Shown piece by piece: positions 1 through 64,000 of a stretch of DNA of 64,000 nt; the first letter of the stretch is position 1; each line of letters starts with the position of its first letter. The translations under genes were made by a program, and so were the position numbers. The notes beneath the pieces were generated by a model. The model saw nothing but the letters and a program-made list of their open reading frames with translations, searched no databases and was not told the DNA's origin. The stretch lies in the NCBI GenBank assembly GCA_014138725.1, contig JACJID010000004.1, positions 930,001 through 994,000 on the forward strand, given 5' to 3'. The stretch comes from Kutzneria viridogrisea. GTDB lineage: Bacteria > Actinomycetota > Actinomycetes > Mycobacteriales > Pseudonocardiaceae.

Positions 1-3191
<3,191 letters not shown>

Positions 3192-3243
3192 GGCGCCGAT
3201 CCTTTCACACCGGCCAGGCACGCATCCCCGGCACGCGTCGTTC

Positions 3244-4371
3244 TCAGCCGACGAGCTGACGCTGCGGGGCGCGGTAGGCCCAGTTCCACGCCGCCTCCAG
3301 CGGCCCGCGCCCGAACCTGCGCAGCCACCACGTGGCCAGGCTCATGAACAGCGCGCCGATGCCCGCCCAGGCCAGGGGCACCCACCACGGCCGGAAGGCG
3401 TCCAGCTTCGCGGCAAGGCCCAGGCCCCAGCCGTAGCAGAGCACGCTGGCCACCAGGTTCTGGAACACGTAGCAGGACAGCGCGCAGCGGCCCACCGAGG
3501 TCAGCCCCCTGCGCAGCACACCGGGCTCGGCGCGCAGGCGCAGCAGCACGCTGGTGACGAGCCCGAGCAGGCCCAGGGCCACCAGGGGCGGCAACAGGTA
3601 GCGGTCGGCGAAGAACCAGCCGCCGCCCGCCAGCGAGGTGAGCAGGTTCAGCGGGGCGGCCACCCCCAGGCCGACCACCACCAGCCTGGTGCGCAACCGG
3701 GCGCCGACGGCCGTGTCCTGGAACACGCCCGCGCGCAGCAGCAGGACCCCAGCCAGGAACAGCACCGTGGACATCGGCAGGATGAAGACCGCTTCCAGGC
3801 GGAAGGCGAACAGGTTGTGCAGTCGGTTCGCGACCTGGTCGGGCCAGCTGCCCGCGCTGTAGAGCGTGGTCCCGCCCGCCGAGATCGTGAAGTCGCCCGC
3901 GCTGACCAGGTAGGCCGTGATCAGGCCCATCGACAGGACGTGCAGCCCGCCCAAGGTGATCATCCACGTCCTGATCACCCGCGTGCTCCTGGACACCAGG
4001 AAGGACACCAGCACCGCGGTCACCGCGTAGCTCATCAGCACGTCGAACTCGAAGATCAGCACGTAGTGCGCGGCGCCCTCGGCCAGCAGCAGGGCGCTGC
4101 GCCACAGGTACCAGCCGGGCCAGCGCCTGCCGTCGCGCCGGGCCGACCGGTACTGCAACTCCAGCCCCACGCCGAACAGCACCGTGAGCAGGCCCAGGAA
4201 CTTGCCGTTGCAGAGGTAGAGCAGCACCGCGTGCACTGTGCCGCCCTCGGCCAGCCCGCTGACGGGACCGTGGGGGCTGGTGAACAGCCAGATGTTGGTT
4301 CCCAACGTGCCCAGGATCGCGATGCCCCGGAGCATGTCGACGGCCGTGAGTCGGCCCTGGATGGTGGACAT
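3244..4371 (-). CDS. DUF418 / YeiB-type integral membrane protein
   Basis: A 375-residue multi-pass membrane protein of the DUF418 family, whose role is unknown; relatives are often called YeiB. It opens with the usual [19 protein letters not shown] segment, has about nine to ten hydrophobic helices, and contains the C-terminal DUF418 core with [16 protein letters not shown]. The ATG has GGAGG eight bases upstream. It lies just upstream of the aro genes on the same strand, with 52 bases between them, and could be read through into aroC. Family assignment is secure; no substrate can be named. Confidence 0.85.
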
Positions 4372-4503
4372 GCCGCCAGCCTCCAGACCGCGCGGCGACA
4401 CGTCGTCGGCGATCGGTCGCAGCGCCGTCTCATCACTTCGTCGCACCCCGTCTGCCACCTTCGAACGAGGTGCGCAGGTCACGGCCTGTGCTGTGATGGC
4501 CCG

Positions 4504-5646
4504 GTGCCGCTGATCCGACCGAGCCGGTTCGACCTGGTGTTCGCCCCCTGCGCCTACCTGGCCGGGTGCGGGTTCCTCGCGCTGGACGGCACGATCCCGC
4601 TCACCCCGCGGGTGCTCGGCGCCTTCGCGGTGGTCTGCCTCGGCCTGCTGCTGCGGACCCGGCTGCCCGCGGTCGGCCTGCTGCTGTGGCCGCTCGCCGC
4701 GCTGCTGGCCCCCGCTACGGCGTTCTCGCTGCCCATGCTGCTGGTGGTCTGCGAGTTCCTGTACCAGTTGGTACTGACCAGTTCCGCGCGCTGGCAGCGC
4801 CCGGTCGAGGTGTCGATCTACGTCCTGACCGTGGGCGTGGCGGTGCTGGCCGCCGTGCAGCGGCCGGACTGGCGTTCGGGTCTGCTCACGGCGCTGGGCC
4901 TGGTCCCGATCTCCCTGGTGCCGATGTGGTGGGCGCTGAGCGTGCGGCGGCACCGCGAGGCCGCCGAGGCGCACCGGGTCAGCGCCGAACAGGCCCAGGT
5001 CATCGCGGAGCTGGACCGACAGGCCGCGGTCACCGACGAGCGCAACCGGATGGCCCGCGACCTGCACGACGTGATCGCCGGGCACCTGTCGGCCATCGCG
5101 ATCCAGTCCGAGGCCGTGCTGTCCACCGGCCCGGAGGACGCCGAGACCACCCGCCGGGTGCTGCGCTCGATTCGCGAGAACAGCCTCGCCTCGCTCACCG
5201 AGATGCGAGCGATGATCGGTATCCTGCGCTCGCGGCACGCCGAGGACCCGCCGACGGCCCCGGCCAGGCTGTCCGAGCTGGCGCGGTTGATCGACTCGGC
5301 CCGCGCCACCGGGCTGCGCCTGGACACCAGCGTGGACCTGCCGCCGCACCTGCCGGTCGCGGTGCACCTGGTCGCCTTCCGGATCGTGCAGGAGGCGCTG
5401 ACCAACGCCGCCAAGCACGCGGCGGGCGCCCACGCCGCGGTCACCATCACCTGGCAGGAGGAGCAGCTCGTGGTCGAGGTCAGCAACGACCTGACCGGCT
5501 CGCCGGGGCCCGTGCCCGGTGGCGGGACCGGCACCGCGACCATGGCCGAGCGCGCCGAGGCCGTCGGCGGCTGGGTCACCTGCGGGCCGGACGGCCCCGT
5601 GTGGCGGGTGCACGCCGTGCTGCCGCTCGTGGCGGTGCCCGCGTGA
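4504..5646 (+). CDS. NarL-type sensor histidine kinase
   Basis: A membrane-bound sensor kinase of the HisKA_3 class. The first 145 residues form four to six hydrophobic helices without a large extracellular loop. A linker to about residue 175 leads into the phosphoacceptor box RNRMARDLHDVIAGHL with His188, and the C-terminal ATPase region contains QEALTNAAKHA and a GGGTGTATMAER glycine loop. The 380-residue length is typical. GTG is the best start, since the only nearby ATG is out of frame. Its stop overlaps the start of the response regulator, so the two form one signalling unit. The signal is not deducible. Confidence 0.9.
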   Translation: MPLIRPSRFDLVFAPCAYLAGCGFLALDGTIPLTPRVLGAFAVVCLGLLLRTRLPAVGLLLWPLAALLAPATAFSLPMLLVVCEFLYQLVLTSSARWQRPVEVSIYVLTVGVAVLAAVQRPDWRSGLLTALGLVPISLVPMWWALSVRRHREAAEAHRVSAEQAQVIAELDRQAAVTDERNRMARDLHDVIAGHLSAIAIQSEAVLSTGPEDAETTRRVLRSIRENSLASLTEMRAMIGILRSRHAEDPPTAPARLSELARLIDSARATGLRLDTSVDLPPHLPVAVHLVAFRIVQEALTNAAKHAAGAHAAVTITWQEEQLVVEVSNDLTGSPGPVPGGGTGTATMAERAEAVGGWVTCGPDGPVWRVHAVLPLVAVPA

Positions 5647-6284
5647 CGATCCGGGTCCTCGTCGCCGACGACCACGCCGCCATCCGCACCGGTCTCGCGC
5701 TCATCCTGGACCGCGCCGAGGGCATCTCGGTGGTCGGTGAGGCCGCCGACGGTGCCGCCGCCGTCCGCAACGCCCGCGCGCTGGACGTGGACGTGGTGCT
5801 GATGGACGTCCGCATGCCCGGTGTGGACGGCATCCAGGCCACCGCCGAACTGGTCGGCCAGGGCGTGTGCGAGGTGCTCGTGCTCACCACCTTCGATCTC
5901 GACGAATACGTGTACGGGGCGCTGCGGGCCGGTGCCGCCGGGTTCCTGCTCAAGTCGGTCGAGGCCCCGCAGCTCGTGGAGGCCGTGCGGCTGGTCGCCG
6001 CCGGGGACGGGGTGCTCGCCCCCGGCGTGACCCGCCGGCTGCTCGGGGCGTTCGCCGCGACCGCACCCGCGCCGCGGACCCGCCCCGCCCTCGACCAGCT
6101 CACCGACCGCGAGCGCGACGTGCTCGCCTGCCTCGGCGCCGGGCTGTCCAACCAGCAGATCGCCCGCCGCCTGCGGATCAGCGAGGCCACCGTCAAGTCC
6201 CACGTCTCCCGCGTGCTGGCCAAGCTGGACCTGCGCTCACGGGTGCAGGCCGCCATCCTGGCCCAGGAATCCGGCCTCAACTGA
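5643..6284 (+). CDS. NarL/LuxR-family response regulator
   Basis: The partner of the kinase just upstream, with a GTGA overlap. The 213-residue protein has an N-terminal receiver domain with acidic pocket ADDH and phosphoacceptor Asp55 in VVLMDVRMPG, the conserved Thr in VLTTF, and Lys in FLLKS. The C-terminal LuxR-type helix-turn-helix runs from about residue 148 (LTDRERDVLACLGAGLSN) with the recognition helix at ISEATVKSHVSRVLAKL. It should bind DNA as a phosphorylated dimer. No target site can be assigned from this window. Confidence 0.93.
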   Translation: MTIRVLVADDHAAIRTGLALILDRAEGISVVGEAADGAAAVRNARALDVDVVLMDVRMPGVDGIQATAELVGQGVCEVLVLTTFDLDEYVYGALRAGAAGFLLKSVEAPQLVEAVRLVAAGDGVLAPGVTRRLLGAFAATAPAPRTRPALDQLTDRERDVLACLGAGLSNQQIARRLRISEATVKSHVSRVLAKLDLRSRVQAAILAQESGLN

Positions 6285-6349
6285 CCGTTCCGCCCGGACC
6301 TCGGTGTGCCGCGCGGGATCGGACCGCTGTCACACCAAGGACTTCTCGC

Positions 6350-6475
6350 GGGACTCGCGGGCCGGACAGCGGGACTCGCGGCCCGCAGAACGGGACTCGC
6401 GGTCGGCTGGGCGGGACTCGCCGTCGGCTGGGCGGGACTCGCCGTCGGCTGGGCGGGACTCGCGGTGGGGTGGGT
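6350..6475. repeat. Tandem 21-bp repeat, six copies with core GGGACTCGC
   Basis: The core GGGACTCGC begins at 6350, 6371, 6392, 6413, 6434 and 6455, an exact 21-base spacing. The last three units are nearly identical over the full 21 bases. The array fills the gap between two convergent genes and reaches the stop region of the prepilin peptidase gene. Arrays with the same core and period occur at three other places in this window (near 40.7, 41.8 and 56.5 kb). Function is unknown. Confidence 0.9.
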
Positions 6476-7083
6476 CAGGGCGGGACGAGGGTGAGGAGGT
6501 AGGTGGCGGCGAGCAGGCCGGGGCCGTGCGGGGTGAGGCCACCGCGGGCGGTCAGCGGGGTGAGCAGGGCCGTGATCGTGGCGGCGGCGAGGGCGCCGAC
6601 CAGCAGGGCGGGCCAGGACACGGCACCGAGCGCGGCGCCGACCACTCCGGACAGCTTGACGTCACCGGCGCCGAGGGCCACGGGGGACGCGAGCCGGATC
6701 ACCAGGTGTGCGGCGAAGAACAGGGCTCCGGCGAGCAGCGCGCGGGGCAGCAGGCCGGAGCTGGGACCGATCAGGGCGGCGCAGCACAGGGCGAGGGCCA
6801 CCACGGGGTAGGCGGGCAGGGTCAGCGCGTCGGGCAGCCTGCGGTGGGCGAGGTCGGTGGCGGCGAGCAGCACGCCGAACCAGGCCAGCGCGAGCGGCAC
6901 GGGCAGCCACCACGCGGGCAGCAGCCATCCGGCCAGCGCCCACAGCCCGGCCACCGCGAGCTCGCACCACGGTGGCGGCACGCGGGTCCCTCTACGCAGG
7001 CGTCTGAGCAGCACTCGTCCGGCTGCGCCCGCGGGCAGGCCCGTCACGAACGCGAGCAGAGCGGTCCAGGTCCGGAGATCCAT
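6475..7083 (-). CDS. A24-family prepilin peptidase (TadV/PilD-like)
   Basis: A membrane aspartyl protease that would cut type IV or Tad-pilus prepilins. The 202-residue protein has six or more hydrophobic helices and both catalytic aspartates of the family, in ATDLAHRRLPD and in GAGDVKLSG. The N-terminal methylase domain of the long PilD type is absent, as in actinobacterial forms. I start at the ATG MDLRTW; the upstream extension is encoded by a small palindrome and has no ribosome site. In many actinobacteria this gene lies between aroE and aroC, and it still sits between them here, but with insertions on both sides. Confidence 0.85.
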   Translation of the reverse strand: MDLRTWTALLAFVTGLPAGAAGRVLLRRLRRGTRVPPPWCELAVAGLWALAGWLLPAWWLPVPLALAWFGVLLAATDLAHRRLPDALTLPAYPVVALALCCAALIGPSSGLLPRALLAGALFFAAHLVIRLASPVALGAGDVKLSGVVGAALGAVSWPALLVGALAAATITALLTPLTARGGLTPHGPGLLAATYLLTLVPP

Positions 7084-7130
7084 GGGTCCACTGTGGATCG
7101 GGAACCGCTGGCACCCCAAGAGGTTCGTGG

Positions 7131-7147
7131 GCGAATGTGCCATTCGC
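7131..7147. repeat. Small palindrome GCGAATG-TGC-CATTCGC
   Basis: Two seven-base arms (GCGAATG and CATTCGC) flank a three-base loop. It lies between the prepilin peptidase start and the end of the methyltransferase gene upstream of it. The GAATGTGCC string is shared with the arms of the larger hairpin at 18.6 kb, so both may belong to one family of hairpin elements. It may act as a terminator for the methyltransferase operon. Confidence 0.5.
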
Positions 7148-7160
7148 TCGGAACGGGCGG

Positions 7161-7685
7161 TCAGCTGTTCCAGAACAGGTCGAGCTGCGGAGTCCGGTCG
7201 ACCGCCTCCACGTCCAGCAGCCGCCGTTTGACGGTGAGCCCACCCGCGTAGCCGATCAGTGCGCCGCCCGCGCCGAGCACCCGGTGACAGGGCACCACGA
7301 TCAGCACCGGGTTGAGGGCCATCGCCCGGCCGACGGCGCGGGCCGCGGTCGGCGGCAGTCCCAGGGACTCGGCCAACCGGCCGTAGGTCGTGGTCTGGCC
7401 GTACCGCACCGAGTCCAGCCCGGCCAGGATCCGCCGGTCGCCGAGGTGCGCGTACCGGAGGTCGGCCGGAACGGTGAACTCGCGCAACGCCCCGTCGAGG
7501 TAGGCACCGATCTCCTCACGGGCGAGCTCAAGCCACTGCGGAGCCGCACCGGTGGCGGGTTCGAGCGGGTAACGGCCAGCCACCTCCTCGGCCGAGTCGA
7601 AGGAGCAGACCGTCAGCCCGGTGTCGGAGGCGCCGATCGTCAACGGCCCCACGGTGGTGTCGAAGGTCAGCAGCGGTGCGGTCAC
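7161..7685 (-). CDS. Methylated-DNA-[protein]-cysteine S-methyltransferase (Ogt-like)
   Basis: A suicide repair protein that removes alkyl groups from O6-alkylguanine. The 174-residue product has the active-site VPCHRV with acceptor Cys133, the Tyr/Arg finger region TTTYGRLAESLGLPPTAARAVGRAMALNP, and the C-terminal GYAGG...K.LL segment. The GTG has AGAGGA six bases upstream. It follows the second methyltransferase gene by 11 bases and is third in an operon headed by an ECF sigma factor, suggesting an alkylation-response unit. Confidence 0.93.
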   Translation of the reverse strand: MTAPLLTFDTTVGPLTIGASDTGLTVCSFDSAEEVAGRYPLEPATGAAPQWLELAREEIGAYLDGALREFTVPADLRYAHLGDRRILAGLDSVRYGQTTTYGRLAESLGLPPTAARAVGRAMALNPVLIVVPCHRVLGAGGALIGYAGGLTVKRRLLDVEAVDRTPQLDLFWNS

Positions 7686-7696
7686 GGGCGGTCCTC

Positions 7697-8476
7697 TCAG
7701 GCGGGCTGGTCGACGGGGCCGGGACGGCAGTGGCGGCAGGGCCGGTACCCCGCGTCGGCGGCCTGCTCCACGCTGCGGAACCCGCGCCGGTGCGGGGCCG
7801 TGATCCGCCTGGCGTGGTGGCAGGTCGGGAAGCACACGATGCCCGTGGTGTCGCTGCCCAGGAAGTGCACGCGTGCCCGCGCGAGCGACCGCACCTCCTC
7901 CAGGTCGAGGTTCTCCGCCCGCAGCAGGGACTCCTTCATGGGCGTCCCGAACACGTACTCGCCGAGGACGCCGCCCGCGCGGGTGACCCGGTGGCAGGGC
8001 ACCAGCACGGGCACCGGGTTGCGCACCAGCGCGGACCCGACCGCGCGCACCGCCGACGGGCGGCCCACCTCGCGGGCAACCCAGCTGTACGGCCGGGTCT
8101 GCCCCGACGGGATGCGCAGCACCACGGCGAGCACCTCCCGGTCGAACTGGCTGAGGCCATCGAGGTCGAAGCGCAGCGACCGGGCGGATCCCTTGCGCAG
8201 GGCCGGAAGCAGGCCCGCGGGCGGCCGTTCGGCGGGCAGCAGCGGCCGACCGCGCAGATCTCGGTAGTGCGCAAGGAACTCCGCGCTGCCACCGGGCGCG
8301 CACTCGGCCGGGAGCACGCAGTCGATCCCCCGATCGGTGCTGGCCACGTACAGTTCGCCGATCGGACCGGGTACCCGGATCCACCGGCTGAAGACGCGGT
8401 CCACGAGGCTGGTCGGCGGGGCGGCGAGCAATTCGCCGAGCGCCCGCGCGAGGGGGTCGGATCCGTCGGTCGTCAT
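7697..8476 (-). CDS. O6-alkylguanine transferase fused to a C-terminal Ada zinc domain
   Basis: A 259-residue two-domain protein. Residues about 25-190 form an Ogt/Ada-C methyltransferase with acceptor Cys161 in VPCHRV. Residues about 205-252 form an Ada metal-binding domain with Cys215, Cys219, Cys247 and Cys250 (C-x3-C ... C-x2-C, GYRPCRHCRP). In E. coli Ada the zinc domain is N-terminal and followed by an AraC helix-turn-helix; here the order is reversed and the AraC part is missing. The ATG overlaps the sigma-factor stop in an ATGA. If the zinc domain keeps Ada chemistry, it could accept methyl groups from phosphotriesters and act as a sensor. Confidence 0.88.
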   Translation of the reverse strand: MTTDGSDPLARALGELLAAPPTSLVDRVFSRWIRVPGPIGELYVASTDRGIDCVLPAECAPGGSAEFLAHYRDLRGRPLLPAERPPAGLLPALRKGSARSLRFDLDGLSQFDREVLAVVLRIPSGQTRPYSWVAREVGRPSAVRAVGSALVRNPVPVLVPCHRVTRAGGVLGEYVFGTPMKESLLRAENLDLEEVRSLARARVHFLGSDTTGIVCFPTCHHARRITAPHRRGFRSVEQAADAGYRPCRHCRPGPVDQPA

Positions 8477-9078
8477 CGCCGGTCCCTCCTGCCTGTGGGC
8501 TCGGGCAGTGCGGTCGGTGGCGGCCCGTCGGCGCACAGCAGGCGCAATCGCCGCAGTCCCCGGGAGACGTGGGACTTGGCGGTGCCCTCGGGGCAGCCCA
8601 GCACGGCGGCCACCTCGGTCATCGACAGCCCCGCGACGTGCCGCAGCACCACCGCTGTTCGTTGTGCCTGCGGCAGATCCGCCAGCAGGGCACCGAGTTC
8701 ACGTTGGCTCTCACCGCTTTCCACCAGCTCCTCGACCCCGGGCCCTTCGTGCAGCCTTTCGGGCAGAGTCGCCACCGGCACGTGGTGCGGGCGCCTGCTG
8801 GCGTCGCGGGCGGCGTTGCGCCAGGTGTTGAGGGCGATGGTGAGCAGCCAGGGCTTGAGGCGCAGGGCGAGGATCCGCGCGCGGTCGTAGCCGCGCAGGG
8901 CTCGGTAGGCCCGCAGGAAGGTCTCCGCGGCGAGGTCCTCGGCCTCCTCGGGCCGTCCGGAGGCACGCAGTACGACCGAGTGCACCAACGGCTCGTGGTC
9001 GCGGACCAGGCGGTGGAACCCGGCGTCCAGGTCCTCGGCCAGACCAGCCAGCAGCGCCTCGTCCGTCTCCTCCTCCAT
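8473..9078 (-). CDS. ECF-type RNA polymerase sigma factor
   Basis: A 201-residue sigma-70 family protein with region 2 at about residues 20-95 (AEDLAAETFLRAYRALRGYD) and region 4 at about 125-180 (LPQAQRTAVVLRHVAGLSMTEVAAVLGCPEGTAKSHVSRGL). No anti-sigma gene with a zinc motif follows; instead the next gene is the Ogt-Ada fusion, which it overlaps by four bases. That place in an operon is normally taken by the sigma factor's regulator. Upstream on its own strand is TGCAACC about 35 bases before the start, weakly like an ECF -35 element. Confidence 0.92.
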   Translation of the reverse strand: MEEETDEALLAGLAEDLDAGFHRLVRDHEPLVHSVVLRASGRPEEAEDLAAETFLRAYRALRGYDRARILALRLKPWLLTIALNTWRNAARDASRRPHHVPVATLPERLHEGPGVEELVESGESQRELGALLADLPQAQRTAVVLRHVAGLSMTEVAAVLGCPEGTAKSHVSRGLRRLRLLCADGPPPTALPEPTGRRDRR

Positions 9079-9456
9079 GCACGCAAGAACACCAGAGCCC
9101 GCGATGTGGTTGCACCCCGCTACGGTCGGCCTAGCTCAGGTGGCGGAGAGAACGCTCGGGACGCGACAGTTCGAGTCACGCAGCGGAGTCACGCCCCTCC
9201 CCCGGTTGCTCCATACGGTCACCAACAGGTATCGGTAGTTGACAAAAAGACTGCTTTTGGGACGATGAAGTAGACGATCTGGTTATCGTCGATGGATCCA
9301 ACTTGGGGGCTGCGATTATTCGCGGAATCAGGGGGAATCCTTTGCCGCACGTTCATCATACGTAGTGCACTGAAGATCGCACACACTCCGGTACGCCGGG
9401 CACAGTCCGGCGCATTTCGCGACGCCCACAGCAGGGCGCCCTAGGGGGGATGACAT
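9079..9456. other. Divergent intergenic region with promoters, no gene
   Basis: This gap separates the minus-strand sigma-factor operon from the plus-strand nitrosourea-type cluster. Its right half is more AT-rich than its surroundings. A TTGACA at 9239-9244 could be a -35 element for the right-hand cluster, but no clear -10 lies at the proper distance. Near 9130-9180 there is a string that resembles a tRNA D-arm and T-loop but does not fold as one. A run GGGGGG at 9444-9449 serves as ribosome site for the first cluster gene. I see no protein gene. Confidence 0.6.
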
Positions 9457-10527
9457 TTGAGCGACAGCACACGTTTGCCAGTTGACAGTTATTCGCAGGC
9501 GGAGTTGGACGCTGCACCATTTGCCGCCAACCGGCTACTACTCGCTGCCGCCAAGGCGAGCCACGCACAGGTCCAGCAGGCGCTTGACATGAACCTCCAG
9601 GCGCTGTCGGCGCTCCATTCGGAGCAGAACAAGACCGAAACGGTCACCCGCGTATCACAGCGGTCAATTCCACGTTGGCACTTCGCCATGCTGAACGACG
9701 CGGAACGCAACGACGCACTCGCCGTGGCGCTGGAACGGCAGATAAAACCGGGCATGCACGTGCTGGACATCGGTTCCGGAAGCGGGTTGCTCGCGCTCAT
9801 GGCCGTGCAGGCCGGGGCCACCAAGGTGACCACCTGCGAGGCGAATCCCATTCTCGCCGAGATCGCACGACAGGTGATCGGTGAGCACGGGATGTCGGAG
9901 TTCATCACCGTCGTGCCCGCGATGTCCACCGAACTCGTGGCCGGCCGGGACCTGCCGGACCGGGCCGACCTCATCGTGTCCGAGATCGTGGACTGCGGGC
10001 TGATCGGCGAGGGCCTGCTGCCGACCATGCGGCACGCGAGGCAACACCTGCTCGCACCGGGCGGCCGCATCATGCCGCCCTCGGGCAGGCTGCGCGGCGC
10101 CCTGCTGGAGAGCAAGGTCGTCGCCGGGTTCAACCGGGTCACCGTGGCCGCGGGCTTCGACATGAGGGCCCTCAACGTGACGGCGACCAGCGGGCACTTC
10201 CCGGTCCGGCTGTCCACCTGGCCGCACCGGGTGCTCAGCGAGCACGCGGAGCTGGTCGACTTCGACATCGAGCACGGCGACCTGGACAACGGGCAGCGGC
10301 GCGTGCCGCTGCATCCCGTCGCGGACGGGACCGCGCACGGTGTCGTCGCGTGGTTCGAGATGGACCTGGGCGGCGGAATCGTGCTCAGGAATTCGCCCGA
10401 CAACATCGGGTCGCACTGGATGCAGGCTTTCATCCCGTTCGCGGAGCCGGTTCCGGTGCGTGCTCTGCGCACCGTGGACGTGACGATCCAGTGGGACGAC
10501 ACGAAACTCTTCGCGAGTGTGGCCTAA
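9457..10527 (+). CDS. sznE: PRMT7-like arginine N-methyltransferase, SznE-like
   Basis: A 356-residue SAM-dependent methyltransferase. It shows motif I VLDIGSGSGLLALMAV (residues 102-117) and the acidic residue ending motif II in TTCEANP. The two-glutamate loop SEIVDCGLIGEG (Glu176, Glu185) matches the PRMT7-type loop in which the guanidine is held. SznE of the streptozocin pathway is of this type and makes N-omega-methyl-L-arginine from free L-arginine. The next gene is an SznF homologue 20 bases downstream, which strongly supports that role. The start is TTG, seven bases after GGGGGG; the ATG overlapping it is out of frame. The first 200 bases are less GC-rich than the rest. Confidence 0.87.
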   Translation: MSDSTRLPVDSYSQAELDAAPFAANRLLLAAAKASHAQVQQALDMNLQALSALHSEQNKTETVTRVSQRSIPRWHFAMLNDAERNDALAVALERQIKPGMHVLDIGSGSGLLALMAVQAGATKVTTCEANPILAEIARQVIGEHGMSEFITVVPAMSTELVAGRDLPDRADLIVSEIVDCGLIGEGLLPTMRHARQHLLAPGGRIMPPSGRLRGALLESKVVAGFNRVTVAAGFDMRALNVTATSGHFPVRLSTWPHRVLSEHAELVDFDIEHGDLDNGQRRVPLHPVADGTAHGVVAWFEMDLGGGIVLRNSPDNIGSHWMQAFIPFAEPVPVRALRTVDVTIQWDDTKLFASVA

Positions 10528-10547
10528 CCATTCAACTGGGGAGAACC

Positions 10548-11969
10548 ATGAGCAACGTGGGACCGTACCGCCCCTTCGAACTGGGAGGCGCCGACCTCAG
10601 GGAAGCGGTCAAGCGGTACACCAGCAATCCCCTCTACCTCGACAACGAGGAGTGGGAGAACGACGACAACCCGTACCGCAGGCAGTTGCGGCCACAGGTG
10701 GTCGAACACCTGGACTTCGATCGCGTGTTGGGCCGGGACGAGATCCTGGACTACGAGAACCTGGCCGCTCAGCGCATCCTCACCACGATTTACGAGACCG
10801 ATCTGGTCTTCTTCCCCAAGTCCGGGCTCTCCGACCCGGCGAAGTGGGCGGACTTCACCAACTTCTACAGCTCGTCCAACCGCGTGCTCGGTGAGATGGT
10901 CCGGCCCGCGCTGGAACGTCACGTCTTCGGTTTCCTGGACACCGAGGTCGAGGTGTCCGGCAAGTGGACCAAGGATTCCCTCGAGGCATTCCTCCGGACG
11001 TTGGAAGACCGTCCCCAGGAGCCGTCGAAGCCGGAAAGCGCTATCAGGAATTCAAGCGACCCGGAGCGGGCCGCGCGCATGTGGCTCATCCAGTTCGCCC
11101 CCGACTTCCTGTCCGAGGCCTCCCCCATGATCCGCAACGCCCTGGGCTACTACGGCGAGGCGCAGTCCGAGTGGTTCAAGGTCATCATCGACGAGTACGG
11201 CTACGGGGTGCACGACACCAAGCACAGCAAGCTGTTCGAGCGCACGCTGGAGTCGGTCGGCCTGCGGACCGACGTGCACCACTACTGGCAGTACTACCTG
11301 TCCAGCAGCCTGATGATGAACAACTACTTCCACTACCTGGGCAAGAACCACGAGCTGTTCTTCCGCTACCTCGGGGCCCTGTACTACACCGAGACCACGC
11401 TCGTGGACTTCTGCCGCCGCGCGGACGAGCTGCTGCGGCACGTGTTCCCGGGCACGGTGGACACCCAGTACTTCACCGAGCACGTGCACATCGACCAGCA
11501 CCACGGCCGGATGGCCCTGGAGAAGATCATCCTCCCGGTGGTGGAGGCCTGCGGCGAGGCGGTCATCCCGGAGATCGTGCGCGGCTTCGAGGAGTTCCAG
11601 GTGATCGCGGAGATCGCCGACGAGGACTTCGCCAGGCAGATCGCCTGGATGGACGGCGGGCCGCGCAACAAGGAGCTGCACGCCCCGGTGTGGGAGGCCA
11701 TCCAGAGCGGCCGGGTGAGCGCGCCGGTGGCGCACATCGTGGAGCCGCACGGCGAACTGTCCAACACGCACTGCCACAACGGCGACGAGCTGTGCCACAT
11801 CGTGTCCGGGACCATGCGGTTCGTCAGCGGGTTCAACTCCTTCCAGATCCTGGAGGCGGGCGAGGGCACCGTGATCAACCGCAACCGGCTGCACGGTGCG
11901 ATCATCGAGTCGGACGAGTGCGTGTACGAGATCCACTCGGTGGGGGACTACGAGAAATGCTTGTCCTGA
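10548..11969 (+). CDS. sznF: SznF-like N-nitrosating enzyme: di-iron HDO domain plus cupin
   Basis: A 473-residue metalloenzyme. SznF uses a heme-oxygenase-like di-iron domain to hydroxylate the guanidine nitrogens of N-omega-methyl-L-arginine, and a C-terminal cupin iron site to rearrange the product into an N-nitrosourea. All seven di-iron ligands appear present: Glu190, Glu216, His226, Glu282, His312, Asp316 and His319. The cupin has His408 and His410 (NTHCHNGDE) and His449 (NRLHGAI). As I recall the SznF numbering, each is shifted by exactly one. An N-terminal region of about 150 residues matches the dimerisation part. GGGGAG precedes the ATG. The stop overlaps the next gene by 13 bases. 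Confidence 0.93.
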   Translation: MSNVGPYRPFELGGADLREAVKRYTSNPLYLDNEEWENDDNPYRRQLRPQVVEHLDFDRVLGRDEILDYENLAAQRILTTIYETDLVFFPKSGLSDPAKWADFTNFYSSSNRVLGEMVRPALERHVFGFLDTEVEVSGKWTKDSLEAFLRTLEDRPQEPSKPESAIRNSSDPERAARMWLIQFAPDFLSEASPMIRNALGYYGEAQSEWFKVIIDEYGYGVHDTKHSKLFERTLESVGLRTDVHHYWQYYLSSSLMMNNYFHYLGKNHELFFRYLGALYYTETTLVDFCRRADELLRHVFPGTVDTQYFTEHVHIDQHHGRMALEKIILPVVEACGEAVIPEIVRGFEEFQVIAEIADEDFARQIAWMDGGPRNKELHAPVWEAIQSGRVSAPVAHIVEPHGELSNTHCHNGDELCHIVSGTMRFVSGFNSFQILEAGEGTVINRNRLHGAIIESDECVYEIHSVGDYEKCLS

Positions 11970-12310
11970 GCTTCGCGGTCAGCGGTGCGGGCAACTGCGT
12001 GACCGTCGAGGACATGCCCTACGTGTACGCCCGGTCCCGGCTCGGCTCCTTCGTGCTGCCCGCCCGCTGCCCGCACCGGGGCGGCCCGCTGCACCTGGCC
12101 ACGGTCGAGCCGGACCGGGCCCGCCTGGTGTGCCCCTGGCACGAGCGGGCCAGCTCGGTCCGCCGGGCGCTCAGCTCGGGCGTGCCCGTGGTGCGCAACG
12201 GGAACCGGGCGACGGCGGTGTTCCCGCACGACGCGGGAACACCGCACCACCTGACCCACCGGCCACTGTCCGCGGACCTCGCGGGCAAGACCTTGGAGGA
12301 CCGCAGTTGA
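11957..12310 (+). CDS. Small Rieske [2Fe-2S] protein
   Basis: A 117-residue ferredoxin-like protein with the two Rieske cluster motifs CPH (Cys38, His40) and CPWH (Cys59, His62), 19 residues apart. It has no oxygenase domain, so it should be an electron carrier. Its ATG lies inside the end of the SznF-like gene, implying coupled production with it. Possible partners are the SznF-like enzyme, which needs reduction of its di-iron site, or the MOSC protein further down. Which one it serves cannot be read from sequence. Confidence 0.85.
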   Translation: MLVLSFAVSGAGNCVTVEDMPYVYARSRLGSFVLPARCPHRGGPLHLATVEPDRARLVCPWHERASSVRRALSSGVPVVRNGNRATAVFPHDAGTPHHLTHRPLSADLAGKTLEDRS

Positions 12311-13575
12311 GCACTGCTCGCCGTCCGGCGGTGATCGTCGACCCGTACTCCTCGGGCGCGCTGTTCGCCCCCGCCTTCCAGCAGGCGGGGGTGCCAGTCC
12401 TCGCGCTGGTCTCCAGCCCGGTCCCGCCGCAGGTGTACGCGGCCTCGTTCCGGCCGCAGGACTACCCGGAGGTCATCACGCACCACGGTGACCTGGCGCA
12501 GACCCAGCGGCGGCTGCGCGAGCTGGACCCGCTGTGCGTGCTGCCCGGCTGCGAGTCCGGGGTGGAGCTGGCCGACCGCCTCACCGCGGCGGTGCTGCCC
12601 GAGCAGGCCAACGTGCCCGAGCTGACCGACGCGCGGCGGCACAAGGGCGCGATGGCCGAGGCCGTGGCGCGGGCCGGGCTGCCGACCATCCCCCAGATCT
12701 GCACGGACGACCCGGGGCGGGTGGCCGCGTGGATCGCCGAGTCCGGGCTGGCCGGGCGGGACCTGGTGGTCAAACCGCCGAAGAGCGCGGGCACCGACGG
12801 GGTGACCAAGGTGCCGGGCGGCCGGGGCTGGCAGCAGGTCTTCGAGGGCCAGATCGGTCGGCCGAACCGGCTCGGCCTGGTCAACGAGCAACTGCTGGTC
12901 CAGGAGTACGCCGTGGGCACGGAGTACGTGGTGGACCTGTTCAGCCACGGGGGTGAGCACACCGTGGCCGACGTGTGCCGCTACGGCAAGGTGGACAACG
13001 GGGTCCACATGGCGGTGTACGAGAGCCTGGTGTGGCTGGCGCCCGAGGACCCGGTGGTCCCGGTGGTGACCGCGTACGCGAAGCAGGTGCTGGACGCGGT
13101 GGGGCTGTGGTACGGCACCGCGCACGTCGAGCTGATGCTGACTGCGGACGGTCCCCGGCTGATCGAGGTCGGGGTGCGGCCGCACGGCGGTGGCCACCCG
13201 CGGTACTGCCGCGCGGCCACCGGGGACAGCCAGGTCGACCGAGCGGTCCGGTACTTCACCGGGCAGGGCGAAATCCCCGGGGACTACCAGCTGCGCAGGC
13301 ACGTGCGGGTGGTGTTCCTGATGAGCCGGACCGCGGGCGTGGTGCGCAGCGCCGCCTCGCTGTCGGCGATCGGGGAGCTGGCCAGCCACCACGAGTCGGT
13401 GATCAACGTGCGCGCCGGGGACCGCATCGGGGTCACCGAGGACCTGTTCGCCACCTTCGACCTGGGCTTCGTCGTGCTCGCACACCCCGACCGGGAGCAG
13501 GTGCTCGCCGACGAGGCGGCCGTGCGGCGCGCGGAGGCGGGCCTGGAGGTCCTCGCCGAGGCCGTACCGACATGA
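12307..13575 (+). CDS. ATP-grasp carboxylate-amine ligase
   Basis: A 422-residue ATP-grasp protein. The ATP lysine lies in DLVVKPPKSAGTDGV, the hinge region in LLVQEYAVGTEYVVD, and the metal-binding end in LIEVGVRPHGGG. This architecture resembles dipeptide and amino-acid ligases acting in natural-product pathways. The TTG start overlaps the Rieske stop, with GGAGG seven bases upstream. In this cluster it would activate the carboxylate of an amino acid, perhaps the nitrosated citrulline, and join it to an amine. Substrates are unknown. Confidence 0.88.
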   Translation: MSTARRPAVIVDPYSSGALFAPAFQQAGVPVLALVSSPVPPQVYAASFRPQDYPEVITHHGDLAQTQRRLRELDPLCVLPGCESGVELADRLTAAVLPEQANVPELTDARRHKGAMAEAVARAGLPTIPQICTDDPGRVAAWIAESGLAGRDLVVKPPKSAGTDGVTKVPGGRGWQQVFEGQIGRPNRLGLVNEQLLVQEYAVGTEYVVDLFSHGGEHTVADVCRYGKVDNGVHMAVYESLVWLAPEDPVVPVVTAYAKQVLDAVGLWYGTAHVELMLTADGPRLIEVGVRPHGGGHPRYCRAATGDSQVDRAVRYFTGQGEIPGDYQLRRHVRVVFLMSRTAGVVRSAASLSAIGELASHHESVINVRAGDRIGVTEDLFATFDLGFVVLAHPDREQVLADEAAVRRAEAGLEVLAEAVPT

Positions 13576-14186
13576 TCAGCGCGGGGTTCCTGCTCAGCTC
13601 GCTCCTGGTGATCATGACTCCCGGCCCGGACCTGCTGCTGATCACGCGCATGCTGCTCAGGGACCGCCGGCAGGGCCCCGCGCTGGCCGCCGCGGCCGGG
13701 ATGATCACGGCGGGGGCGCTGCACGCGGCGATCGGGCTGGCCGGGCTGGCCCTGCTGTTGCAGACCGAACCCTGGCTGTTCACGGCGCTGCGCTGGGTGG
13801 GCGCGGCGGTGCTGTTCGGCTGGGGGGTGCTGACCCTGCGCTCGGCGCTGCGCACCCCCGCCGACGCGCCCGGGGCGAGCGCCCCGCCCCAGCACGGCAG
13901 GGCCTTCTGGCAGGGGCTGGCGTGCACCGGGTCCAACCCGAAGGTGGGGCTGTTCCTGGTGGCGTTCCTGCCCCAGTTCGTGCCGACCGGGCCGGGGGCG
14001 ACCTCGGCGGTGGTGCTGCTGGCGGCCGTCTACCTGGCGATGGGCCTGGCCTGGCTGGTGATCTGGATCCAGCTGGCCCACTGGCTGAGCAGGTACCTGG
14101 TGGTCCCCTCGGTGACGCGGGCGGCCGAGGTCCTGCTCGGCCTGGTGTTCCTGGGTTTCGGCGTGCGCCTGCTCGTGAGCGGCTGA
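13572..14186 (+). CDS. LysE/RhtB-family exporter
   Basis: A 204-residue membrane protein with about six hydrophobic helices and the LysE family N-terminus VIMTPGPDLLLI, plus the internal SNPKVGLFLVAFLPQFV segment. LysE/RhtB proteins export amino acids and derivatives. The ATG overlaps the ATP-grasp stop in an ATGA. In the cluster it could release an arginine- or citrulline-derived product or intermediate and so protect the producer from an alkylating compound. Confidence 0.9.
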   Translation: MISAGFLLSSLLVIMTPGPDLLLITRMLLRDRRQGPALAAAAGMITAGALHAAIGLAGLALLLQTEPWLFTALRWVGAAVLFGWGVLTLRSALRTPADAPGASAPPQHGRAFWQGLACTGSNPKVGLFLVAFLPQFVPTGPGATSAVVLLAAVYLAMGLAWLVIWIQLAHWLSRYLVVPSVTRAAEVLLGLVFLGFGVRLLVSG

Positions 14187-14210
14187 GCGGGCCGGGGAGG
14201 TGGTCAGCCC

Positions 14211-14924
14211 GTGCGGATCGGCTGGGTCGAACAACTGCGCCGGTACCCGGTGAAGTCGATGGCGGGCGAGCTTCTGTCCACTGTGGACTTCGACGCGCGG
14301 GGCGTGCGGCAGGACCGGTTGTGGGCACTGCGGCTGCCCGACGGCAGGCTGGGCAGCGGCAAGACCTCGGCGCGCTTCCGGCGGGTCCCCGGCATCGCGC
14401 TGGCCAGCGCGCGGTGCGTCGGCGAGGTGCCGGTCATCACGCTCGCCGACGGCACCGAGCACCGGGGCGACACCCCGGAGATCGACTCGGTGCTCAGTGC
14501 CGCCTTCGGCACACCACTGGGCCTGCGGCGCGAGTGCGGGTCCTCGCACTTCGACGACGGCCCGGTGCACCTGGTCAGCAGCGCCGCGATCGAGCACGTG
14601 GAGCGGCTGTCCGGGGTCGCGGTCGCGGCGGAGCGGCTGCGGCCCACCGTGCTGGTGCGTGGCCGGCCCGGGGCCGAACCGGGGTACCGGCACTGGCTGG
14701 GCCGGCGCGTGCGGATCGGCCCGGAGGTGGAACTGGAGGTCCTGGCGCCGATGCGGCGCTGCGGAATGGTCAACAACGCCACGCGCGGACTGCCGCGCGA
14801 CAACCGCGTGCTGCGGGCGATAGCCCAGCACGCGGACCTGGTGCTCGGGGTGGTCGCCGCGGTGGTCCGCGGTGGCCGCGCGTCAACCGGCGACGAGGTT
14901 CGCCTGACCGGAAACGGCAGCTGA
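14211..14924 (+). CDS. MOSC-domain molybdenum protein (mARC/YcbX type)
   Basis: A 237-residue protein with a MOSC N-terminal beta barrel (VEQLRRYPVKSMAGELL) and a C-terminal MOSC domain with the candidate molybdenum-ligating Cys184 in MRRCGMVNN. YcbX and mARC enzymes of this layout reduce N-hydroxylated compounds. YcbX carries its own 2Fe-2S domain, but this protein ends before such a domain. The separate Rieske protein of the operon could fill that role. A natural target would be the N-hydroxyl left by the SznF-like enzyme. This function is inferred; family membership is clear. Confidence 0.85.
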   Translation: MRIGWVEQLRRYPVKSMAGELLSTVDFDARGVRQDRLWALRLPDGRLGSGKTSARFRRVPGIALASARCVGEVPVITLADGTEHRGDTPEIDSVLSAAFGTPLGLRRECGSSHFDDGPVHLVSSAAIEHVERLSGVAVAAERLRPTVLVRGRPGAEPGYRHWLGRRVRIGPEVELEVLAPMRRCGMVNNATRGLPRDNRVLRAIAQHADLVLGVVAAVVRGGRASTGDEVRLTGNGS

Positions 14925-14966
14925 GACCAGCTGCAACCGAACGACTACAGGTGGTGTTCTCCGATC

Positions 14967-16433
14967 GTGGACAACTTCGCTCACATGCCGGCCACCCGGC
15001 TGGCAGACATGATCAGGCGGCGGGACGTGTCGCCGGTTGAAGTGGTCAAGGCCTGTCTGGAACGCATCGAGCAGCGCAACCCGGAGGTGAACGCCTTCGT
15101 CACCCTGTGCCCGGAGCAGGCACTCGACGCCGCCCAACGCGCCGAGCACGCGGTCCTGGCCGGTGAGCCGTTGCCCCCGCTGCACGGCGTGCCGATCGCG
15201 GTCAAGGACCTCGACCCGGTCGCCGGGGTGCGCATGACCCGGGGCTCCGCGGTGTACGCCGACCTGGTGCCCACCGAGACGGTGGAGTGCGTGGAGCGGT
15301 TGGTCCGCGCCGGGGCCATCGTGGTCGGCAAGACCAACACCCCCGAGTTCGGGCACAAGGCCACCACCGACAACAGCCTGTTCGGGCCGACCAGCACCCC
15401 GTTCAACCTGGCGATGAACGCGGGCGGGTCCTCGGGCGGCAGCGCGGCGGCGGTGGCCGCGGGCCTGGTGCCCATCGCCCAGGGCTCCGACGCGGGCGGC
15501 TCGCTGCGCGTGCCCGCCTCGTTCTGCGGCGTGTTCACCCTGATGACCACGTTCGGCCGGGTGGCGGTGCCCGCCCGGCCCAACGCCTTCCGCAGGCTCA
15601 ACCCCATGGTGTGCTTCGGCGCGCTGACCCGCACGGTCGAGGACTCGGCCCTGGTGCTGGACCTGATGTCCGGGCCGCACTCCCGCGACCCCTACTCCTT
15701 CCCGGTGCACGACCGGCTCGGCGACCACCTGAACCGCTCTCTGGCGGGCGTGCGCGTGGCCTACACGCCGACGCTGGGCGGCTACCCGGTCGAGCCGGAG
15801 GTCGACGCCCTGGTGCGCGCGGCCGTGCCGGTGCTGGCGCAGGCCGGTGCCGAGGTCGACGAGGTGGACTTCCGACTGCCCCTGCCGCACGGGGAACTGA
15901 CCAGCGTGTGGCGCCGCTACCTGAAGGTGGCCCACGCGGAGTCCGTGGAGTACTCGCGGCGCAACGGGCTGGACATGCTCGGCGAGTGGCGGGACCGGAT
16001 CGCGCCGGAGTTCGTCGAAAGCGCGACGCTGGGCGCGCAGCCCTCGGCGGTGGACTCGAAGATGGACGACATCGTCCGCACCGAGGTGCTCGACGCCTTC
16101 GAGGACCTGTTCGACGACTACGACCTCGTGGTCAGCCCGGTCAACTGCGTCACGGGCATCGCCAACGACTCGACCCGCACGACCAAGGGCCCGGCCACCG
16201 TGGCGGGCGAGCCCGTCGACGAGCAGGTCGGCTGGTCCATGACCAGCCCGTTCAACTTCATCGGCAGCCCGGCAGCCAGCGTGCCGGTGGGCCGTGCGGC
16301 CAACGGGGTCCCGGTCGGGTTGCAGATCGCGGCCCGGCGGGGCAACGACGTGGCCGTGGCGGCGGCCAGCGCCGCCTTCGAGCGGTGCCGCCCCTGGCAG
16401 GACCTCTACCTCGCGCTGGAGGATCGCGCATGA
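14967..16433 (+). CDS. Amidase-signature family hydrolase
   Basis: A 488-residue amidase with the Ser-cis-Ser-Lys triad: Lys80 in PIAVKDL, Ser155 in the glycine-rich NAGGSSGGSAAAVAAG, and nucleophile Ser179 in SDAGGSLRVPA. It would cut or form an amide bond. Length and domain are normal for the family. The start is a GTG 42 bases after the MOSC stop, the largest gap in the downstream cluster. Its stop overlaps the HAD gene in an ATGA. It may release the product from an amino-acid carrier made by the ATP-grasp ligase. Confidence 0.92.
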   Translation: MDNFAHMPATRLADMIRRRDVSPVEVVKACLERIEQRNPEVNAFVTLCPEQALDAAQRAEHAVLAGEPLPPLHGVPIAVKDLDPVAGVRMTRGSAVYADLVPTETVECVERLVRAGAIVVGKTNTPEFGHKATTDNSLFGPTSTPFNLAMNAGGSSGGSAAAVAAGLVPIAQGSDAGGSLRVPASFCGVFTLMTTFGRVAVPARPNAFRRLNPMVCFGALTRTVEDSALVLDLMSGPHSRDPYSFPVHDRLGDHLNRSLAGVRVAYTPTLGGYPVEPEVDALVRAAVPVLAQAGAEVDEVDFRLPLPHGELTSVWRRYLKVAHAESVEYSRRNGLDMLGEWRDRIAPEFVESATLGAQPSAVDSKMDDIVRTEVLDAFEDLFDDYDLVVSPVNCVTGIANDSTRTTKGPATVAGEPVDEQVGWSMTSPFNFIGSPAASVPVGRAANGVPVGLQIAARRGNDVAVAAASAAFERCRPWQDLYLALEDRA

Positions 16434-17098
16434 GCACTGGTTTCAAGGCCGCCCTGTTCGACATGGACGGCACCCTGGCCGACAGCGAGCCGCGCAGCCG
16501 CTGGGCGTGGCAGCGGCTGTTCACCACGTACGGCCTGCCGCTGGAGGAGGCCGAGCTCAAGACCTTCTCCGGCAGGCGGGGCCAGGACGTGCTGGCCGAA
16601 CGGGTCCACCTGTTCCCGGTGGACAGCACCGTGGACGGGCTGTTCGAGGAGGCCATGGGGTACTGGGCGGTCGCGGAGGTGCCCAGCGCCGTGGCCGTGC
16701 CCGGCGCACCGGAACTGGTCCGGGCCGTGCACGCCGCCGGGGTGCCCGCGGCGATCGTGTCCTCGGGGCGGCGGGACGACGTGCGCGGCCTGCTGGCGGA
16801 ACTGGGTCTGGCGGAGCTGTTCGCGGTCATCGTCGCCTCGGAGGACGTCACCGAGGGCAAGCCGCACCCGGAGGGCTTCCTCACCGCCTGCGGGCACCTG
16901 GGGGTGTCCCCACAGGACACGGTGGTGTTCGAGGACGCGCCCGCCGGGGTGGCCGCCGCGAAGGCCGCCGGCGCGGCCTGCGTCGCGGTGACCACCACCC
17001 GGCCCGGCTCCCAGCTCACCGAGGCCGACCTGGTGGTGGCGGACTTCGTCGGGATGACCTGGCCGCCGGTGCTGGACGGCACGAGGGCGCGACCGTGA
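16430..17098 (+). CDS. HAD-superfamily phosphatase (beta-PGM-like)
   Basis: A 222-residue HAD hydrolase with nucleophile motif FDMDGTLADSE (Asp11, Asp13), a helical cap, motif II IVSSG, motif III Lys in EGKPHPE, and motif IV VFEDAPAGVAAA. It resembles beta-phosphoglucomutase and sugar-phosphate phosphatases. Start and stop overlap both neighbours by four bases. If the cluster makes a glucosamine-linked product, dephosphorylation of a hexosamine phosphate is a plausible role; the sequence does not prove this. Confidence 0.88.
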   Translation: MSTGFKAALFDMDGTLADSEPRSRWAWQRLFTTYGLPLEEAELKTFSGRRGQDVLAERVHLFPVDSTVDGLFEEAMGYWAVAEVPSAVAVPGAPELVRAVHAAGVPAAIVSSGRRDDVRGLLAELGLAELFAVIVASEDVTEGKPHPEGFLTACGHLGVSPQDTVVFEDAPAGVAAAKAAGAACVAVTTTRPGSQLTEADLVVADFVGMTWPPVLDGTRARP

Positions 17099-18516
17099 AC
17101 GCACTGCCGGTCGGCGCGCGGTGGCTGCTCGCCGTGCTGCTGAGTGGTCAGCTCATGGTCAACGTGGACCTGGCGATCGTGAACACCGCGGCACCGTCCA
17201 TTCAGGACACCCTGCACACCAGCGGCGGGGAGCTGGAACTGGTGGTCTCCGGCTACATCCTGGCCTACGCGGTGCTGCTGATCACCGGCGCGCGGCTGGG
17301 CGCGATCCACGGCTACCGGCGGCTGTTCATCCTCGGGCTCAGCGGGTTCGTGCTGGCCTCGCTGGCCTGCGGGCTGGCTCCCGGGACGGGCTGGCTGATC
17401 GCGGCCAGGGTCGTGCAGGGCGCCGCGGCGGCGCTGATGGTGCCGCAGGTGCTCAGCGGGATCCAGCTGAACTTCGAGGGCGGCGCCCGGGCCACGGCGA
17501 TCGGCTACTACAGCCTGGCCCTGTCCGGGGGTGCGGTGCTCGGGCAGCTGCTCGGCGGGGTGCTGGTGTCCGCCGACCTGTTCGGCAGCGGCTGGCGGCC
17601 GATTTTCCTGATCAACGTGCCGCTGGGGATCGCGCTGCTGGCCGCCGCGATCCGCTATCTGCCGGTCGACGGCAGGTCGGGGCGCGGCAGGCAACTGGAC
17701 CTGCTCGGGGTGGCCGTGCTCTCGCTGGCCCTGCTGCTGGCCGTGGTGCCGCTGGTGTTCGGCCGGGAGGCGGGCTGGCCGGTGTGGACCTGGCTGTGCC
17801 TGCTGGCGAGCCTGCCCGCGTTCGGCTGGTTCGTGCTGGTGCAGCGCAGGACCACCGCGCGCGGCGGGCACCCGCTGGTGAACCTGTCGCTGGTGAACCG
17901 CCCCGCGGTGCGGTGGGGGCTCGTCGCGCACGGCGCGAGCACCCTGACCTACCTCGCGCTGCTGTTCGTGCTGGCGGTCTACCTCCAGAGCGGGCTCGGC
18001 CTCAGTCCCGCCTACTCGGGCTTCGCGCTGGTGACCTGGGTGGCCGCCTTCGGCGTGGCGGGGCCGCTGCTGCCCCGGCTGCCGTCCCGGCTCGTGCCGG
18101 TGCTGCCCGCGGCGGGCTGCGGCATCCTGGCGCTGGCCTACCTGGCCACCAGCGCCGTGGTGGCGGCAGGGCACGGCGGGGACGCCCTGCTGCTGGCCGT
18201 GCTCGGGGTGGGCGGGTTCGGGCTCGGCCTGAGCTCGGCCTCGCTGATCACCCACCTGACCGCGGCGACCCCGACCCGGTACGCCACCGACATCAGCGGG
18301 GTGATCAGCACCAACGCGCAGATCTGGGGCGCGGTGGGCGTGGCGGCGGCGGGCACGGCGTACCTGGGCATGGCCGAGGTCCCCGGGCCCGGGCCGGGCA
18401 CGCACGCCTTCACCGTGATCACGGCCTGCTTCGGCGCGCTGGCGCTGGCCGCCGCGGCGGCCTCGCTGCGGGCCACGCGGGCGGTCGAGCGCCCCTCGGA
18501 GGTCCCGGTGGGCTGA
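17095..18516 (+). CDS. DHA2-type MFS exporter
   Basis: A 473-residue transporter of the 14-helix drug:H+ antiporter class. It shows the DHA2 N-terminus MVNVDLAIVNTAAPSIQ, the motif A-like GARLGAIHGYRR, and the proton-coupling antiporter motif around ALSGGAVLGQLLGGVL. The GTG overlaps the HAD stop. It closes the cluster, followed by a strong hairpin. A likely job is export of the finished compound and self-resistance. Confidence 0.92.
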   Translation: MNALPVGARWLLAVLLSGQLMVNVDLAIVNTAAPSIQDTLHTSGGELELVVSGYILAYAVLLITGARLGAIHGYRRLFILGLSGFVLASLACGLAPGTGWLIAARVVQGAAAALMVPQVLSGIQLNFEGGARATAIGYYSLALSGGAVLGQLLGGVLVSADLFGSGWRPIFLINVPLGIALLAAAIRYLPVDGRSGRGRQLDLLGVAVLSLALLLAVVPLVFGREAGWPVWTWLCLLASLPAFGWFVLVQRRTTARGGHPLVNLSLVNRPAVRWGLVAHGASTLTYLALLFVLAVYLQSGLGLSPAYSGFALVTWVAAFGVAGPLLPRLPSRLVPVLPAAGCGILALAYLATSAVVAAGHGGDALLLAVLGVGGFGLGLSSASLITHLTAATPTRYATDISGVISTNAQIWGAVGVAAAGTAYLGMAEVPGPGPGTHAFTVITACFGALALAAAAASLRATRAVERPSEVPVG

Positions 18517-18606
18517 GCCGGGCTCAACGTCCACCTGGGACGGGATGTCGGTCTGCACGACCTCCACGCTGCCCGTCCACACCGGACCGACCAAGAACTG
18601 CGTGGA

Positions 18607-18651
18607 CGAATGTGCCTTTCAGCCCCGATTCCGGGCTGAAAGGCACATTCG
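18607..18651. terminator. Perfect 19-bp hairpin between convergent genes
   Basis: Arms at 18607-18625 and 18633-18651 pair without mismatch around a seven-base loop. No T-tract follows. It lies 90 bases after the exporter stop and just before the end of the opposing PTS gene, so it may stop transcription from both sides. The arm string CGAATGTGCC recurs in the small palindrome at 7.1 kb. Confidence 0.75.
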
Positions 18652-18665
18652 CTCGTCCAGGACGC

Positions 18666-19121
18666 TCAACGCTGCCAGGTGAGCAGCGCTTCCCCCGCCT
18701 TGACCGGGCCGGGCTCGTGCACGTCCACCAGGGACTCCGCCGAGGCGTCCAGCGCGATCACCGGGCAGATCGGCGAACGGCCGCCCTGCTCGATCTCGGC
18801 CGGGTTCCAGCCGATCACCGGCTGTCCCGCGCGCACCGTCTCACCCTTGACCACGTGCAGGGTGAAGCCCTCGCCCTTGAGCTTGACGGTGTCGATGCCC
18901 AGGTGCACCAGCACCGCGGCGCCGCTCTCGGTGGCCACCACGAAGGCGTGCGGGTGCAGGGTGACGACCGTGCCGTCCACAGGGGACACCGCGTCGCCCG
19001 CCGTCCGCTCGGGCTGCACGGCGATGCCCGGGCCGACCATGGCCTGGGCGAACACGGGGTCCGGCACCTCGCTCAGCGGCACGACCTCACCGCTGACCGG
19101 GCTGAGCACCGTGAGAGTCAC
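18666..19121 (-). CDS. crr: PTS glucose-family EIIA component
   Basis: A 151-residue soluble phosphocarrier. It has the EIIA-Glc fold signatures VLSPVSGEVVPL, AVSPVDGTVV and VLVHLGIDTVKLKGEGF, with phospho-accepting His73. It passes phosphate from HPr to EIIB for sugar import. The GTG overlaps the EIIB stop in a GTGA. The adjoining DasR-type regulator and operator point to N-acetylglucosamine as the sugar, as in Streptomyces. The symbol follows Streptomyces usage. Confidence 0.93.
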   Translation of the reverse strand: MTLTVLSPVSGEVVPLSEVPDPVFAQAMVGPGIAVQPERTAGDAVSPVDGTVVTLHPHAFVVATESGAAVLVHLGIDTVKLKGEGFTLHVVKGETVRAGQPVIGWNPAEIEQGGRSPICPVIALDASAESLVDVHEPGPVKAGEALLTWQR

Positions 19122-19354
19122 AGCAGGTCCTCGATGTCGCTGGCGATCGTGTCGGCCTCGGGGCCCACGATGACCTGCACCACGGAACCCGCACGCAGCA
19201 CGCCGTGAGCCCCAGCGGCCTTCAGCGCGGCCTCGTCCACCTTCGAGCCGTCCTCCAGCTCGCAACGCAGCCGGGTGATGCACGGCTCGATCTCGATGAT
19301 GTTGTCGGGACCACCGATCGCGGCCAGGATCTTCGCCGCCCTGTCGTCAGCCAT
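19118..19354 (-). CDS. PTS EIIB component, GlcNAc/glucose family
   Basis: A 78-residue stand-alone EIIB domain with phospho-accepting Cys25 in IEPCITRLRCEL. It takes phosphate from EIIA and hands it to the sugar bound by EIIC, encoded just across the divergent regulator gene. The ATG at 19354 has AGGA four bases upstream; an open frame continues ten codons further without a better site. NagF is the Streptomyces counterpart. Confidence 0.92.
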   Translation of the reverse strand: MADDRAAKILAAIGGPDNIIEIEPCITRLRCELEDGSKVDEAALKAAGAHGVLRAGSVVQVIVGPEADTIASDIEDLL

Positions 19355-19490
19355 CTCGTCCTGCTCTCGCTCGTCGTTGCACAACCGGCCGCCAGTCGTA
19401 CGCGTGTCGGCCGGATGGTGCCATCACGCAGTACGAACGCGTAACGGTAGTTGACACCCGGTCGCCCGGCGGCGCATCCTCCCCGCACCA

Positions 19491-19506
19491 ACTGGTCTAG
19501 ACCGGA
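19491..19506. promoter_or_regulatory. DasR operator (dre) in the EIIB/dasR gap
   Basis: The 16-mer ACTGGTCTAGACCGGA carries a perfect ten-base palindrome GGTCTAGACC and fits the known dre consensus ACTGGTCTAGACCACT except for the last bases. It lies between the divergent EIIB and GntR genes, 80 bases upstream of the GntR start. Control of both directions by the GntR protein, released by glucosamine-6-phosphate, is the expected scheme. Confidence 0.85.
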
Positions 19507-19570
19507 ACGTACCAATATCGGCGACTGGGATCGACCCCAGGGGCCGAGAACGAGGATTCGAGGAGGGGTG

Positions 19571-20359
19571 GTGGCCCAGTTCGAGGGAGTGGATCACACC
19601 ACCAACCGGATCGTCGACGGACCCAAGCCCAAGCACGCCCAACTGCGGGAGATCCTGCGCAGGCTCGCCGAGCACGAACTGCCCTCGGGGTCGCCGATCC
19701 CCAGCGAGCGCGACCTCGCCGACCAGTACGGGGTGTCCCGGCTGACGGTCCGCGCCGCGGTCGGCCAACTGGTCGCTGAGGGCCTGTTGACCAGGGCCCG
19801 CGGGCGCGGCACGTTCACCGCCCAGCGCCGCATGGAGGTCCAGCTCTACCTGGAGTCCTTCACCGACGACATGCGCCGCAGGGGCCACGAGCCCAGCACC
19901 GAGGTGCTCTCCTGCGCCGAACTGGCCCCGCCGCCCGCCGTGGTCACCGCGCTGGGCCTGGAGCCCACCGAGACGGCCTACCAGCTGTTCCGCCTGCGCC
20001 GCGCGGACGGCACCCCGCTGGCCGTGGAGCGCGGCTGGTACAACCGCCGCAAGCTGCCCGGCCTGCTCGGCGCGGACCTGAGCCGCTCCCTGTACACGCT
20101 GATGGCCGAGGACTACGGGGTCCAGCTCAACCACGGCAGGCAGACCGTGTGGGCCGAGGGCGCCGACCGGGAGACCGCCCGCCTGCTCGGCATCCGCACC
20201 GGCTCCCCGGTGCTGGTGTTCCGGCGGATCTCCACCGCAGACGCACAGCCGGTCGAGGACATGACGTCCTGGTACCGGGGCGATCTCTACCAGGTAACCA
20301 TGCAGTTGGACCGGGGCACCCCAGGTTCCGGTCCGCTTCCCCACGGAGGAAACCGATGA
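19571..20359 (+). CDS. dasR: GntR/HutC-family regulator, DasR-like
   Basis: A 262-residue repressor with an N-terminal winged helix (residues about 25-85: SGSPIPSERDLADQYGVSRLTVRAAVGQLV in pieces, then ARGRGTF) and a C-terminal UTRA effector domain (PLAVERGWYNRR, TGSPVLVFRRI). DasR controls chitin and GlcNAc use in Streptomyces and senses glucosamine-6-phosphate. The neighbours here are all GlcNAc PTS genes, and dre sites precede them and both chitinases in the window, so orthology is likely. The GTG start sits four bases after a GAGGAGG-type site. Its stop overlaps the EIIC gene in an ATGA, which would couple regulator and permease. Confidence 0.87.
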   Translation: MAQFEGVDHTTNRIVDGPKPKHAQLREILRRLAEHELPSGSPIPSERDLADQYGVSRLTVRAAVGQLVAEGLLTRARGRGTFTAQRRMEVQLYLESFTDDMRRRGHEPSTEVLSCAELAPPPAVVTALGLEPTETAYQLFRLRRADGTPLAVERGWYNRRKLPGLLGADLSRSLYTLMAEDYGVQLNHGRQTVWAEGADRETARLLGIRTGSPVLVFRRISTADAQPVEDMTSWYRGDLYQVTMQLDRGTPGSGPLPHGGNR

Positions 20360-21627
20360 GTGCCAGCGCCCCCACGGTCGCGGGCAGCAACAAGGGGTTG
20401 GCGGGGCTGCAACGCCTCGGCCGCAGCCTGATGCTGCCGATCGCGACGCTGCCCGCGGCAGGCCTGCTCCTGCGCCTTGGCCAGGACGACCTGCTCGGCA
20501 GCTTCAAGAACCCGTTCATGCAGAAGGTCGCCGGGGTGCTGGCCGCGGCGGGCGGTGGCCTGTTCAACTGGCTGCCGCTGCTGTTCGCGGTCGGCATCGC
20601 GGTCGGTTTCGCCCGCAAGGGCGACGGGTCGACAGCGGTGGCCGCCGCGGTCGGGTTCGTGGTGTTCACCCAGGTCATCCAGGTGTTCGCCCCGGTGGAG
20701 GCGAAGAAGGTCGGCGACGCGCCGATTCCCCCGGGCAGCTGGCCCTACGGTGTGCTCGCGGGCATCGTGGTCGGCATCGTCAGTGCCCTGCTGTGGCAGC
20801 GGTTCTACCGCACCAAGCTGCCACCGTACCTGGCGTTCTTCGGTGGCCGCCGGTTCGTGCCGATCATCAACTCCGTGGTGCTGATGGTGCTCGGCGTGAT
20901 CTTCGGCCTGCTGTACCCGATCTTCAACGCGGGCCTGACCGCCTTCGGCAACTTCGTGTCCAACAACCCGGTCGTCGGCGGCGGCATCTACGGTGTGGTC
21001 AACCGCCTGCTGGTGCCCTTCGGCCTGCACAACGTCATCAACTCGGTGGTGTGGTTCCTGTCCGGTCACTTCACCGGCGCCGACGGCAAGGACTACACCG
21101 GTGACCTGACGCGGTTCTTCCACGGGGACACCACCGCGGGCAGCTACATGACCGGCTTCTTCCCGATCTTCATGTTCGCCCTGCCCGCCGCGGCGCTGGC
21201 CATCTGGCGCAACGCACGGCCCTCGCAGCGCAAGGTCGTCGGCGGCATCATGATCTCCGCCGCGCTGACCTCCTTCCTCACCGGCATCACCGAGCCGATC
21301 GAGTTCTCCTTCATGTTCGTGGCCTGGCCGCTGTACCTGATCCACGCGGTGCTCACCGGTAGCTCGCACGCGCTGACCAACGCACTGGGCATCCACGACG
21401 GGTTCTCCTTCTCCGCCGGTGCGATCGACTACCTGCTGAACTTCGGCATCGCGCAGAAACCGCTGCTGCTACTGCTGGTCGGCGTGATCTACGGTGCGAT
21501 CTACTACTTCGTGTTCTCCTTCGTGATCAAGAAGTGGAACATGCGCACGCCGGGTCGCGAGGAGGAGGGCGAGGAGCAGCTCGACGGCGATGTCGCGGTG
21601 ATCGAGCCCAAGAGTCACAAGGCCTGA
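20356..21627 (+). CDS. PTS EIIC permease, N-acetylglucosamine type
   Basis: A 423-residue membrane permease of the glucose/GlcNAc superfamily with about ten helices. It shows the N-terminal LQRLGRSLMLPIATLPAAGLLLRLG, the conserved PFGLHNVINSVVW loop, and the EIIC signature GITEPIEFSFMF with the sugar-binding Glu. It takes up and, with EIIB, phosphorylates the sugar. It corresponds to Streptomyces NagE2, judged from the stand-alone EIIC form and context. The start overlaps the regulator stop. Confidence 0.92.
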   Translation: MSASAPTVAGSNKGLAGLQRLGRSLMLPIATLPAAGLLLRLGQDDLLGSFKNPFMQKVAGVLAAAGGGLFNWLPLLFAVGIAVGFARKGDGSTAVAAAVGFVVFTQVIQVFAPVEAKKVGDAPIPPGSWPYGVLAGIVVGIVSALLWQRFYRTKLPPYLAFFGGRRFVPIINSVVLMVLGVIFGLLYPIFNAGLTAFGNFVSNNPVVGGGIYGVVNRLLVPFGLHNVINSVVWFLSGHFTGADGKDYTGDLTRFFHGDTTAGSYMTGFFPIFMFALPAAALAIWRNARPSQRKVVGGIMISAALTSFLTGITEPIEFSFMFVAWPLYLIHAVLTGSSHALTNALGIHDGFSFSAGAIDYLLNFGIAQKPLLLLLVGVIYGAIYYFVFSFVIKKWNMRTPGREEEGEEQLDGDVAVIEPKSHKA

Positions 21628-21660
21628 CCACCCGGTCGAGCCGCTAGGGAAGGGAAAGAC

Positions 21661-21930
21661 ATGCCGGAACGACGGGTCACCGTGGCCTCCAAGGTCGGCC
21701 TGCACGCACGTCCTGCCGCGCTGCTGGCCAAGGCAGCGGCCGAGCAGCAGGTCGGCGTCACCATCCGCAAGGACGGGGGCGAGCCGGTGGACGCGGCCAG
21801 CGTGCTTGGCCTGATGACACTGGGCGCCATGCACGGTGACGAGGTTGTGCTGGCGGCCGAGGGCGACGGCGCGGACCAGGCACTGGAGGCGGTGGCGACG
21901 TTGATCGCCACCGACCTGGACCAGGACTGA
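21661..21930 (+). CDS. ptsH: Phosphocarrier protein HPr
   Basis: An 89-residue HPr with the phosphorylation site GLHARPAALL (His15). It relays phosphate from Enzyme I to EIIA. No Enzyme I gene is present in the window. The Ser46 region reads VDAASVLGLMTLG, so a regulatory serine position is present in sequence, though HPr kinase control is not typical of actinobacteria. It lies 33 bases behind the EIIC gene and is followed at once by a perfect terminator hairpin. Confidence 0.96.
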   Translation: MPERRVTVASKVGLHARPAALLAKAAAEQQVGVTIRKDGGEPVDAASVLGLMTLGAMHGDEVVLAAEGDGADQALEAVATLIATDLDQD

Positions 21931-21939
21931 CGAACTCGA

Positions 21940-21977
21940 CCAGGAGGGGTCACCGGCGTGCCGGTGACCCCTCCTGG
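21940..21977. terminator. Perfect 17-bp hairpin after ptsH
   Basis: Arms 21940-21956 and 21961-21977 pair perfectly around the loop CGTG. The hairpin ends 37 bases before the start of the deacetylase gene on the same strand, so the latter probably has its own promoter or relies on read-through. Confidence 0.85.
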
Positions 21978-22014
21978 CGTGCAACCCCCGGCCGGTCCGG
22001 GGCGTCAGTCGACC

Positions 22015-22776
22015 ATGACGAGCACACCGGGCGTGTTGTGCGTGCACGCCCACCCCGACGACGAGGCGCTGTTCACCGGCGGGCTGCTGGCCAGCTGCGC
22101 CGAGCAGGGGCTGCGGACCGGGGTCGTGACCTGCACGTGGCAGCAGGGCGACGCCCGGGTCGAGGAACTGCGGCGGTCGCTGGAGATCCTGGGGGCCGGT
22201 GAGCCGCGGCTGCTGGGCTACCGCGACTCGGGCATGGGCGGGGAGAACACGTTCTGCGCGGCCCCGTTCGACGAGGCGGTCAGCAGGCTCGTGGCGCACC
22301 TGCGGGAGTTCCGCCCCGAGGCGGTGGTGACCTACGACGCGTTCGGCACCTACGGGCACCCCGACCACATCCGGGCGCACCGCGTGACGCTGGCGGCGGT
22401 GGAGGCGGCGAACTGCGTGCAGCTGTACCCGGAGGCGGGCGAGCCGTGGCAGGTCGGGGCGCTCTACCTCGCGGTGCTGCCGCGCAGCGCCGTGGCCGGG
22501 GCCTGGCGGACGCTGTTCGGCGGGGACGTGCCCGCGCCGGGACCGGGTGTGCCGGGGGTGCCCGACGAGCAGGTGGCCCTCCGGCTGGACGTGCGGCCCT
22601 GGGTGGACCGCAAGTGGGCGGCCCTGCTCGCGCACGAGAGCGAGACCGCACGCGGGGCCGGGGCGGCACGGCTGGCCGGGCTGCCCGAGCGGGTAAGGCA
22701 GGACCTGCTGGGCACGGAGTGCTTCCTGCGCAGGGACTTGGCCCCGCCGAGCACGGTACGCACCACCCTGTTCTGA
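22015..22776 (+). CDS. PIG-L/LmbE-family deacetylase
   Basis: A 253-residue zinc-dependent N-deacetylase. The metal site is seen in VHAHPDDEALFTGG (His, Asp-Asp) and the second histidine motif in YGHPDHIRAH. The family includes MshB and Mca of the mycothiol pathway and deacetylases of GlcNAc-containing molecules. Its place next to the GlcNAc PTS genes is suggestive, but it lies beyond a terminator, so the link is not firm. I start at MTSTPG; the longer frame upstream is part of the hairpin. Confidence 0.85.
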   Translation: MTSTPGVLCVHAHPDDEALFTGGLLASCAEQGLRTGVVTCTWQQGDARVEELRRSLEILGAGEPRLLGYRDSGMGGENTFCAAPFDEAVSRLVAHLREFRPEAVVTYDAFGTYGHPDHIRAHRVTLAAVEAANCVQLYPEAGEPWQVGALYLAVLPRSAVAGAWRTLFGGDVPAPGPGVPGVPDEQVALRLDVRPWVDRKWAALLAHESETARGAGAARLAGLPERVRQDLLGTECFLRRDLAPPSTVRTTLF

Positions 22777-22810
22777 GGCCCGCGGCGACCGACCCTGGGC
22801 AACAGCCCCG

Positions 22811-22987
22811 CGTGTCGGCGCTTCCCGGGTGGTGTGTCGGCGCCTCACGTACGGTGTGTCGACACTTGGCGGGCGGTTTCCCAGTGTGCGGGAGCCCGTA
22901 CCGGAAACGCCGACACGCCGTACCGGAAGCGCCGACACGCGGGTCATGAGGCGCCGACACGCGGGGCCGGAACGTACGACACGCGGG
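22811..22987. repeat. Facing arrays of a 22-bp-period repeat (GTGTCGG core)
   Basis: GTGTCGG or GTGTCGA occurs at 22812, 22834 and 22856. After a centre containing TTTCCCAG and GGGAG, the inverted form CCGACAC (one copy ACGACAC) occurs at 22910, 22932, 22954 and 22976. All neighbouring copies are exactly 22 bases apart. The element fills the gap between two convergent genes. A shorter relative with the same plan lies at 60.85-60.96 kb. Confidence 0.9.
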
Positions 22988-22997
22988 GCCAGCGGGG

Positions 22998-24407
22998 TCA
23001 GTGCAGGAGCGGGGACAGGGCGTTGATCAGGGCGTGGTCGTTGGAGTCCTGGCTGAGTTCCCAGGCCATGGCCCCGCGCAGGTGCCAGGAGCGGATCAGC
23101 TCGGTGCGTTCGCCGATCGAGCGCGGGTCGGAGTAGGTGATCAGCGTGGAGGTGCTCACCTGGTACGGGCTCGCACAGCTGCCGTCGGCGTTGAACTGCC
23201 CGCACAGGTTGTGCGACTGCGCGGGGTTGTAGAGCCAGGGCTCGCCCGCGAAGGCGTTCCAGTGCTGGCTGAACCCGTTGGCGCCCACCACGTGCGCGGT
23301 GTCCACCAGGTCGTGGTAGGTCGGCTGGGGCTTGGCGTCCCAGGCCAGGCTGTTGGGGTCCAGCCCGCTGTTGTCGGCCTTCTGGTACAGCCCGCCGGTG
23401 CGCAGGTACTGGTTGCCGTAGAAGGGAACCCCGACGACGATCTTGTTCGCGGGCACGCCGCGGCCCAGGTAGTAGGCCACCGTGCCGATGGTGTTCCCGG
23501 TGAGGTCCTTGGCGTTGGGGTCGCGCGGGTCCGGCCGCAGCAGGGTGTCCGGAGCCGCGATGCCGCCGCCCGGCACGTTGTAGTCGTAGGTCATCAGGTT
23601 CGCCCAGTCCAGCTGCGCGATGGCCTGGGGCAGCTCGTAGTACTGCCCCGCCTTGGATGTCGCGGGCAGGGCGGCGGTCAGCAGGTAGTGCCGGTGGTCG
23701 CGGGCGCCCTGCGCCTCAAGCTGGCGGCGGAACTCGGTGAACAGCTCGGTGGCGTTGTGCCGGTCGGCCGGGCTCGGGTCCACGTTGCCCCCGGCGACCT
23801 GGGTCGGGTACTCCCAGTCCACGTCGATGCCGTCGAACAGGCCCGTGGCGGCACCGGGACCGCCCGCGGAGGCGGGCCAACCGCCACCGGGCAGATCGCC
23901 CTTGATGAACGTGTCTACACAGGACTGTACGAACTGCTTGCGGCGGTTGGCATCGGCGGCCACCGAGGAGAACCAGGTGGACTTGGTCCAGCCGCCGACC
24001 GAGATCTCCACGCGCAGGCCGGGGTGCGCGGCCTTGAGCCTGCGCAACTGGTTGAAGTTGCCGTACAGGTGCTGGTTGGCATCGGCCGCGTCGTCGGCGA
24101 CCCCGCCCACGGCCAGGTCGGCGGGGTAGGGCTGCTGGTAGTCCGCCCACGGGTCCAGCACGGAGCAGCCGACCGCCCCGGTGGCCTTGTCGAAGGTGGG
24201 CGCCGCGAAGGCGTACTGGATGACGTTGATCTTGTCGGCGGGGATGTCCTTGACGTGGTAGCCACGCCCGTAGACGTCCCAGCCCGCGAAGTACGCGGAC
24301 ACCACCGACTGGTCGTGCTGGGCGAGTGCGGTCGCGGGCGCCGCGGCGAGCGTGCCCGCGACCGCCAGCGCCATCGCGGCGGCCACCGAGCGTCTGGAAC
24401 CGAACAT
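22998..24407 (-). CDS. Secreted GH18 chitinase 1
   Basis: A 469-residue glycoside hydrolase family 18 protein. Residues 1-29 form a signal peptide (arginines, then an Ala-rich core ending ALAQ). The catalytic motif DGIDVDWEYP has proton donor Glu199, with the earlier strand SVGGW and the later MTYDYN and AMAWELS typical of the barrel. It would hydrolyse chitin outside the cell into GlcNAc oligomers. There is no carbohydrate-binding or fibronectin domain. A DasR operator lies 24 bases upstream of the start, tying it to the GlcNAc genes next door. Confidence 0.93.
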   Translation of the reverse strand: MFGSRRSVAAAMALAVAGTLAAAPATALAQHDQSVVSAYFAGWDVYGRGYHVKDIPADKINVIQYAFAAPTFDKATGAVGCSVLDPWADYQQPYPADLAVGGVADDAADANQHLYGNFNQLRRLKAAHPGLRVEISVGGWTKSTWFSSVAADANRRKQFVQSCVDTFIKGDLPGGGWPASAGGPGAATGLFDGIDVDWEYPTQVAGGNVDPSPADRHNATELFTEFRRQLEAQGARDHRHYLLTAALPATSKAGQYYELPQAIAQLDWANLMTYDYNVPGGGIAAPDTLLRPDPRDPNAKDLTGNTIGTVAYYLGRGVPANKIVVGVPFYGNQYLRTGGLYQKADNSGLDPNSLAWDAKPQPTYHDLVDTAHVVGANGFSQHWNAFAGEPWLYNPAQSHNLCGQFNADGSCASPYQVSTSTLITYSDPRSIGERTELIRSWHLRGAMAWELSQDSNDHALINALSPLLH

Positions 24408-24430
24408 GTGCGTCTCCTGTCGGCCAGGCA

Positions 24431-24446
24431 GTTGGTCTACACCAAT
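24431..24446. promoter_or_regulatory. DasR operator (dre) upstream of chitinase 1
   Basis: GTTGGTCTACACCAAT has TTGGT and ACCAA arms around CTAC and fits the dre consensus. It sits inside a larger palindrome with perfect 11-base outer arms at 24417-24427 and 24450-24460. A TTGACA lies upstream on the minus strand at 24486-24481, which would place the operator just downstream of the -10 region. Confidence 0.82.
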
Positions 24447-24494
24447 CAGCTGGCCGACAGGATCGCCCGCACACGGTCGGCTGTCAACGGGAGA

Positions 24495-24947
24495 TCAGCC
24501 CTTTGTGCAGGTCTCCACGGCCTTCTTGGCCTCGCTGAGCGCGGCGTCGGCCTCGGTCACCTTGGCCACGGCCTGCGCCGAGTCGGCCTGGGCCTTGGTG
24601 TTGGCCTCGCGGGCCTCGGCCAGCTTGGCGATCGCCTCGGCCGAGTCCGCGGCGGCCTGGGCCACCCGCGCCGAGGAGGCCGCGTCCGTGCCCGCCGTGG
24701 CATCGGCCTGCTTGTAGTCCGCGTCCAGTCTGTCGGAGACCTTCTTGGCCTCGTCCACGGCTCTTTGGGTCCCGGCCGCCTTGTCCTCGACGGACTTGCG
24801 CTCGGTGTCAGCGGTCTTCTTGGCCGCCTCGGCCTTGCTGACCGCCTCCTGCTGCTTGGTGCAGTTGGGCGGGGTGGGCGATCCGCACGCGGAGAGCACC
24901 AGGGCCGCGCTGGCAGCCGCCAGCACCAGGGAGAACTTGCCGAACAC
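24495..24947 (-). CDS. Alanine-rich coiled-coil lipoprotein
   Basis: A 150-residue protein with a lipoprotein signal peptide ending LSACGS (lipidated Cys21). The mature part is almost wholly Ala/Lys/Glu/Asp with heptad-like patterning from about 30 to 142, as in a long helical hairpin. Cys29 and Cys147 stand at its two ends and could form a disulphide closing the hairpin. The start is GTG. It follows chitinase 1's upstream region but is transcribed separately. No known family can be named; a structural cell-envelope role is a guess. Confidence 0.75.
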   Translation of the reverse strand: MFGKFSLVLAAASAALVLSACGSPTPPNCTKQQEAVSKAEAAKKTADTERKSVEDKAAGTQRAVDEAKKVSDRLDADYKQADATAGTDAASSARVAQAAADSAEAIAKLAEAREANTKAQADSAQAVAKVTEADAALSEAKKAVETCTKG

Positions 24948-25031
24948 GGGTCACCTGCCGTCCAGAGAAAACGAACGATACTCGCGAACGGTAACAACCC
25001 GGCACGTCCCGCGCGTGCGATTTGCCGGGAT

Positions 25032-25880
25032 TCAGATCGGCAGCGGCAGCAGCCCACCGGTCGCGGAGTGCAGGGCGGCGCGCATCTCGGCCTTCGGTGC
25101 CTGCTCACCGGTGAACCGCCACACCTGGGTGAACGCCTGGTGCAGCAGCATGTCCAGGCCGGTGACCAGCCGCGTGCCACGGCGTGCCGCCGCGTCCGCG
25201 ATCGGGGTCGGCCACGGGTGGTAGATCGCGTCCAGTGCGAACCTGGCGCGGGCCAGGTCCTCGGCGATGTCGACCACCGCCGCCGAGGGCACGGTGCTGA
25301 CCACCAGGTCGGCAGCCGCGCACAGCTCGCCGAACCGGGTCTGCGACCAGTCCCGCACCGCCACGCCCACACCGACCTTCTCGGCGCAGCGCACGGCCTC
25401 GGCGGCCCGCGCGGGATCGCGCACGACGATCGTCACCTGCTGTACGCCGAGCAGGTGTGCCGCGACCACGGCGGCCGTGGCCGTGCCACCCGCACCGAGC
25501 AGCACCGCCGACCCGGCGCCCCGCTCCGGCCAGCCGCCCGCGGCTCGCACGGCCCCGCAGATGCCTTGCACGTCGGTGCAGTCGGCGAACCAGCCGCCCT
25601 GCTCGCGGGGCACCAGCGTGTTCGCCGCCTCGACCAGGTCGGCCACCTCGCTGCGCTGCACGGCGTGCTCGTAGGCGGCGCGCTTGCCCGGCATGGTCAC
25701 CGCGAACCCGGCCCACTCCGGCCCCGAGCCGTCCACCAGCCCGGGCAGCTCGGCCGCCTCGCAGCGGATCCGCTCGAAGGACCAGTCCAGCCCGAGCGCC
25801 GCGTAGGCGGCCTGGTGCAGCACCGGGGACAGCGAGTGCTCGATCGGCGAGCCGAGCACGGCGGCGCGTCGGGAACTCAC
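25032..25880 (-). CDS. aroE: Shikimate dehydrogenase
   Basis: A 282-residue NADP-dependent reductase of dehydroshikimate. It shows the shikimate-binding SPIEHSLSP, catalytic Lys66 in VTMPGK and Asp103 in DCTDVQG, and the nucleotide loop LGAGGTATA. The catalytic segment differs from the usual VTIPHK by Gly for His and from NTD by CTD, as in actinobacterial forms. The GTG lies one base after the mltG stop. The chorismate genes lie about 22 kb away in this window, although they are near neighbours in many relatives. Confidence 0.92.
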   Translation of the reverse strand: MSSRRAAVLGSPIEHSLSPVLHQAAYAALGLDWSFERIRCEAAELPGLVDGSGPEWAGFAVTMPGKRAAYEHAVQRSEVADLVEAANTLVPREQGGWFADCTDVQGICGAVRAAGGWPERGAGSAVLLGAGGTATAAVVAAHLLGVQQVTIVVRDPARAAEAVRCAEKVGVGVAVRDWSQTRFGELCAAADLVVSTVPSAAVVDIAEDLARARFALDAIYHPWPTPIADAAARRGTRLVTGLDMLLHQAFTQVWRFTGEQAPKAEMRAALHSATGGLLPLPI

Positions 25881-25881
25881 C

Positions 25882-27081
25882 TCAGAAGATCCCCGCCGCA
25901 CGCGCCTTGGACACGTTCGCGTCGTGTTCCGCCTGGGTGGTGGCGAAGCAGGAGTTGCCCTCCTTGTCGCACTTCACGAAGTACACCCAGGTGCCCTCGG
26001 TGGGCTTGACCGCGGCCTGCATCGCCTTCTGACTCGGCGAGGAGATCGGGGTCGGGGTCAGCCCGGTGTTCAGGTAGGTGTTGTACGGGCCGGGCCGCGC
26101 GCGGTCGGCGTCGCTGGTGGCCAGCAGCGGCTGGTCCAGCACGTAGTTGATGGTGGAGTCGTCCTGCATCGGCATGCCAACGGCCAGCCGGTTGTAGATG
26201 ACCCGGGAGACCTTGCCGAAGTCGGACTCGATGGCCTCGCGCTCGATCAGCGAGGCGACCACCAGCACCTGGTACGGGGTGAATCCGGTGTCCTCGGACA
26301 GCTTCGGCACGTCGGCCAGCTTGGTCGCCGAGCTGGTGATCACCGCGCGCAGCAGGTCCTGGGCGCTGGCCCCGGGCTTGACGTCGTACACCCCGGACAG
26401 GATCAGGCCCTCCAGCCGGTGCTTGGGCTCGGCCTTGGCCACCGAGGACAGCGCCCAGTCCGGCACGCCCAGCGCGGTGGCGTCGGCGGTCTCGGCGACC
26501 TTGCGCAACTCCTCCACGGGCACACAGGTCTGCTTGCCGTCGAGCGTGGCGCAGCTCGCCTTGGCCAGCAGGGACAGGATGCCGGGGTTCACCGAGTTGT
26601 CGGGCTTGCGGGTGTCGTCCAGCTGGAGCCCGGCCTTGACCTGGAGGTTGCCCACCCGGCTGGCCGGGTCGACGATCCTGGCCACGGCCGCCTTGCCGGA
26701 CATCTCGGTCTTCATCACGTAGAAGCCCGGTTGCAGGGCGCCGACCCGGTCGTCGCTGCCCGCCGCGTTGACGAACGCCCGCCCGGTGCGCACCACGTCG
26801 TTGTCGGCCAGCATCTCGCCGATGGCCTTGGTCGAGGCCCCGTCGCGGACCTGCACCAGCACATCGGACCCGCCGTCCCCGCCGAAGTCCCCGTACGAGC
26901 CGATGCCCAGGAACCTGCCCGCGCCGTAGTAGGCGCCCCAGCACAGCAGGAGCAGCACCACCACGACAGCGGCCAGCACGACCGGCTTGCGCCGCGGGCG
27001 CCTGGCCGGTGTGGCGGGCTCCTCGGCACTGTCGAACAGGTCCAAGTCCTCGTGCTGGACCTCGGCCTCGTCCTTGGTCAC
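25882..27081 (-). CDS. mltG: Endolytic murein transglycosylase
   Basis: A 399-residue single-pass membrane protein. A cytoplasmic acidic tail (residues 1-30) and basic RRPRRK lead to a transmembrane helix at about 35-55, then a LysM-like region and the YceG domain with catalytic Glu in [10 protein letters not shown]. It cuts nascent glycan strands to set their length. The GTG overlaps the ruvX stop in a GTGA. The order alaS-ruvX-mltG-aroE is conserved among actinobacteria and supports the call. Confidence 0.95.
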
Positions 27082-27585
27082 GACTGGTTCTCCTCCTGCG
27101 CCCGTGCCAGCGCAGCCGACCTGGCGTCCAGCCACGCCTGGAGGATCTCCACGGCGGCGGCCTGGTCCACGACGGCACGCTGGCGGCGGCCACGCACGCC
27201 CCGCTCGGCGAGCACCCGGGTCGCGGTGACCGTGGTCAGCCTCTCATCGGCTAGACGCACCGGCACGTCGAGTCGTTCACGCAGTGCCGCCGCGTAGTCG
27301 ACGGCGATCTGCGCGGCCGTGCCGTGCTTGCCCGCCAGGGTCTGCGGCAGCCCCAGCACGACCTCGACCACCTCGTGCTCGGCGGCCAGCTCCGCGAGCC
27401 GCTGCACGCTGGTCTCCCGCTCCAGGGTGACCAGCGGGGTCGCCAGCATCGGGGACGGGTCGCTCAGCGCCACGCCGACCCGCACGGCACCCACGTCCAC
27501 CCCGAGCCTGCGGCCACGGCCCGGGTCGTCGACCCCGGGCCGGTCGGGTTTCGGCCCGACCGGCCCGTTCGTCGACTTGGCCTTG

Positions 27586-27596
<11 letters not shown>
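27078..27596 (-). CDS. ruvX: RuvX/YqgF Holliday-junction resolvase-like protein
   Basis: A 172-residue RNase H-fold protein with the first catalytic Asp in [13 protein letters not shown], the strand [13 protein letters not shown], and DERLTTVTA and [15 protein letters not shown] near the end. Members process 16S rRNA ends or Holliday junctions. An N-terminal tail of about 28 residues rich in Lys, Pro and Gly precedes the fold. Its ATG overlaps the alaS 3' end by 11 bases. Confidence 0.94.
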
Positions 27597-30249
<2,653 letters not shown>

Positions 30250-30303
30250 GGTGGTTCCTCGGGATGAGTCTGGGTCAGGACGCGGGACGGCGGACGAACG
30301 GGT

Positions 30304-30606
30304 TCAGCGCCCGTCCGCCCGGCGCGCTCGCGCGTCGCGGGTCGGCGACCAGGACTCGCCACCGGTGAAACCGGGCCGGAAGCCCGTCTTGTCCTCCACG
30401 GACCTGGACAGCTCGGACTCCCGCTCGGCCATGCCCGCCCGCACGTCGGCGCCGAAGGAGCCCAGGGCACCGGCCATCTCGCGCATGGCGTCGCCCAGGT
30501 TCTCGGCGACCCCGGCGGGGGTGGCCTTGTGGGTCAGCTCGGAGACCTTGCGGCTGATGACGACCCCGGCGGCGACACCGAGACCGAGCCAGAACAACCT
30601 ACTCAT
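30304..30606 (-). CDS. Small membrane-anchored protein (DUF6167-like)
   Basis: A 100-residue protein with one N-terminal hydrophobic helix (FWLGLGVAAGVVISRK) followed by an amphipathic, charged tail ending in DARARRADGR. Genes of this form stand between a DUF948 gene and alaS in many actinobacteria. The ATG overlaps the DUF948 stop in a TGATG. Function is unknown; the pair may organise the cell envelope or be linked to the neighbouring mltG. Confidence 0.75.
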   Translation of the reverse strand: MSRLFWLGLGVAAGVVISRKVSELTHKATPAGVAENLGDAMREMAGALGSFGADVRAGMAERESELSRSVEDKTGFRPGFTGGESWSPTRDARARRADGR

Positions 30607-31016
30607 CAGCGCCTCCCCCGCTTCGTCCTGCGCACGCGCCTGCCCGGGCCCTCTGCCGGGGCGGCTGCCTTGCGCCGTGCCCGTACAGCCTTGCTGATCC
30701 CGTAGGAAAGCGCAGCCGCTTTCACCAGCGGACCGCCGAGGGTCGCGGTGAACAGCGAGGTCAGCGCCGAGACGTTGCCGCTGACGGCACGGGCGTTCGC
30801 GGTGATGCCGTCCACCCGCTCCAGCTGGGTGTTGACGTGGGTCAAGGTGGTGTTGGCCTCCAGGAACAGCGGATCGCTGTTCTCGTGCGCCTTGCGGATG
30901 GCGGTGGTCGCCTCGTCCAGCGTGCGCCCCAGCTTGACCAGCACCCACAACAGCACCAGCACCAGCAGCACGAAGGCACCGGCTGCCACGAGCGCGGCGA
31001 TCTGCTCTGGTGACAC
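30606..31016 (-). CDS. DUF948-domain membrane protein
   Basis: A 136-residue protein with an N-terminal transmembrane helix (AALVAAGAFVLLVLVLLWVLV), an extended coiled-coil-like segment with TLDEATTAIRKAHE and NTQLERVDGITANA, and a basic C-terminus. This is the DUF948 pattern. An ATG seven codons upstream (31037) is possible, but AGGAGG sits directly before the GTG chosen here. It is coupled to the next small gene. Role unknown. Confidence 0.78.
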   Translation of the reverse strand: MSPEQIAALVAAGAFVLLVLVLLWVLVKLGRTLDEATTAIRKAHENSDPLFLEANTTLTHVNTQLERVDGITANARAVSGNVSALTSLFTATLGGPLVKAAALSYGISKAVRARRKAAAPAEGPGRRVRRTKRGRR

Positions 31017-31104
31017 GAACCCTCCTAGCAAGATCATCTATTGCCCGGCGAAGTGCTGATCAGGTTACCGCCACGACAATTCGGTGCCCTGCTGGGATGG
31101 GGGT

Positions 31105-32043
31105 TCAGACGGTGGCGAGCAGGTGCACGCTCAGCACCGAGTAGCCCGCGGGCGCGATGCGGGCCGAGCAGCGGCTCGCCGCGCCGTCGACCGCGGGGCC
31201 CCGGCGCACCGCCACCTCGTACACGCCCTCGGGCGTGCGCACCGAGACGAGCCGGAGGTTCTCGTCCACCGGGTCGGGGCGGCTCTCCCCCACGGCGATC
31301 GCCTCGTCCAGCCCGCGCAGCCCCGCGCGCCTGCGCACGGCGATCTCGGCGTACTGGGCGTAGGCGGTGGGCGCGGAGGTGCGCCCGCGCAACTGGTCGA
31401 GCTGCACCTGACCGGCCAGTGCCGACTTGGCCACCAGCGCGGCCTCGTCCGGGCTGAGCTGCCCGTGCAGGTAGCCGTCCGGCACGACGAGCAGGTTGCC
31501 CGCCCAGCGGTCCCCGCCCACGTGGCTGACCTCCCAGGCCCGGCCGGGGTGGTTCTCACCCAGCGCGGCGGCCACCGGGCGGCCCAGCACGGCGCAGCAC
31601 ATGTCCTTGGTGCCGTGCGTGCAGGCCAGGAACAGCGGACCGGCCACGGGCGTGCCGTGCCCGCCCCGACCACGCGTGACGGCCTCCAGGTCGAGCGCGG
31701 CCAACTCGGCCAGGTCGGCGATCTCCAGCCGCTCCAGCCAGCGCCCGCCCGGCAGGCCGCTGGCCAGGTAGACGGTGCGCGGGGCCCCGGGTTCCCTGCG
31801 GTGGCGCCCCGGCCTGCGGATCAGCAGTGGGCGCAGGCCCGCGGCGCGCAGGGCATCCATCCGCTGGGCCGGGAAGACCTCGTCGCAGACCCGCTCCAGC
31901 GCGTCGGCGGTCCACGGTCCCGGTTGCTCGACGAGCAGCCAGGAGGTCATGTACGCCGCGGTCCCGGCGGGGCTGCCGCCCAGCAGTCTCATGACGGCGG
32001 CACAGCCGGGCAGCGTGTCACCGACCTCGGACCCGTTAGGCAT
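31105..32043 (-). CDS. Sucrase/ferredoxin-like family protein
   Basis: A 312-residue protein of the sucrase/ferredoxin-like family, a thioredoxin-fold 2Fe-2S type. Signature pieces are FLACTHGTKDMCCAVLGRP with three cysteines and WEVSHVGGDRWAGNLLVVP. Members are thought to bind an iron-sulphur cluster and have been linked to iron-siderophore metabolism. A 19-base iron box overlaps its start codon, so repression by an IdeR/DmdR protein in iron-rich conditions is likely. It follows the JmjC gene by 16 bases. Confidence 0.85.
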   Translation of the reverse strand: MPNGSEVGDTLPGCAAVMRLLGGSPAGTAAYMTSWLLVEQPGPWTADALERVCDEVFPAQRMDALRAAGLRPLLIRRPGRHRREPGAPRTVYLASGLPGGRWLERLEIADLAELAALDLEAVTRGRGGHGTPVAGPLFLACTHGTKDMCCAVLGRPVAAALGENHPGRAWEVSHVGGDRWAGNLLVVPDGYLHGQLSPDEAALVAKSALAGQVQLDQLRGRTSAPTAYAQYAEIAVRRRAGLRGLDEAIAVGESRPDPVDENLRLVSVRTPEGVYEVAVRRGPAVDGAASRCSARIAPAGYSVLSVHLLATV

Positions 32044-32054
32044 ACCTAACCTTA
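32036..32054. promoter_or_regulatory. IdeR/DmdR-type iron box across a start codon
   Basis: On the minus strand the 19-mer TAAGGTTAGGTATGCCTAA matches the iron-box consensus TTAGGTTAGGCTAACCTAA at 14 of 19 positions, with intact outer TTAGG/CCTAA repeats. It covers the ATG of the sucrase/ferredoxin-like gene. Repressor binding would block both transcription start and the early coding region. Confidence 0.75.
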
Positions 32055-32059
32055 CACGG

Positions 32060-33250
32060 TCAGCCCAGTGCCAGCATCCCGTGTGTGACCAACTCGCCGA
32101 GCAAAGCTCGCACAGTCCCCCGATCGAGTGTGGGACTGGCCACCTCCACGAGGGATTTCACGGCTACCGGTCCGCCACCGAGCAGGGCGGACAGCACCAC
32201 CCCGGCCGGTTCCGCGAACACCAGCCGCTGACCGCCCGCCGCCAGCGCGACCGTGCCCTGCCCGCGTTCCAGCACCGCCCGCGGCGCGAGCAGCCGCACC
32301 AGCGCCTCGTCCTCGGCGGGCAGCAGCTCGCTGGTCGCCGCGAAGGGCAGGCCGATCCGCGTGTGCGTCGGGGCCTGCGCGTCCCGGTCGGCCAGGAACC
32401 GGTCCACCAGGTCGGTGGCCATCAGCTCGCCCAGCCGGGCCCGCAGCACGGCCGACCGCTGCGCCCGCTCCTGCTCGGAGGCGAACCGGGGCAGGTCCTC
32501 GCGGAACAGCTCCTCCGCGCGGACCTGGTCGGCCAGCCACGCCACCAGGTCCACCCCGGTGGCCCGGTTCACGCCGATCGTCAGGTGCAGGGACTGCTCG
32601 CCGAGCGCGGACACGTCGTGCCAGTGCCCGCGCGGCACGTAGAGCACGTCCCCGTCCTCCAGCACGAAGTCCGCCAGCGGCTCACCCTCCGGGCGCGGCG
32701 GCAGCTCCACGTCGCGCTGCAACGGGGCGGGCCGGGTCACCCCGTGCACCCGCCAGCGCTTGCGGCCCGCGATCTGAACGATGAACGCGTCGTGGTCGTC
32801 CCAGTGCATGTCGAACCCGTGCGTGCGGCCCCAGCCCGCGTACAGGTTGACCTGGATCCGTTCGCGCAGCTCGTGTTCCAGCCGGGCGGCCAGTTCGCCG
32901 ACGGGCTCGACCAGTTCGTGCACGGAGTCCAGCACGAGGGTGGCGCCCGCGCGGAGCTTCTCGGAGAAGGGCGCTGCCAGCAGCTTGGGCACCGGCCCGC
33001 CGCGGCGCGACTCGACCATCTCGGTGTAGCTGTGCGCGGGCACGACCTCGCCGTCCAGCGCGAGGCGCAGCCGGGGGAACTCCAGCCGGTGCTGGCGCAG
33101 CACCCGGTTCAGCTGCGACCAGGGCAGCAGGTCGGCGAACCGGCCGGCAGGACCGGGGAACACCTGGTGGGTGCGGCCCTGTGTGGTGGCGAAGAACTGG
33201 CTGACCTCGACGGGAGCGACGAGGTCAGCCAGCGAGGGGACGGCGCCCAC
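32060..33250 (-). CDS. JmjC-type (cupin-4) 2-oxoglutarate oxygenase
   Basis: A 396-residue oxygenase resembling ribosomal-oxygenase/YcfD-type hydroxylases. The iron site is visible as His149-x-Asp151 in FDMHWDD and a distal His (209 or 211) in LYVPRGHWHDV. The Lys/Arg after AGRKRWRVHG would bind 2-oxoglutarate. The C-terminal 70 residues look like the winged-helix part of the family. Its GTG starts on the base after the stop of a 41-codon gene, a close link between a hydroxylase and a peptide. YcfD hydroxylates ribosomal protein L16, so a housekeeping role is the alternative. Confidence 0.85.
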   Translation of the reverse strand: MGAVPSLADLVAPVEVSQFFATTQGRTHQVFPGPAGRFADLLPWSQLNRVLRQHRLEFPRLRLALDGEVVPAHSYTEMVESRRGGPVPKLLAAPFSEKLRAGATLVLDSVHELVEPVGELAARLEHELRERIQVNLYAGWGRTHGFDMHWDDHDAFIVQIAGRKRWRVHGVTRPAPLQRDVELPPRPEGEPLADFVLEDGDVLYVPRGHWHDVSALGEQSLHLTIGVNRATGVDLVAWLADQVRAEELFREDLPRFASEQERAQRSAVLRARLGELMATDLVDRFLADRDAQAPTHTRIGLPFAATSELLPAEDEALVRLLAPRAVLERGQGTVALAAGGQRLVFAEPAGVVLSALLGGGPVAVKSLVEVASPTLDRGTVRALLGELVTHGMLALG

Positions 33251-33376
33251 TCAGTCGTTGCCGTCGTTGTCCGCCACGGCACCGTTGGCCTTGCCGCGGT
33301 CCACCGCGACCGACAGCGTCTCGACGCCGAGCAGCAGACCGCTGGCCGGGGTGGTGTCCTTGAGTTCCTGAGCCAT
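33251..33376 (-). CDS. 41-residue peptide gene abutting the JmjC oxygenase
   Basis: This short frame is missed by length cut-offs. It reads MAQELKDTTPASGLLLGVET at the start, continues through SVAVDRGKANGAV and ends ADNDGND. GAGG lies seven bases before the ATG. Its stop TGA is followed directly by the GTG of the JmjC gene. The N-terminal half looks like a leader and the C-terminal half is rich in Asp, Asn and Gly, residues that JmjC enzymes can hydroxylate. No cysteine is present, which excludes lanthionine or sactionine chemistry. A precursor-peptide role is my inference. Confidence 0.6.
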   Translation of the reverse strand: MAQELKDTTPASGLLLGVETLSVAVDRGKANGAVADNDGND

Positions 33377-33477
33377 CGCATGACCTCGCAGAGAGTCGGT
33401 TGGCTGAGACAGCGCAACCGTACGTCAGCGGGCGGTTCAAGGTTATCGGTCATTGGGGTGCTTGTGACCTGGACTGA

Positions 33478-33849
33478 TCACACTGCGCGGTCACCCTCAG
33501 GAGGTGGCGTGACCTCGCGGAGCAGCCGTGAATCCCACGGACACCAGTGACAGCCGGGGAGGAATGACCCGCACACTTCGTCCAGGTGATCCTCGATGTA
33601 CTGCATGTCGGCATCGCACAAATCGATCGCGAACTCGAAGAAGGTGATGGTGTCCGGGTCGAGGTGGTAACTCCACTTCAGGTTGTAGGGCGCCGGGCGC
33701 TTGATGATCTTGCCCATCACGTGGACCCTGAACTTCTCCTTGCCGGACAGGATGTCCAGGGCCTCGACGATCCTTCCCTCGTCGGTGAGCTGGAAGATGA
33801 ATTCCTGGTCCCGACTCTGCTTGAATGCGAAATAGCGCGGTGCGGCCAT
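33478..33849 (-). CDS. BP74-like domain protein
   Basis: A 123-residue protein that is a single small domain: PRYFAFKQSRDQEFIFQLTD at the start, PAPYNLKWSYHLDPDTITFF in the middle, and FLPGCHWCPWDSRLLREV near the end. This pattern resembles the N-terminal domain of Dictyostelium BP74 and many short bacterial relatives, often secreted. Here I see no signal peptide. Function is unknown. It lies 101 bases upstream of the peptide gene on the same strand, so it could be co-transcribed with the JmjC unit. Confidence 0.65.
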   Translation of the reverse strand: MAAPRYFAFKQSRDQEFIFQLTDEGRIVEALDILSGKEKFRVHVMGKIIKRPAPYNLKWSYHLDPDTITFFEFAIDLCDADMQYIEDHLDEVCGSFLPGCHWCPWDSRLLREVTPPPEGDRAV

Positions 33850-33976
33850 TTCGGCCCCCGATCGTCCTCAGCTGGACAATCGAGAATATCGACGGAATTG
33901 ACCGGGCAACACTCGCCGACCGACTGACGAGGACTGCCGCCGACCAGCCGATTGCCCTGCCGGGCGGGCGGTGGCA

Positions 33977-34948
33977 CTATCCGCGGGCCAGCCCGGCCAG
34001 CGCCGCGCGGGCCTGCTCGGCGATCACCCGGCGCGGACCGGTCTCGCCCAGCCCCAGCACGTGCTCCAGGGCGAGCCGGTAGGCCCGGTCGAAGGCCTGT
34101 TCCGCGGGCAGTTCGAGGTGCGGACGCACCCCGACCCCCTCCCAGTTCGTGCCGGAGACCGGGTTGATCGACCGCCCGGCGGGCACGGCGGCACGCAGGT
34201 GCGGGCCGATGCGCTGGCGGTTGCCGGGGTGGGCGCCGCCCTTCGTGACCTCGCCGATCAGCGTGGCCCGCTCGAGCTGCTGGAGGTTGTAGGCCAGTTC
34301 CTCCGCACCGGAGAAGGTCTGCGCACTGGTCAGCACGTAGACCGGCTTCGAGTGGCCGAACCGCGGACCCGGCACGTACGGCAGGGTCCAGGACTGCCTG
34401 GTGCGGTCCTCGGCCCGGAAGTACATGTCGCACAGGTGAACCGAGCCCTCCAACAGGTAGCTGCACAGCATGGCCACCATGCCGGGGCTGCCGCCGCCGT
34501 TGCGCCGCAGGTCCAGCAGCAGCACGTCGGTACCGGCGAGCAGGTTCATGGCCGCGGCCGCGGCGGCACCGGAGATGTCGGGATCGAACAGGCGGGTCGT
34601 CTCCAGCAGCCCCACGTTGCCCGCCAACCGCTCCACCCGGTCGAAGCCGTGCCCGGACAACTCGGCCTCAGCCCGGTACAGGTCCTCGTCGAACCACTCG
34701 GGGTCCTCGTTCTCGGGCAGTTCCTCCACGCTGTGCAGCAGTCGCAGGTGCTTGTCCCCGCTGACGGAGAGCAGGTGCTCGGTGACCAGCTCGGCGAAGC
34801 GCTGGTCGTCCAGCCCGGCGTAGGCGTTCGCGGCGGACCGCTCGCGCAGCAGTGCGATCGCGCGTTCCGCCACCTCGGGGAACACGTAGATCCGTTGCAG
34901 GTGAAGGGTCAACAGGTCGATCTCGGCGGCGCGGTTGTCCTCGGGCAT
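33977..34948 (-). CDS. S41-family (tail-specific-like) peptidase
   Basis: A 323-residue protein with an S41 catalytic core. A helical N-terminal region precedes the strand VLLLDLRRNGGGSPGM, and the nucleophile Ser lies in TSAQTFSGAEELAY. The lysine partner is probably in GEVTKGGAHPG. There is no PDZ domain between the parts and no signal peptide, so it resembles the short IRBP-like cytoplasmic members. Substrate unknown. Confidence 0.85.
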   Translation of the reverse strand: MPEDNRAAEIDLLTLHLQRIYVFPEVAERAIALLRERSAANAYAGLDDQRFAELVTEHLLSVSGDKHLRLLHSVEELPENEDPEWFDEDLYRAEAELSGHGFDRVERLAGNVGLLETTRLFDPDISGAAAAAAMNLLAGTDVLLLDLRRNGGGSPGMVAMLCSYLLEGSVHLCDMYFRAEDRTRQSWTLPYVPGPRFGHSKPVYVLTSAQTFSGAEELAYNLQQLERATLIGEVTKGGAHPGNRQRIGPHLRAAVPAGRSINPVSGTNWEGVGVRPHLELPAEQAFDRAYRLALEHVLGLGETGPRRVIAEQARAALAGLARG

Positions 34949-35032
34949 CCGCGCAACCTAGTCGACGGCAGGTGCTCGGTGCCGCCCATTTCCGCACCTG
35001 GCCGACGCGGAGTTGGGCGGCACCGCCACCCA

Positions 35033-36667
35033 CTACAGGTCGCCGATGTCCCCGCCGACCGAGGCGTTGGCCTGGGCCCGGCCCAGGTCGATGCCCACGT
35101 GCAGGCCCGCGGTCCGCTCGATGGTGAACCGGTCGATCTCCTGCCCCCTGTTGGTCACCGTGCGCACCGTGATGCTGGTCTGCTGGCCCCAGAAGGCGGG
35201 TTTGACGTCCAGCGCGACGAAGGCGTACCCGGTGTAGCGGACCCGCGACCAGTGCACGGTCTCGGTGACCTTCTGCTTGCCCCTGGCCCAGTAGTAGGTC
35301 GGCACGTCCCGCAACGGGATCTCGTGCCCGGCATAGCTGTCCGGCGCCGGGAAGGAGTACAGGCTGCGCCCGGCGGAGCCGCAGGTGGCGTAGACGGTGC
35401 CGTCCCGGTCGGGCCGCACGGTGCCGCCGATGGGTACCTCGGTGACCACCGCGCCACCGCGCAGCGCGTCGCTGCGCTCGTAGACGTGGTTGTGCCCGTT
35501 GATGACCAGGTCCACCTTGAACCGGTCGAACAGCGGCACCCACTGCTCGCGGACCCCGCCCTCGGAGGCGTGGCTCTTGGTGGTGGAGTAGGCGCAGTGG
35601 TGGAAGAACACCACGATGAAGTCCACGTCGGCCTGCGAGCGCAGGTAGCTCAGCCTGCGCTTGAGCCACGCGGTCTGGCTGCCCGAGCTGTAGCCCAGGT
35701 TGGCCGGGATCTCGTAGGAGACGTCGTTGGCGTCCAAGGAGATCACGCCGACGTTGCCGTAGATGAACGAGTACACCGTGGGGCAGCCCGAGGGCCCGTT
35801 GCCGGGGAAGTCCCAGCGGGACTGCTGGCCGCCGTAGCCGTGGTCGGTGTAGAGCGCCTCCATGTCGTGGTTGCCGGTGGCGACCATCCACGGCACCTTC
35901 GAGGCGACCGGCTCGATCTGGGTCAGGTAGGCGTCCCACACCTTCGGGTCGAAGGTGTCGTGGGTGTCGTCGTGTACCGAGCCGATGGGCAGCCCGCCGC
36001 CGTTCGGGTCGGCGTAGGCGATGTCCCCGGCCAGCAGGTGGAACACCGGGTTCTGCTGGGCCACAACACCGTTCTCGGCCAGCGCGTCGGTGCTGACGCC
36101 CTGGTCGCCGAAGGCGGTGAAGGTGAACGGGCGCCCGGGGAACCAGCGCTGCGGGGCGGTGCGGAAGGTGGAGATCGCACCGGTGCCGCCGTCCCCGCGG
36201 GCCGGGTCGAAACCGTCGTGGCCCACGGCGTAGTAGTAGGTGTGGCCGGGCCGCAGGTCGCACAGCTCGGCGTGCAGGTAGTACTGGTCGTAGGGCGCGA
36301 TGACCCCGGGAACCTCGGAGTGCAGCGCGCGCACCTCGGCGGGGATCCGCTCGGACAGGTGGCGCGGGTCGGTGCCGTAGCGGACGAAGGGCTTGCGCAC
36401 CGGGACCGGCACCTGCCAGCCCACGCGCATCTGGGTCCTCGGGTTGCGGCCGAATGCCAGGTGCTTGGCGATGGGGGTGACCTTGTCCCCGGCGGCGTAG
36501 GCGAGACCGGGCAGGAACACCGGTCCCGCGGCCACGGCCGCCGCCGTGGCCAGACCGCCGCGCAGCACCGTGCGGCGGCCGAAACGCGTGCGCAGGTACT
36601 CGTGCTGCTCAGCCATGGACAGCCGCTCGGCGAGCTGCTCGGGCACCCCAGTTCTCGGGATTTCCAT
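35033..36667 (-). CDS. Tat-exported purple acid phosphatase-like metallophosphoesterase
   Basis: A 544-residue extracellular phosphatase. A twin-arginine signal (FGRRTVLRGG followed by an Ala-rich core ending GLAYA) starts at about residue 27. A fibronectin-like N-terminal domain (YYYAVGHDG) is followed by the metallophosphoesterase core with motifs AFGDQG, LAGDIAYAD, ATGNHD, VVFFHH and INGHNHVYER. It should bind two metals and release phosphate from organic esters. The ATG at 36616 is an alternative start that gives a shorter Tat n-region; neither start has a strong ribosome site. Confidence 0.9.
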   Translation of the reverse strand: MEIPRTGVPEQLAERLSMAEQHEYLRTRFGRRTVLRGGLATAAAVAAGPVFLPGLAYAAGDKVTPIAKHLAFGRNPRTQMRVGWQVPVPVRKPFVRYGTDPRHLSERIPAEVRALHSEVPGVIAPYDQYYLHAELCDLRPGHTYYYAVGHDGFDPARGDGGTGAISTFRTAPQRWFPGRPFTFTAFGDQGVSTDALAENGVVAQQNPVFHLLAGDIAYADPNGGGLPIGSVHDDTHDTFDPKVWDAYLTQIEPVASKVPWMVATGNHDMEALYTDHGYGGQQSRWDFPGNGPSGCPTVYSFIYGNVGVISLDANDVSYEIPANLGYSSGSQTAWLKRRLSYLRSQADVDFIVVFFHHCAYSTTKSHASEGGVREQWVPLFDRFKVDLVINGHNHVYERSDALRGGAVVTEVPIGGTVRPDRDGTVYATCGSAGRSLYSFPAPDSYAGHEIPLRDVPTYYWARGKQKVTETVHWSRVRYTGYAFVALDVKPAFWGQQTSITVRTVTNRGQEIDRFTIERTAGLHVGIDLGRAQANASVGGDIGDL

Positions 36668-36756
36668 GGCCGCACATGCTTCGGGCACCAGGTGTACGCC
36701 GGGCGACCGGTTGGTGAACAACAGCGGGCGGGTCGCGCACTCCTTAGACTCCGGGG

Positions 36757-37515
36757 GTGGTTCGAAACTTCCTGTCCGGTTTGGGCATGCTGCTGCGCGG
36801 TTTCGGCATCGTGCTGCGTAGTCCGCGCCTGCTGCTGCTCGGCGCGCTGCCCGCGCTGATCACCGGCTCGCTGCTGGTGGCGGCGGTGATCGCGCTGGCC
36901 GTGTGGGCCCCGGACCTGATCGCCTGGGCCACCCCGTTCGCCGACTCCTGGGACTCCACCGCGCGCGAACTGCTGCGCACCGGGCTGGGCATCTCCGCCG
37001 TGGTCGCCACGGCGGCGGTGGGCCTGCTGGTGTTCGCGGCGGTCACGCTGGCCATCGGCGCCCCGTTCTACGAGCGGATCGCCGAACACGTGGAGCGCAA
37101 GCTCGGCGGGGTGCCCGAGCAGGACGTCACCACCTGGTGGCAGGACACCGCCGACAACGCCAAGGTGGTCGGCACGGGTGTGCTGGTGGACGCCGTGTTC
37201 ATGCTGGCCGACTTCATCCCGGTGGTGGGCAGCACGGTGGTGCCGGTGGTCGCGGCCTGCACCAACGCGTGGCTGTTCGGCCTGGAACTGACCGTGGTGC
37301 CGTTCACCCGGCGCGGGCTGCCGCTGGCGGCGCGGCGCGCGCTGCTGGGCCGCAACCGCGCCATGGCACTGGGTTTCGCGCTGCCCTGCTACCTGCTGTG
37401 CCTGGTGCCGCTGGTGGCGATCGTGGTCATGCCCGCCGCCACGGCAGGCGGCGCGCTGCTGGCGCACCGCATGCTGGAGACCGAGGCGGCCAGGGCGGCA
37501 CAGCCTCAGTCCTGA
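36757..37515 (+). CDS. EI24/CysZ-family membrane protein
   Basis: A 252-residue protein with four to five hydrophobic regions and the family pattern [23 protein letters not shown] at the start and [21 protein letters not shown] in the middle. CysZ members import sulphate in proteobacteria; actinobacterial ones are mostly uncharacterised. The start is GTG. Its 3' end overlaps the convergent rarA gene by ten bases, leaving no space for a terminator between them. Confidence 0.85.
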
Positions 37516-38861
37516 CCGCGGATGACCCTGCGCAGCCGTGGCACGCGCTCGGCCAGCGCGCGCTCGGCCCCGCGTGAGGTCGGCTGGTAGTAGTCGGTGC
37601 CGACCAGGTCGTCCGGCGGGTACTGCTGGGTCAGCACACCCTCCGGCACGTCGTGCGGGTACCGGTAGCCCTGGGCGTTGCCCAGCTTGGCCGCGCCCGC
37701 GTAGTGCCCGTCGCGCAGGTGCGGCGGGACGTTGCCCACCGCGCCCTTGCGCACGTCGGCCAGCGCCGCGTCGATGCCCACGATCACCGCGTTGGACTTG
37801 GGCGCGGTCGCCAGGTGCACGGCGGCCTGCGCCAGGGCGAGCCGCCCCTCGGGCATGCCGATGAACTGCACGGCGTGCGCCGCGGCAACGCAGACCTGCA
37901 ACGCGGTGGGATCGGCCATGCCCACGTCCTCGCTGGCGTGCACCACCAGCCTGCGCGCGATGAAGCGCGGATCCTCCCCCGCCTCGATCATGCGCGCCAG
38001 GTAGTGCAGGGTCGCGTCCACGTCCGAGCCCCGGATGGACTTGATGAACGCGCTGATCACGTCGTAGTGCTGGTCCCCGTCCCGGTCGTAGCGCACCGCC
38101 GCCTTGTCCACGGTGGCTTCCAGGGTGGCGAGGTCGATCTCGGTGGCACCGGTGGAACTGGCCGACTCGGCGGCGGCCTCCAGCGCGGTCAGCGCACGCC
38201 GCGCGTCGCCACCGGCCAGCCGCACCAGGTGGTCCTCGGCGTCGGCGGCCAACCCCAGCTTGCCGCCCAGCCCGCGCTCGTCGGCCACGGCCCGCCGCAC
38301 GACCTCGCGCACGTCCTCGTCGGTCAGGGACTTGAGTTGCAGCACCAGGGAGCGGGACAGCAGCGGGGAAACCACGGAGAAGAACGGGTTCTCCGTGGTG
38401 GCCGCCACGAGCAGCACGGTGCGGTCCTCCACGGCGCCGAGCAGGGCGTCCTGCTGGGTCTTGGAGAACCGGTGCACCTCGTCGATGAACAGCACGGTGG
38501 CCTCGGCGGTGCGACCCAGTCGGCGACGCGCCTCCTCGATGACGGCACGCACCTCCTTGACCCCGGCCGACAGCGCCGAGAGCGCCACGAACCGGCGGCC
38601 GGTGGCCTGGGACACCAGCGTGGCCAGGGTGGTCTTGCCGGTGCCCGGCGGGCCGTAGAGCATCACCGAGGCGGGGGCCGCGCCCTCCACCAGCCTGCGC
38701 AGCGGGGCGCCCTGGCCCAGCAGGTGCTGCTGGCCGACCACCTCGTCCAGGGACCTGGGCCGCATGCGGACCGCCAGCGGCGCGTTCTCGGCGAGCTTGG
38801 CCTTGCCCTTCTCCTCCACCTCGGCGCCGAACAGGCCCCCGTCGAACAGCGCGTCGTTCAT
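37506..38861 (-). CDS. rarA: Replication-associated recombination protein A (AAA+ ATPase)
   Basis: A 451-residue clamp-loader-like ATPase acting at stalled replication forks. It has [17 protein letters not shown], Walker [13 protein letters not shown], Walker [19 protein letters not shown], sensor 1 [10 protein letters not shown], and the C-terminal RarA domain with [15 protein letters not shown] and GYRYPHD. The start MNDALFD is chosen because the family begins there. The gene belongs to the conserved backbone shared with mycobacteria. Confidence 0.96.
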
Positions 38862-38916
38862 TGGGCCGACGCTACCTGTAGGGACTGACAGGCTGGATGT
38901 GGGAGACTTGTTACCC

Positions 38917-39561
38917 GTGTCGACCACCGCCGTTCACCCGCGCGTAGTGCTGCTCGCTGGGCCGTCTGGCTCCGGCAAGACCACCCTCGCCGAGCAGCTG
39001 GGCTGGCCAGTGCTCCGGCTGGACGACTTCTACCGCGAGGGCGACGACCCCGCGCTGCCCCGGGACGCCTCGGGCCGTGCCGACTGGGACCACCCCGAGG
39101 CGTGGAACGCCGACGACGCGCTGGGCGCGGTGATCGAGCTGGCGGCCACCGGGCGGGTGGCCGCGCCGATCTACTCCATCGGCGAGGACCGCAGGGTGGG
39201 CAGCCGCCACGTGGTGCTGGCCGGTGCTCCCCTGTTCTTCGCCGAGGGCCTGTTCGCCGACCGGCTGGTGGCCGACTGCCGCGAGGCCGGGGTGCTGGCC
39301 GACGCCCTGGTGCTCGCCCCGCGCGCGGCCACCACCTTCGTGCGGCGGTTCACCCGCGACGTGGCCGAGGCGCGCAAGCCGGTGTCGACCCTGCTGCGCC
39401 GCGGCCTGCGGCTGTGGCGCGAGCAGCCCGCCGTGGTCCGGCGCTGCCTGGACGCGGGCATGCGCCGGACCACCGCGGACCGGGCCGGTGCGGACATGGC
39501 CCAGTTGCTCGGTTCCTGCGTCGCCGACCCGTCCGGCACGGCCCGGGCGGCCAGTTCCTGA
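38917..39561 (+). CDS. Uridine kinase-like P-loop protein
   Basis: A 214-residue P-loop NTPase with Walker [13 protein letters not shown], the substrate region [13 protein letters not shown] and DWDHPEAW, and [12 protein letters not shown]. This matches uridine kinase/phosphoribulokinase-like proteins that are common in actinobacteria but not proven to phosphorylate uridine. The GTG start lies opposite the rarA promoter region, with only 55 bases between the two starts. Confidence 0.85.
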
Positions 39562-39565
39562 CGGG

Positions 39566-40660
39566 TCAGAGCACCTGGCGCAGCGCGGCGAGGACCAGTT
39601 CGGCGCGGTCCAGGCGGGCGTTGTGGCCCATCAAGCCGATCCGCCAGACCGTGCTGGCGTACTGGCCGACCCCGCCGCCGATCTCGATGCCGTACTCGGT
39701 GAGCAGCCGGTGGCGCACCTTGGCCGAGTCCACGCCCTCGGGCACCCGGACCGTGGTCAGCTCGGGCAGCCGGTGCCCCTCCTGCGCGAACAGTTCCAGG
39801 CCCAGCTCGACCAGCCCGGTCTGCAACCGCTCGCCCGCGGCGCGGTGCCGCTCGAACACCGCGTCCAGGCCCTCTTCGAGCACCCGGCCCAGCGCGGCGT
39901 GCAGCGAGGCGATCATGGCCACCGGCGCGGTGTGGTGGTAGGTCCTGCCGCCACCGGCCGAGCCGCTGACGTAGTCCCCGATCAGGCCCAGGTCCAGGTA
40001 CCAGGTCGGCGGGCGCCGCACCCGGTGCTGCCAGGCCCGCTCGGACACCGTGAACGGGGCCAGGCCCGGCGCGACGCCCAGGCACTTCTGCGTACCGGAG
40101 TAGCCCAGGTCCACACCCCACTGGTCGGCGGCGACCTCGATGCCGCCCAGCGAGGTCACGCAGTCGGCCAGCACCAGGGCGTCGGCGTCCCGCTCGTGCA
40201 CCGCCGTGCCCAGTGCGCCGATGTCGCTGCGCACGCCGGTGGAGGTCTCGGCGTGCACCGCGGCCACCAGCCTCGGCGCCGGGTGCGCGTCCAGCACCCG
40301 CTGCACGTCCACCGGCCTGCCGAACTCGTGCTCCACCGGCACGACCTCGGCCCCGTAGCGGCCCGCCACGTCCACCATGCGCTGACCGAACAGGCCGTTC
40401 ACCGCGACGACCACCACGTCGCCGGGGCGCACCGAGTTCGCGAAGGCCGCCTCCATGCCGATCGAGCCGGTGCCCGACAGCGGCAGGGTGCGCCGGTTGG
40501 CGGTGCCCCACACGGTGCGCAACCGCTCACAGGTCTCGTCCAGTACCCGCAGGAACTCCGGGTCCAGGTGTCCCAGCAGCGGGGCCGCCAGCCCGGCGGT
40601 CGCCTCCGGGTACGGATTGGACGGTCCGGGCCCCAGCAACACTCGATCTACCAACGCCAT
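39566..40660 (-). CDS. Class V aminotransferase (alanine/serine-glyoxylate type)
   Basis: A 364-residue PLP enzyme. The PLP lysine lies in GYSGTQKCLG and the phosphate-binding segment in LSGTGSIGMEAAF; DCVTSLGG has the PLP-ring aspartate. The C-terminus VGQYASTVWRIGLMGHNA carries the substrate-binding arginine and is typical of alanine-glyoxylate and serine-glyoxylate aminotransferases. Exact substrates cannot be chosen. It is convergent with the kinase gene, with four bases between stops. Confidence 0.9.
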   Translation of the reverse strand: MALVDRVLLGPGPSNPYPEATAGLAAPLLGHLDPEFLRVLDETCERLRTVWGTANRRTLPLSGTGSIGMEAAFANSVRPGDVVVVAVNGLFGQRMVDVAGRYGAEVVPVEHEFGRPVDVQRVLDAHPAPRLVAAVHAETSTGVRSDIGALGTAVHERDADALVLADCVTSLGGIEVAADQWGVDLGYSGTQKCLGVAPGLAPFTVSERAWQHRVRRPPTWYLDLGLIGDYVSGSAGGGRTYHHTAPVAMIASLHAALGRVLEEGLDAVFERHRAAGERLQTGLVELGLELFAQEGHRLPELTTVRVPEGVDSAKVRHRLLTEYGIEIGGGVGQYASTVWRIGLMGHNARLDRAELVLAALRQVL

Positions 40661-40693
40661 GCCCGCAGACTAACCACCCCCGCTCCCCCGCGC

Positions 40694-40744
40694 GCGAGTC
40701 CCGGCCTGGGGAGCGCGAGTCCCGCCCAGCCGCACGCGAGTCCC
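40694..40744. repeat. 21-bp-period repeat, three copies (GCGAGTCCC orientation)
   Basis: GCGAGTCCC begins at 40694, 40715 and 40736, an exact spacing of 21 bases. It is the reverse complement of the core of the array at 6.4 kb. It lies between the start of the aminotransferase gene and a hairpin behind the SGNH hydrolase gene. Confidence 0.85.
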
Positions 40745-40752
40745 GGTGTGCC

Positions 40753-40798
40753 GAGGGGGTGGCCGTCGCCCACCCGCGCAGGGAACGGCCACCCCCTC
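40753..40798. terminator. 14-bp hairpin after the SGNH hydrolase gene
   Basis: Arms 40753-40766 and 40785-40798 pair perfectly around an 18-base loop. It begins nine bases beyond the stop of the minus-strand hydrolase gene. Confidence 0.7.
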
Positions 40799-40806
40799 TT
40801 TGGTCT

Positions 40807-41664
40807 TCAGCCAAGTTGCCCGATCGGCTCCTCCGGCTCGACCACGGTCGTGGTCGCCGCCACGACCGGTCGTTCCGCTGCCCCGGTGACCGACCGCAGC
40901 AGCACCCCGGCCACGTACGGCACCAGGTCGGTGCCACGCCGCCACAGCCAGGGAATTCCCTTGAACACCAACCACAACACGTGGTGCAGCATGGTGATCT
41001 TCCGCCCGCCGGAGCACTGCGTGCTCACCTCGCCGGGCACCAGCACCCCGTGCAGCGCCAACTGCTCGGCGAACCCGCGCGCGAGCAGGCGGTGCCCCAG
41101 CTCGGAGGGGTGCAGCCGGTCCACGCTCCAGGCCGACACCTCGTAGGCACCGGGCAGGGCGTCCAGGTCGAGGCAGGCCGCCCCCCGGTCCCTGATCACC
41201 CGGTCCACCACCGCGTTCAGGTCGGTGATCCGCCTGCGCAGCGCCCGGCGGATCGGCCCCGGCAGTCGGAACACCCGCGCGTGGTCGTGGTACCGCGCGA
41301 GCACCACGACCGCCCCGGCCGCCTGGAGTTCGCCGACCACGTGGTCCAGGTCCCGGCGCAGCCGTGCCGGGTCGAAGTCCGCGCGCATCGTGTCGTTCAT
41401 GCCCGCGACGACCACCACCGCGTCCGGTCGCAGCAGGACCGCCTGCGGCAGCTGGTCGCTGCGCATCGTGCAGATCCTGGCCCCGGTGAACGACAGGTTG
41501 GCCAGCTCCGCGCCCAGCGCCTCGGCGAGCAGCGGGCCGAACCCGCGCCAGCCGCCGCCCGGCAGCGGATCGCCGAGCCCCACGCTCGTGGAGTCCCCGA
41601 GCACCACCAACGTCCCGACCTCGCGCCGGGTGGGATAGGCATCCCCGATCGCGTGCACCGTCAC
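40807..41664 (-). CDS. SGNH/GDSL-type hydrolase
   Basis: A 285-residue esterase-fold protein. Block I GDSTSVGLGD has the nucleophile Ser, block III VAGMNDTM has the oxyanion Asn, and block V DRLHPSELGH has the catalytic Asp and His. A C-terminal tail of about 80 residues with a hydrophobic stretch (LHHVLWLVFKGIPWLW) extends beyond the usual fold and may bind membrane. There is no signal peptide. I start at GTG (VTVHAIGD); another GTG two codons on is possible. Confidence 0.85.
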   Translation of the reverse strand: MTVHAIGDAYPTRREVGTLVVLGDSTSVGLGDPLPGGGWRGFGPLLAEALGAELANLSFTGARICTMRSDQLPQAVLLRPDAVVVVAGMNDTMRADFDPARLRRDLDHVVGELQAAGAVVVLARYHDHARVFRLPGPIRRALRRRITDLNAVVDRVIRDRGAACLDLDALPGAYEVSAWSVDRLHPSELGHRLLARGFAEQLALHGVLVPGEVSTQCSGGRKITMLHHVLWLVFKGIPWLWRRGTDLVPYVAGVLLRSVTGAAERPVVAATTTVVEPEEPIGQLG

Positions 41665-41757
41665 CCGTCCACGATCACGGCTGCACAATCACCCGCGGTG
41701 AGAACCGGGTGACACGGCGGGGACGGCTTCGCGAACAGTTCTGCCGCACGCCAGGGC

Positions 41758-41829
41758 GGGACTCGGACGCGGCAGAGCGGGACTCGCGGTCCTGAGGACG
41801 GGACTCGCGCCCCGCAGAGCGGGACTCGC
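41758..41829. repeat. 21-bp-period repeat, four copies (GGGACTCGC core)
   Basis: The core starts at 41758 (as GGGACTCGG), 41779, 41800 and 41821, each 21 bases apart. The array sits directly behind the stop of the APH-like gene and upstream of the SGNH hydrolase start. Confidence 0.88.
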
Positions 41830-41840
41830 GGGGTGGGGGG

Positions 41841-43046
41841 TCAGCTGAAGGCGGGGAAGAGCGGGAGTTGCACGGTGTCGGCGCCGAAGCGGGCCTCCAG
41901 GGCACTGGCCACGGCGTCCGCGTGATCGGCGACGTGTGCCTCCTGCAGGCGACCCGCGTCGTCACGCAGGCGCAGCCAGCGCGCGTGCAGGGCGCTGCTG
42001 CGGCGCGGGGACGCCAGCCTGCTGGTGACGGGCCGGTCGGCCTCACCGGGCCTGGGCAGGTACAACCAGGTCGACAGCCACACCCACAGCAGCTGGGCCT
42101 CCAGCAGCCGGGGCATCAGCACCTCGTCCTCGTCCAGGTCGGGGAAGACCTGGCTGACCTCGGCGCGCCACGCGGCGATCATCGCCTCGGTCATGCCCGC
42201 GGGCAGCCGGAACGAGCAGCCGCACAGCGGGAACGGGATGCGCAGCGCCGCGGCGTCGAGCACCACGTCCCGCACGCACCCGCCCTCGAAGTCCAGCACC
42301 CGCAGGCCCTTGCTGGTGACCAGGTGGTTGTCCGGGCAGGCGTCGGAGGGGCTGAAGGCCCGGTGCTTGGTGCTGGTCAGCAGGGCACCGGCGGCGCGGG
42401 CGTAGGCCACGGCCTGCTCCCGCACGTCCACCGCGAGCACCTCGCGGAGTAAGGCGGGCAGCTCGGACAGGGCCGCCTGGACGCGCAGCGCGATCGGGTC
42501 CTGGCCTGGCCGGGCGCCCAGCCGGCGGGTCAGCGCGTCGAAGTCGGCCTCACGCCCCGCGGTGGTGGCGTGCAGCCGGCCCAGGGACCGGGCCCAGGCC
42601 AGCAGGGAGCGCTCGGCGCCGCGGGCGTCGTGGCCCAGCAGCTTGTCGGCCAGGGTCGGCGCGCGGCCCAGGTCCTCCAGCACGATCAGCCGCTTGGCCC
42701 CGTCGTGGGCGACCAGTTCCGGGCAGATCCGGTCGTCCTGGCCCAGCGCGGTGAACAGCTGGTAGCTGACGGCCTCGTGCGGGAACGGGTCAACCGCCTC
42801 GCCGACGGGCGAGGGCTGGTAGCGCTTGACGACCAGGGTGCGCGGCAGCGAGAACGGCGTGGCCGCCACCCGCACCCGCAGCACGGTGGCCTTGCCGCTG
42901 CCGCCGAGGTCCTCCGGGTCGGCCAGCCGCACGGCGGCACCGAAGCGCCTGCTGAGCACCGCTTCCGCCGCGGCCACGGCGTCCGCGACCTCGGGGTCCA
43001 GTGCACCGTTGACGTCGGCGGGGCCGGCGGTGGTCTCCACGCTCAT
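41841..43046 (-). CDS. APH-like kinase-fold protein with unusual catalytic loop
   Basis: A 401-residue protein of the aminoglycoside phosphotransferase/choline kinase fold. The N-lobe shows LVVKRYQPS (ATP lysine) and LIVLEDLGRAPTL (hinge). The catalytic loop reads SDACPDNHLV: Asp and Asn are kept, but the His of the usual HGD is replaced. The metal motif is LDFEGG. The C-terminal 120 residues are helical. Substrate is unknown, and reduced or altered phosphotransfer is possible. A GGAAGGG sits just before the ATG. Confidence 0.75.
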   Translation of the reverse strand: MSVETTAGPADVNGALDPEVADAVAAAEAVLSRRFGAAVRLADPEDLGGSGKATVLRVRVAATPFSLPRTLVVKRYQPSPVGEAVDPFPHEAVSYQLFTALGQDDRICPELVAHDGAKRLIVLEDLGRAPTLADKLLGHDARGAERSLLAWARSLGRLHATTAGREADFDALTRRLGARPGQDPIALRVQAALSELPALLREVLAVDVREQAVAYARAAGALLTSTKHRAFSPSDACPDNHLVTSKGLRVLDFEGGCVRDVVLDAAALRIPFPLCGCSFRLPAGMTEAMIAAWRAEVSQVFPDLDEDEVLMPRLLEAQLLWVWLSTWLYLPRPGEADRPVTSRLASPRRSSALHARWLRLRDDAGRLQEAHVADHADAVASALEARFGADTVQLPLFPAFS

Positions 43047-43233
43047 CCCTTCCGACCCTACTCCCCAGATGACGGGCCGAGTCCAGGCGATCGACACAAT
43101 GGGCCGTGCAGCGCAACCCCGGCACCCGTTCGCGCAGGGGCCCGCGCTGGCGCACAGCACAGTTTTGTGAACCTAGTAGCGAGCATTACCGCGGATCAAC
43201 ACAGTGCGGTAACGGGTTCGTGCATCCCGGTGA

Positions 43234-43260
43234 ACACCGGCGCCGTTCAGACGCCGGTGT
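43234..43260. terminator. 9-bp hairpin after aspS
   Basis: ACACCGGCG at 43234-43242 pairs with CGCCGGTGT at 43252-43260 around a nine-base loop. It lies 20 bases beyond the aspS stop on the minus strand. The remaining bases between aspS and the APH-like gene hold no frame I would call. Confidence 0.6.
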
Positions 43261-43279
43261 CCCCCGTACGGAGCAGAGC

Positions 43280-45064
43280 TCAGCCCTGCTGTTGCTCGCC
43301 CTTGACCACCGGCTTGGCGTCCACGCCGGCTTCCTTGCGCTGCTGCGCGGTGATCGGCGCGGGCGCGGCGGTCAGCGGGTCGTAGCCGCCGCCGGACTTC
43401 GGGAAGGCGATGACCTCGCGGATGGAGTCGGCACCGGCCAGCAGCATGGTGATGCGGTCCCAGCCGAAGGCGATGCCGCCGTGCGGCGGGGCGCCGTACT
43501 TGAACGCCTCCAGCAGGAAGCCGAACTTCTCCTGGGCTTCCTCCTCGCCGATGCCCATCAGCGCGAACACGCGCTTCTGCACGTCGGGGCGGTGGATACG
43601 GATCGAGCCGCCGCCGATCTCGTTGCCGTTGCAGACGAGGTCGTAGGCGTAGGCCAGCGCGTTGGCCGGGTCCTCCTCGAAGCGGTCCACCCACTCCGGG
43701 GTGGGCGAGGTGAACGCGTGGTGCACGGCGGTCCACTTGCCGCTGCCCACCGCCACGTCGTCGCCGATCTTGTCAACGGCCTCGAACAGCGGGGCGTCCA
43801 CGACCCACACGAAGGACCAGGCCGACTCGTCGATCAGGCCGATGCGGCGGCCGATCTCCAGCCGGGCGGCGCCCAGCAGCGCGCGGGCCCCGTCCGGGTC
43901 GCCCGCGGCGAAGAACACGCAGTCGCCGGGGTTGGCGCCCGCGGCCTTGGCCAGGCCCTCGCGCTCGGTCTCGGACAGGTTCTTGGCCACCGGCCCGCCC
44001 AGGGTGCCGTCCTCGCCGACCAGCACGTAGGCCAGGCCCTTGTGCCCGCGCTGCTTGGCGAACTCCTGCCAGCCGTCCAGGGTGCGGCGCGGCTGGTCGG
44101 CCCCGCCGGGCATGACCACGCAGCCCACGTAGGGCGCCTGGAACACGCGGAACGGGGTCTCGGCGAAGTACTCGGTGAGCTCGGTCAGCTCCAGGCCGAA
44201 GCGCAGGTCCGGCTTGTCGGTGCCGTAGCGGGCCATCGCGTCGGCGTAGGTGATGCGCGGGACGGGCAGGCTGATCTCGTGCCCGGCCAGCTCGCTCCAC
44301 AGGGCGCCGACGACGGCCTCGCCCAGCTCGATCACGTCGTCCTGCTCGACGAAGCTCATCTCGATGTCGAGCTGGGTGAACTCCGGCTGGCGGTCGGCGC
44401 GGAAGTCCTCGTCCCGGTAGCAGCGGGCGATCTGGTAGTAGCGCTCCATGCCCGCGACCATCAGCAGTTGCTTGAACAGCTGCGGGGACTGCGGCAGGGC
44501 GTACCAGGACCCGGGCGACAGGCGCGCGGGCACCAGGAAGTCGCGGGCGCCCTCGGGGGTGGAGCGGGTCAGCGTGGGGGTCTCGACCTCCAGGAACTGG
44601 CGCTCGTCGAGGACCTTGCGGGCGATGCGGCTGGCGTTGCTGCGCAGGCGCAGCGCCTTGGCCGGGCCGGAGCGGCGCAGGTCCAGGTAGCGGTGGCGCA
44701 GCCGGGCCTCCTCGCCGGGCTCCTGGCCGTCGTCGATCTGGAACGGCAGCGGGGCGGCCTCGCTGAGCACCTCGAACTCGGTGACGGTCAGCTCGATCTG
44801 CCCGGTGGGCAGCTCGGGGTTCTCGTTGCCCTCGGGCCGGATCACGACCTCGCCGGTGACCTTGAGGCAGTACTCGGCGCGCAGCCGGTGGGCGCGCTCG
44901 GCCATCTCGCCCTCGCGGAAGACCACCTGGGCCACACCCGAGGCGTCCCGCAGGTCGATGAAGATGACACCCCCGTGATCACGGCGGCGCGCGACCCACC
45001 CGGTCAGGGTGACGGACTGCCCGGCCTGCTCGGCTCGGAGCGTCCCGGCTTCGTGCGTGCGCAT
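43280..45064 (-). CDS. aspS: Aspartate--tRNA ligase
   Basis: A 594-residue bacterial-type class II synthetase. An OB-fold anticodon domain (residues 1-110, [23 protein letters not shown] in part) is followed by the catalytic core with motif 2 [21 protein letters not shown] (in part), the GAD insertion, and motif 3 [16 protein letters not shown]. It may also charge tRNA-Asn if a GatCAB system is present elsewhere. The start MRTHEAG is favoured by the family N-terminus. The C-terminus ends with a QQQG tail. Confidence 0.97.
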
Positions 45065-45129
45065 CACGGGTACTGCTCTCCTCGGTTGGTTCGGGTGACT
45101 ACCTGAGCTGCCAAGGCTAGCCAATCCGG

Positions 45130-45345
45130 GCCACCGGGTTTCCGCTGGCCCTTACCCCACGGGTGCTCTTCGACCCGGCGACCCGGCCGGACCCCTGCCC
45201 GGTGGTGGCCGGGCTGGCGCCCAGGATCACCCGACTGGTGGACCAGTCCCCGGACGCGGTCCGGGACTCGGAGCTGTTCGGCGTGTCCGACTCCGACCCA
45301 CGAGCCGGTGCGTCTGGTGGTGCGCGGTTCATGACCGTTGACTAA
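45130..45345 (+). pseudogene. Probable cytochrome P450 N-terminal remnant
   Basis: The plus-strand frame reads [19 protein letters not shown], then PRITRLVDQSPDAVRDSELF, then FGVSDSDPRAGASGGARFMT and VD before a TAA. These pieces resemble the N-terminal part of bacterial P450s (FDP..ADPYP..., DPRFG..., GGxRFMTVDPPEHTRLR) with internal deletions. The frame stops where the heme-proximal part would follow and where the chitinase promoter begins. I see no start or ribosome site. It could be coincidence in GC-rich DNA, but three family segments in order make this less likely. Confidence 0.4.
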
Positions 45346-45367
45346 AGTGGTCTAAACCAAATACGGT
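45338..45367 (+). promoter_or_regulatory. Chitinase 2 promoter with DasR operator between -35 and -10
   Basis: TTGACT (45338-45343) and TACGGT (45362-45367) are 18 bases apart and make a good vegetative promoter. The 16-mer AGTGGTCTAAACCAAA at 45346-45361, a good dre match, fills the spacer almost exactly. A bound DasR would block RNA polymerase directly. Confidence 0.8.
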
Positions 45368-45462
45368 GAGTTGCGACACGTTTCGTCCCTTTCGGGCGTT
45401 CTGACCGGTCTCCCTGCCGCCGACCGGTCGATCGCCTCCCCTGCTCACCAAGGGAGCTACGG

Positions 45463-46722
<1,260 letters not shown>

Positions 46723-46879
46723 TCGGCGGGGGCTAGTCGTAACGACTGGACAATCCCCCGCCACTCCCAGGGGGGCGACCCCGAGTCCAGTCTACCGCCC
46801 CACCCCGACACCTGATCTTGCCGAAGATCCACATGTGGACAACTCGGCGCCTGTGGGCAAACGCCTGCGGTGACACATG

Positions 46880-46915
46880 GTGACCGGGTCGCGACGCAGG
46901 TCGCGGCCCGGTCAC
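46880..46915. terminator. 16-bp hairpin with one wobble pair
   Basis: GTGACCGGGTCGCGAC (46880-46895) faces GTCGCGGCCCGGTCAC (46900-46915) with one G-T pair and a four-base loop. It lies about 160 bases after chitinase 2 and 60 bases before the caspase-fold gene, so it may end the chitinase transcript. Confidence 0.6.
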
Positions 46916-46977
46916 ACGTTCGTCTCGATGCGGCCGGCCGAGCTAACGAAATGCGCCCTGTCATCAGTTAACGGGGT

Positions 46978-48834
46978 GTGAGCCCTTGGCTGGACAACAG
47001 ATCGACCACCGGCCGGGGGCCCGCCACCCACGCCCTGGTCATCGGGGTCAGCTCCTACGACGGACTGACCACGAACCTCTCGCCCCGCGCGGACCGGCGG
47101 CCGAGCAACTTCGGCCTGCGCCGCGTGGGCACACCCGCGCTCGCGGCCCTGCGCTTCGCCCAGTGGCTGGCCGATCCTGAGCGGTTCCGGCCCGCCGTGC
47201 CGTTGGCCACGATCCGCCTGCTGCTGGCGCCCTCGGCGAAGGAGTCGCAGCACCCGGCGATCTCCGCGCTGGACGAGCGGTTCCGCTCCGCGCGCACGCT
47301 GGAGGTCCAGGCGGCGCTGACGCAGTGGCGGCTGGACTGCACCGGGGACGAGCAGGGCACCGCGCTGCTCTACGTGGCCGGGCACGGGATCACGCACTCC
47401 GCCACCGCGCACACCGTGCTGTTGCAGGACTTCCCGGCGCCGGACGTGCCGCTGGACCACTCGCTGGACGTGGACAACGTGCACCGGGTGATGTCCCGGC
47501 CCGGCATGCCCCGGCGGCAGTTCTACTTCGTGGACCTCAGCCCGATCCGGCCACGCGCGTTCGTGAAGTACGCCGCGCTGGGCAGTGGGCGGTTGCTGCC
47601 CGAACCGGACAAGTCCCCGCAGACCCCGCCCCCGCCGGTCTACGCGGGCACCTCACCGGGGTTCGCCCAGGAGCTGATGGCCTGCCTGAACTCCAGGCAG
47701 CACACCGAGATCAGCGCCGAGACGCTGGTGGCCGACCTGGGGCGGCGGGTCGTGGCGGGCGGCCGGTTCGACGGCGCGGTGCTGCGCCGTGCCGAGGCCA
47801 GCCCGCGACCCGCTGCCCCGCTGCGGTTCACCGTTCGCAGCAACGGGATCGTGCTACCCGTGGAGCTGCGCGACGAGCACCGCCGACTGCTGGGTGCGGG
47901 CCTGAGCGAGTCGCCGCTGGCCTTCGAGGTGCCGCCGGGTGAGCTCTCCGTCCTGCTGCGGCTGCCGGACGGGTCGTGCCTGGCCGACTCCGCGCGCGAG
48001 GAGGTGCGCTTCGACCTGGACCCCGACGCGTTCGGGCTGCGACCACACCCGGTTCAGTCCGAAGTGGACAGTCTGCCCGCCGGGTGGGCGCTGGACGTGC
48101 TGTCCATGCGAGGGATGCGCGAGTTCTCCTCGGCCACCCCGGTGGACTCGCTGGCGCGGCTGACCCGCGGCCGGTTCGGCGTGACCCCGGAGGTCGCCGG
48201 GCCGGGGACCTGGTTCCTGCGCGCGGTCGGCCCGCTGGCCGCACCGCTAACGGTCGCGCTGCCCGCGTGGTCGGGGCGGGTGCAGGTGACCTTCGAGATG
48301 GGCGGGGCGGCACCCCGCGTGCTCGCGGCGCCCGCCGACGAGCACCTGCTGCCCGCGTACCGGTACCTGGCGGGCAACCAGCCCCGTCAGGCGGCGCTGC
48401 TGCTGGAGCACAAGCAGGGCGAGGAACCGACCCGCACCGTGCTCACCGGCTACGTGCTGGCCCGGCTGGGCCGGATCCGCGAATTGTCCGCGGACACCGT
48501 GGCGCGGCTGCGCGCGGACTGGCCCTGGCTGACCGACGCCGCCGTGCTCGCCGGGGAACATGCCGCCACCGACGGTGACCACCAGTTGGCGATGCGGCAC
48601 TTCGCCGAGACGACCCGCCTCGGGCTGCCGGTGTTCACCGACGGGTTCTCGATCCTGGTGTCCCGGCTGCGCCAGTACCTGGCCAACGACGAGATCCGCC
48701 GCGAACTGGGCCAGGACTGGCTCACCGGGGCCGCGCGGCTGTCGCGGCGGCTGGACCGGTGGTCGCCGTACGTGGACTTCTCCGCGCCGACACTGACCGT
48801 GCACAGCTCGCCCCAGCTGTTCTCAATCGACTGA
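46978..48834 (+). CDS. Caspase-fold protein lacking the catalytic cysteine
   Basis: A 618-residue protein. Residues 15-260 resemble the C14 caspase fold: first strand HALVIGVSSYDGL, histidine strand ALLYVAGHG with His136, and FYFVDLSP where the family has D-A-C. The nucleophile position holds Ser188. The remaining 350 residues contain beta-rich segments (residues about 270-440) and a helical, TPR-like end (YRYLAGNQPRQAALLLEHKQ). Similar caspase-plus-helical proteins act in signalling or defence. Loss of the Cys suggests a binding-only role or a serine variant. The start GTG has only weak ribosome-site support. The 3' end overlaps the convergent regulator by 12 bases. Confidence 0.7.
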   Translation: MSPWLDNRSTTGRGPATHALVIGVSSYDGLTTNLSPRADRRPSNFGLRRVGTPALAALRFAQWLADPERFRPAVPLATIRLLLAPSAKESQHPAISALDERFRSARTLEVQAALTQWRLDCTGDEQGTALLYVAGHGITHSATAHTVLLQDFPAPDVPLDHSLDVDNVHRVMSRPGMPRRQFYFVDLSPIRPRAFVKYAALGSGRLLPEPDKSPQTPPPPVYAGTSPGFAQELMACLNSRQHTEISAETLVADLGRRVVAGGRFDGAVLRRAEASPRPAAPLRFTVRSNGIVLPVELRDEHRRLLGAGLSESPLAFEVPPGELSVLLRLPDGSCLADSAREEVRFDLDPDAFGLRPHPVQSEVDSLPAGWALDVLSMRGMREFSSATPVDSLARLTRGRFGVTPEVAGPGTWFLRAVGPLAAPLTVALPAWSGRVQVTFEMGGAAPRVLAAPADEHLLPAYRYLAGNQPRQAALLLEHKQGEEPTRTVLTGYVLARLGRIRELSADTVARLRADWPWLTDAAVLAGEHAATDGDHQLAMRHFAETTRLGLPVFTDGFSILVSRLRQYLANDEIRRELGQDWLTGAARLSRRLDRWSPYVDFSAPTLTVHSSPQLFSID

Positions 48835-49554
48835 TCGCGGCGCCCACTGGGCGAGCGCGTCCCCGAGCAGCTTGGCCAGTTCGTCCAGGCGCCCGTCCAC
48901 GTTCTCGTGCGGTCCGGCCAGCGCCACGGCGGCCACCACGGAACCACGTTCCCACACCGGCATGGCCACCGCCGCGATCCCGCGCAGCATCGGCCCGCTG
49001 TCGCCCATCGTGTACCCGTTGGCGCGCAACCGTTCCAGGTCCGCCAACAAGGTGAGCGCGGCTCCGGCGTCCCCGGGGTGCACCGCCGAGACGACGGCGT
49101 AGCGCTCGCGCTCGGGCAGGTGCGCCAGCAGCACGCGGCCCACCGCGGTCTCCGGCAGCGGGGTGCGCAGCTGCTGCACGCTGAGGTAGTTGAACGGGTC
49201 GTCGGTGCCCGCCCAGTCCACGTAGACCGAGGTGTCACCCGTTCGTATGGCCAGCACGGCGGATACGCCCGATCGCTGGTGCAGTTCTTCCAGGTAGCCA
49301 TGGGTGATCGACTGCACCGGGACCAGACCCGAGCGCAGCGCCAGCACGTAGGCGCCCGCGCCGAGCCGGAACCGGTGGTCCTGCTCGTCCAGGTAGCCGA
49401 CGGCCGCCAGCCCGTTGACCAGCTTCTGGATGGAGGAGACCGGTGCGTCCAGCCGCAGCGCGAGCTTGGTCAGGCTCAGTCCCTCCGGCTCGGTCACCAC
49501 GGCCTCCAGGATCGCCGCGATCCGGTCCACCGCCCTGTGGTGCGGTCTGGTCAT
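48823..49554 (-). CDS. IclR-family transcriptional regulator
   Basis: A 243-residue regulator with an N-terminal winged helix (residues 5-65: DRIAAILEAVVTEPEGLSLT, then APVSSIQKLVNGLAAVGYL) and a C-terminal IclR effector domain (TPLPETAVGRVLLAHLP, GIAAVAMPVWERGSVVAAVAL). The ATG has AGGAGGTG at good distance. It diverges from the CoA-transferase operon across 103 bases and very likely controls it in response to a pathway acid. Confidence 0.92.
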   Translation of the reverse strand: MTRPHHRAVDRIAAILEAVVTEPEGLSLTKLALRLDAPVSSIQKLVNGLAAVGYLDEQDHRFRLGAGAYVLALRSGLVPVQSITHGYLEELHQRSGVSAVLAIRTGDTSVYVDWAGTDDPFNYLSVQQLRTPLPETAVGRVLLAHLPERERYAVVSAVHPGDAGAALTLLADLERLRANGYTMGDSGPMLRGIAAVAMPVWERGSVVAAVALAGPHENVDGRLDELAKLLGDALAQWAPRSVD

Positions 49555-49594
49555 CCCGCCCACCTCCTATCTATATAGGTATCACCGTATCACA

Positions 49595-49624
49595 TTGCGT
49601 AAACTACTTGCCCAGCGATAACTT
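49595..49624 (+). promoter_or_regulatory. Candidate promoter of the CoA-transferase operon
   Basis: TTGCGT (49595-49600) and TAACTT (49619-49624) are 18 bases apart. The operon's first ATG follows 34 bases later, with AAGGAGG in between. Just upstream, the palindrome CTATATAG and the repeated GTATCAC (near 49567-49592) could be IclR contacts. All are weak calls made by eye. Confidence 0.4.
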
Positions 49625-49657
49625 TCTTGGTGTAGCGATCGAGCAAGGAGGCGCACG

Positions 49658-50860
49658 ATGACAGCGACCATGGGGGCACTGGAGGGCATCAGGGTCATCG
49701 ACCTGGCCACAGTGGTCATGGGCCCGTACGCGACGCAGATCCTCGGGGACCTGGGCGCCGACGTCATCAAGGTCGAGCCGCCCGCCGGGGACATGAGCCG
49801 GCTGAGCGCTCCCTACCGCAACGAGGGCATGGGCCCGCTGGCGCTCAACGTCAACCGCAACAAGCGCGCGATCTCGCTGGACCTGAAGAACCCCGAGGGC
49901 AAGAAGGTCTTCCTGGACCTGGTGGCCACCGCCGACGTGCTGGTGACCAACATGCGGCCGGGCGCGCTCAAGCGCCTTGGCCTGGACCACGAGTCGCTGG
50001 CCGAGACCAACCCGCGGCTGATCTACTGCAGCGCGCAGGGCTTCCGCGAGGACTCCGACCTGGCCGACCGGGCCGCCTACGACGAGATCGTGCAGGCCGC
50101 CTCGGGCACCGCCGACCTGATGCGCCGCACCACCGGCACGCCCACGTACATGCCGACCATCCTCGGCGACAAGGTCAGCGGCCTGACCATCGTCTACTCC
50201 GTGCTCGCCGCGCTGGTGCACAAGCAGCGCACCGGCCAGGGCCAGCACGTCGAGGTGCCGATGACCGACACCATGCTCGCCTTCAACCTGGTGGAGCACC
50301 TGTCCGGCCAGACCTACGAGCCCGCCGTGGGGCTGATGGGCTTCTCCCGCTCGCTGTCCCCCGGGCACCGCGCGGTGGCCACCAAGGACGGCTGGGCCTG
50401 CATCCTGCCCTACAGCGCCCGCAACATCGCCGACTTCTTCACCGAGGTGGGCCACCCCGAACTGGTCACCGACCCGCGCTGGGCCAACTCCGCCGCGCTG
50501 GCCGAGCACTTCGGCGACTTCTACGACTACATCGAGACCTTCGCCAAGGAGCGCACCACCGCCGAGTGGGAGCAGACCTGCGCCCGGCTGAGCATCCCGT
50601 TCGCCCCGGTGCTGGACCTCGACCACGTCACCGAGGACCCGTACGTGCGGGAGGTCGGCCTGCTGGAGACCGCCGAGCACCCCACCGAGGGCACCTACCG
50701 GGTCATCGGCTCGCCCGTGCGGTTCTCCGCGACCCCGGCCAGTGTGCGCAGGCACGCGCCGAAGCTGGGCCAGGACAACGACGAGGTGCTGACCGAGCTG
50801 GGCTACTCCGCGGACAAGCTGCGCGAGCTGGCCACGGCCGGCGTCACGGTGAGCAGGTGA
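49658..50860 (+). CDS. Family III (CaiB/BaiF) CoA-transferase
   Basis: A 400-residue CoA-transferase with the family start LEGIRVIDLATVVMGPYATQILGDLGADVIKVE (in parts) and the catalytic aspartate region AAYDEIVQAASG (Asp142). It would move CoA from an acyl-CoA donor to a free acid, activating the substrate of this operon. The AAGGAGG site is strong. It is first of five genes whose chemistry (CoA transfer, dehydrogenation, hydration, oxidation, decarboxylation) forms a catabolic sequence. Confidence 0.93.
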   Translation: MTATMGALEGIRVIDLATVVMGPYATQILGDLGADVIKVEPPAGDMSRLSAPYRNEGMGPLALNVNRNKRAISLDLKNPEGKKVFLDLVATADVLVTNMRPGALKRLGLDHESLAETNPRLIYCSAQGFREDSDLADRAAYDEIVQAASGTADLMRRTTGTPTYMPTILGDKVSGLTIVYSVLAALVHKQRTGQGQHVEVPMTDTMLAFNLVEHLSGQTYEPAVGLMGFSRSLSPGHRAVATKDGWACILPYSARNIADFFTEVGHPELVTDPRWANSAALAEHFGDFYDYIETFAKERTTAEWEQTCARLSIPFAPVLDLDHVTEDPYVREVGLLETAEHPTEGTYRVIGSPVRFSATPASVRRHAPKLGQDNDEVLTELGYSADKLRELATAGVTVSR

Positions 50861-50865
50861 GTGGG

Positions 50866-51627
50866 ATGAGCGTGCGCACCGAGGACCGCGACGGCGTACT
50901 GGTCATCACGATCGACCGGCCGCAGGCCCGCAACGCGGTCAACGCCGAGGTGGCACAGGGCATCGCCGCCGCCGTGCGTCGACTGGACAGCGAGGGCTCG
51001 CTCGCCGTGGGCGTGCTCACCGGGGCGGGCGGCAACTTCAGCGCGGGCATGGACCTCAAGGCCTTCCTGGCCGGTGAGTCGCCTTCCGTGCCGGGCAACG
51101 GGTTCGGCGGCCTGACCGAGGCCACCGTGCGCAAGCCGCTGGTCGCCGCGGTGGACGGCTGGGCCCTGGGCGGCGGCTTCGAGCTGGCCCTGTCCTGCGA
51201 CCTGATCGTCGCGGCCGAGGATGCCCGGTTCGGGCTGCCCGAGGTCAGCCGCGGGCTGGTGGCCGGCGCTGGCGGCGTGATCCGCCTGCCGCAGCGGCTC
51301 CCCCACCACCTGGCCATGGAACTGCTGCTCACCGGGGACCCGCTGCCCGCGGGCAGGGCGGCCGAGTTCGGCCTCGTCAACCGGATCGTCCCGAGTGGAC
51401 AGAGCACTGTGGACGCCGCGATCGAGCTGGCACAACGGGTGCGGCGCAACGCCCCGCTCGCGCTGGCCGCCGTCAAGCAGATCGTCCGTGCCAGCCAAGG
51501 GGTCGACGACGCGACCGCGTTCACCGCGCAGCGCGAGCTGACCGCCTCGCTGGCCTCCTCCGAAGACGTCCGCGAAGGCGCCCGAGCCTTCGCCGAGAAG
51601 CGCACACCAGTCTGGAAGGGGCGCTGA
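50866..51627 (+). CDS. Enoyl-CoA hydratase/isomerase family protein
   Basis: A 253-residue crotonase. The oxyanion hole segments are GNFSAGMDLKAF and WALGGGFELALSCD, and FGLPEVSRGL carries the usual second-shell residues. The first catalytic Glu of mitochondrial hydratase appears as Glu in GGGFELAL context, but the second (in PE) is in LPEVS, so hydratase activity is plausible. An in-frame GTG at 50857 overlaps the previous stop; the ATG after AGGTGAG is preferred. Confidence 0.88.
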   Translation: MSVRTEDRDGVLVITIDRPQARNAVNAEVAQGIAAAVRRLDSEGSLAVGVLTGAGGNFSAGMDLKAFLAGESPSVPGNGFGGLTEATVRKPLVAAVDGWALGGGFELALSCDLIVAAEDARFGLPEVSRGLVAGAGGVIRLPQRLPHHLAMELLLTGDPLPAGRAAEFGLVNRIVPSGQSTVDAAIELAQRVRRNAPLALAAVKQIVRASQGVDDATAFTAQRELTASLASSEDVREGARAFAEKRTPVWKGR

Positions 51628-51628
51628 G

Positions 51629-52375
51629 ATGAAGGCAGAACAGGTGGTGCGGGCACTGACGACCCCGCTGGCCAGCCCCGCCTACGCCAGGACCGCCGCC
51701 CGGTTCACCGACCGCGAGTACCTCAACATCGTCTACCGCACGGACCCGGACGCGCTGCGCGCCGTGGTGCCCGAGCCGCTGGAGATCGACGAACCGCTGG
51801 TCCGGTTCGAGGTCATGAAGATGAACGAGGTCACCTCCTTCGGCCCGTACACCGAGGCGGGCCAGGTGATCCCGGTCCGGCTGGGCGCCGAGCGCGGCGA
51901 GTACCTGCACGCGATGTACCTGGACAACTTCGGGGCCACCGTGGCAGGACGGGAGATCGCCGCCTACCCCAAGGTGGCCGGTACACCGAAGCTGTTCACC
52001 GACAGCGGCGCGCTGGTCGGCACCCTGGACTACGGCACGCTGCGGGTCGCCACCGCGACGATGGGCTACAAGCACCACGCGCTGGACCTGGACGCCGCCC
52101 GCGAGCAGATCACCACACCCACGTACATGCTCAAGATCGTGCCGGGCTACGACGGCACGCCCAGGGTCTGCGAGCTGGTGCGCACGCGGATCACCGACGT
52201 GGTGGTCAAGCAGGCCTGGACCGGTCCGGCCCGCCTGCAACTGTTCCAGCACGCGCTGGCCCCACTGGCCGACCTGCCCGTGCTCGAGGTCGTCTCGGCC
52301 AGCCACATCCTCACCGACCTCACCCTGTCCGGTGTCCGGCCGGTGCACGACTACCTCACGGAGGCGCGGTCATGA
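51629..52375 (+). CDS. Acetoacetate decarboxylase-family protein
   Basis: A 248-residue protein of the ADC family. The Schiff-base lysine is Lys115 in EIAAYPKVAGTPK, the same number as in the clostridial enzyme, and the neighbouring Glu109 in GREI and Lys at PK fit the active site. It would release CO2 from a beta-keto acid such as acetoacetate; some family members instead catalyse aldolase or dehydratase steps. Next to a CoA-transferase and a 3-hydroxyacyl-CoA dehydrogenase this suggests a branch ending in a ketone. Confidence 0.88.
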   Translation: MKAEQVVRALTTPLASPAYARTAARFTDREYLNIVYRTDPDALRAVVPEPLEIDEPLVRFEVMKMNEVTSFGPYTEAGQVIPVRLGAERGEYLHAMYLDNFGATVAGREIAAYPKVAGTPKLFTDSGALVGTLDYGTLRVATATMGYKHHALDLDAAREQITTPTYMLKIVPGYDGTPRVCELVRTRITDVVVKQAWTGPARLQLFQHALAPLADLPVLEVVSASHILTDLTLSGVRPVHDYLTEARS

Positions 52376-53190
52376 AGATCGCCATCATCGGTGCGGGCAC
52401 GATCGGCCTGTCCTGGGCCACCCTGTTCCTGAGCAGGGGCCACACCGTCACCGTCAGCGACCCCCGGCCGGACCTGGCCCAGGTCGTGCCGCGGGGCGCC
52501 CTGCTCGCCGAGTCGGTGGAGCAGGCGGTCGCCGAGGCCGAGGTGGTGCAGGAGAACGGCCCCGAGCGCATCGAGTTCAAGCAGGACCTGTTCGCCGCCA
52601 TCGAGAAGGCGGCCCCGTCCGACGCGTTGATCCTGTCGTCCACCTCGGGTCTGGTGGCCAGCGCGATGAGCGAGAAGATGGCCGAGCCCGGCCGCCTGAT
52701 CGTCGGGCACCCGTTCAACCCGCCGCACATCCTGCCCCTGGTCGAGCTCGTGCCCAGCCCCGCCACCCCCGATGCGCTGGTGCGGCGCGCCCGCGAGTTC
52801 TACCGCTCGCTGGGCAAGGTCCCCGTGCTGGTGCACAAGGAGGTCGACGGCTTCGTCGCCAACCGCCTGCAGCACGTGCTGTTCCGCGAGTGCGTGAGCC
52901 TGGTGGAGCAGGGCGTGGTGTCCGTCGCCGAACTGGACGAGATCGTCACCAACTCGGTGGGCGTGCGCTGGGCCACGGTCGGCCCGTTCCAGGCCTTCCA
53001 CCTGGGCGGCGGCCCCGGCGGGCTGCGCCACATGATGGCGCACCTGATGACCGACATCGAGCCGGAGACCGCGGCGCGGCTGGCCGAGGCCGCCGAGCGG
53101 GAGTACCCGCTGGAGAACTACGAGCAGCTGTGCGAAATGCGGGATCGCCTGCAGTCGGCGATCATCGAGCTGAAGGGTGGTGTCAACTGA
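52372..53190 (+). CDS. 3-hydroxyacyl-CoA dehydrogenase-family protein
   Basis: A 272-residue NAD-dependent dehydrogenase. Rossmann loop AIIGAGTIGLSWATLF is at residue 4, the catalytic His in IVGHPFNPPHILPLVEL, and the C-terminal helical domain contains VDGFVANRLQHVL. It is shorter than FadB parts and resembles stand-alone carnitine or hydroxybutyrate dehydrogenases. The ATG overlaps the decarboxylase stop in an ATGA. Oxidation of a 3-hydroxy acid or acyl-CoA before decarboxylation is likely. Confidence 0.9.
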   Translation: MKIAIIGAGTIGLSWATLFLSRGHTVTVSDPRPDLAQVVPRGALLAESVEQAVAEAEVVQENGPERIEFKQDLFAAIEKAAPSDALILSSTSGLVASAMSEKMAEPGRLIVGHPFNPPHILPLVELVPSPATPDALVRRAREFYRSLGKVPVLVHKEVDGFVANRLQHVLFRECVSLVEQGVVSVAELDEIVTNSVGVRWATVGPFQAFHLGGGPGGLRHMMAHLMTDIEPETAARLAEAAEREYPLENYEQLCEMRDRLQSAIIELKGGVN

Positions 53191-54341
53191 TGAGCACCGG
53201 TGACTTCTACGACTTCCAGGGCCTGTTGACCGGGGAAGAGCGCGAGATCGTGGCCAGGACCAGGAAGTTCCTGGAGAACGAGGTGGCCCCGATCGCCAAC
53301 CAGGCCTGGGCCGACGCCGAGTTCCCGCACGAGATCGTCAAGGGCTTCGCCGAACTGGACATCGCCGGGCTGGCCTACCGTGGCGCCCGCAGCCTGCTCA
53401 CCGGGTTCCTTGCGCTGGAGATGAACCGGGTCGACCCCTCGCTGGCCACGTTCTTCGGCGTGCACAGCGGTCTGGCCATGGGCAGCATCAACCGCTGCGG
53501 CTCGGAGGAGCAGAAGCAGCGCTGGCTGCCCGCGATGTCCCGGATGGAGAAGATCGGCGCCTTCGCGCTGACCGAACCGCACGGCGGGTCCGACGTGGCC
53601 GGTGGCCTGGAGACCACCGCGCGCCGGGACGGTGACCAGTGGGTGCTCAACGGGGCCAAGCGCTGGATCGGCAACGCCACCTTCGCCGACCTGATCGTGG
53701 TGTGGGCCCGCGACGAGGCCGACAACAAGGTCAAGGGCTTCGTGGTGGAGAAGGGCACGCCCGGCTTCACCGCGACCAAGATCGAGCACAAGATGGCCCT
53801 GCGCACCGTGCAGAACGCCGACATCACGCTGACCGACTGCCGGGTGCCCGAGGCCAACCGCCTGCAGAACGCGCACGGCTTCCGCGACACCGCCGACATC
53901 CTGCGGCAGACCCGCGGCGGCGTGGCCTGGCAGGCCGTGGGCGTCATGATGGGTGCCTACGAGCTGGCACTGGACTACGCCAAGCAGCGCGTGCAGTTCG
54001 GCAAGCCCATCGCCGGTTTCCAGCTGGTGCAGGACCTGCTGGTGAAGATCCTCGGCAACGTCACCTCCTCGCTGGCGGTCGTCGTGCGGCTGTCGCAGTT
54101 GCAGGACCAGGGCGTCTACCGGGACGAGCACTCCTCACTGGCCAAGGCCCTGTGCACCGTGCGCATGCGCGAGGCCGTGGGCTGGGCCCGGGAGATCCTG
54201 GGCGGCAACGGGATCGTGCTCGACTACAACGTGGGCCGGTTCGTCGCCGACGCCGAGGCGGTCTACTCCTACGAGGGCACCCGCGAGATCAACTCGCTGG
54301 TGACCGGGCGGGCGATCACCGGGCTGAGCGCCTTCGTGTGA
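53190..54341 (+). CDS. Acyl-CoA dehydrogenase (glutaryl-CoA dehydrogenase-like)
   Basis: A 383-residue flavoprotein. FAD-binding segments GAFALTEPHGGSDVAG and WIGNATFADLIVVWA are present, and the catalytic base Glu lies in YSYEGTREINSLVTGRAITG, the position used by glutaryl- and medium-chain dehydrogenases. The N-terminus FLTGEEREIV-like and the ending GRAITG point to the glutaryl-CoA subgroup. Its ATG shares one base with the previous stop (TGATG). It closes the operon before a long hairpin. Confidence 0.92.
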   Translation: MSTGDFYDFQGLLTGEEREIVARTRKFLENEVAPIANQAWADAEFPHEIVKGFAELDIAGLAYRGARSLLTGFLALEMNRVDPSLATFFGVHSGLAMGSINRCGSEEQKQRWLPAMSRMEKIGAFALTEPHGGSDVAGGLETTARRDGDQWVLNGAKRWIGNATFADLIVVWARDEADNKVKGFVVEKGTPGFTATKIEHKMALRTVQNADITLTDCRVPEANRLQNAHGFRDTADILRQTRGGVAWQAVGVMMGAYELALDYAKQRVQFGKPIAGFQLVQDLLVKILGNVTSSLAVVVRLSQLQDQGVYRDEHSSLAKALCTVRMREAVGWAREILGGNGIVLDYNVGRFVADAEAVYSYEGTREINSLVTGRAITGLSAFV

Positions 54342-55292
54342 CCAACATGTCATGAAGGTGCCGTTTGAGACATCTAGTGTCTCAACGGCACCTTCATGAC
54401 TTGCGCGTTCGTGGTCCACGATCACCTGGGCCAGCGCGCGGTGTGCCGCGGTCTCGGCGTCACGGTGCCAGATCAGCGCGCGGCTGGCCTCGGGCAGCCC
54501 GGTCACCGGCACCACGCTGAGGTCCCGGCGCCACAGGGCGGCGGCGGTCGGCGCGCAGAACAGCATGGCCCCGCGGTCGGCGGCGATCATGGACAGGCCC
54601 TCCTGCAGGGTGCTGATCCGCGGGCCGCGCGGGATGGGCAGCCCGGCGGGAGTGCTCGTGGGTGCCATGGACTCCCGCCAGTAGCGCGGCGCGGGACCGG
54701 CGACGTCGATCAGCGGGCAGCCCGCCAGTTCCTCGACGGACAGCGCCTCGCGAGCGGCCAGGGCGTGCCGCGCCGCGAGGACCAGGGTCTGCGGGTGGCG
54801 CGCGAACGTGGCGCCGAGCATGAGGTCCGGCTCGTGCACCGGTCCGAGCACGAGCGCGGCGTCCACCTCGCCCCGGCGCACGGCGCCGAACGGGTCGGAC
54901 AGCGGCAGTTCGACGAATTCCAGGTGGCAGGCCGGGTTCTGCCGACCGAACGTGCCGGTCAGCTCGCTCAGCGGCTCGTCGAACATGCCGACGAACCCCA
55001 GTCGCAGCACCCCGAGCACCCCGCGCGCGGCGGCCCGCGCCTGCTCGACCACCCCGTGCAGACCGGTGTAGGCGGGCCGCAGCTCGGTGAGGAACCGCGC
55101 GCCGAACGGGGTCGGCCGCACCCGCCTGCTGGTCCGGTCGAACAGCCGCGCGCCGAGCCGGTCCTCCAGGGAGCGCAGCAGCTGGCTGACCCGCCCCTGG
55201 GAGAGGTAGAGCCGCTCGGCGGTCCGCCCGAAGTGCAGTTCCTCGCCCAGCACCAGTGCGCACTCCAGTTCGCGCAGGTCCAGTCCGGTCAC
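54135..55292 (-). CDS. LysR-family regulator with read-through into antisense of its neighbour
   Basis: A LysR-type regulator. The N-terminal helix-turn-helix (LDLRELECALVLGEELHFGR, TAERLYLSQGRVSQLLRSLE) is followed by the effector domain (LRLGFVGMFDEPL). The usual 297-residue length is reached exactly at a long hairpin at 54.4 kb, but the frame has no stop there. It continues through the hairpin and 207 bases antisense of the acyl-CoA dehydrogenase gene, giving 385 residues with an odd tail (SNGTFMTCWSHEG). Either the protein truly carries this tail or the stop was lost by insertion of the hairpin. It diverges from the MFS gene, its likely target. Confidence 0.8.
   Translation of the reverse strand: MTGLDLRELECALVLGEELHFGRTAERLYLSQGRVSQLLRSLEDRLGARLFDRTSRRVRPTPFGARFLTELRPAYTGLHGVVEQARAAARGVLGVLRLGFVGMFDEPLSELTGTFGRQNPACHLEFVELPLSDPFGAVRRGEVDAALVLGPVHEPDLMLGATFARHPQTLVLAARHALAAREALSVEELAGCPLIDVAGPAPRYWRESMAPTSTPAGLPIPRGPRISTLQEGLSMIAADRGAMLFCAPTAAALWRRDLSVVPVTGLPEASRALIWHRDAETAAHRALAQVIVDHERASHEGAVETLDVSNGTFMTCWSHEGAQPGDRPPGHQRVDLAGALVGVDRLGVGDEPAHVVVEHDPVAAQDLPGPAHGLAHAHGAQGLGQ
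54349..54400. terminator. 23-bp hairpin with one bulged base
   Basis: The left arm 54349-54372 and right arm 54378-54400 pair over 23 bases with a single bulged T and a loop TCTAG. It stands eight bases after the acyl-CoA dehydrogenase stop and inside the open frame of the opposing LysR gene. Confidence 0.85.
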
Positions 55293-55379
55293 GTCGTCCC
55301 CCTGATCGATGAGTCCGACTAATGCAAGGTTGCGATCTTCGTCGTTGTTCCCGGCCCGCCCGCGGTCGAGCCTTGAGCC

Positions 55380-56540
55380 ATGATCAGGTCTTGGTTCGCG
55401 GTGTCGGCGGTAGCCATCGGCACCTTCAGCGTTGTCACCAGCGAGATGGTGCCGGTCGGTCTGCTGCCGGTGATCGGGGCGGACCTGGGCGCCGCCGAGG
55501 GCACGACCGGGCTCACCGTGACCGTCCCCGGCCTGGTCGCCGCCCTGGGCGCGCCCGCGGTCGCGGTGCTGATCGGCCGCTGGGACCGCCGTCACGTGCT
55601 GTGCGCGCTCATGGCCCTGTTGGCCGCCGCCAACCTGCTGTCGGCACTGGCTCCCGCCCTGCCGTTGCTGCTCGCCGCCCGCGTGCTGGTCGGCCTGTGC
55701 ATCGGCGGTTTCTGGACGATCGCCGCAGGGCTCGGAGCCCGGTTGGTGCCCGAGCGGTCGGCGGGCCTGGCCACCTCGCTGGTGTTCAGCGGGATCGCCG
55801 CCGCCTCGGTGCTCGGCGTGCCCGCTGGCACGCTGGTCGGCCAGTTCGCCGGTTGGCGCGCCGCGTTCCTCGCCGTCGGCGTGCTGGCACTGGTCGTGCT
55901 GGCCGCCCTGCTCGTGCTGCTGCCCCCACTGCCCGGCGGCGGATCGGTGCGGCTGACCGGCGCGCGCCGGCTGCGCATCCCGCTGGTCGTGACGATGTTG
56001 CTGGTCCCCGGCCATTTCGCCGCCTACACCTACGTGCGCCCGCTGCTGGAGCAGCGCTCGGGGGTGGCCGCCGACTCGATCAGTGTGCTGCTGCTGGTCT
56101 ACGGGGTCGCGGGCATCTGCGGCACGTTCCTCGCGGGCGCCCTGACCCGCAGGTCGGCGCGCGGCACCGTGCTCGGCCTGAGCGCGCTGATCGCCGCCGT
56201 GCTCGCACTACTGGTGCTGTTCGGTGCGGGCCAGCCCGCGGCGATCGGCCTGCTCGTGCTGTGGGGCCTGGGCTACGGCGGCGTGTCCGTCAGCCTGCAA
56301 ACCTGGTTGCACACTGTGGCACCGGACATGCCGGAGACCGGATCCGCGCTGTTCACCGCCGCGTTCAACCTCGCCATCGCCCTCGGCGCACTGGCGGGCG
56401 GCACCGTGCTGGACGGCCTCGGCCCGGTGGCCGTGCTCGTACTGGGCTGCGCCCTGACCGCGCTGGCGGCGTTGGTCAGCGCCAACCCCACCCGCGAGTC
56501 CCGCTCTGGTGCCCGCGAGTCCCGCTCAGCCGTTGGGTGA
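55380..56540 (+). CDS. MFS exporter (arabinose-efflux/drug type, 12 helices)
   Basis: A 386-residue transporter of the DHA1-like type, with FSVVTSEMVPVGLLPVI in helix 1, GRWDRRHVLCALM after helix 2 (motif A), and SGIAAASVLGVPAGTLVG in helix 5 (motif C of antiporters). The last residues TRESRSGARESRS are encoded by two copies of the 21-base intergenic repeat, so the natural C-terminus has been altered by the repeat. It diverges from the LysR gene across 87 bases and is its probable target. Confidence 0.88.
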   Translation: MIRSWFAVSAVAIGTFSVVTSEMVPVGLLPVIGADLGAAEGTTGLTVTVPGLVAALGAPAVAVLIGRWDRRHVLCALMALLAAANLLSALAPALPLLLAARVLVGLCIGGFWTIAAGLGARLVPERSAGLATSLVFSGIAAASVLGVPAGTLVGQFAGWRAAFLAVGVLALVVLAALLVLLPPLPGGGSVRLTGARRLRIPLVVTMLLVPGHFAAYTYVRPLLEQRSGVAADSISVLLLVYGVAGICGTFLAGALTRRSARGTVLGLSALIAAVLALLVLFGAGQPAAIGLLVLWGLGYGGVSVSLQTWLHTVAPDMPETGSALFTAAFNLAIALGALAGGTVLDGLGPVAVLVLGCALTALAALVSANPTRESRSGARESRSAVG

Positions 56541-56545
56541 ATCCC
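56494..56545. repeat. 21-bp-period repeat, two copies plus a degenerate third
   Basis: GCGAGTCCC starts at 56494 and 56515 (21 apart), followed by a decayed GTGAATCCC at 56537. The first two copies lie within the end of the MFS reading frame. The insertion sequence begins five bases further on and may have cut the array short. Confidence 0.8.
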
Positions 56546-56551
56546 GCTCTA

Positions 56552-57712
56552 AGCAGGTTGCCAGAAGTTGTGTCTGTAACTCGCGTGAGTTGACCTTGCC
56601 GTGAACGTGAAGAGCCTCGTCGGGTTGGATTCGGTTACCACACCAGACTCCACCACGACGAGGCCTCCACCAGTATGCGCCCCGCGCATGTCTACGCCGA
56701 CTTGACCCCTGCCCAGCACCTCGAACTGGTCACCGCGCTGCACGGACCCTGGCGAGTCGCCACCCGCATCGTCATCGTCTTGCTGTCCGCGTCCGGGATG
56801 AGCGCGCCCGAGATCGCGGAACTTCTGCACTACGAGCCGGTCACGGTGCGCCGCTGGATCACCCGACACACCCGCGACGGCATCAACGGGCTACCCGACC
56901 GACCCCGCAGCGGACGCCCCCGCCTGGGCAGCCCCACGCTCGGACACCGCATCCACACCCTGCTGCACACCCCGAAAGCCTGGACCACCGCACGACTGTG
57001 GCGCGCCGCCCGACGCCCCGAAATGAGCCTGCGCACCTTCTACCGGCGACTGCGTGAACACGCCAGTTGGCGGCGTCCCCGGCTGATCGCCAAAGGCGAC
57101 CCCGACCACGACACGACCTGCGCCACGATCCAGGCCCGCCTCGCCGCACTCCCCACCGGCTCCGTGGTTCTGGCCGAGGACGAAACCCACCTCGACCTGC
57201 TGCCGCGGGTCCGATCGTGCTGGATGCCCACCGGCCTGCGTCACCGGATCCTGACTCCCGGCAGCAACATCCGCCGCACCATCCACGGCGCGATCGACCT
57301 CACCACCGGCGCCTGGCACCACCACGTCTCCGTCAAGAACGTCTCCGTGGTGTTCTGCTACTTCCTGCAACAGGTACTCGACGCCTACCCCGACGCCCCT
57401 GTTGTCGCGGTGATCTGTGACAACGGCGGCACCCATCACAGCGGGATCACTCGCCGCTGGCTGGCCGAACACCCGCGCCTGTTACTGATCGAGGGCGCGA
57501 AATACAGCCCGCAGGACAACCCCGTCGAACGCGTCTGGGCCGGCCTCAAGCACCACATCGCCAACACCGCGCCAGCCACGATGGCCGGCCGCGTCCGACA
57601 GGCACACGCCTACTTCCGCGACCGGAGCACCGAACAGAACCTGATCACCGCCGCGCCCTGGACCAGCCCCTGGCTACCCGAAGGTTTCGGACAAGACTTT
57701 TGGCCACGTGCT
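56552..57712 (+). mobile_element. Complete IS630-family insertion sequence
   Basis: A 1161-base element flanked by TA on both sides (56550-56551 and 57713-57714), the target duplication typical of IS630/Tc1. The terminal inverted repeats start (TA)AGCA and agree at 24 of 31 positions, counting inward from 56550 and 57714. A single intact transposase frame fills the element. The IS landed in the stop codon of the lipoprotein gene to its right; both the old and new junctions leave a stop there. Confidence 0.9.
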
Positions 57713-57715
57713 TAG
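56675..57715 (+). CDS. IS630-family transposase
   Basis: A 346-residue DDE transposase. The N-terminal helix-turn-helix (SAPEIAELLHYEPVTVRRWI) binds the ends. The catalytic triad is Asp169 in VVLAEDETHLD, Asp249 in VICDNGGTHH and Glu285 in SPQDNPVERVWAGLK. The frame is intact, so the element may be active. Its stop codon TAG consists of the target-site TA plus a G outside the element, so the end of the protein depends on where the IS lands. Confidence 0.95.
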   Translation: MRPAHVYADLTPAQHLELVTALHGPWRVATRIVIVLLSASGMSAPEIAELLHYEPVTVRRWITRHTRDGINGLPDRPRSGRPRLGSPTLGHRIHTLLHTPKAWTTARLWRAARRPEMSLRTFYRRLREHASWRRPRLIAKGDPDHDTTCATIQARLAALPTGSVVLAEDETHLDLLPRVRSCWMPTGLRHRILTPGSNIRRTIHGAIDLTTGAWHHHVSVKNVSVVFCYFLQQVLDAYPDAPVVAVICDNGGTHHSGITRRWLAEHPRLLLIEGAKYSPQDNPVERVWAGLKHHIANTAPATMAGRVRQAHAYFRDRSTEQNLITAAPWTSPWLPEGFGQDFWPRA

Positions 57716-58161
57716 TGCCCCGCGACCTGCTCCATGGCGGAGCTGAGCACGATCAACTGGTCCCGCACGGTGCCCAGGTCGCGCGCGCAGACCTGGGTGT
57801 CCGGGCTGGCCCCCTTGGCACCGCACTGCCCGCGCTGGTAGTCGCCGCCCGCGCTGGCGAGCTTGTCCACGGCGGTGGCGATGTCGGTGGCCCGCGTGCT
57901 CTTCTCCGTGGCGGCCTTGATGGCCGCGGACAGGTTGACCACCTCGGTGACGAACCGGTCGCACTCGGGGTAGACGGTCTCCGCGGTGACGCTCTGGCAC
58001 TGGTCGGCCTGTAGGGCGCGCAGCTTCACCTGGAGATCGGGGAGTTCGGCGCCGACCTTCACCGCGGGGCGCTGAGCGGGTCCCAGTTCACTGCCGCAGC
58101 CCGCGGTGAGCACGGCGAGGGAAGCACAGATCAGCAGCACTGCTCGACGGGGATTGCGCAC
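57712..58161 (-). CDS. Small lipoprotein of unknown function
   Basis: A 149-residue protein with a lipoprotein signal (LAVLTAGCGSE, Cys22). The mature part is helical with four further cysteines (in DQCQS, PECDR, RGQCGA and QVCARD) that could form two disulphides. It is not a member of a family I recognise. Its last codon and stop lie at the border of the IS, which inserted exactly in the stop codon. It may form a unit with the glycine-rich gene upstream on the same strand. Confidence 0.75.
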   Translation of the reverse strand: MRNPRRAVLLICASLAVLTAGCGSELGPAQRPAVKVGAELPDLQVKLRALQADQCQSVTAETVYPECDRFVTEVVNLSAAIKAATEKSTRATDIATAVDKLASAGGDYQRGQCGAKGASPDTQVCARDLGTVRDQLIVLSSAMEQVAGH

Positions 58162-58246
58162 GACGGCCAGCCTACGCGCGGGCTCACCCCGGTTCCGCAC
58201 GCCTATCGGGGGTTGGCGTGCGGACCGGGGCGTGCCGCGTCGTGGA

Positions 58247-58942
58247 TCACACCTGGCTGGCGTGCCCACCCCCGGCCACCAGGCCGGGGAGTCCTGGCAG
58301 CGGCAGGCCACCGCCGGTGACGTCCTGGAATCCGCGCACCGCACCGTCGACGGCACCACCGAAGGCGCCACCGGCCACGGCACCGGCGAACTGTCCGCCC
58401 GCGTTGCCGATCGCGCCGCCCACCGGGGCGGCCGGTCCGGCGATGGCCCCGCCGATGGCGGTACCGGCCGCGGTGCCCACCGCGCCGCCGACGGCCCTGC
58501 CCACCTCGCTGGCGGGCTTGGCGGTACCGGTCGCGGTGCCGGTGGCCCCGCCGATGCCGCCGTCGATCGCGCCGCCGAAGGCCCCGCCGGCCACCCCGCC
58601 GCCCAACTTGCCGCCGAGCTTGCCGAACTGCTCACCGGCCTGCTTGCCCTCGCCGTTCTTGTTGCCCAGCAAGCCATCGCCCACGGTGCCCACCGTGCCG
58701 CCGACGAAGCCGCCGAGGTCGCTGCCCGCCTTCTCGCCGACCTCGATGCCGGTGCTGGTGAAGTCGGTGATGTCGATCGGGTCCAGCGCGGGCGCGTCGG
58801 CCACCTTGGGCTGCACCGGGGCGGGTGCCGCGCTGGCCGTGCTCGCCAACGGGAACAGCAGGGTGCCCGCGACCAGTCCACCGCCGACCACCACCGACAA
58901 CGGGCTGGTCTTCGGCACGCGCTTGAGACTGTGACGGCCCAC
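58247..58942 (-). CDS. Secreted glycine-zipper protein
   Basis: A 231-residue protein with a signal peptide (residues 1-38, ending ASTASAAP). The mature part is dominated by repeated GG-x2/3-G patterns (GGKLGGGVAGGAFGGAIDGG, GAVGTAAGTAIGGAIAG), a glycine-zipper pattern that favours close packing of helices in or on membranes. AGGAG stands seven bases before the GTG. No known domain is seen. Alternatives are a cell-wall-associated structural protein or a small pore-former. Confidence 0.7.
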   Translation of the reverse strand: MGRHSLKRVPKTSPLSVVVGGGLVAGTLLFPLASTASAAPAPVQPKVADAPALDPIDITDFTSTGIEVGEKAGSDLGGFVGGTVGTVGDGLLGNKNGEGKQAGEQFGKLGGKLGGGVAGGAFGGAIDGGIGGATGTATGTAKPASEVGRAVGGAVGTAAGTAIGGAIAGPAAPVGGAIGNAGGQFAGAVAGGAFGGAVDGAVRGFQDVTGGGLPLPGLPGLVAGGGHASQV

Positions 58943-59074
58943 TGGATTCTCCTGTCCAACGCCGAGGAATACCTGGAGTGCGGGAACAGTAGCCAGTGGT
59001 ACCACAACAAACCGCGAGTATGTGAGTCATTCCATTGGTCGCAAGCAACCGTTGTCAGCCCGGTGACAAGCCTG

Positions 59075-60805
59075 TCAGCGCCAACTGTCCGCCAGGTTCA
59101 GCGCGGTGGAGGAACCGGTGCTCGCGGACCTGTTCGGATCGGATTCCCAGACCGTTGAACCATCCTGCCCCCGCTTGACGTACTTGTACTGGAAGGAGGT
59201 GTTCGCGGGCAGCGAGACCGTTGCCGACCAGTTCGGATAACCGGCCGAGGACAGCGGGACGCCGTTGGCCGGGTTCCAGCCGCCCAATGCCGGAATTGAT
59301 CCGACCACGTAGACGTTCTGCCCCCACGAGGTGTTGGCGTTCTCGGTGAATGTCGCCGCGACCCGTGCCCCGGAAATGCGCGCGCCCACGTGGATCGCAA
59401 TCGCGTCCATCGGGCCGACCGTGGTTCTCGCCGTGCCCGAGGAATCCACGCTGATCACCGGACCGGTGCAGGAGCCACCGCTGAGCTCGCCGTGCAGCAC
59501 GTCGCAGTAGTCACCGGCGGGCAGCCCCGTGGTGAAGGCCCGCGACAGCGTGCCGCCCTCCTTGTTGATCGCCACGAACCCGGAGCCGCCCCGGCTGAAC
59601 GCGATCTGGTTGCTGCCGTCGGACCACCAGTTGGCCACCGGCGCGCCCGCCGCGGCGTTGTGGAAGCCCACCATGTTCGCGGCCCAGCGCTGCCGGTGCT
59701 CGCACTGCCAGCCGCTGCCGCAGGTGACCGCCGACACCATGCCGTTGGCCGCGCTCGGCGGGGACTGGTCGTTGCCGCTGAAGTCGAAGCTGGACATCAC
59801 GGTGGGCGTGCCGTAGTCCCAGGCCAGCCCGAACACCGTTGCCAGCTGGTAGATCGCGCCGTCCTTGTAGGACAGGGTGCTGCCGTTGCGCTGCGTGTCG
59901 TGGTTGTCCACGAACACCACGGCCTTGTTGCCGGGCTCCATGCCCCAGGACTGCCCGAACCCGTTGAGGTCGGCGAGGTTGCCGCTGGCGAACTTCGCCT
60001 TGAGGTTCGTGCCGTAGCGGAACTCCAGCAGGTCGCCGGTCCCCTCGTACTGCTGTGGCTGCACCGCCTCGCCCGCACCGTAGATCACCTCCTGGTACAG
60101 GTAGGTCGGCTTGGACAGCTTCGACTCGATGCCCGCGATGTCGCTGGGGTTGATGTGCTTGACCGCGTCCACCCGGAACCCGTCGACCCCCAGCGACAGC
60201 AGGTCGTTGAGGTAACCCGCGATCCTGCCCCGCACGTAGTCGTGCTCGGTGTAGAGGTCCGCCAGCTGCACCAGCTCGCACTCCTGGACCTCGGCCTGGC
60301 TGCCGTAGTTGTGGATCTGCCCGTCCGGCTGCGGGCACGGGTCGGGGTGGTGGTGGAAGTCCGCCGAGGAGTACGTCCCCGGGTAGGTGTACTTGTCCGG
60401 GGCGGTGCTGCCCCCGTACCCCGTGCTGGCCTGACCGGCCATGTGGTTGATCACCGCGTCCGCGTACACCTTGACGCCCGCCGCGTGACAGGCGCTCACC
60501 ATCGCCGCGAACTGCTCCCGGTTGCCCATGCGGCTGGTCAGCTGGTAGCTGACCGGCTGGTACACCTCCCACCACGGGTGGCCCGCCACGCTCGCGGACT
60601 CCTCCGGCGGCGAGACCTGCACCGCCCCGTACCCCTTGGGGCCCAACTGATTGCCGCACTCGGCCGCCACCGAGGTCCACGGCCACTCGAACAGGTTCGC
60701 GATCACGTCATGGCCCCCGCCCGGCGGGCTGGCCGCCGCGGCAGCCGGGAGCACGCTCGCCAGTAGTGCGGTCACCAGTGCCACGCTGCGCCAGTGGGAC
60801 GACAT
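59075..60805 (-). CDS. Secreted GH13 alpha-amylase with CBM20
   Basis: A 576-residue extracellular starch-degrading enzyme. A signal peptide (1-25, ending AAAAASP) is followed by the GH13 barrel with nucleophile Asp213 in GFRVDAVKH, acid Glu239 in YQEVIYG, and Asp303 in FVDNHD, then the C-terminal all-beta domain. Residues about 475-576 are a starch-binding CBM20 (NVYVVGSIPALGGWNPANG, FQYKYVKR). The architecture matches Streptomyces alpha-amylases. Proposed start is the ATG of MSSHWRS. Confidence 0.95.
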   Translation of the reverse strand: MSSHWRSVALVTALLASVLPAAAAASPPGGGHDVIANLFEWPWTSVAAECGNQLGPKGYGAVQVSPPEESASVAGHPWWEVYQPVSYQLTSRMGNREQFAAMVSACHAAGVKVYADAVINHMAGQASTGYGGSTAPDKYTYPGTYSSADFHHHPDPCPQPDGQIHNYGSQAEVQECELVQLADLYTEHDYVRGRIAGYLNDLLSLGVDGFRVDAVKHINPSDIAGIESKLSKPTYLYQEVIYGAGEAVQPQQYEGTGDLLEFRYGTNLKAKFASGNLADLNGFGQSWGMEPGNKAVVFVDNHDTQRNGSTLSYKDGAIYQLATVFGLAWDYGTPTVMSSFDFSGNDQSPPSAANGMVSAVTCGSGWQCEHRQRWAANMVGFHNAAAGAPVANWWSDGSNQIAFSRGGSGFVAINKEGGTLSRAFTTGLPAGDYCDVLHGELSGGSCTGPVISVDSSGTARTTVGPMDAIAIHVGARISGARVAATFTENANTSWGQNVYVVGSIPALGGWNPANGVPLSSAGYPNWSATVSLPANTSFQYKYVKRGQDGSTVWESDPNRSASTGSSTALNLADSWR

Positions 60806-60850
60806 GCCCAGCAGGATGCGCGCGCCGATCAGTACCGGTCAAGACCGCGC

Positions 60851-60955
60851 GTGTCGGACACTCCGGTACGGCGTGTCGGACGTTCCGGTACAAACTCCCA
60901 CCAGCTGGGAAAACGTATCGGGAGCGCCGACACACCGCACGGGAATGTCCGACAC
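60851..60955. repeat. Facing arrays of the 22-bp-period repeat, two plus two copies
   Basis: GTGTCGG begins at 60851 and 60873, and its inverse CCGACAC at 60927 and 60949, each pair 22 bases apart. The centre again has a CTCCCA and TGGGAAAA pair, as in the larger array at 22.8-23.0 kb but in the opposite direction. It lies behind the acyl-CoA dehydrogenase stop and upstream of the amylase start. Confidence 0.88.
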
Positions 60956-60975
60956 GCGGGGCTTGTCGGGGTGGG

Positions 60976-62133
60976 TCAGTACGACCTGGGCAGCTTCAGG
61001 GTGTGCTGGGACACGAAGTTGAGGATCATCTCGCGGCTGACCGGCGCGATGCGGCCCACCCGCGTCGCCCCCAGCAGCGCGCCGAGGCCGTACTCGGTGG
61101 CGAGGCCGTTGCCGCCGTGCACCTGGATGGCCTGGTCCACCGTGTCCTTCGCCGCCTCCGCCGCCGCGTACTTGGCCATGTTCGCCGCCTCGCCGGCCGC
61201 CTTGTCCTGACCGGAGTCGTAGAGCGCGGCGGCCTTCTGGGTCATCAGCCTGGCCAGCTCGATCTGCACGGCGCAGTGCGCCAGCGGGTGGGCCAGCCCC
61301 TGGTGGGCGCCGATGGGCGTGTCCCAGACCTTGCGGGTGCGGGCGTAGTCGGTGGCCTTGGCCATGGCGAAGCGGGCCAGTCCCGTGGAGAAGGACGCGG
61401 CCATGATCCGCTCGGGGTTGAGCCCGGCGAACAACTGGCCGATACCGGCGTCGGGCGAGCCCACCAGCGCGTCGGCGGGCAGGCGCACCTCGTCGAAGAA
61501 CAGGGTGAACTGCTTCTCCGGGGACACGATGTCCATCTCGATGGGCTGGAACTCGAAGCCGGGCGCGTCGGTGGGCACGATCATCAGGGACGGCAGCAGC
61601 CGCTGGCCCTTGTCGTCCACGTGCCGCGCGACGACGAGCACCGCGTCGACCTCGTCCACCCCGGAGATGTAGTACTTGCGGCCGTTGAGCACCCACTCCT
61701 CGCCCTCGCGGCGGATCGAGGTGGACAGCCGGTGCGAGTTGGACCCGGCGTCGGGTTCGGTGATCGCGAAGGCCATCTTCAGCGTGCCGTCGGCGAACCC
61801 GGGCAGCCACTGCTGCTTCTGCGCCTCGGTGCCGAAGCGGGCGATCACCGTGGCGCAGATCGCGGGCGAGACGACCATCAGCAGCATCGGGCAGCCCACC
61901 GCGGCCAGTTCCTCGCAGACCGCGGCCAGGTCGCCGATCCCGCCGCCGCCACCGCCGAACTCCTCCGGCACCGCCACGCCGAGGTAGCCCAGCTTGCCCG
62001 CCTCGGTCCACAGCTCAGTGGTCTTCTCCCCCGCCCTGGCCTTGGCGTTGAAGTACTCGTGCCCGTAGCGCGCGCCGAAATCGGCCACCGCGGACCGCAG
62101 CGCCTGGCGCTCCTCGCTCTCGGTGAAACTCAT
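60976..62133 (-). CDS. Acyl-CoA dehydrogenase (isovaleryl-CoA/short-chain type)
   Basis: A 385-residue flavoenzyme. FAD segments are MAFAITEPDAGSNSHRLST and YYISGVDEVDAVLVVA. The usual C-terminal Glu is replaced (RIAPVSREM), while Glu in AGLNPERIMAA sits at the place used by isovaleryl-CoA dehydrogenase. Its ATG overlaps the carboxylase stop in an ATGA. Together with the carboxylase this suggests branched-chain (leucine) acyl-CoA breakdown. Confidence 0.9.
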   Translation of the reverse strand: MSFTESEERQALRSAVADFGARYGHEYFNAKARAGEKTTELWTEAGKLGYLGVAVPEEFGGGGGGIGDLAAVCEELAAVGCPMLLMVVSPAICATVIARFGTEAQKQQWLPGFADGTLKMAFAITEPDAGSNSHRLSTSIRREGEEWVLNGRKYYISGVDEVDAVLVVARHVDDKGQRLLPSLMIVPTDAPGFEFQPIEMDIVSPEKQFTLFFDEVRLPADALVGSPDAGIGQLFAGLNPERIMAASFSTGLARFAMAKATDYARTRKVWDTPIGAHQGLAHPLAHCAVQIELARLMTQKAAALYDSGQDKAAGEAANMAKYAAAEAAKDTVDQAIQVHGGNGLATEYGLGALLGATRVGRIAPVSREMILNFVSQHTLKLPRSY

Positions 62134-64000
62134 GACTGGCTGCCCTCCGACGGTTCCACGACAGCGAGCACGGCGCCCGCCTCGACCTGTTGCCCGGGCC
62201 GCACCACCAGCTGGGCGAGCACCCCGCTGGCCGCCGCGACAACCCGGTGTTCCATCTTCATCGCCTCCAGCACGAGCAGTTCCTCGCCCGCGCTGACCTG
62301 TGCGCCCTCGGCCACGCTGACCCGCACCACGGTGCCGGGCATCGGCGCGACCGTGGCGCCCTCGGCCACCTTGTCCGCCGGGTCGGGGAACCTCGGCACG
62401 ACGCCCAGGCTCACCGAGCCCTGCGCCGAGTCCACCACCACGACCTCACCGTGCCGGGACACCGCGAAGCTCTGCCGCAGGCCGTCCAGCTCCAGCACGA
62501 CCTCGTCCGCGCTGGCCCGAACCAGTTGCGGCCCTTCGGGTACGACCAGGGCGCCGAGCCGGTCGAACCGGTAGTCCACGTCGATCCGCTCCTCGCCGAG
62601 CAGGAAGCCGCGCCGCTGCGACTGGGAGGCCACGTTGCGCCAGCCCAGCGGCAGCCGCCCGCGACCGGCGTGCGCCAGCGCGATCGCCGCCGCCAGCGCA
62701 CTGGGCCGCACATCGCGCACCAGCGGCTGGGCCAGCAGGTCCAGGCCGATCCGGTCCAGGTAGCCGGTGTCGGTGTCCCCAGCCAGGAATGCCTTGTCCC
62801 GCAACACGTTCACCAGCAGGTCGCGATTGGTGAGCACGCCGTGGATCCGCGCCGAGGCCAGCGCGGCGGCGAGCCTGCGCGCGGCGGAGGCCCGGTCGGG
62901 GCCCCACGCGATGACCTTCGCCAGCATCGGGTCGTAGTGCACGCCGACCACCGTGCCGTCCACGACCCCGCTGTCCAGCCGCAGGCCGTACCCGCTCGGC
63001 ACGGCGAACTCGGCGTCCACATCGGACAGTACGAACCGGTGCAGGGTCCCGCTCTGCGGGCGCCAGTCGTGCGCCGGGTCCTCCGCGTAGAGCCGGACCT
63101 CGATGGCGTGGCCGTTCGGGGTCGGCGGCTGCTCGGGCAGCGCCGCGCCCTCGGCGATGGCCAACTGCCAGCGGACCAGGTCCACCCCGTACACGCACTC
63201 GGTGACCGGGTGCTCGACCTGCAACCGGGTGTTGACCTCCAAGAAGTGGATGGTTCCCTTGGCGGACAACAGGAACTCCACCGTGCCCGCGCCGAAGTAG
63301 GAGATCGACCGGGCCGCGGCGACCGCCGCCGTGAACAGGCGCTCGCGGATCTGCGGCGTGACAGCGGGGCTCGGCGTCTCCTCGACGATCTTCTGGTGCC
63401 TGCGCTGGATGGAGCACTCGCGCTCGCCCAGTGCCCACACCGTGCCGTGCGAGTCGGCGAGGACCTGCACCTCCACGTGCCGCGCGCCCTCCAGCAGCGG
63501 CTCGCAGAACACCGTGCCGTCACCGAAGGCGGACTCGGCCTCGCGCCGCGCCGCCGCGACCTCCTCGGGCAGGTCGGCGAGCACGCGCACCACGCGCATG
63601 CCGCGCCCGCCGCCACCGGCCGAAGCCTTGATCAGCACCGGCAGGTCGTCCTCGGTGACGGTCGCCGGGTCCAGCTCGGTGAGCACCGGAACACCTTCGG
63701 CGGCAACACGTTTCTTCGCCTCGACCTTGGAGCCCATCGCCTCGATCGACTCCGGCGAGGGACCCACCCAGGTCAACCCGGCCTCGAGCACGGCGCGGGC
63801 GAACCCAGCGTTCTCCGACAGGAAGCCGTAACCGGGGTGCACGGCATCGGCACCGGCCGCGCGCGCGGCCTCGATCACCGCCTCGGCGCGCAGGTAGGTC
63901 TGCGCGGGCGTCGCTCCGGGCAGCCGCACGGCGTGGTCGGCCTCGGCCACGAAGGGCGTGTCGGCGTCGGGGTCGGAGTAGACCGCCACCGGGGAGATGC
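62130..64000 (-). CDS. Biotin carboxylase/BCCP fused alpha subunit, 5' end cut by window edge
   Basis: The visible 622 residues begin inside the biotin carboxylase domain (ISPVAVYSDPDAD) and contain the ATP-grasp glycine loop SAGGGGRGMRVV, EVNTRLQVEHPVTE with the catalytic Glu/Arg, a middle BT-like region, and the biotinyl site VLEAMKMEHRV near the end. It carboxylates biotin for an acyl-CoA carboxylase. Proximity to an isovaleryl-type dehydrogenase favours methylcrotonyl-CoA carboxylase, but acetyl/propionyl-CoA types look the same. About 40 N-terminal residues are missing. Confidence 0.93.
   Translation of the reverse strand, partial: ISPVAVYSDPDADTPFVAEADHAVRLPGATPAQTYLRAEAVIEAARAAGADAVHPGYGFLSENAGFARAVLEAGLTWVGPSPESIEAMGSKVEAKKRVAAEGVPVLTELDPATVTEDDLPVLIKASAGGGGRGMRVVRVLADLPEEVAAARREAESAFGDGTVFCEPLLEGARHVEVQVLADSHGTVWALGERECSIQRRHQKIVEETPSPAVTPQIRERLFTAAVAAARSISYFGAGTVEFLLSAKGTIHFLEVNTRLQVEHPVTECVYGVDLVRWQLAIAEGAALPEQPPTPNGHAIEVRLYAEDPAHDWRPQSGTLHRFVLSDVDAEFAVPSGYGLRLDSGVVDGTVVGVHYDPMLAKVIAWGPDRASAARRLAAALASARIHGVLTNRDLLVNVLRDKAFLAGDTDTGYLDRIGLDLLAQPLVRDVRPSALAAAIALAHAGRGRLPLGWRNVASQSQRRGFLLGEERIDVDYRFDRLGALVVPEGPQLVRASADEVVLELDGLRQSFAVSRHGEVVVVDSAQGSVSLGVVPRFPDPADKVAEGATVAPMPGTVVRVSVAEGAQVSAGEELLVLEAMKMEHRVVAAASGVLAQLVVRPGQQVEAGAVLAVVEPSEGSQS

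Follow-up and report, generated by a model that had tools for sequence, protein, structure and literature searches.

Described N-nitrosourea and related systems

Streptozocin, a glucosamine derivative, is a clinical drug with a DNA-methylating nitrosourea group. For its biosynthesis beyond SznF, the available sections of a review give assignments that go no further than "likely", SznH, SznJ and SznK being named as likely to join the sugar (PMC11705231), while self-resistance has been credited to homologues of AlkB and of O6-alkylguanine-DNA alkyltransferase (AGT) in the extracts available of another source (PMC9040887). A map of the wider SznF family already exists and places SznF plus 135 further members in szn-type clusters. 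The SznF-family proteins GrbD and ChmM have been connected with the making of N-N bonds from arginine; both colocalise with NRPS/PKS genes, and ChmM is without diiron ligands (PMC11177257, sections available). We found no account of the amidase class of cluster described below in the literature searched, a weak negative as sources were available in part.

A nine-gene operon with an szn-type core

The window, a stretch of 64,000 nucleotides from Kutzneria viridogrisea, holds a nine-gene operon at 9457-18516, all on the plus strand. The initial annotation had placed SznE-like and SznF-like genes first and second in such a cluster, followed by Rieske, ATP-grasp, LysE, MOSC, amidase, HAD and DHA2 genes with overlaps at most junctions. 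ORF positions and Pfam domains bear out this layout and the domains named, DHA2 in part as discussed below, and with the start codons chosen here five of the eight junctions overlap (F/Rieske, Rieske/K, K/LysE, amidase/HAD, and HAD/MFS), the other three being gaps of 20, 24, and 42 bp.

An SznE-like, PRMT-like arginine N-methyltransferase (9457..10527; Pfam PRMT_C) is followed by an SznF orthologue with a haem-oxygenase-like diiron (HDO) domain and a cupin (10548..11969). The start of the latter is best placed at ATG 10548, where the streptozocin enzyme (PDB 6M9R) begins too, and not at the long-ORF start 10350. The alignment pairs residues 1-472 with residues 1-471 of 6M9R at 71% identity (E = 4e-235) and covers the N-terminal, HDO and cupin domains, so that the SznF-level similarity over both domains on which the initial annotation had made its reading depend is present. 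In this alignment the HDO diiron ligands E189, E215, H225, E281, H311, D315, and H318, among which we take E189 to be a ligand, are all identical, as are H407, H409, H448, and Y459 of the cupin. Six of these seven diiron ligands are named in the available part of the review (PMC11705231). Retention of the diiron ligands sets the window protein apart from ChmM, and a scan of the proteins between 6478 and 22773 turned up none of the NRPS/PKS genes typical of GrbD/ChmM diazeniumdiolate clusters.

The third gene encodes a Rieske ferredoxin-like protein (11957..12310; Pfam Rieske, C-x-H...C-x2-H motif), the probable electron donor to SznF. It is followed by a K-type ATP-grasp protein (12307..13575) resembling L-amino acid ligases (PDB 30vh, E 9e-48) and matching the dapdiamide synthase DdaF model at E 1e-40, far under the model cut-off, and by a LysE-type amino-acid exporter (13572..14186; PF01810). 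The MOSC-domain protein (14211..14924; Pfam MOSC and MOSC_N) is presumably mARC/YcbX-like, and mARC-type domains reduce N-hydroxyguanidines. Among the 29 szn loci compared below only L038 also has such a protein (39%), and we regard the gene as a lineage-specific addition weakly tied to the cluster (2/29 loci).

The last three genes, here termed the cassette, encode an amidase-signature enzyme, a HAD phosphatase and an exporter. The amidase (14967..16433; Pfam Amidase 316 bits) has the Lys-Ser-Ser signature, with aryl acylamidase 4yj6 as best PDB match (E 3e-94). The HAD protein (16430..17098) has the motifs DMDGT, GKPHPE and ED and passes the HAD-IA model TIGR01509; it is nearest the beta-phosphoglucomutase/YqaB sugar-phosphatase subfamily, with a TIGR02009 score of 126 bits that lies under the 153-bit cut-off. 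The exporter (17095..18516; Pfam MFS_1) is nearest the DHA2/EmrB model, as had been proposed, but at 139 bits falls below the 230-bit cut-off of that model and is best called DHA2-like. For K, the amidase, the HAD protein and the MOSC protein, the roles suggested here are read solely from family membership.

A divergent DNA-repair operon and the genomic surroundings

Cluster limits of 9457 and 18516 enclose the nine genes, but the locus extends left to 7161 and includes a sigma/AGT/AGT operon which the initial annotation missed. This repair operon (7161-9078) is divergent from the biosynthetic genes and comprises, on the minus strand, an ECF sigma factor as first gene (8473..9078; Pfam Sigma70_r2 and r4_2), an AGT domain with a C-terminal Ada zinc-binding domain (7697..8479; PF01035 and PF02805, PCHRV and four-cysteine Ada motifs) and an Ogt-type AGT (7161..7700; PF01035 91 bits, PCHRV active-site motif). 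Self-protection of this kind would be expected against a methylating nitrosourea. Two of the six AGT domains in the genome lie beside the cluster, where 0.012 are expected per 20 kb, and the sigma-adaL-ogt order recurs in other szn loci (e.g., L009, L010, and L012). Of the 16 AGT-Ada fusions in the compared loci, 8 are without the active-site CHR letters; the window's fusion keeps them. L005 and L018, the loci most closely related to the window cluster, have no AGT within the stretches fetched, and the same holds for six other loci. An AlkB-like repair gene (PF09859) is absent from the window locus, with one elsewhere in the genome (C2:303704), and also from the stretches of 5/16 J-type loci.

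Downstream of the cluster (18666-24407) lie crr, a DasR-like regulator, nagE and a chitinase. These GlcNAc genes were considered as a glucosamine supply, streptozocin being a glucosamine derivative, but rejected as part of the cluster: crr and nagE occur in six of six genus-mate stretches without szn genes, and dasR and chitinase in five. Chorismate synthase (window 2004-3221) abuts crr in five of the six genus mates, hence the window has ~15.4 kb extra there; in L053 an A24 peptidase abuts crr. Eight loci have a conserved gene upstream of SznE; it too was rejected as part of the cluster, the scanned copy being a DDE transposase. Nine plasmid matches were recorded, all under 60% identity.

Two finishing sets on one core

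The comparison set comprised 29 szn-type loci, window included. An SznE orthologue (49-73% identity to window SznE) lies directly upstream of SznF in 28, a Rieske gene follows SznF in every one, and K, like the whole core E-F-Rieske-K, is found in 27. The streptozocin (szn/stz) cluster of Streptomyces achromogenes subsp. streptozoticus was represented by a proxy, L010, standing in for the szn record itself; its SznF is 93% identical to 6M9R. Gene letters H to K were inferred from gene order and the available part of the review (PMC11705231). L010, which has H, I, J and K, shares with the window the SznE-SznF-Rieske-K-LysE core and the ECF sigma/AGT-Ada/Ogt repair genes, however, its H ATP-grasp, I MFS, J alpha/beta-hydrolase, AlkB-like gene and SARP regulator are absent from the window, which has MOSC, amidase, HAD, and DHA2 MFS genes in their place. 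The suggested one-to-one match with szn therefore holds for the core but not for H, I, and J. The missing glucosamine-attaching enzyme, offered earlier as a clue to the product, is uninformative, as no glycosyltransferase was found among ten L010 proteins scanned by Pfam either.

J is present in 16 of the 29 loci, 12 of them also with the second ATP-grasp H, and in loci possessing these genes identities are 54-100% (J) and 46-100% (H). No close orthologue of either was found in the window genome, where long matches reach at most 39% (J) and 37% (H) and a 50-residue piece reaches 40% to H. An amidase takes the place of J in 12/29 loci, window included, and in nine of these is joined by both the HAD phosphatase and the DHA2 exporter; one locus has neither J nor amidase, and J and amidase were found together in none of the 29 fetched stretches. 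Core and cassette as in the window are seen in Actinokineospora terrae (L005), A. globicatena (L018), Streptomyces albipurpureus (L011), S. pyxinae (L014), L043, L044, L046, and L047, whose amidases are 65-89% identical to that of the window. Gene order and orientation vary among them, MOSC is in none, L005 and L018 are without LysE, and L043, L044, L046, and L047 have an extra glycosyltransferase. L034-L036 have a full-length amidase (60-63%), beside which there is no HAD orthologue and DHA2 matches are partial (30-34%).

We therefore consider it probable that the window holds an intact szn-type N-nitrosourea cluster of a second cassette class, and that its product is a DNA-methylating nitrosourea more likely related to streptozocin than identical with it. 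The initial annotation, which had allowed for such a product, is thus supported on this point and partly supported overall.

The cassette has moved between szn backbones: in L014, SznF and K belong to the streptozocin clade but the cassette is closest to that of L011. Two genomes with J-type loci also have amidase-HAD-DHA2 as a three-gene unit apart from their szn cluster, 0.9 Mb away in G911 and on a separate contig in G1002. Across 394 genomes of one family, all nine with the amidase (E<=1e-130) were among the 16 with SznF (E<=1e-60; hypergeometric 2e-14, relatedness ignored). Distance correlations of cassette against core genes gave no discrimination. A. terrae carries a full J-type cluster (L015) in addition to its amidase-type L005, and A. 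globicatena a full J-type L013 in addition to its amidase-type L018; since these genomes, G911 and G1002 hold both, J and amidase are not exclusive at the genome level. This favours separate functions for J and amidase.

Proposed pathway and alternative products

By orthology, the SznE homologue would methylate L-arginine, and the SznF diiron domain would hydroxylate the methylated arginine twice, electrons probably arriving via the Rieske protein, before cupin rearrangement to N-delta-hydroxy-N-omega-methyl-N-omega-nitroso-citrulline. K, co-inherited with SznF in both classes, may then join this nitroso-citrulline by an amide bond. The amidase, replacing the H and J enzymes of streptozocin, may cleave the K-made amide or move the N-methyl-N-nitrosocarbamoyl group onto an acceptor, plausibly a sugar phosphate, from which the HAD phosphatase would strip the phosphate. 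Export would be by the DHA2 and LysE pumps, and the sigma/Ada-AGT/Ogt operon would repair O6-methylguanine caused by the product. This product is probably an N-methyl-N-nitrosourea conjugate and likely not streptozocin. A bolder reading, which we favour slightly less than its negation, is that clusters of the amidase-HAD-DHA2 class produce another family of natural N-nitrosoureas, one so far undescribed, with exchangeable cassettes sending one conserved building block to different acceptors and several strains making two nitrosoureas simultaneously.

It is unlikely, although it deserves some weight, that the cluster makes streptozocin itself, with amidase and HAD as unrelated stand-ins for J and H, for example by transfer of the nitrosocarbamoyl group to glucosamine-6-phosphate and subsequent dephosphorylation. 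The two classes have E, F, Rieske, and K in common, and K goes with SznF, not with the cassette, so that a single product could arise from either class; J and the amidase are both of serine-hydrolase families in alternative slots, and the HAD protein lies nearest a sugar-phosphatase subfamily. However, a J-type cluster and the cassette coexist in the four dual genomes, where redundancy for a single product is improbable, and five other loci have a glycosyltransferase along with the cassette. A peptide product is less probable again: K, in its likeness to L-amino acid ligases and, weakly, to dapdiamide synthase, would link the nitrosourea amino acid with a second amino acid, and the LysE exporter after K suits an exported antibiotic dipeptide, but K and LysE also occur in clusters of the streptozocin class, known to yield a sugar conjugate, so the end product need not depend on K. 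Most doubtful is a protection unit, in which an amide- or phosphate-masked nitrosourea would be pumped out and unmasked, or destroyed in the cell; the detached cassettes of G911 and G1002, the exporter, and the MOSC gene (presumably mARC-type) in the same operon agree with this, but no kinase is among the cluster proteins scanned, the cassette is missing near most J-type loci, hence no general protective need, and repair is already served by the AGT genes.

Implications

Two alternative finishing sets on one core provide a comparative handle on the post-SznF steps of streptozocin biosynthesis. The cassette may serve as a genome-mining marker, with 9/9 amidase genomes carrying SznF in the single family sampled, and the cassette classes point to strains in which a new nitrosourea might be sought. 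As the wider SznF family has been mapped, the amidase class adds detail to a known kind and does not open a new one. If the bolder reading above is true, actinobacteria would diversify a DNA-methylating warhead by swapping cassettes.

Two Finishing Gene Sets on a Shared Core

The SznE-like, SznF, Rieske, K-type ATP-grasp, LysE, MOSC, amidase, HAD and DHA2 genes proposed in the initial annotation (9457-18516, plus strand) were all present, with the domains described, in gene and Pfam checks. Its expectation of SznF-level similarity over both catalytic domains was also borne out, as the protein at 10548-11969 matches crystallised SznF (PDB 6M9R) end to end (E 4e-235, 71% identity), a likeness which, judged from the alignment, cannot be chance. 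The window protein retains all seven diiron ligands, Tyr459 and the cupin's three histidines, and these residues, except E189, are reported as essential for activity in the relevant section of PMC11705231.

SznF relatives were sought in named genome contigs (14 loci), in 297 genomes of the window's family (nine with a match at E<=1e-20, own genome included), in 394 genomes of the class (two at E<=1e-60, one being the own genome) and in 394 genomes of a second family, taken to be Streptomycetaceae (16 at E<=1e-60). The 29 szn-type loci compared are the window, 13 from named contigs and 15 from the second family. Left out were L017, which shares its contig with L037; short or overlapping pieces of loci already counted, together with one stray match (L001-L004, L022-L028, L031-L033); and L029 (31% identity) and L030 (26% identity). 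Five divergent loci were handled separately. Contig or stretch ends lie near the cluster in L006, L007, L038 and L047, so absences there are weak.

The core is nearly constant, with SznF and Rieske in 29/29 loci, SznE in 28/29 and K in 27/29. A J-type alpha/beta-hydrolase accompanies it in 16 loci, 12 of them also with an H-type ATP-grasp; this group includes L010, the proxy for the streptozocin cluster, with an SznF at 93% identity to 6M9R. The amidase (at least 60% identity) occurs in 12 loci, a count that excludes the partial 32% match in L008, and J and amidase were found together in none of the examined stretches of the 29 loci. HAD and DHA2 genes stand beside the amidase in nine of the 12, and L034-L036 carry it without them. 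In the window genome no long match exceeded 37% for H or 39% for J. An AlkB-like gene (PF09859) was detected in 11/16 J-type versus 0/12 amidase-type stretches (Fisher 0.0003, kinship ignored); the window genome has one elsewhere, outside the locus.

Further variants were seen. In the one genome scanned of the three without HAD and DHA2 (G547, stretch L061:7288-13185), the amidase instead adjoins genes for an AMP-binding enzyme and for cupin, MFS and SDR proteins; with L062 and L063, this represents a third finishing variant. A glycosyltransferase (Glyco_transf_7C) lies beside HAD in five amidase cassettes (L059, L043, L044, L046, L047), the window's not among them; the copies are 72-84% identical to that of L059 (L059:13292-14524), more distant relatives occur in 22 other genomes of 394, and a search of the window genome, run without a positive control, gave no match. 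L048 carries neither J nor amidase; its SznF, with H407 replaced by Tyr, has an adjacent Rieske gene and neither SznE nor K in the stretch, and is probably a decaying or repurposed copy.

The five divergent SznF homologues (L019:8472-11315, in the own genome at G000:C1, and L049-L052) are 35-40% identical to the window's. In every one the seven diiron ligands are conserved, but R/Q, A and Y stand in place of the three cupin histidines, the reverse of ChmM, in which diiron ligands are lost. Their neighbours are genes of the SznE-like and Rieske types, joined in L019 by an MFS exporter, and they are predicted to N-hydroxylate arginine derivatives without forming an N-N bond.

A Cassette Tied to the Pathway, and Mobile

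By genome comparison, the amidase-HAD-DHA2 cassette is both associated with the nitrosourea pathway and mobile. Among the 394 second-family genomes, nine encode the amidase under a self-chosen limit of E<=1e-130, with at most four candidates scored per genome, and all nine are among the 16 with SznF (hypergeometric 2e-14, relatedness ignored). In two of these genomes the cassette lies away from SznF: in G911 a J-type cluster is 0.9 Mb distant, and in the broken assembly of G1002 the cassette and the szn cluster are on different contigs. Starred branches of the SznF tree force at least three changes for the nine cassette loci, and the AU test rejects a single clade of all twelve loci with the amidase (F, p 4e-76; K, p 6e-7). 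Locus L014, on its tree placement and identities, shows exchange directly, because its core (SznF and K) falls within the streptozocin clade and its cassette is closer to L011 (amidase 81, HAD 76 and DHA2 79% identical, versus SznF 71% and K 54%). A. terrae and A. globicatena each hold one J-type and one amidase-type cluster; Actinokineospora and the window genome belong to the same family, Pseudonocardiaceae. A DDE_5 transposase-like gene adjoining SznE in eight loci (for example L046:5317-6408, the copy scanned with Pfam) is a possible means of cluster mobility.

In five of six genus mates crr (at 18666 in the window) directly adjoins the chorismate synthase gene (2004-3221 in the window); relative to these five the window holds about 15.4 kb extra between the two, and in the sixth an A24 peptidase gene abuts crr. 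By this comparison, what follows on the right (GlcNAc PTS genes, chitinase) is an ancestral neighbourhood rather than part of the cluster. Between nagE and the chitinase lies a PIG-L gene (GlcNAc de-N-acetylase family; 21958-22776), for which the stretches of the six genus mates yielded no match, and 22780-22990 is a short dispersed repeat with more than 30 partial copies on both strands among the genome matches listed.

A Divergent DNA-Repair Operon

Upstream and divergent from the biosynthetic genes is an operon absent from the initial annotation. Its genes encode an ECF sigma factor at 8473-9078, a fusion of an O6-alkylguanine-DNA alkyltransferase (AGT) with an Ada zinc domain at 7697-8479, and a further alkyltransferase at 7161-7700; both AGTs carry a PCHRV active-site motif. 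The window genome has six AGT domains in its 10.25 Mb, for which an even spread gives 0.012 expected in a given 20 kb. An AGT homologue occurs in the examined stretch of 21/29 szn-type loci and was not found within those of L005, L006, L008, L014, L016, L018, L047 and L048 (8/29). The active-site CHR letters, kept in the window copy, are missing from 8/16 AGT-Ada fusions of szn loci; these copies (L012, L040-L046) retain the Ada zinc motif and so may be sensors rather than repair enzymes. AlkB and AGT homologues are described as protecting against streptozocin (PMC9040887, citing Ng 2019), and the link between repair genes and nitrosoureas is thus known in kind.

Proposed Pathway

The SznE and SznF steps are as described in the pertinent parts of PMC11705231 and PMC13108848; by orthology, arginine would be methylated, doubly N-hydroxylated and rearranged to a nitrosourea amino acid. 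K, whose nearest solved relative is an L-amino acid ligase, would form an amide, which the amidase (nearest solved relative an aryl acylamidase) would cut, unless it transfers the nitrosocarbamoyl group. HAD, nearest to a sugar-phosphatase subfamily and with pyrophosphatases among its solved relatives, would remove phosphate, DHA2 and LysE would act in export, and the sigma/AGT operon would repair methylated guanine.

The SznF enzyme and the szn-type cluster are already known, since SznF and 135 other proteins in such clusters form one network cluster in the analysis reported in PMC11177257. The amidase class, of which no account was found in the literature searched (Ng 2019 lay outside that search), appears to be new. 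That J-type and amidase-type clusters can occur together within a single genome is an argument for their leading to different products, and the conservation of K in both argues that their pathways would branch late.
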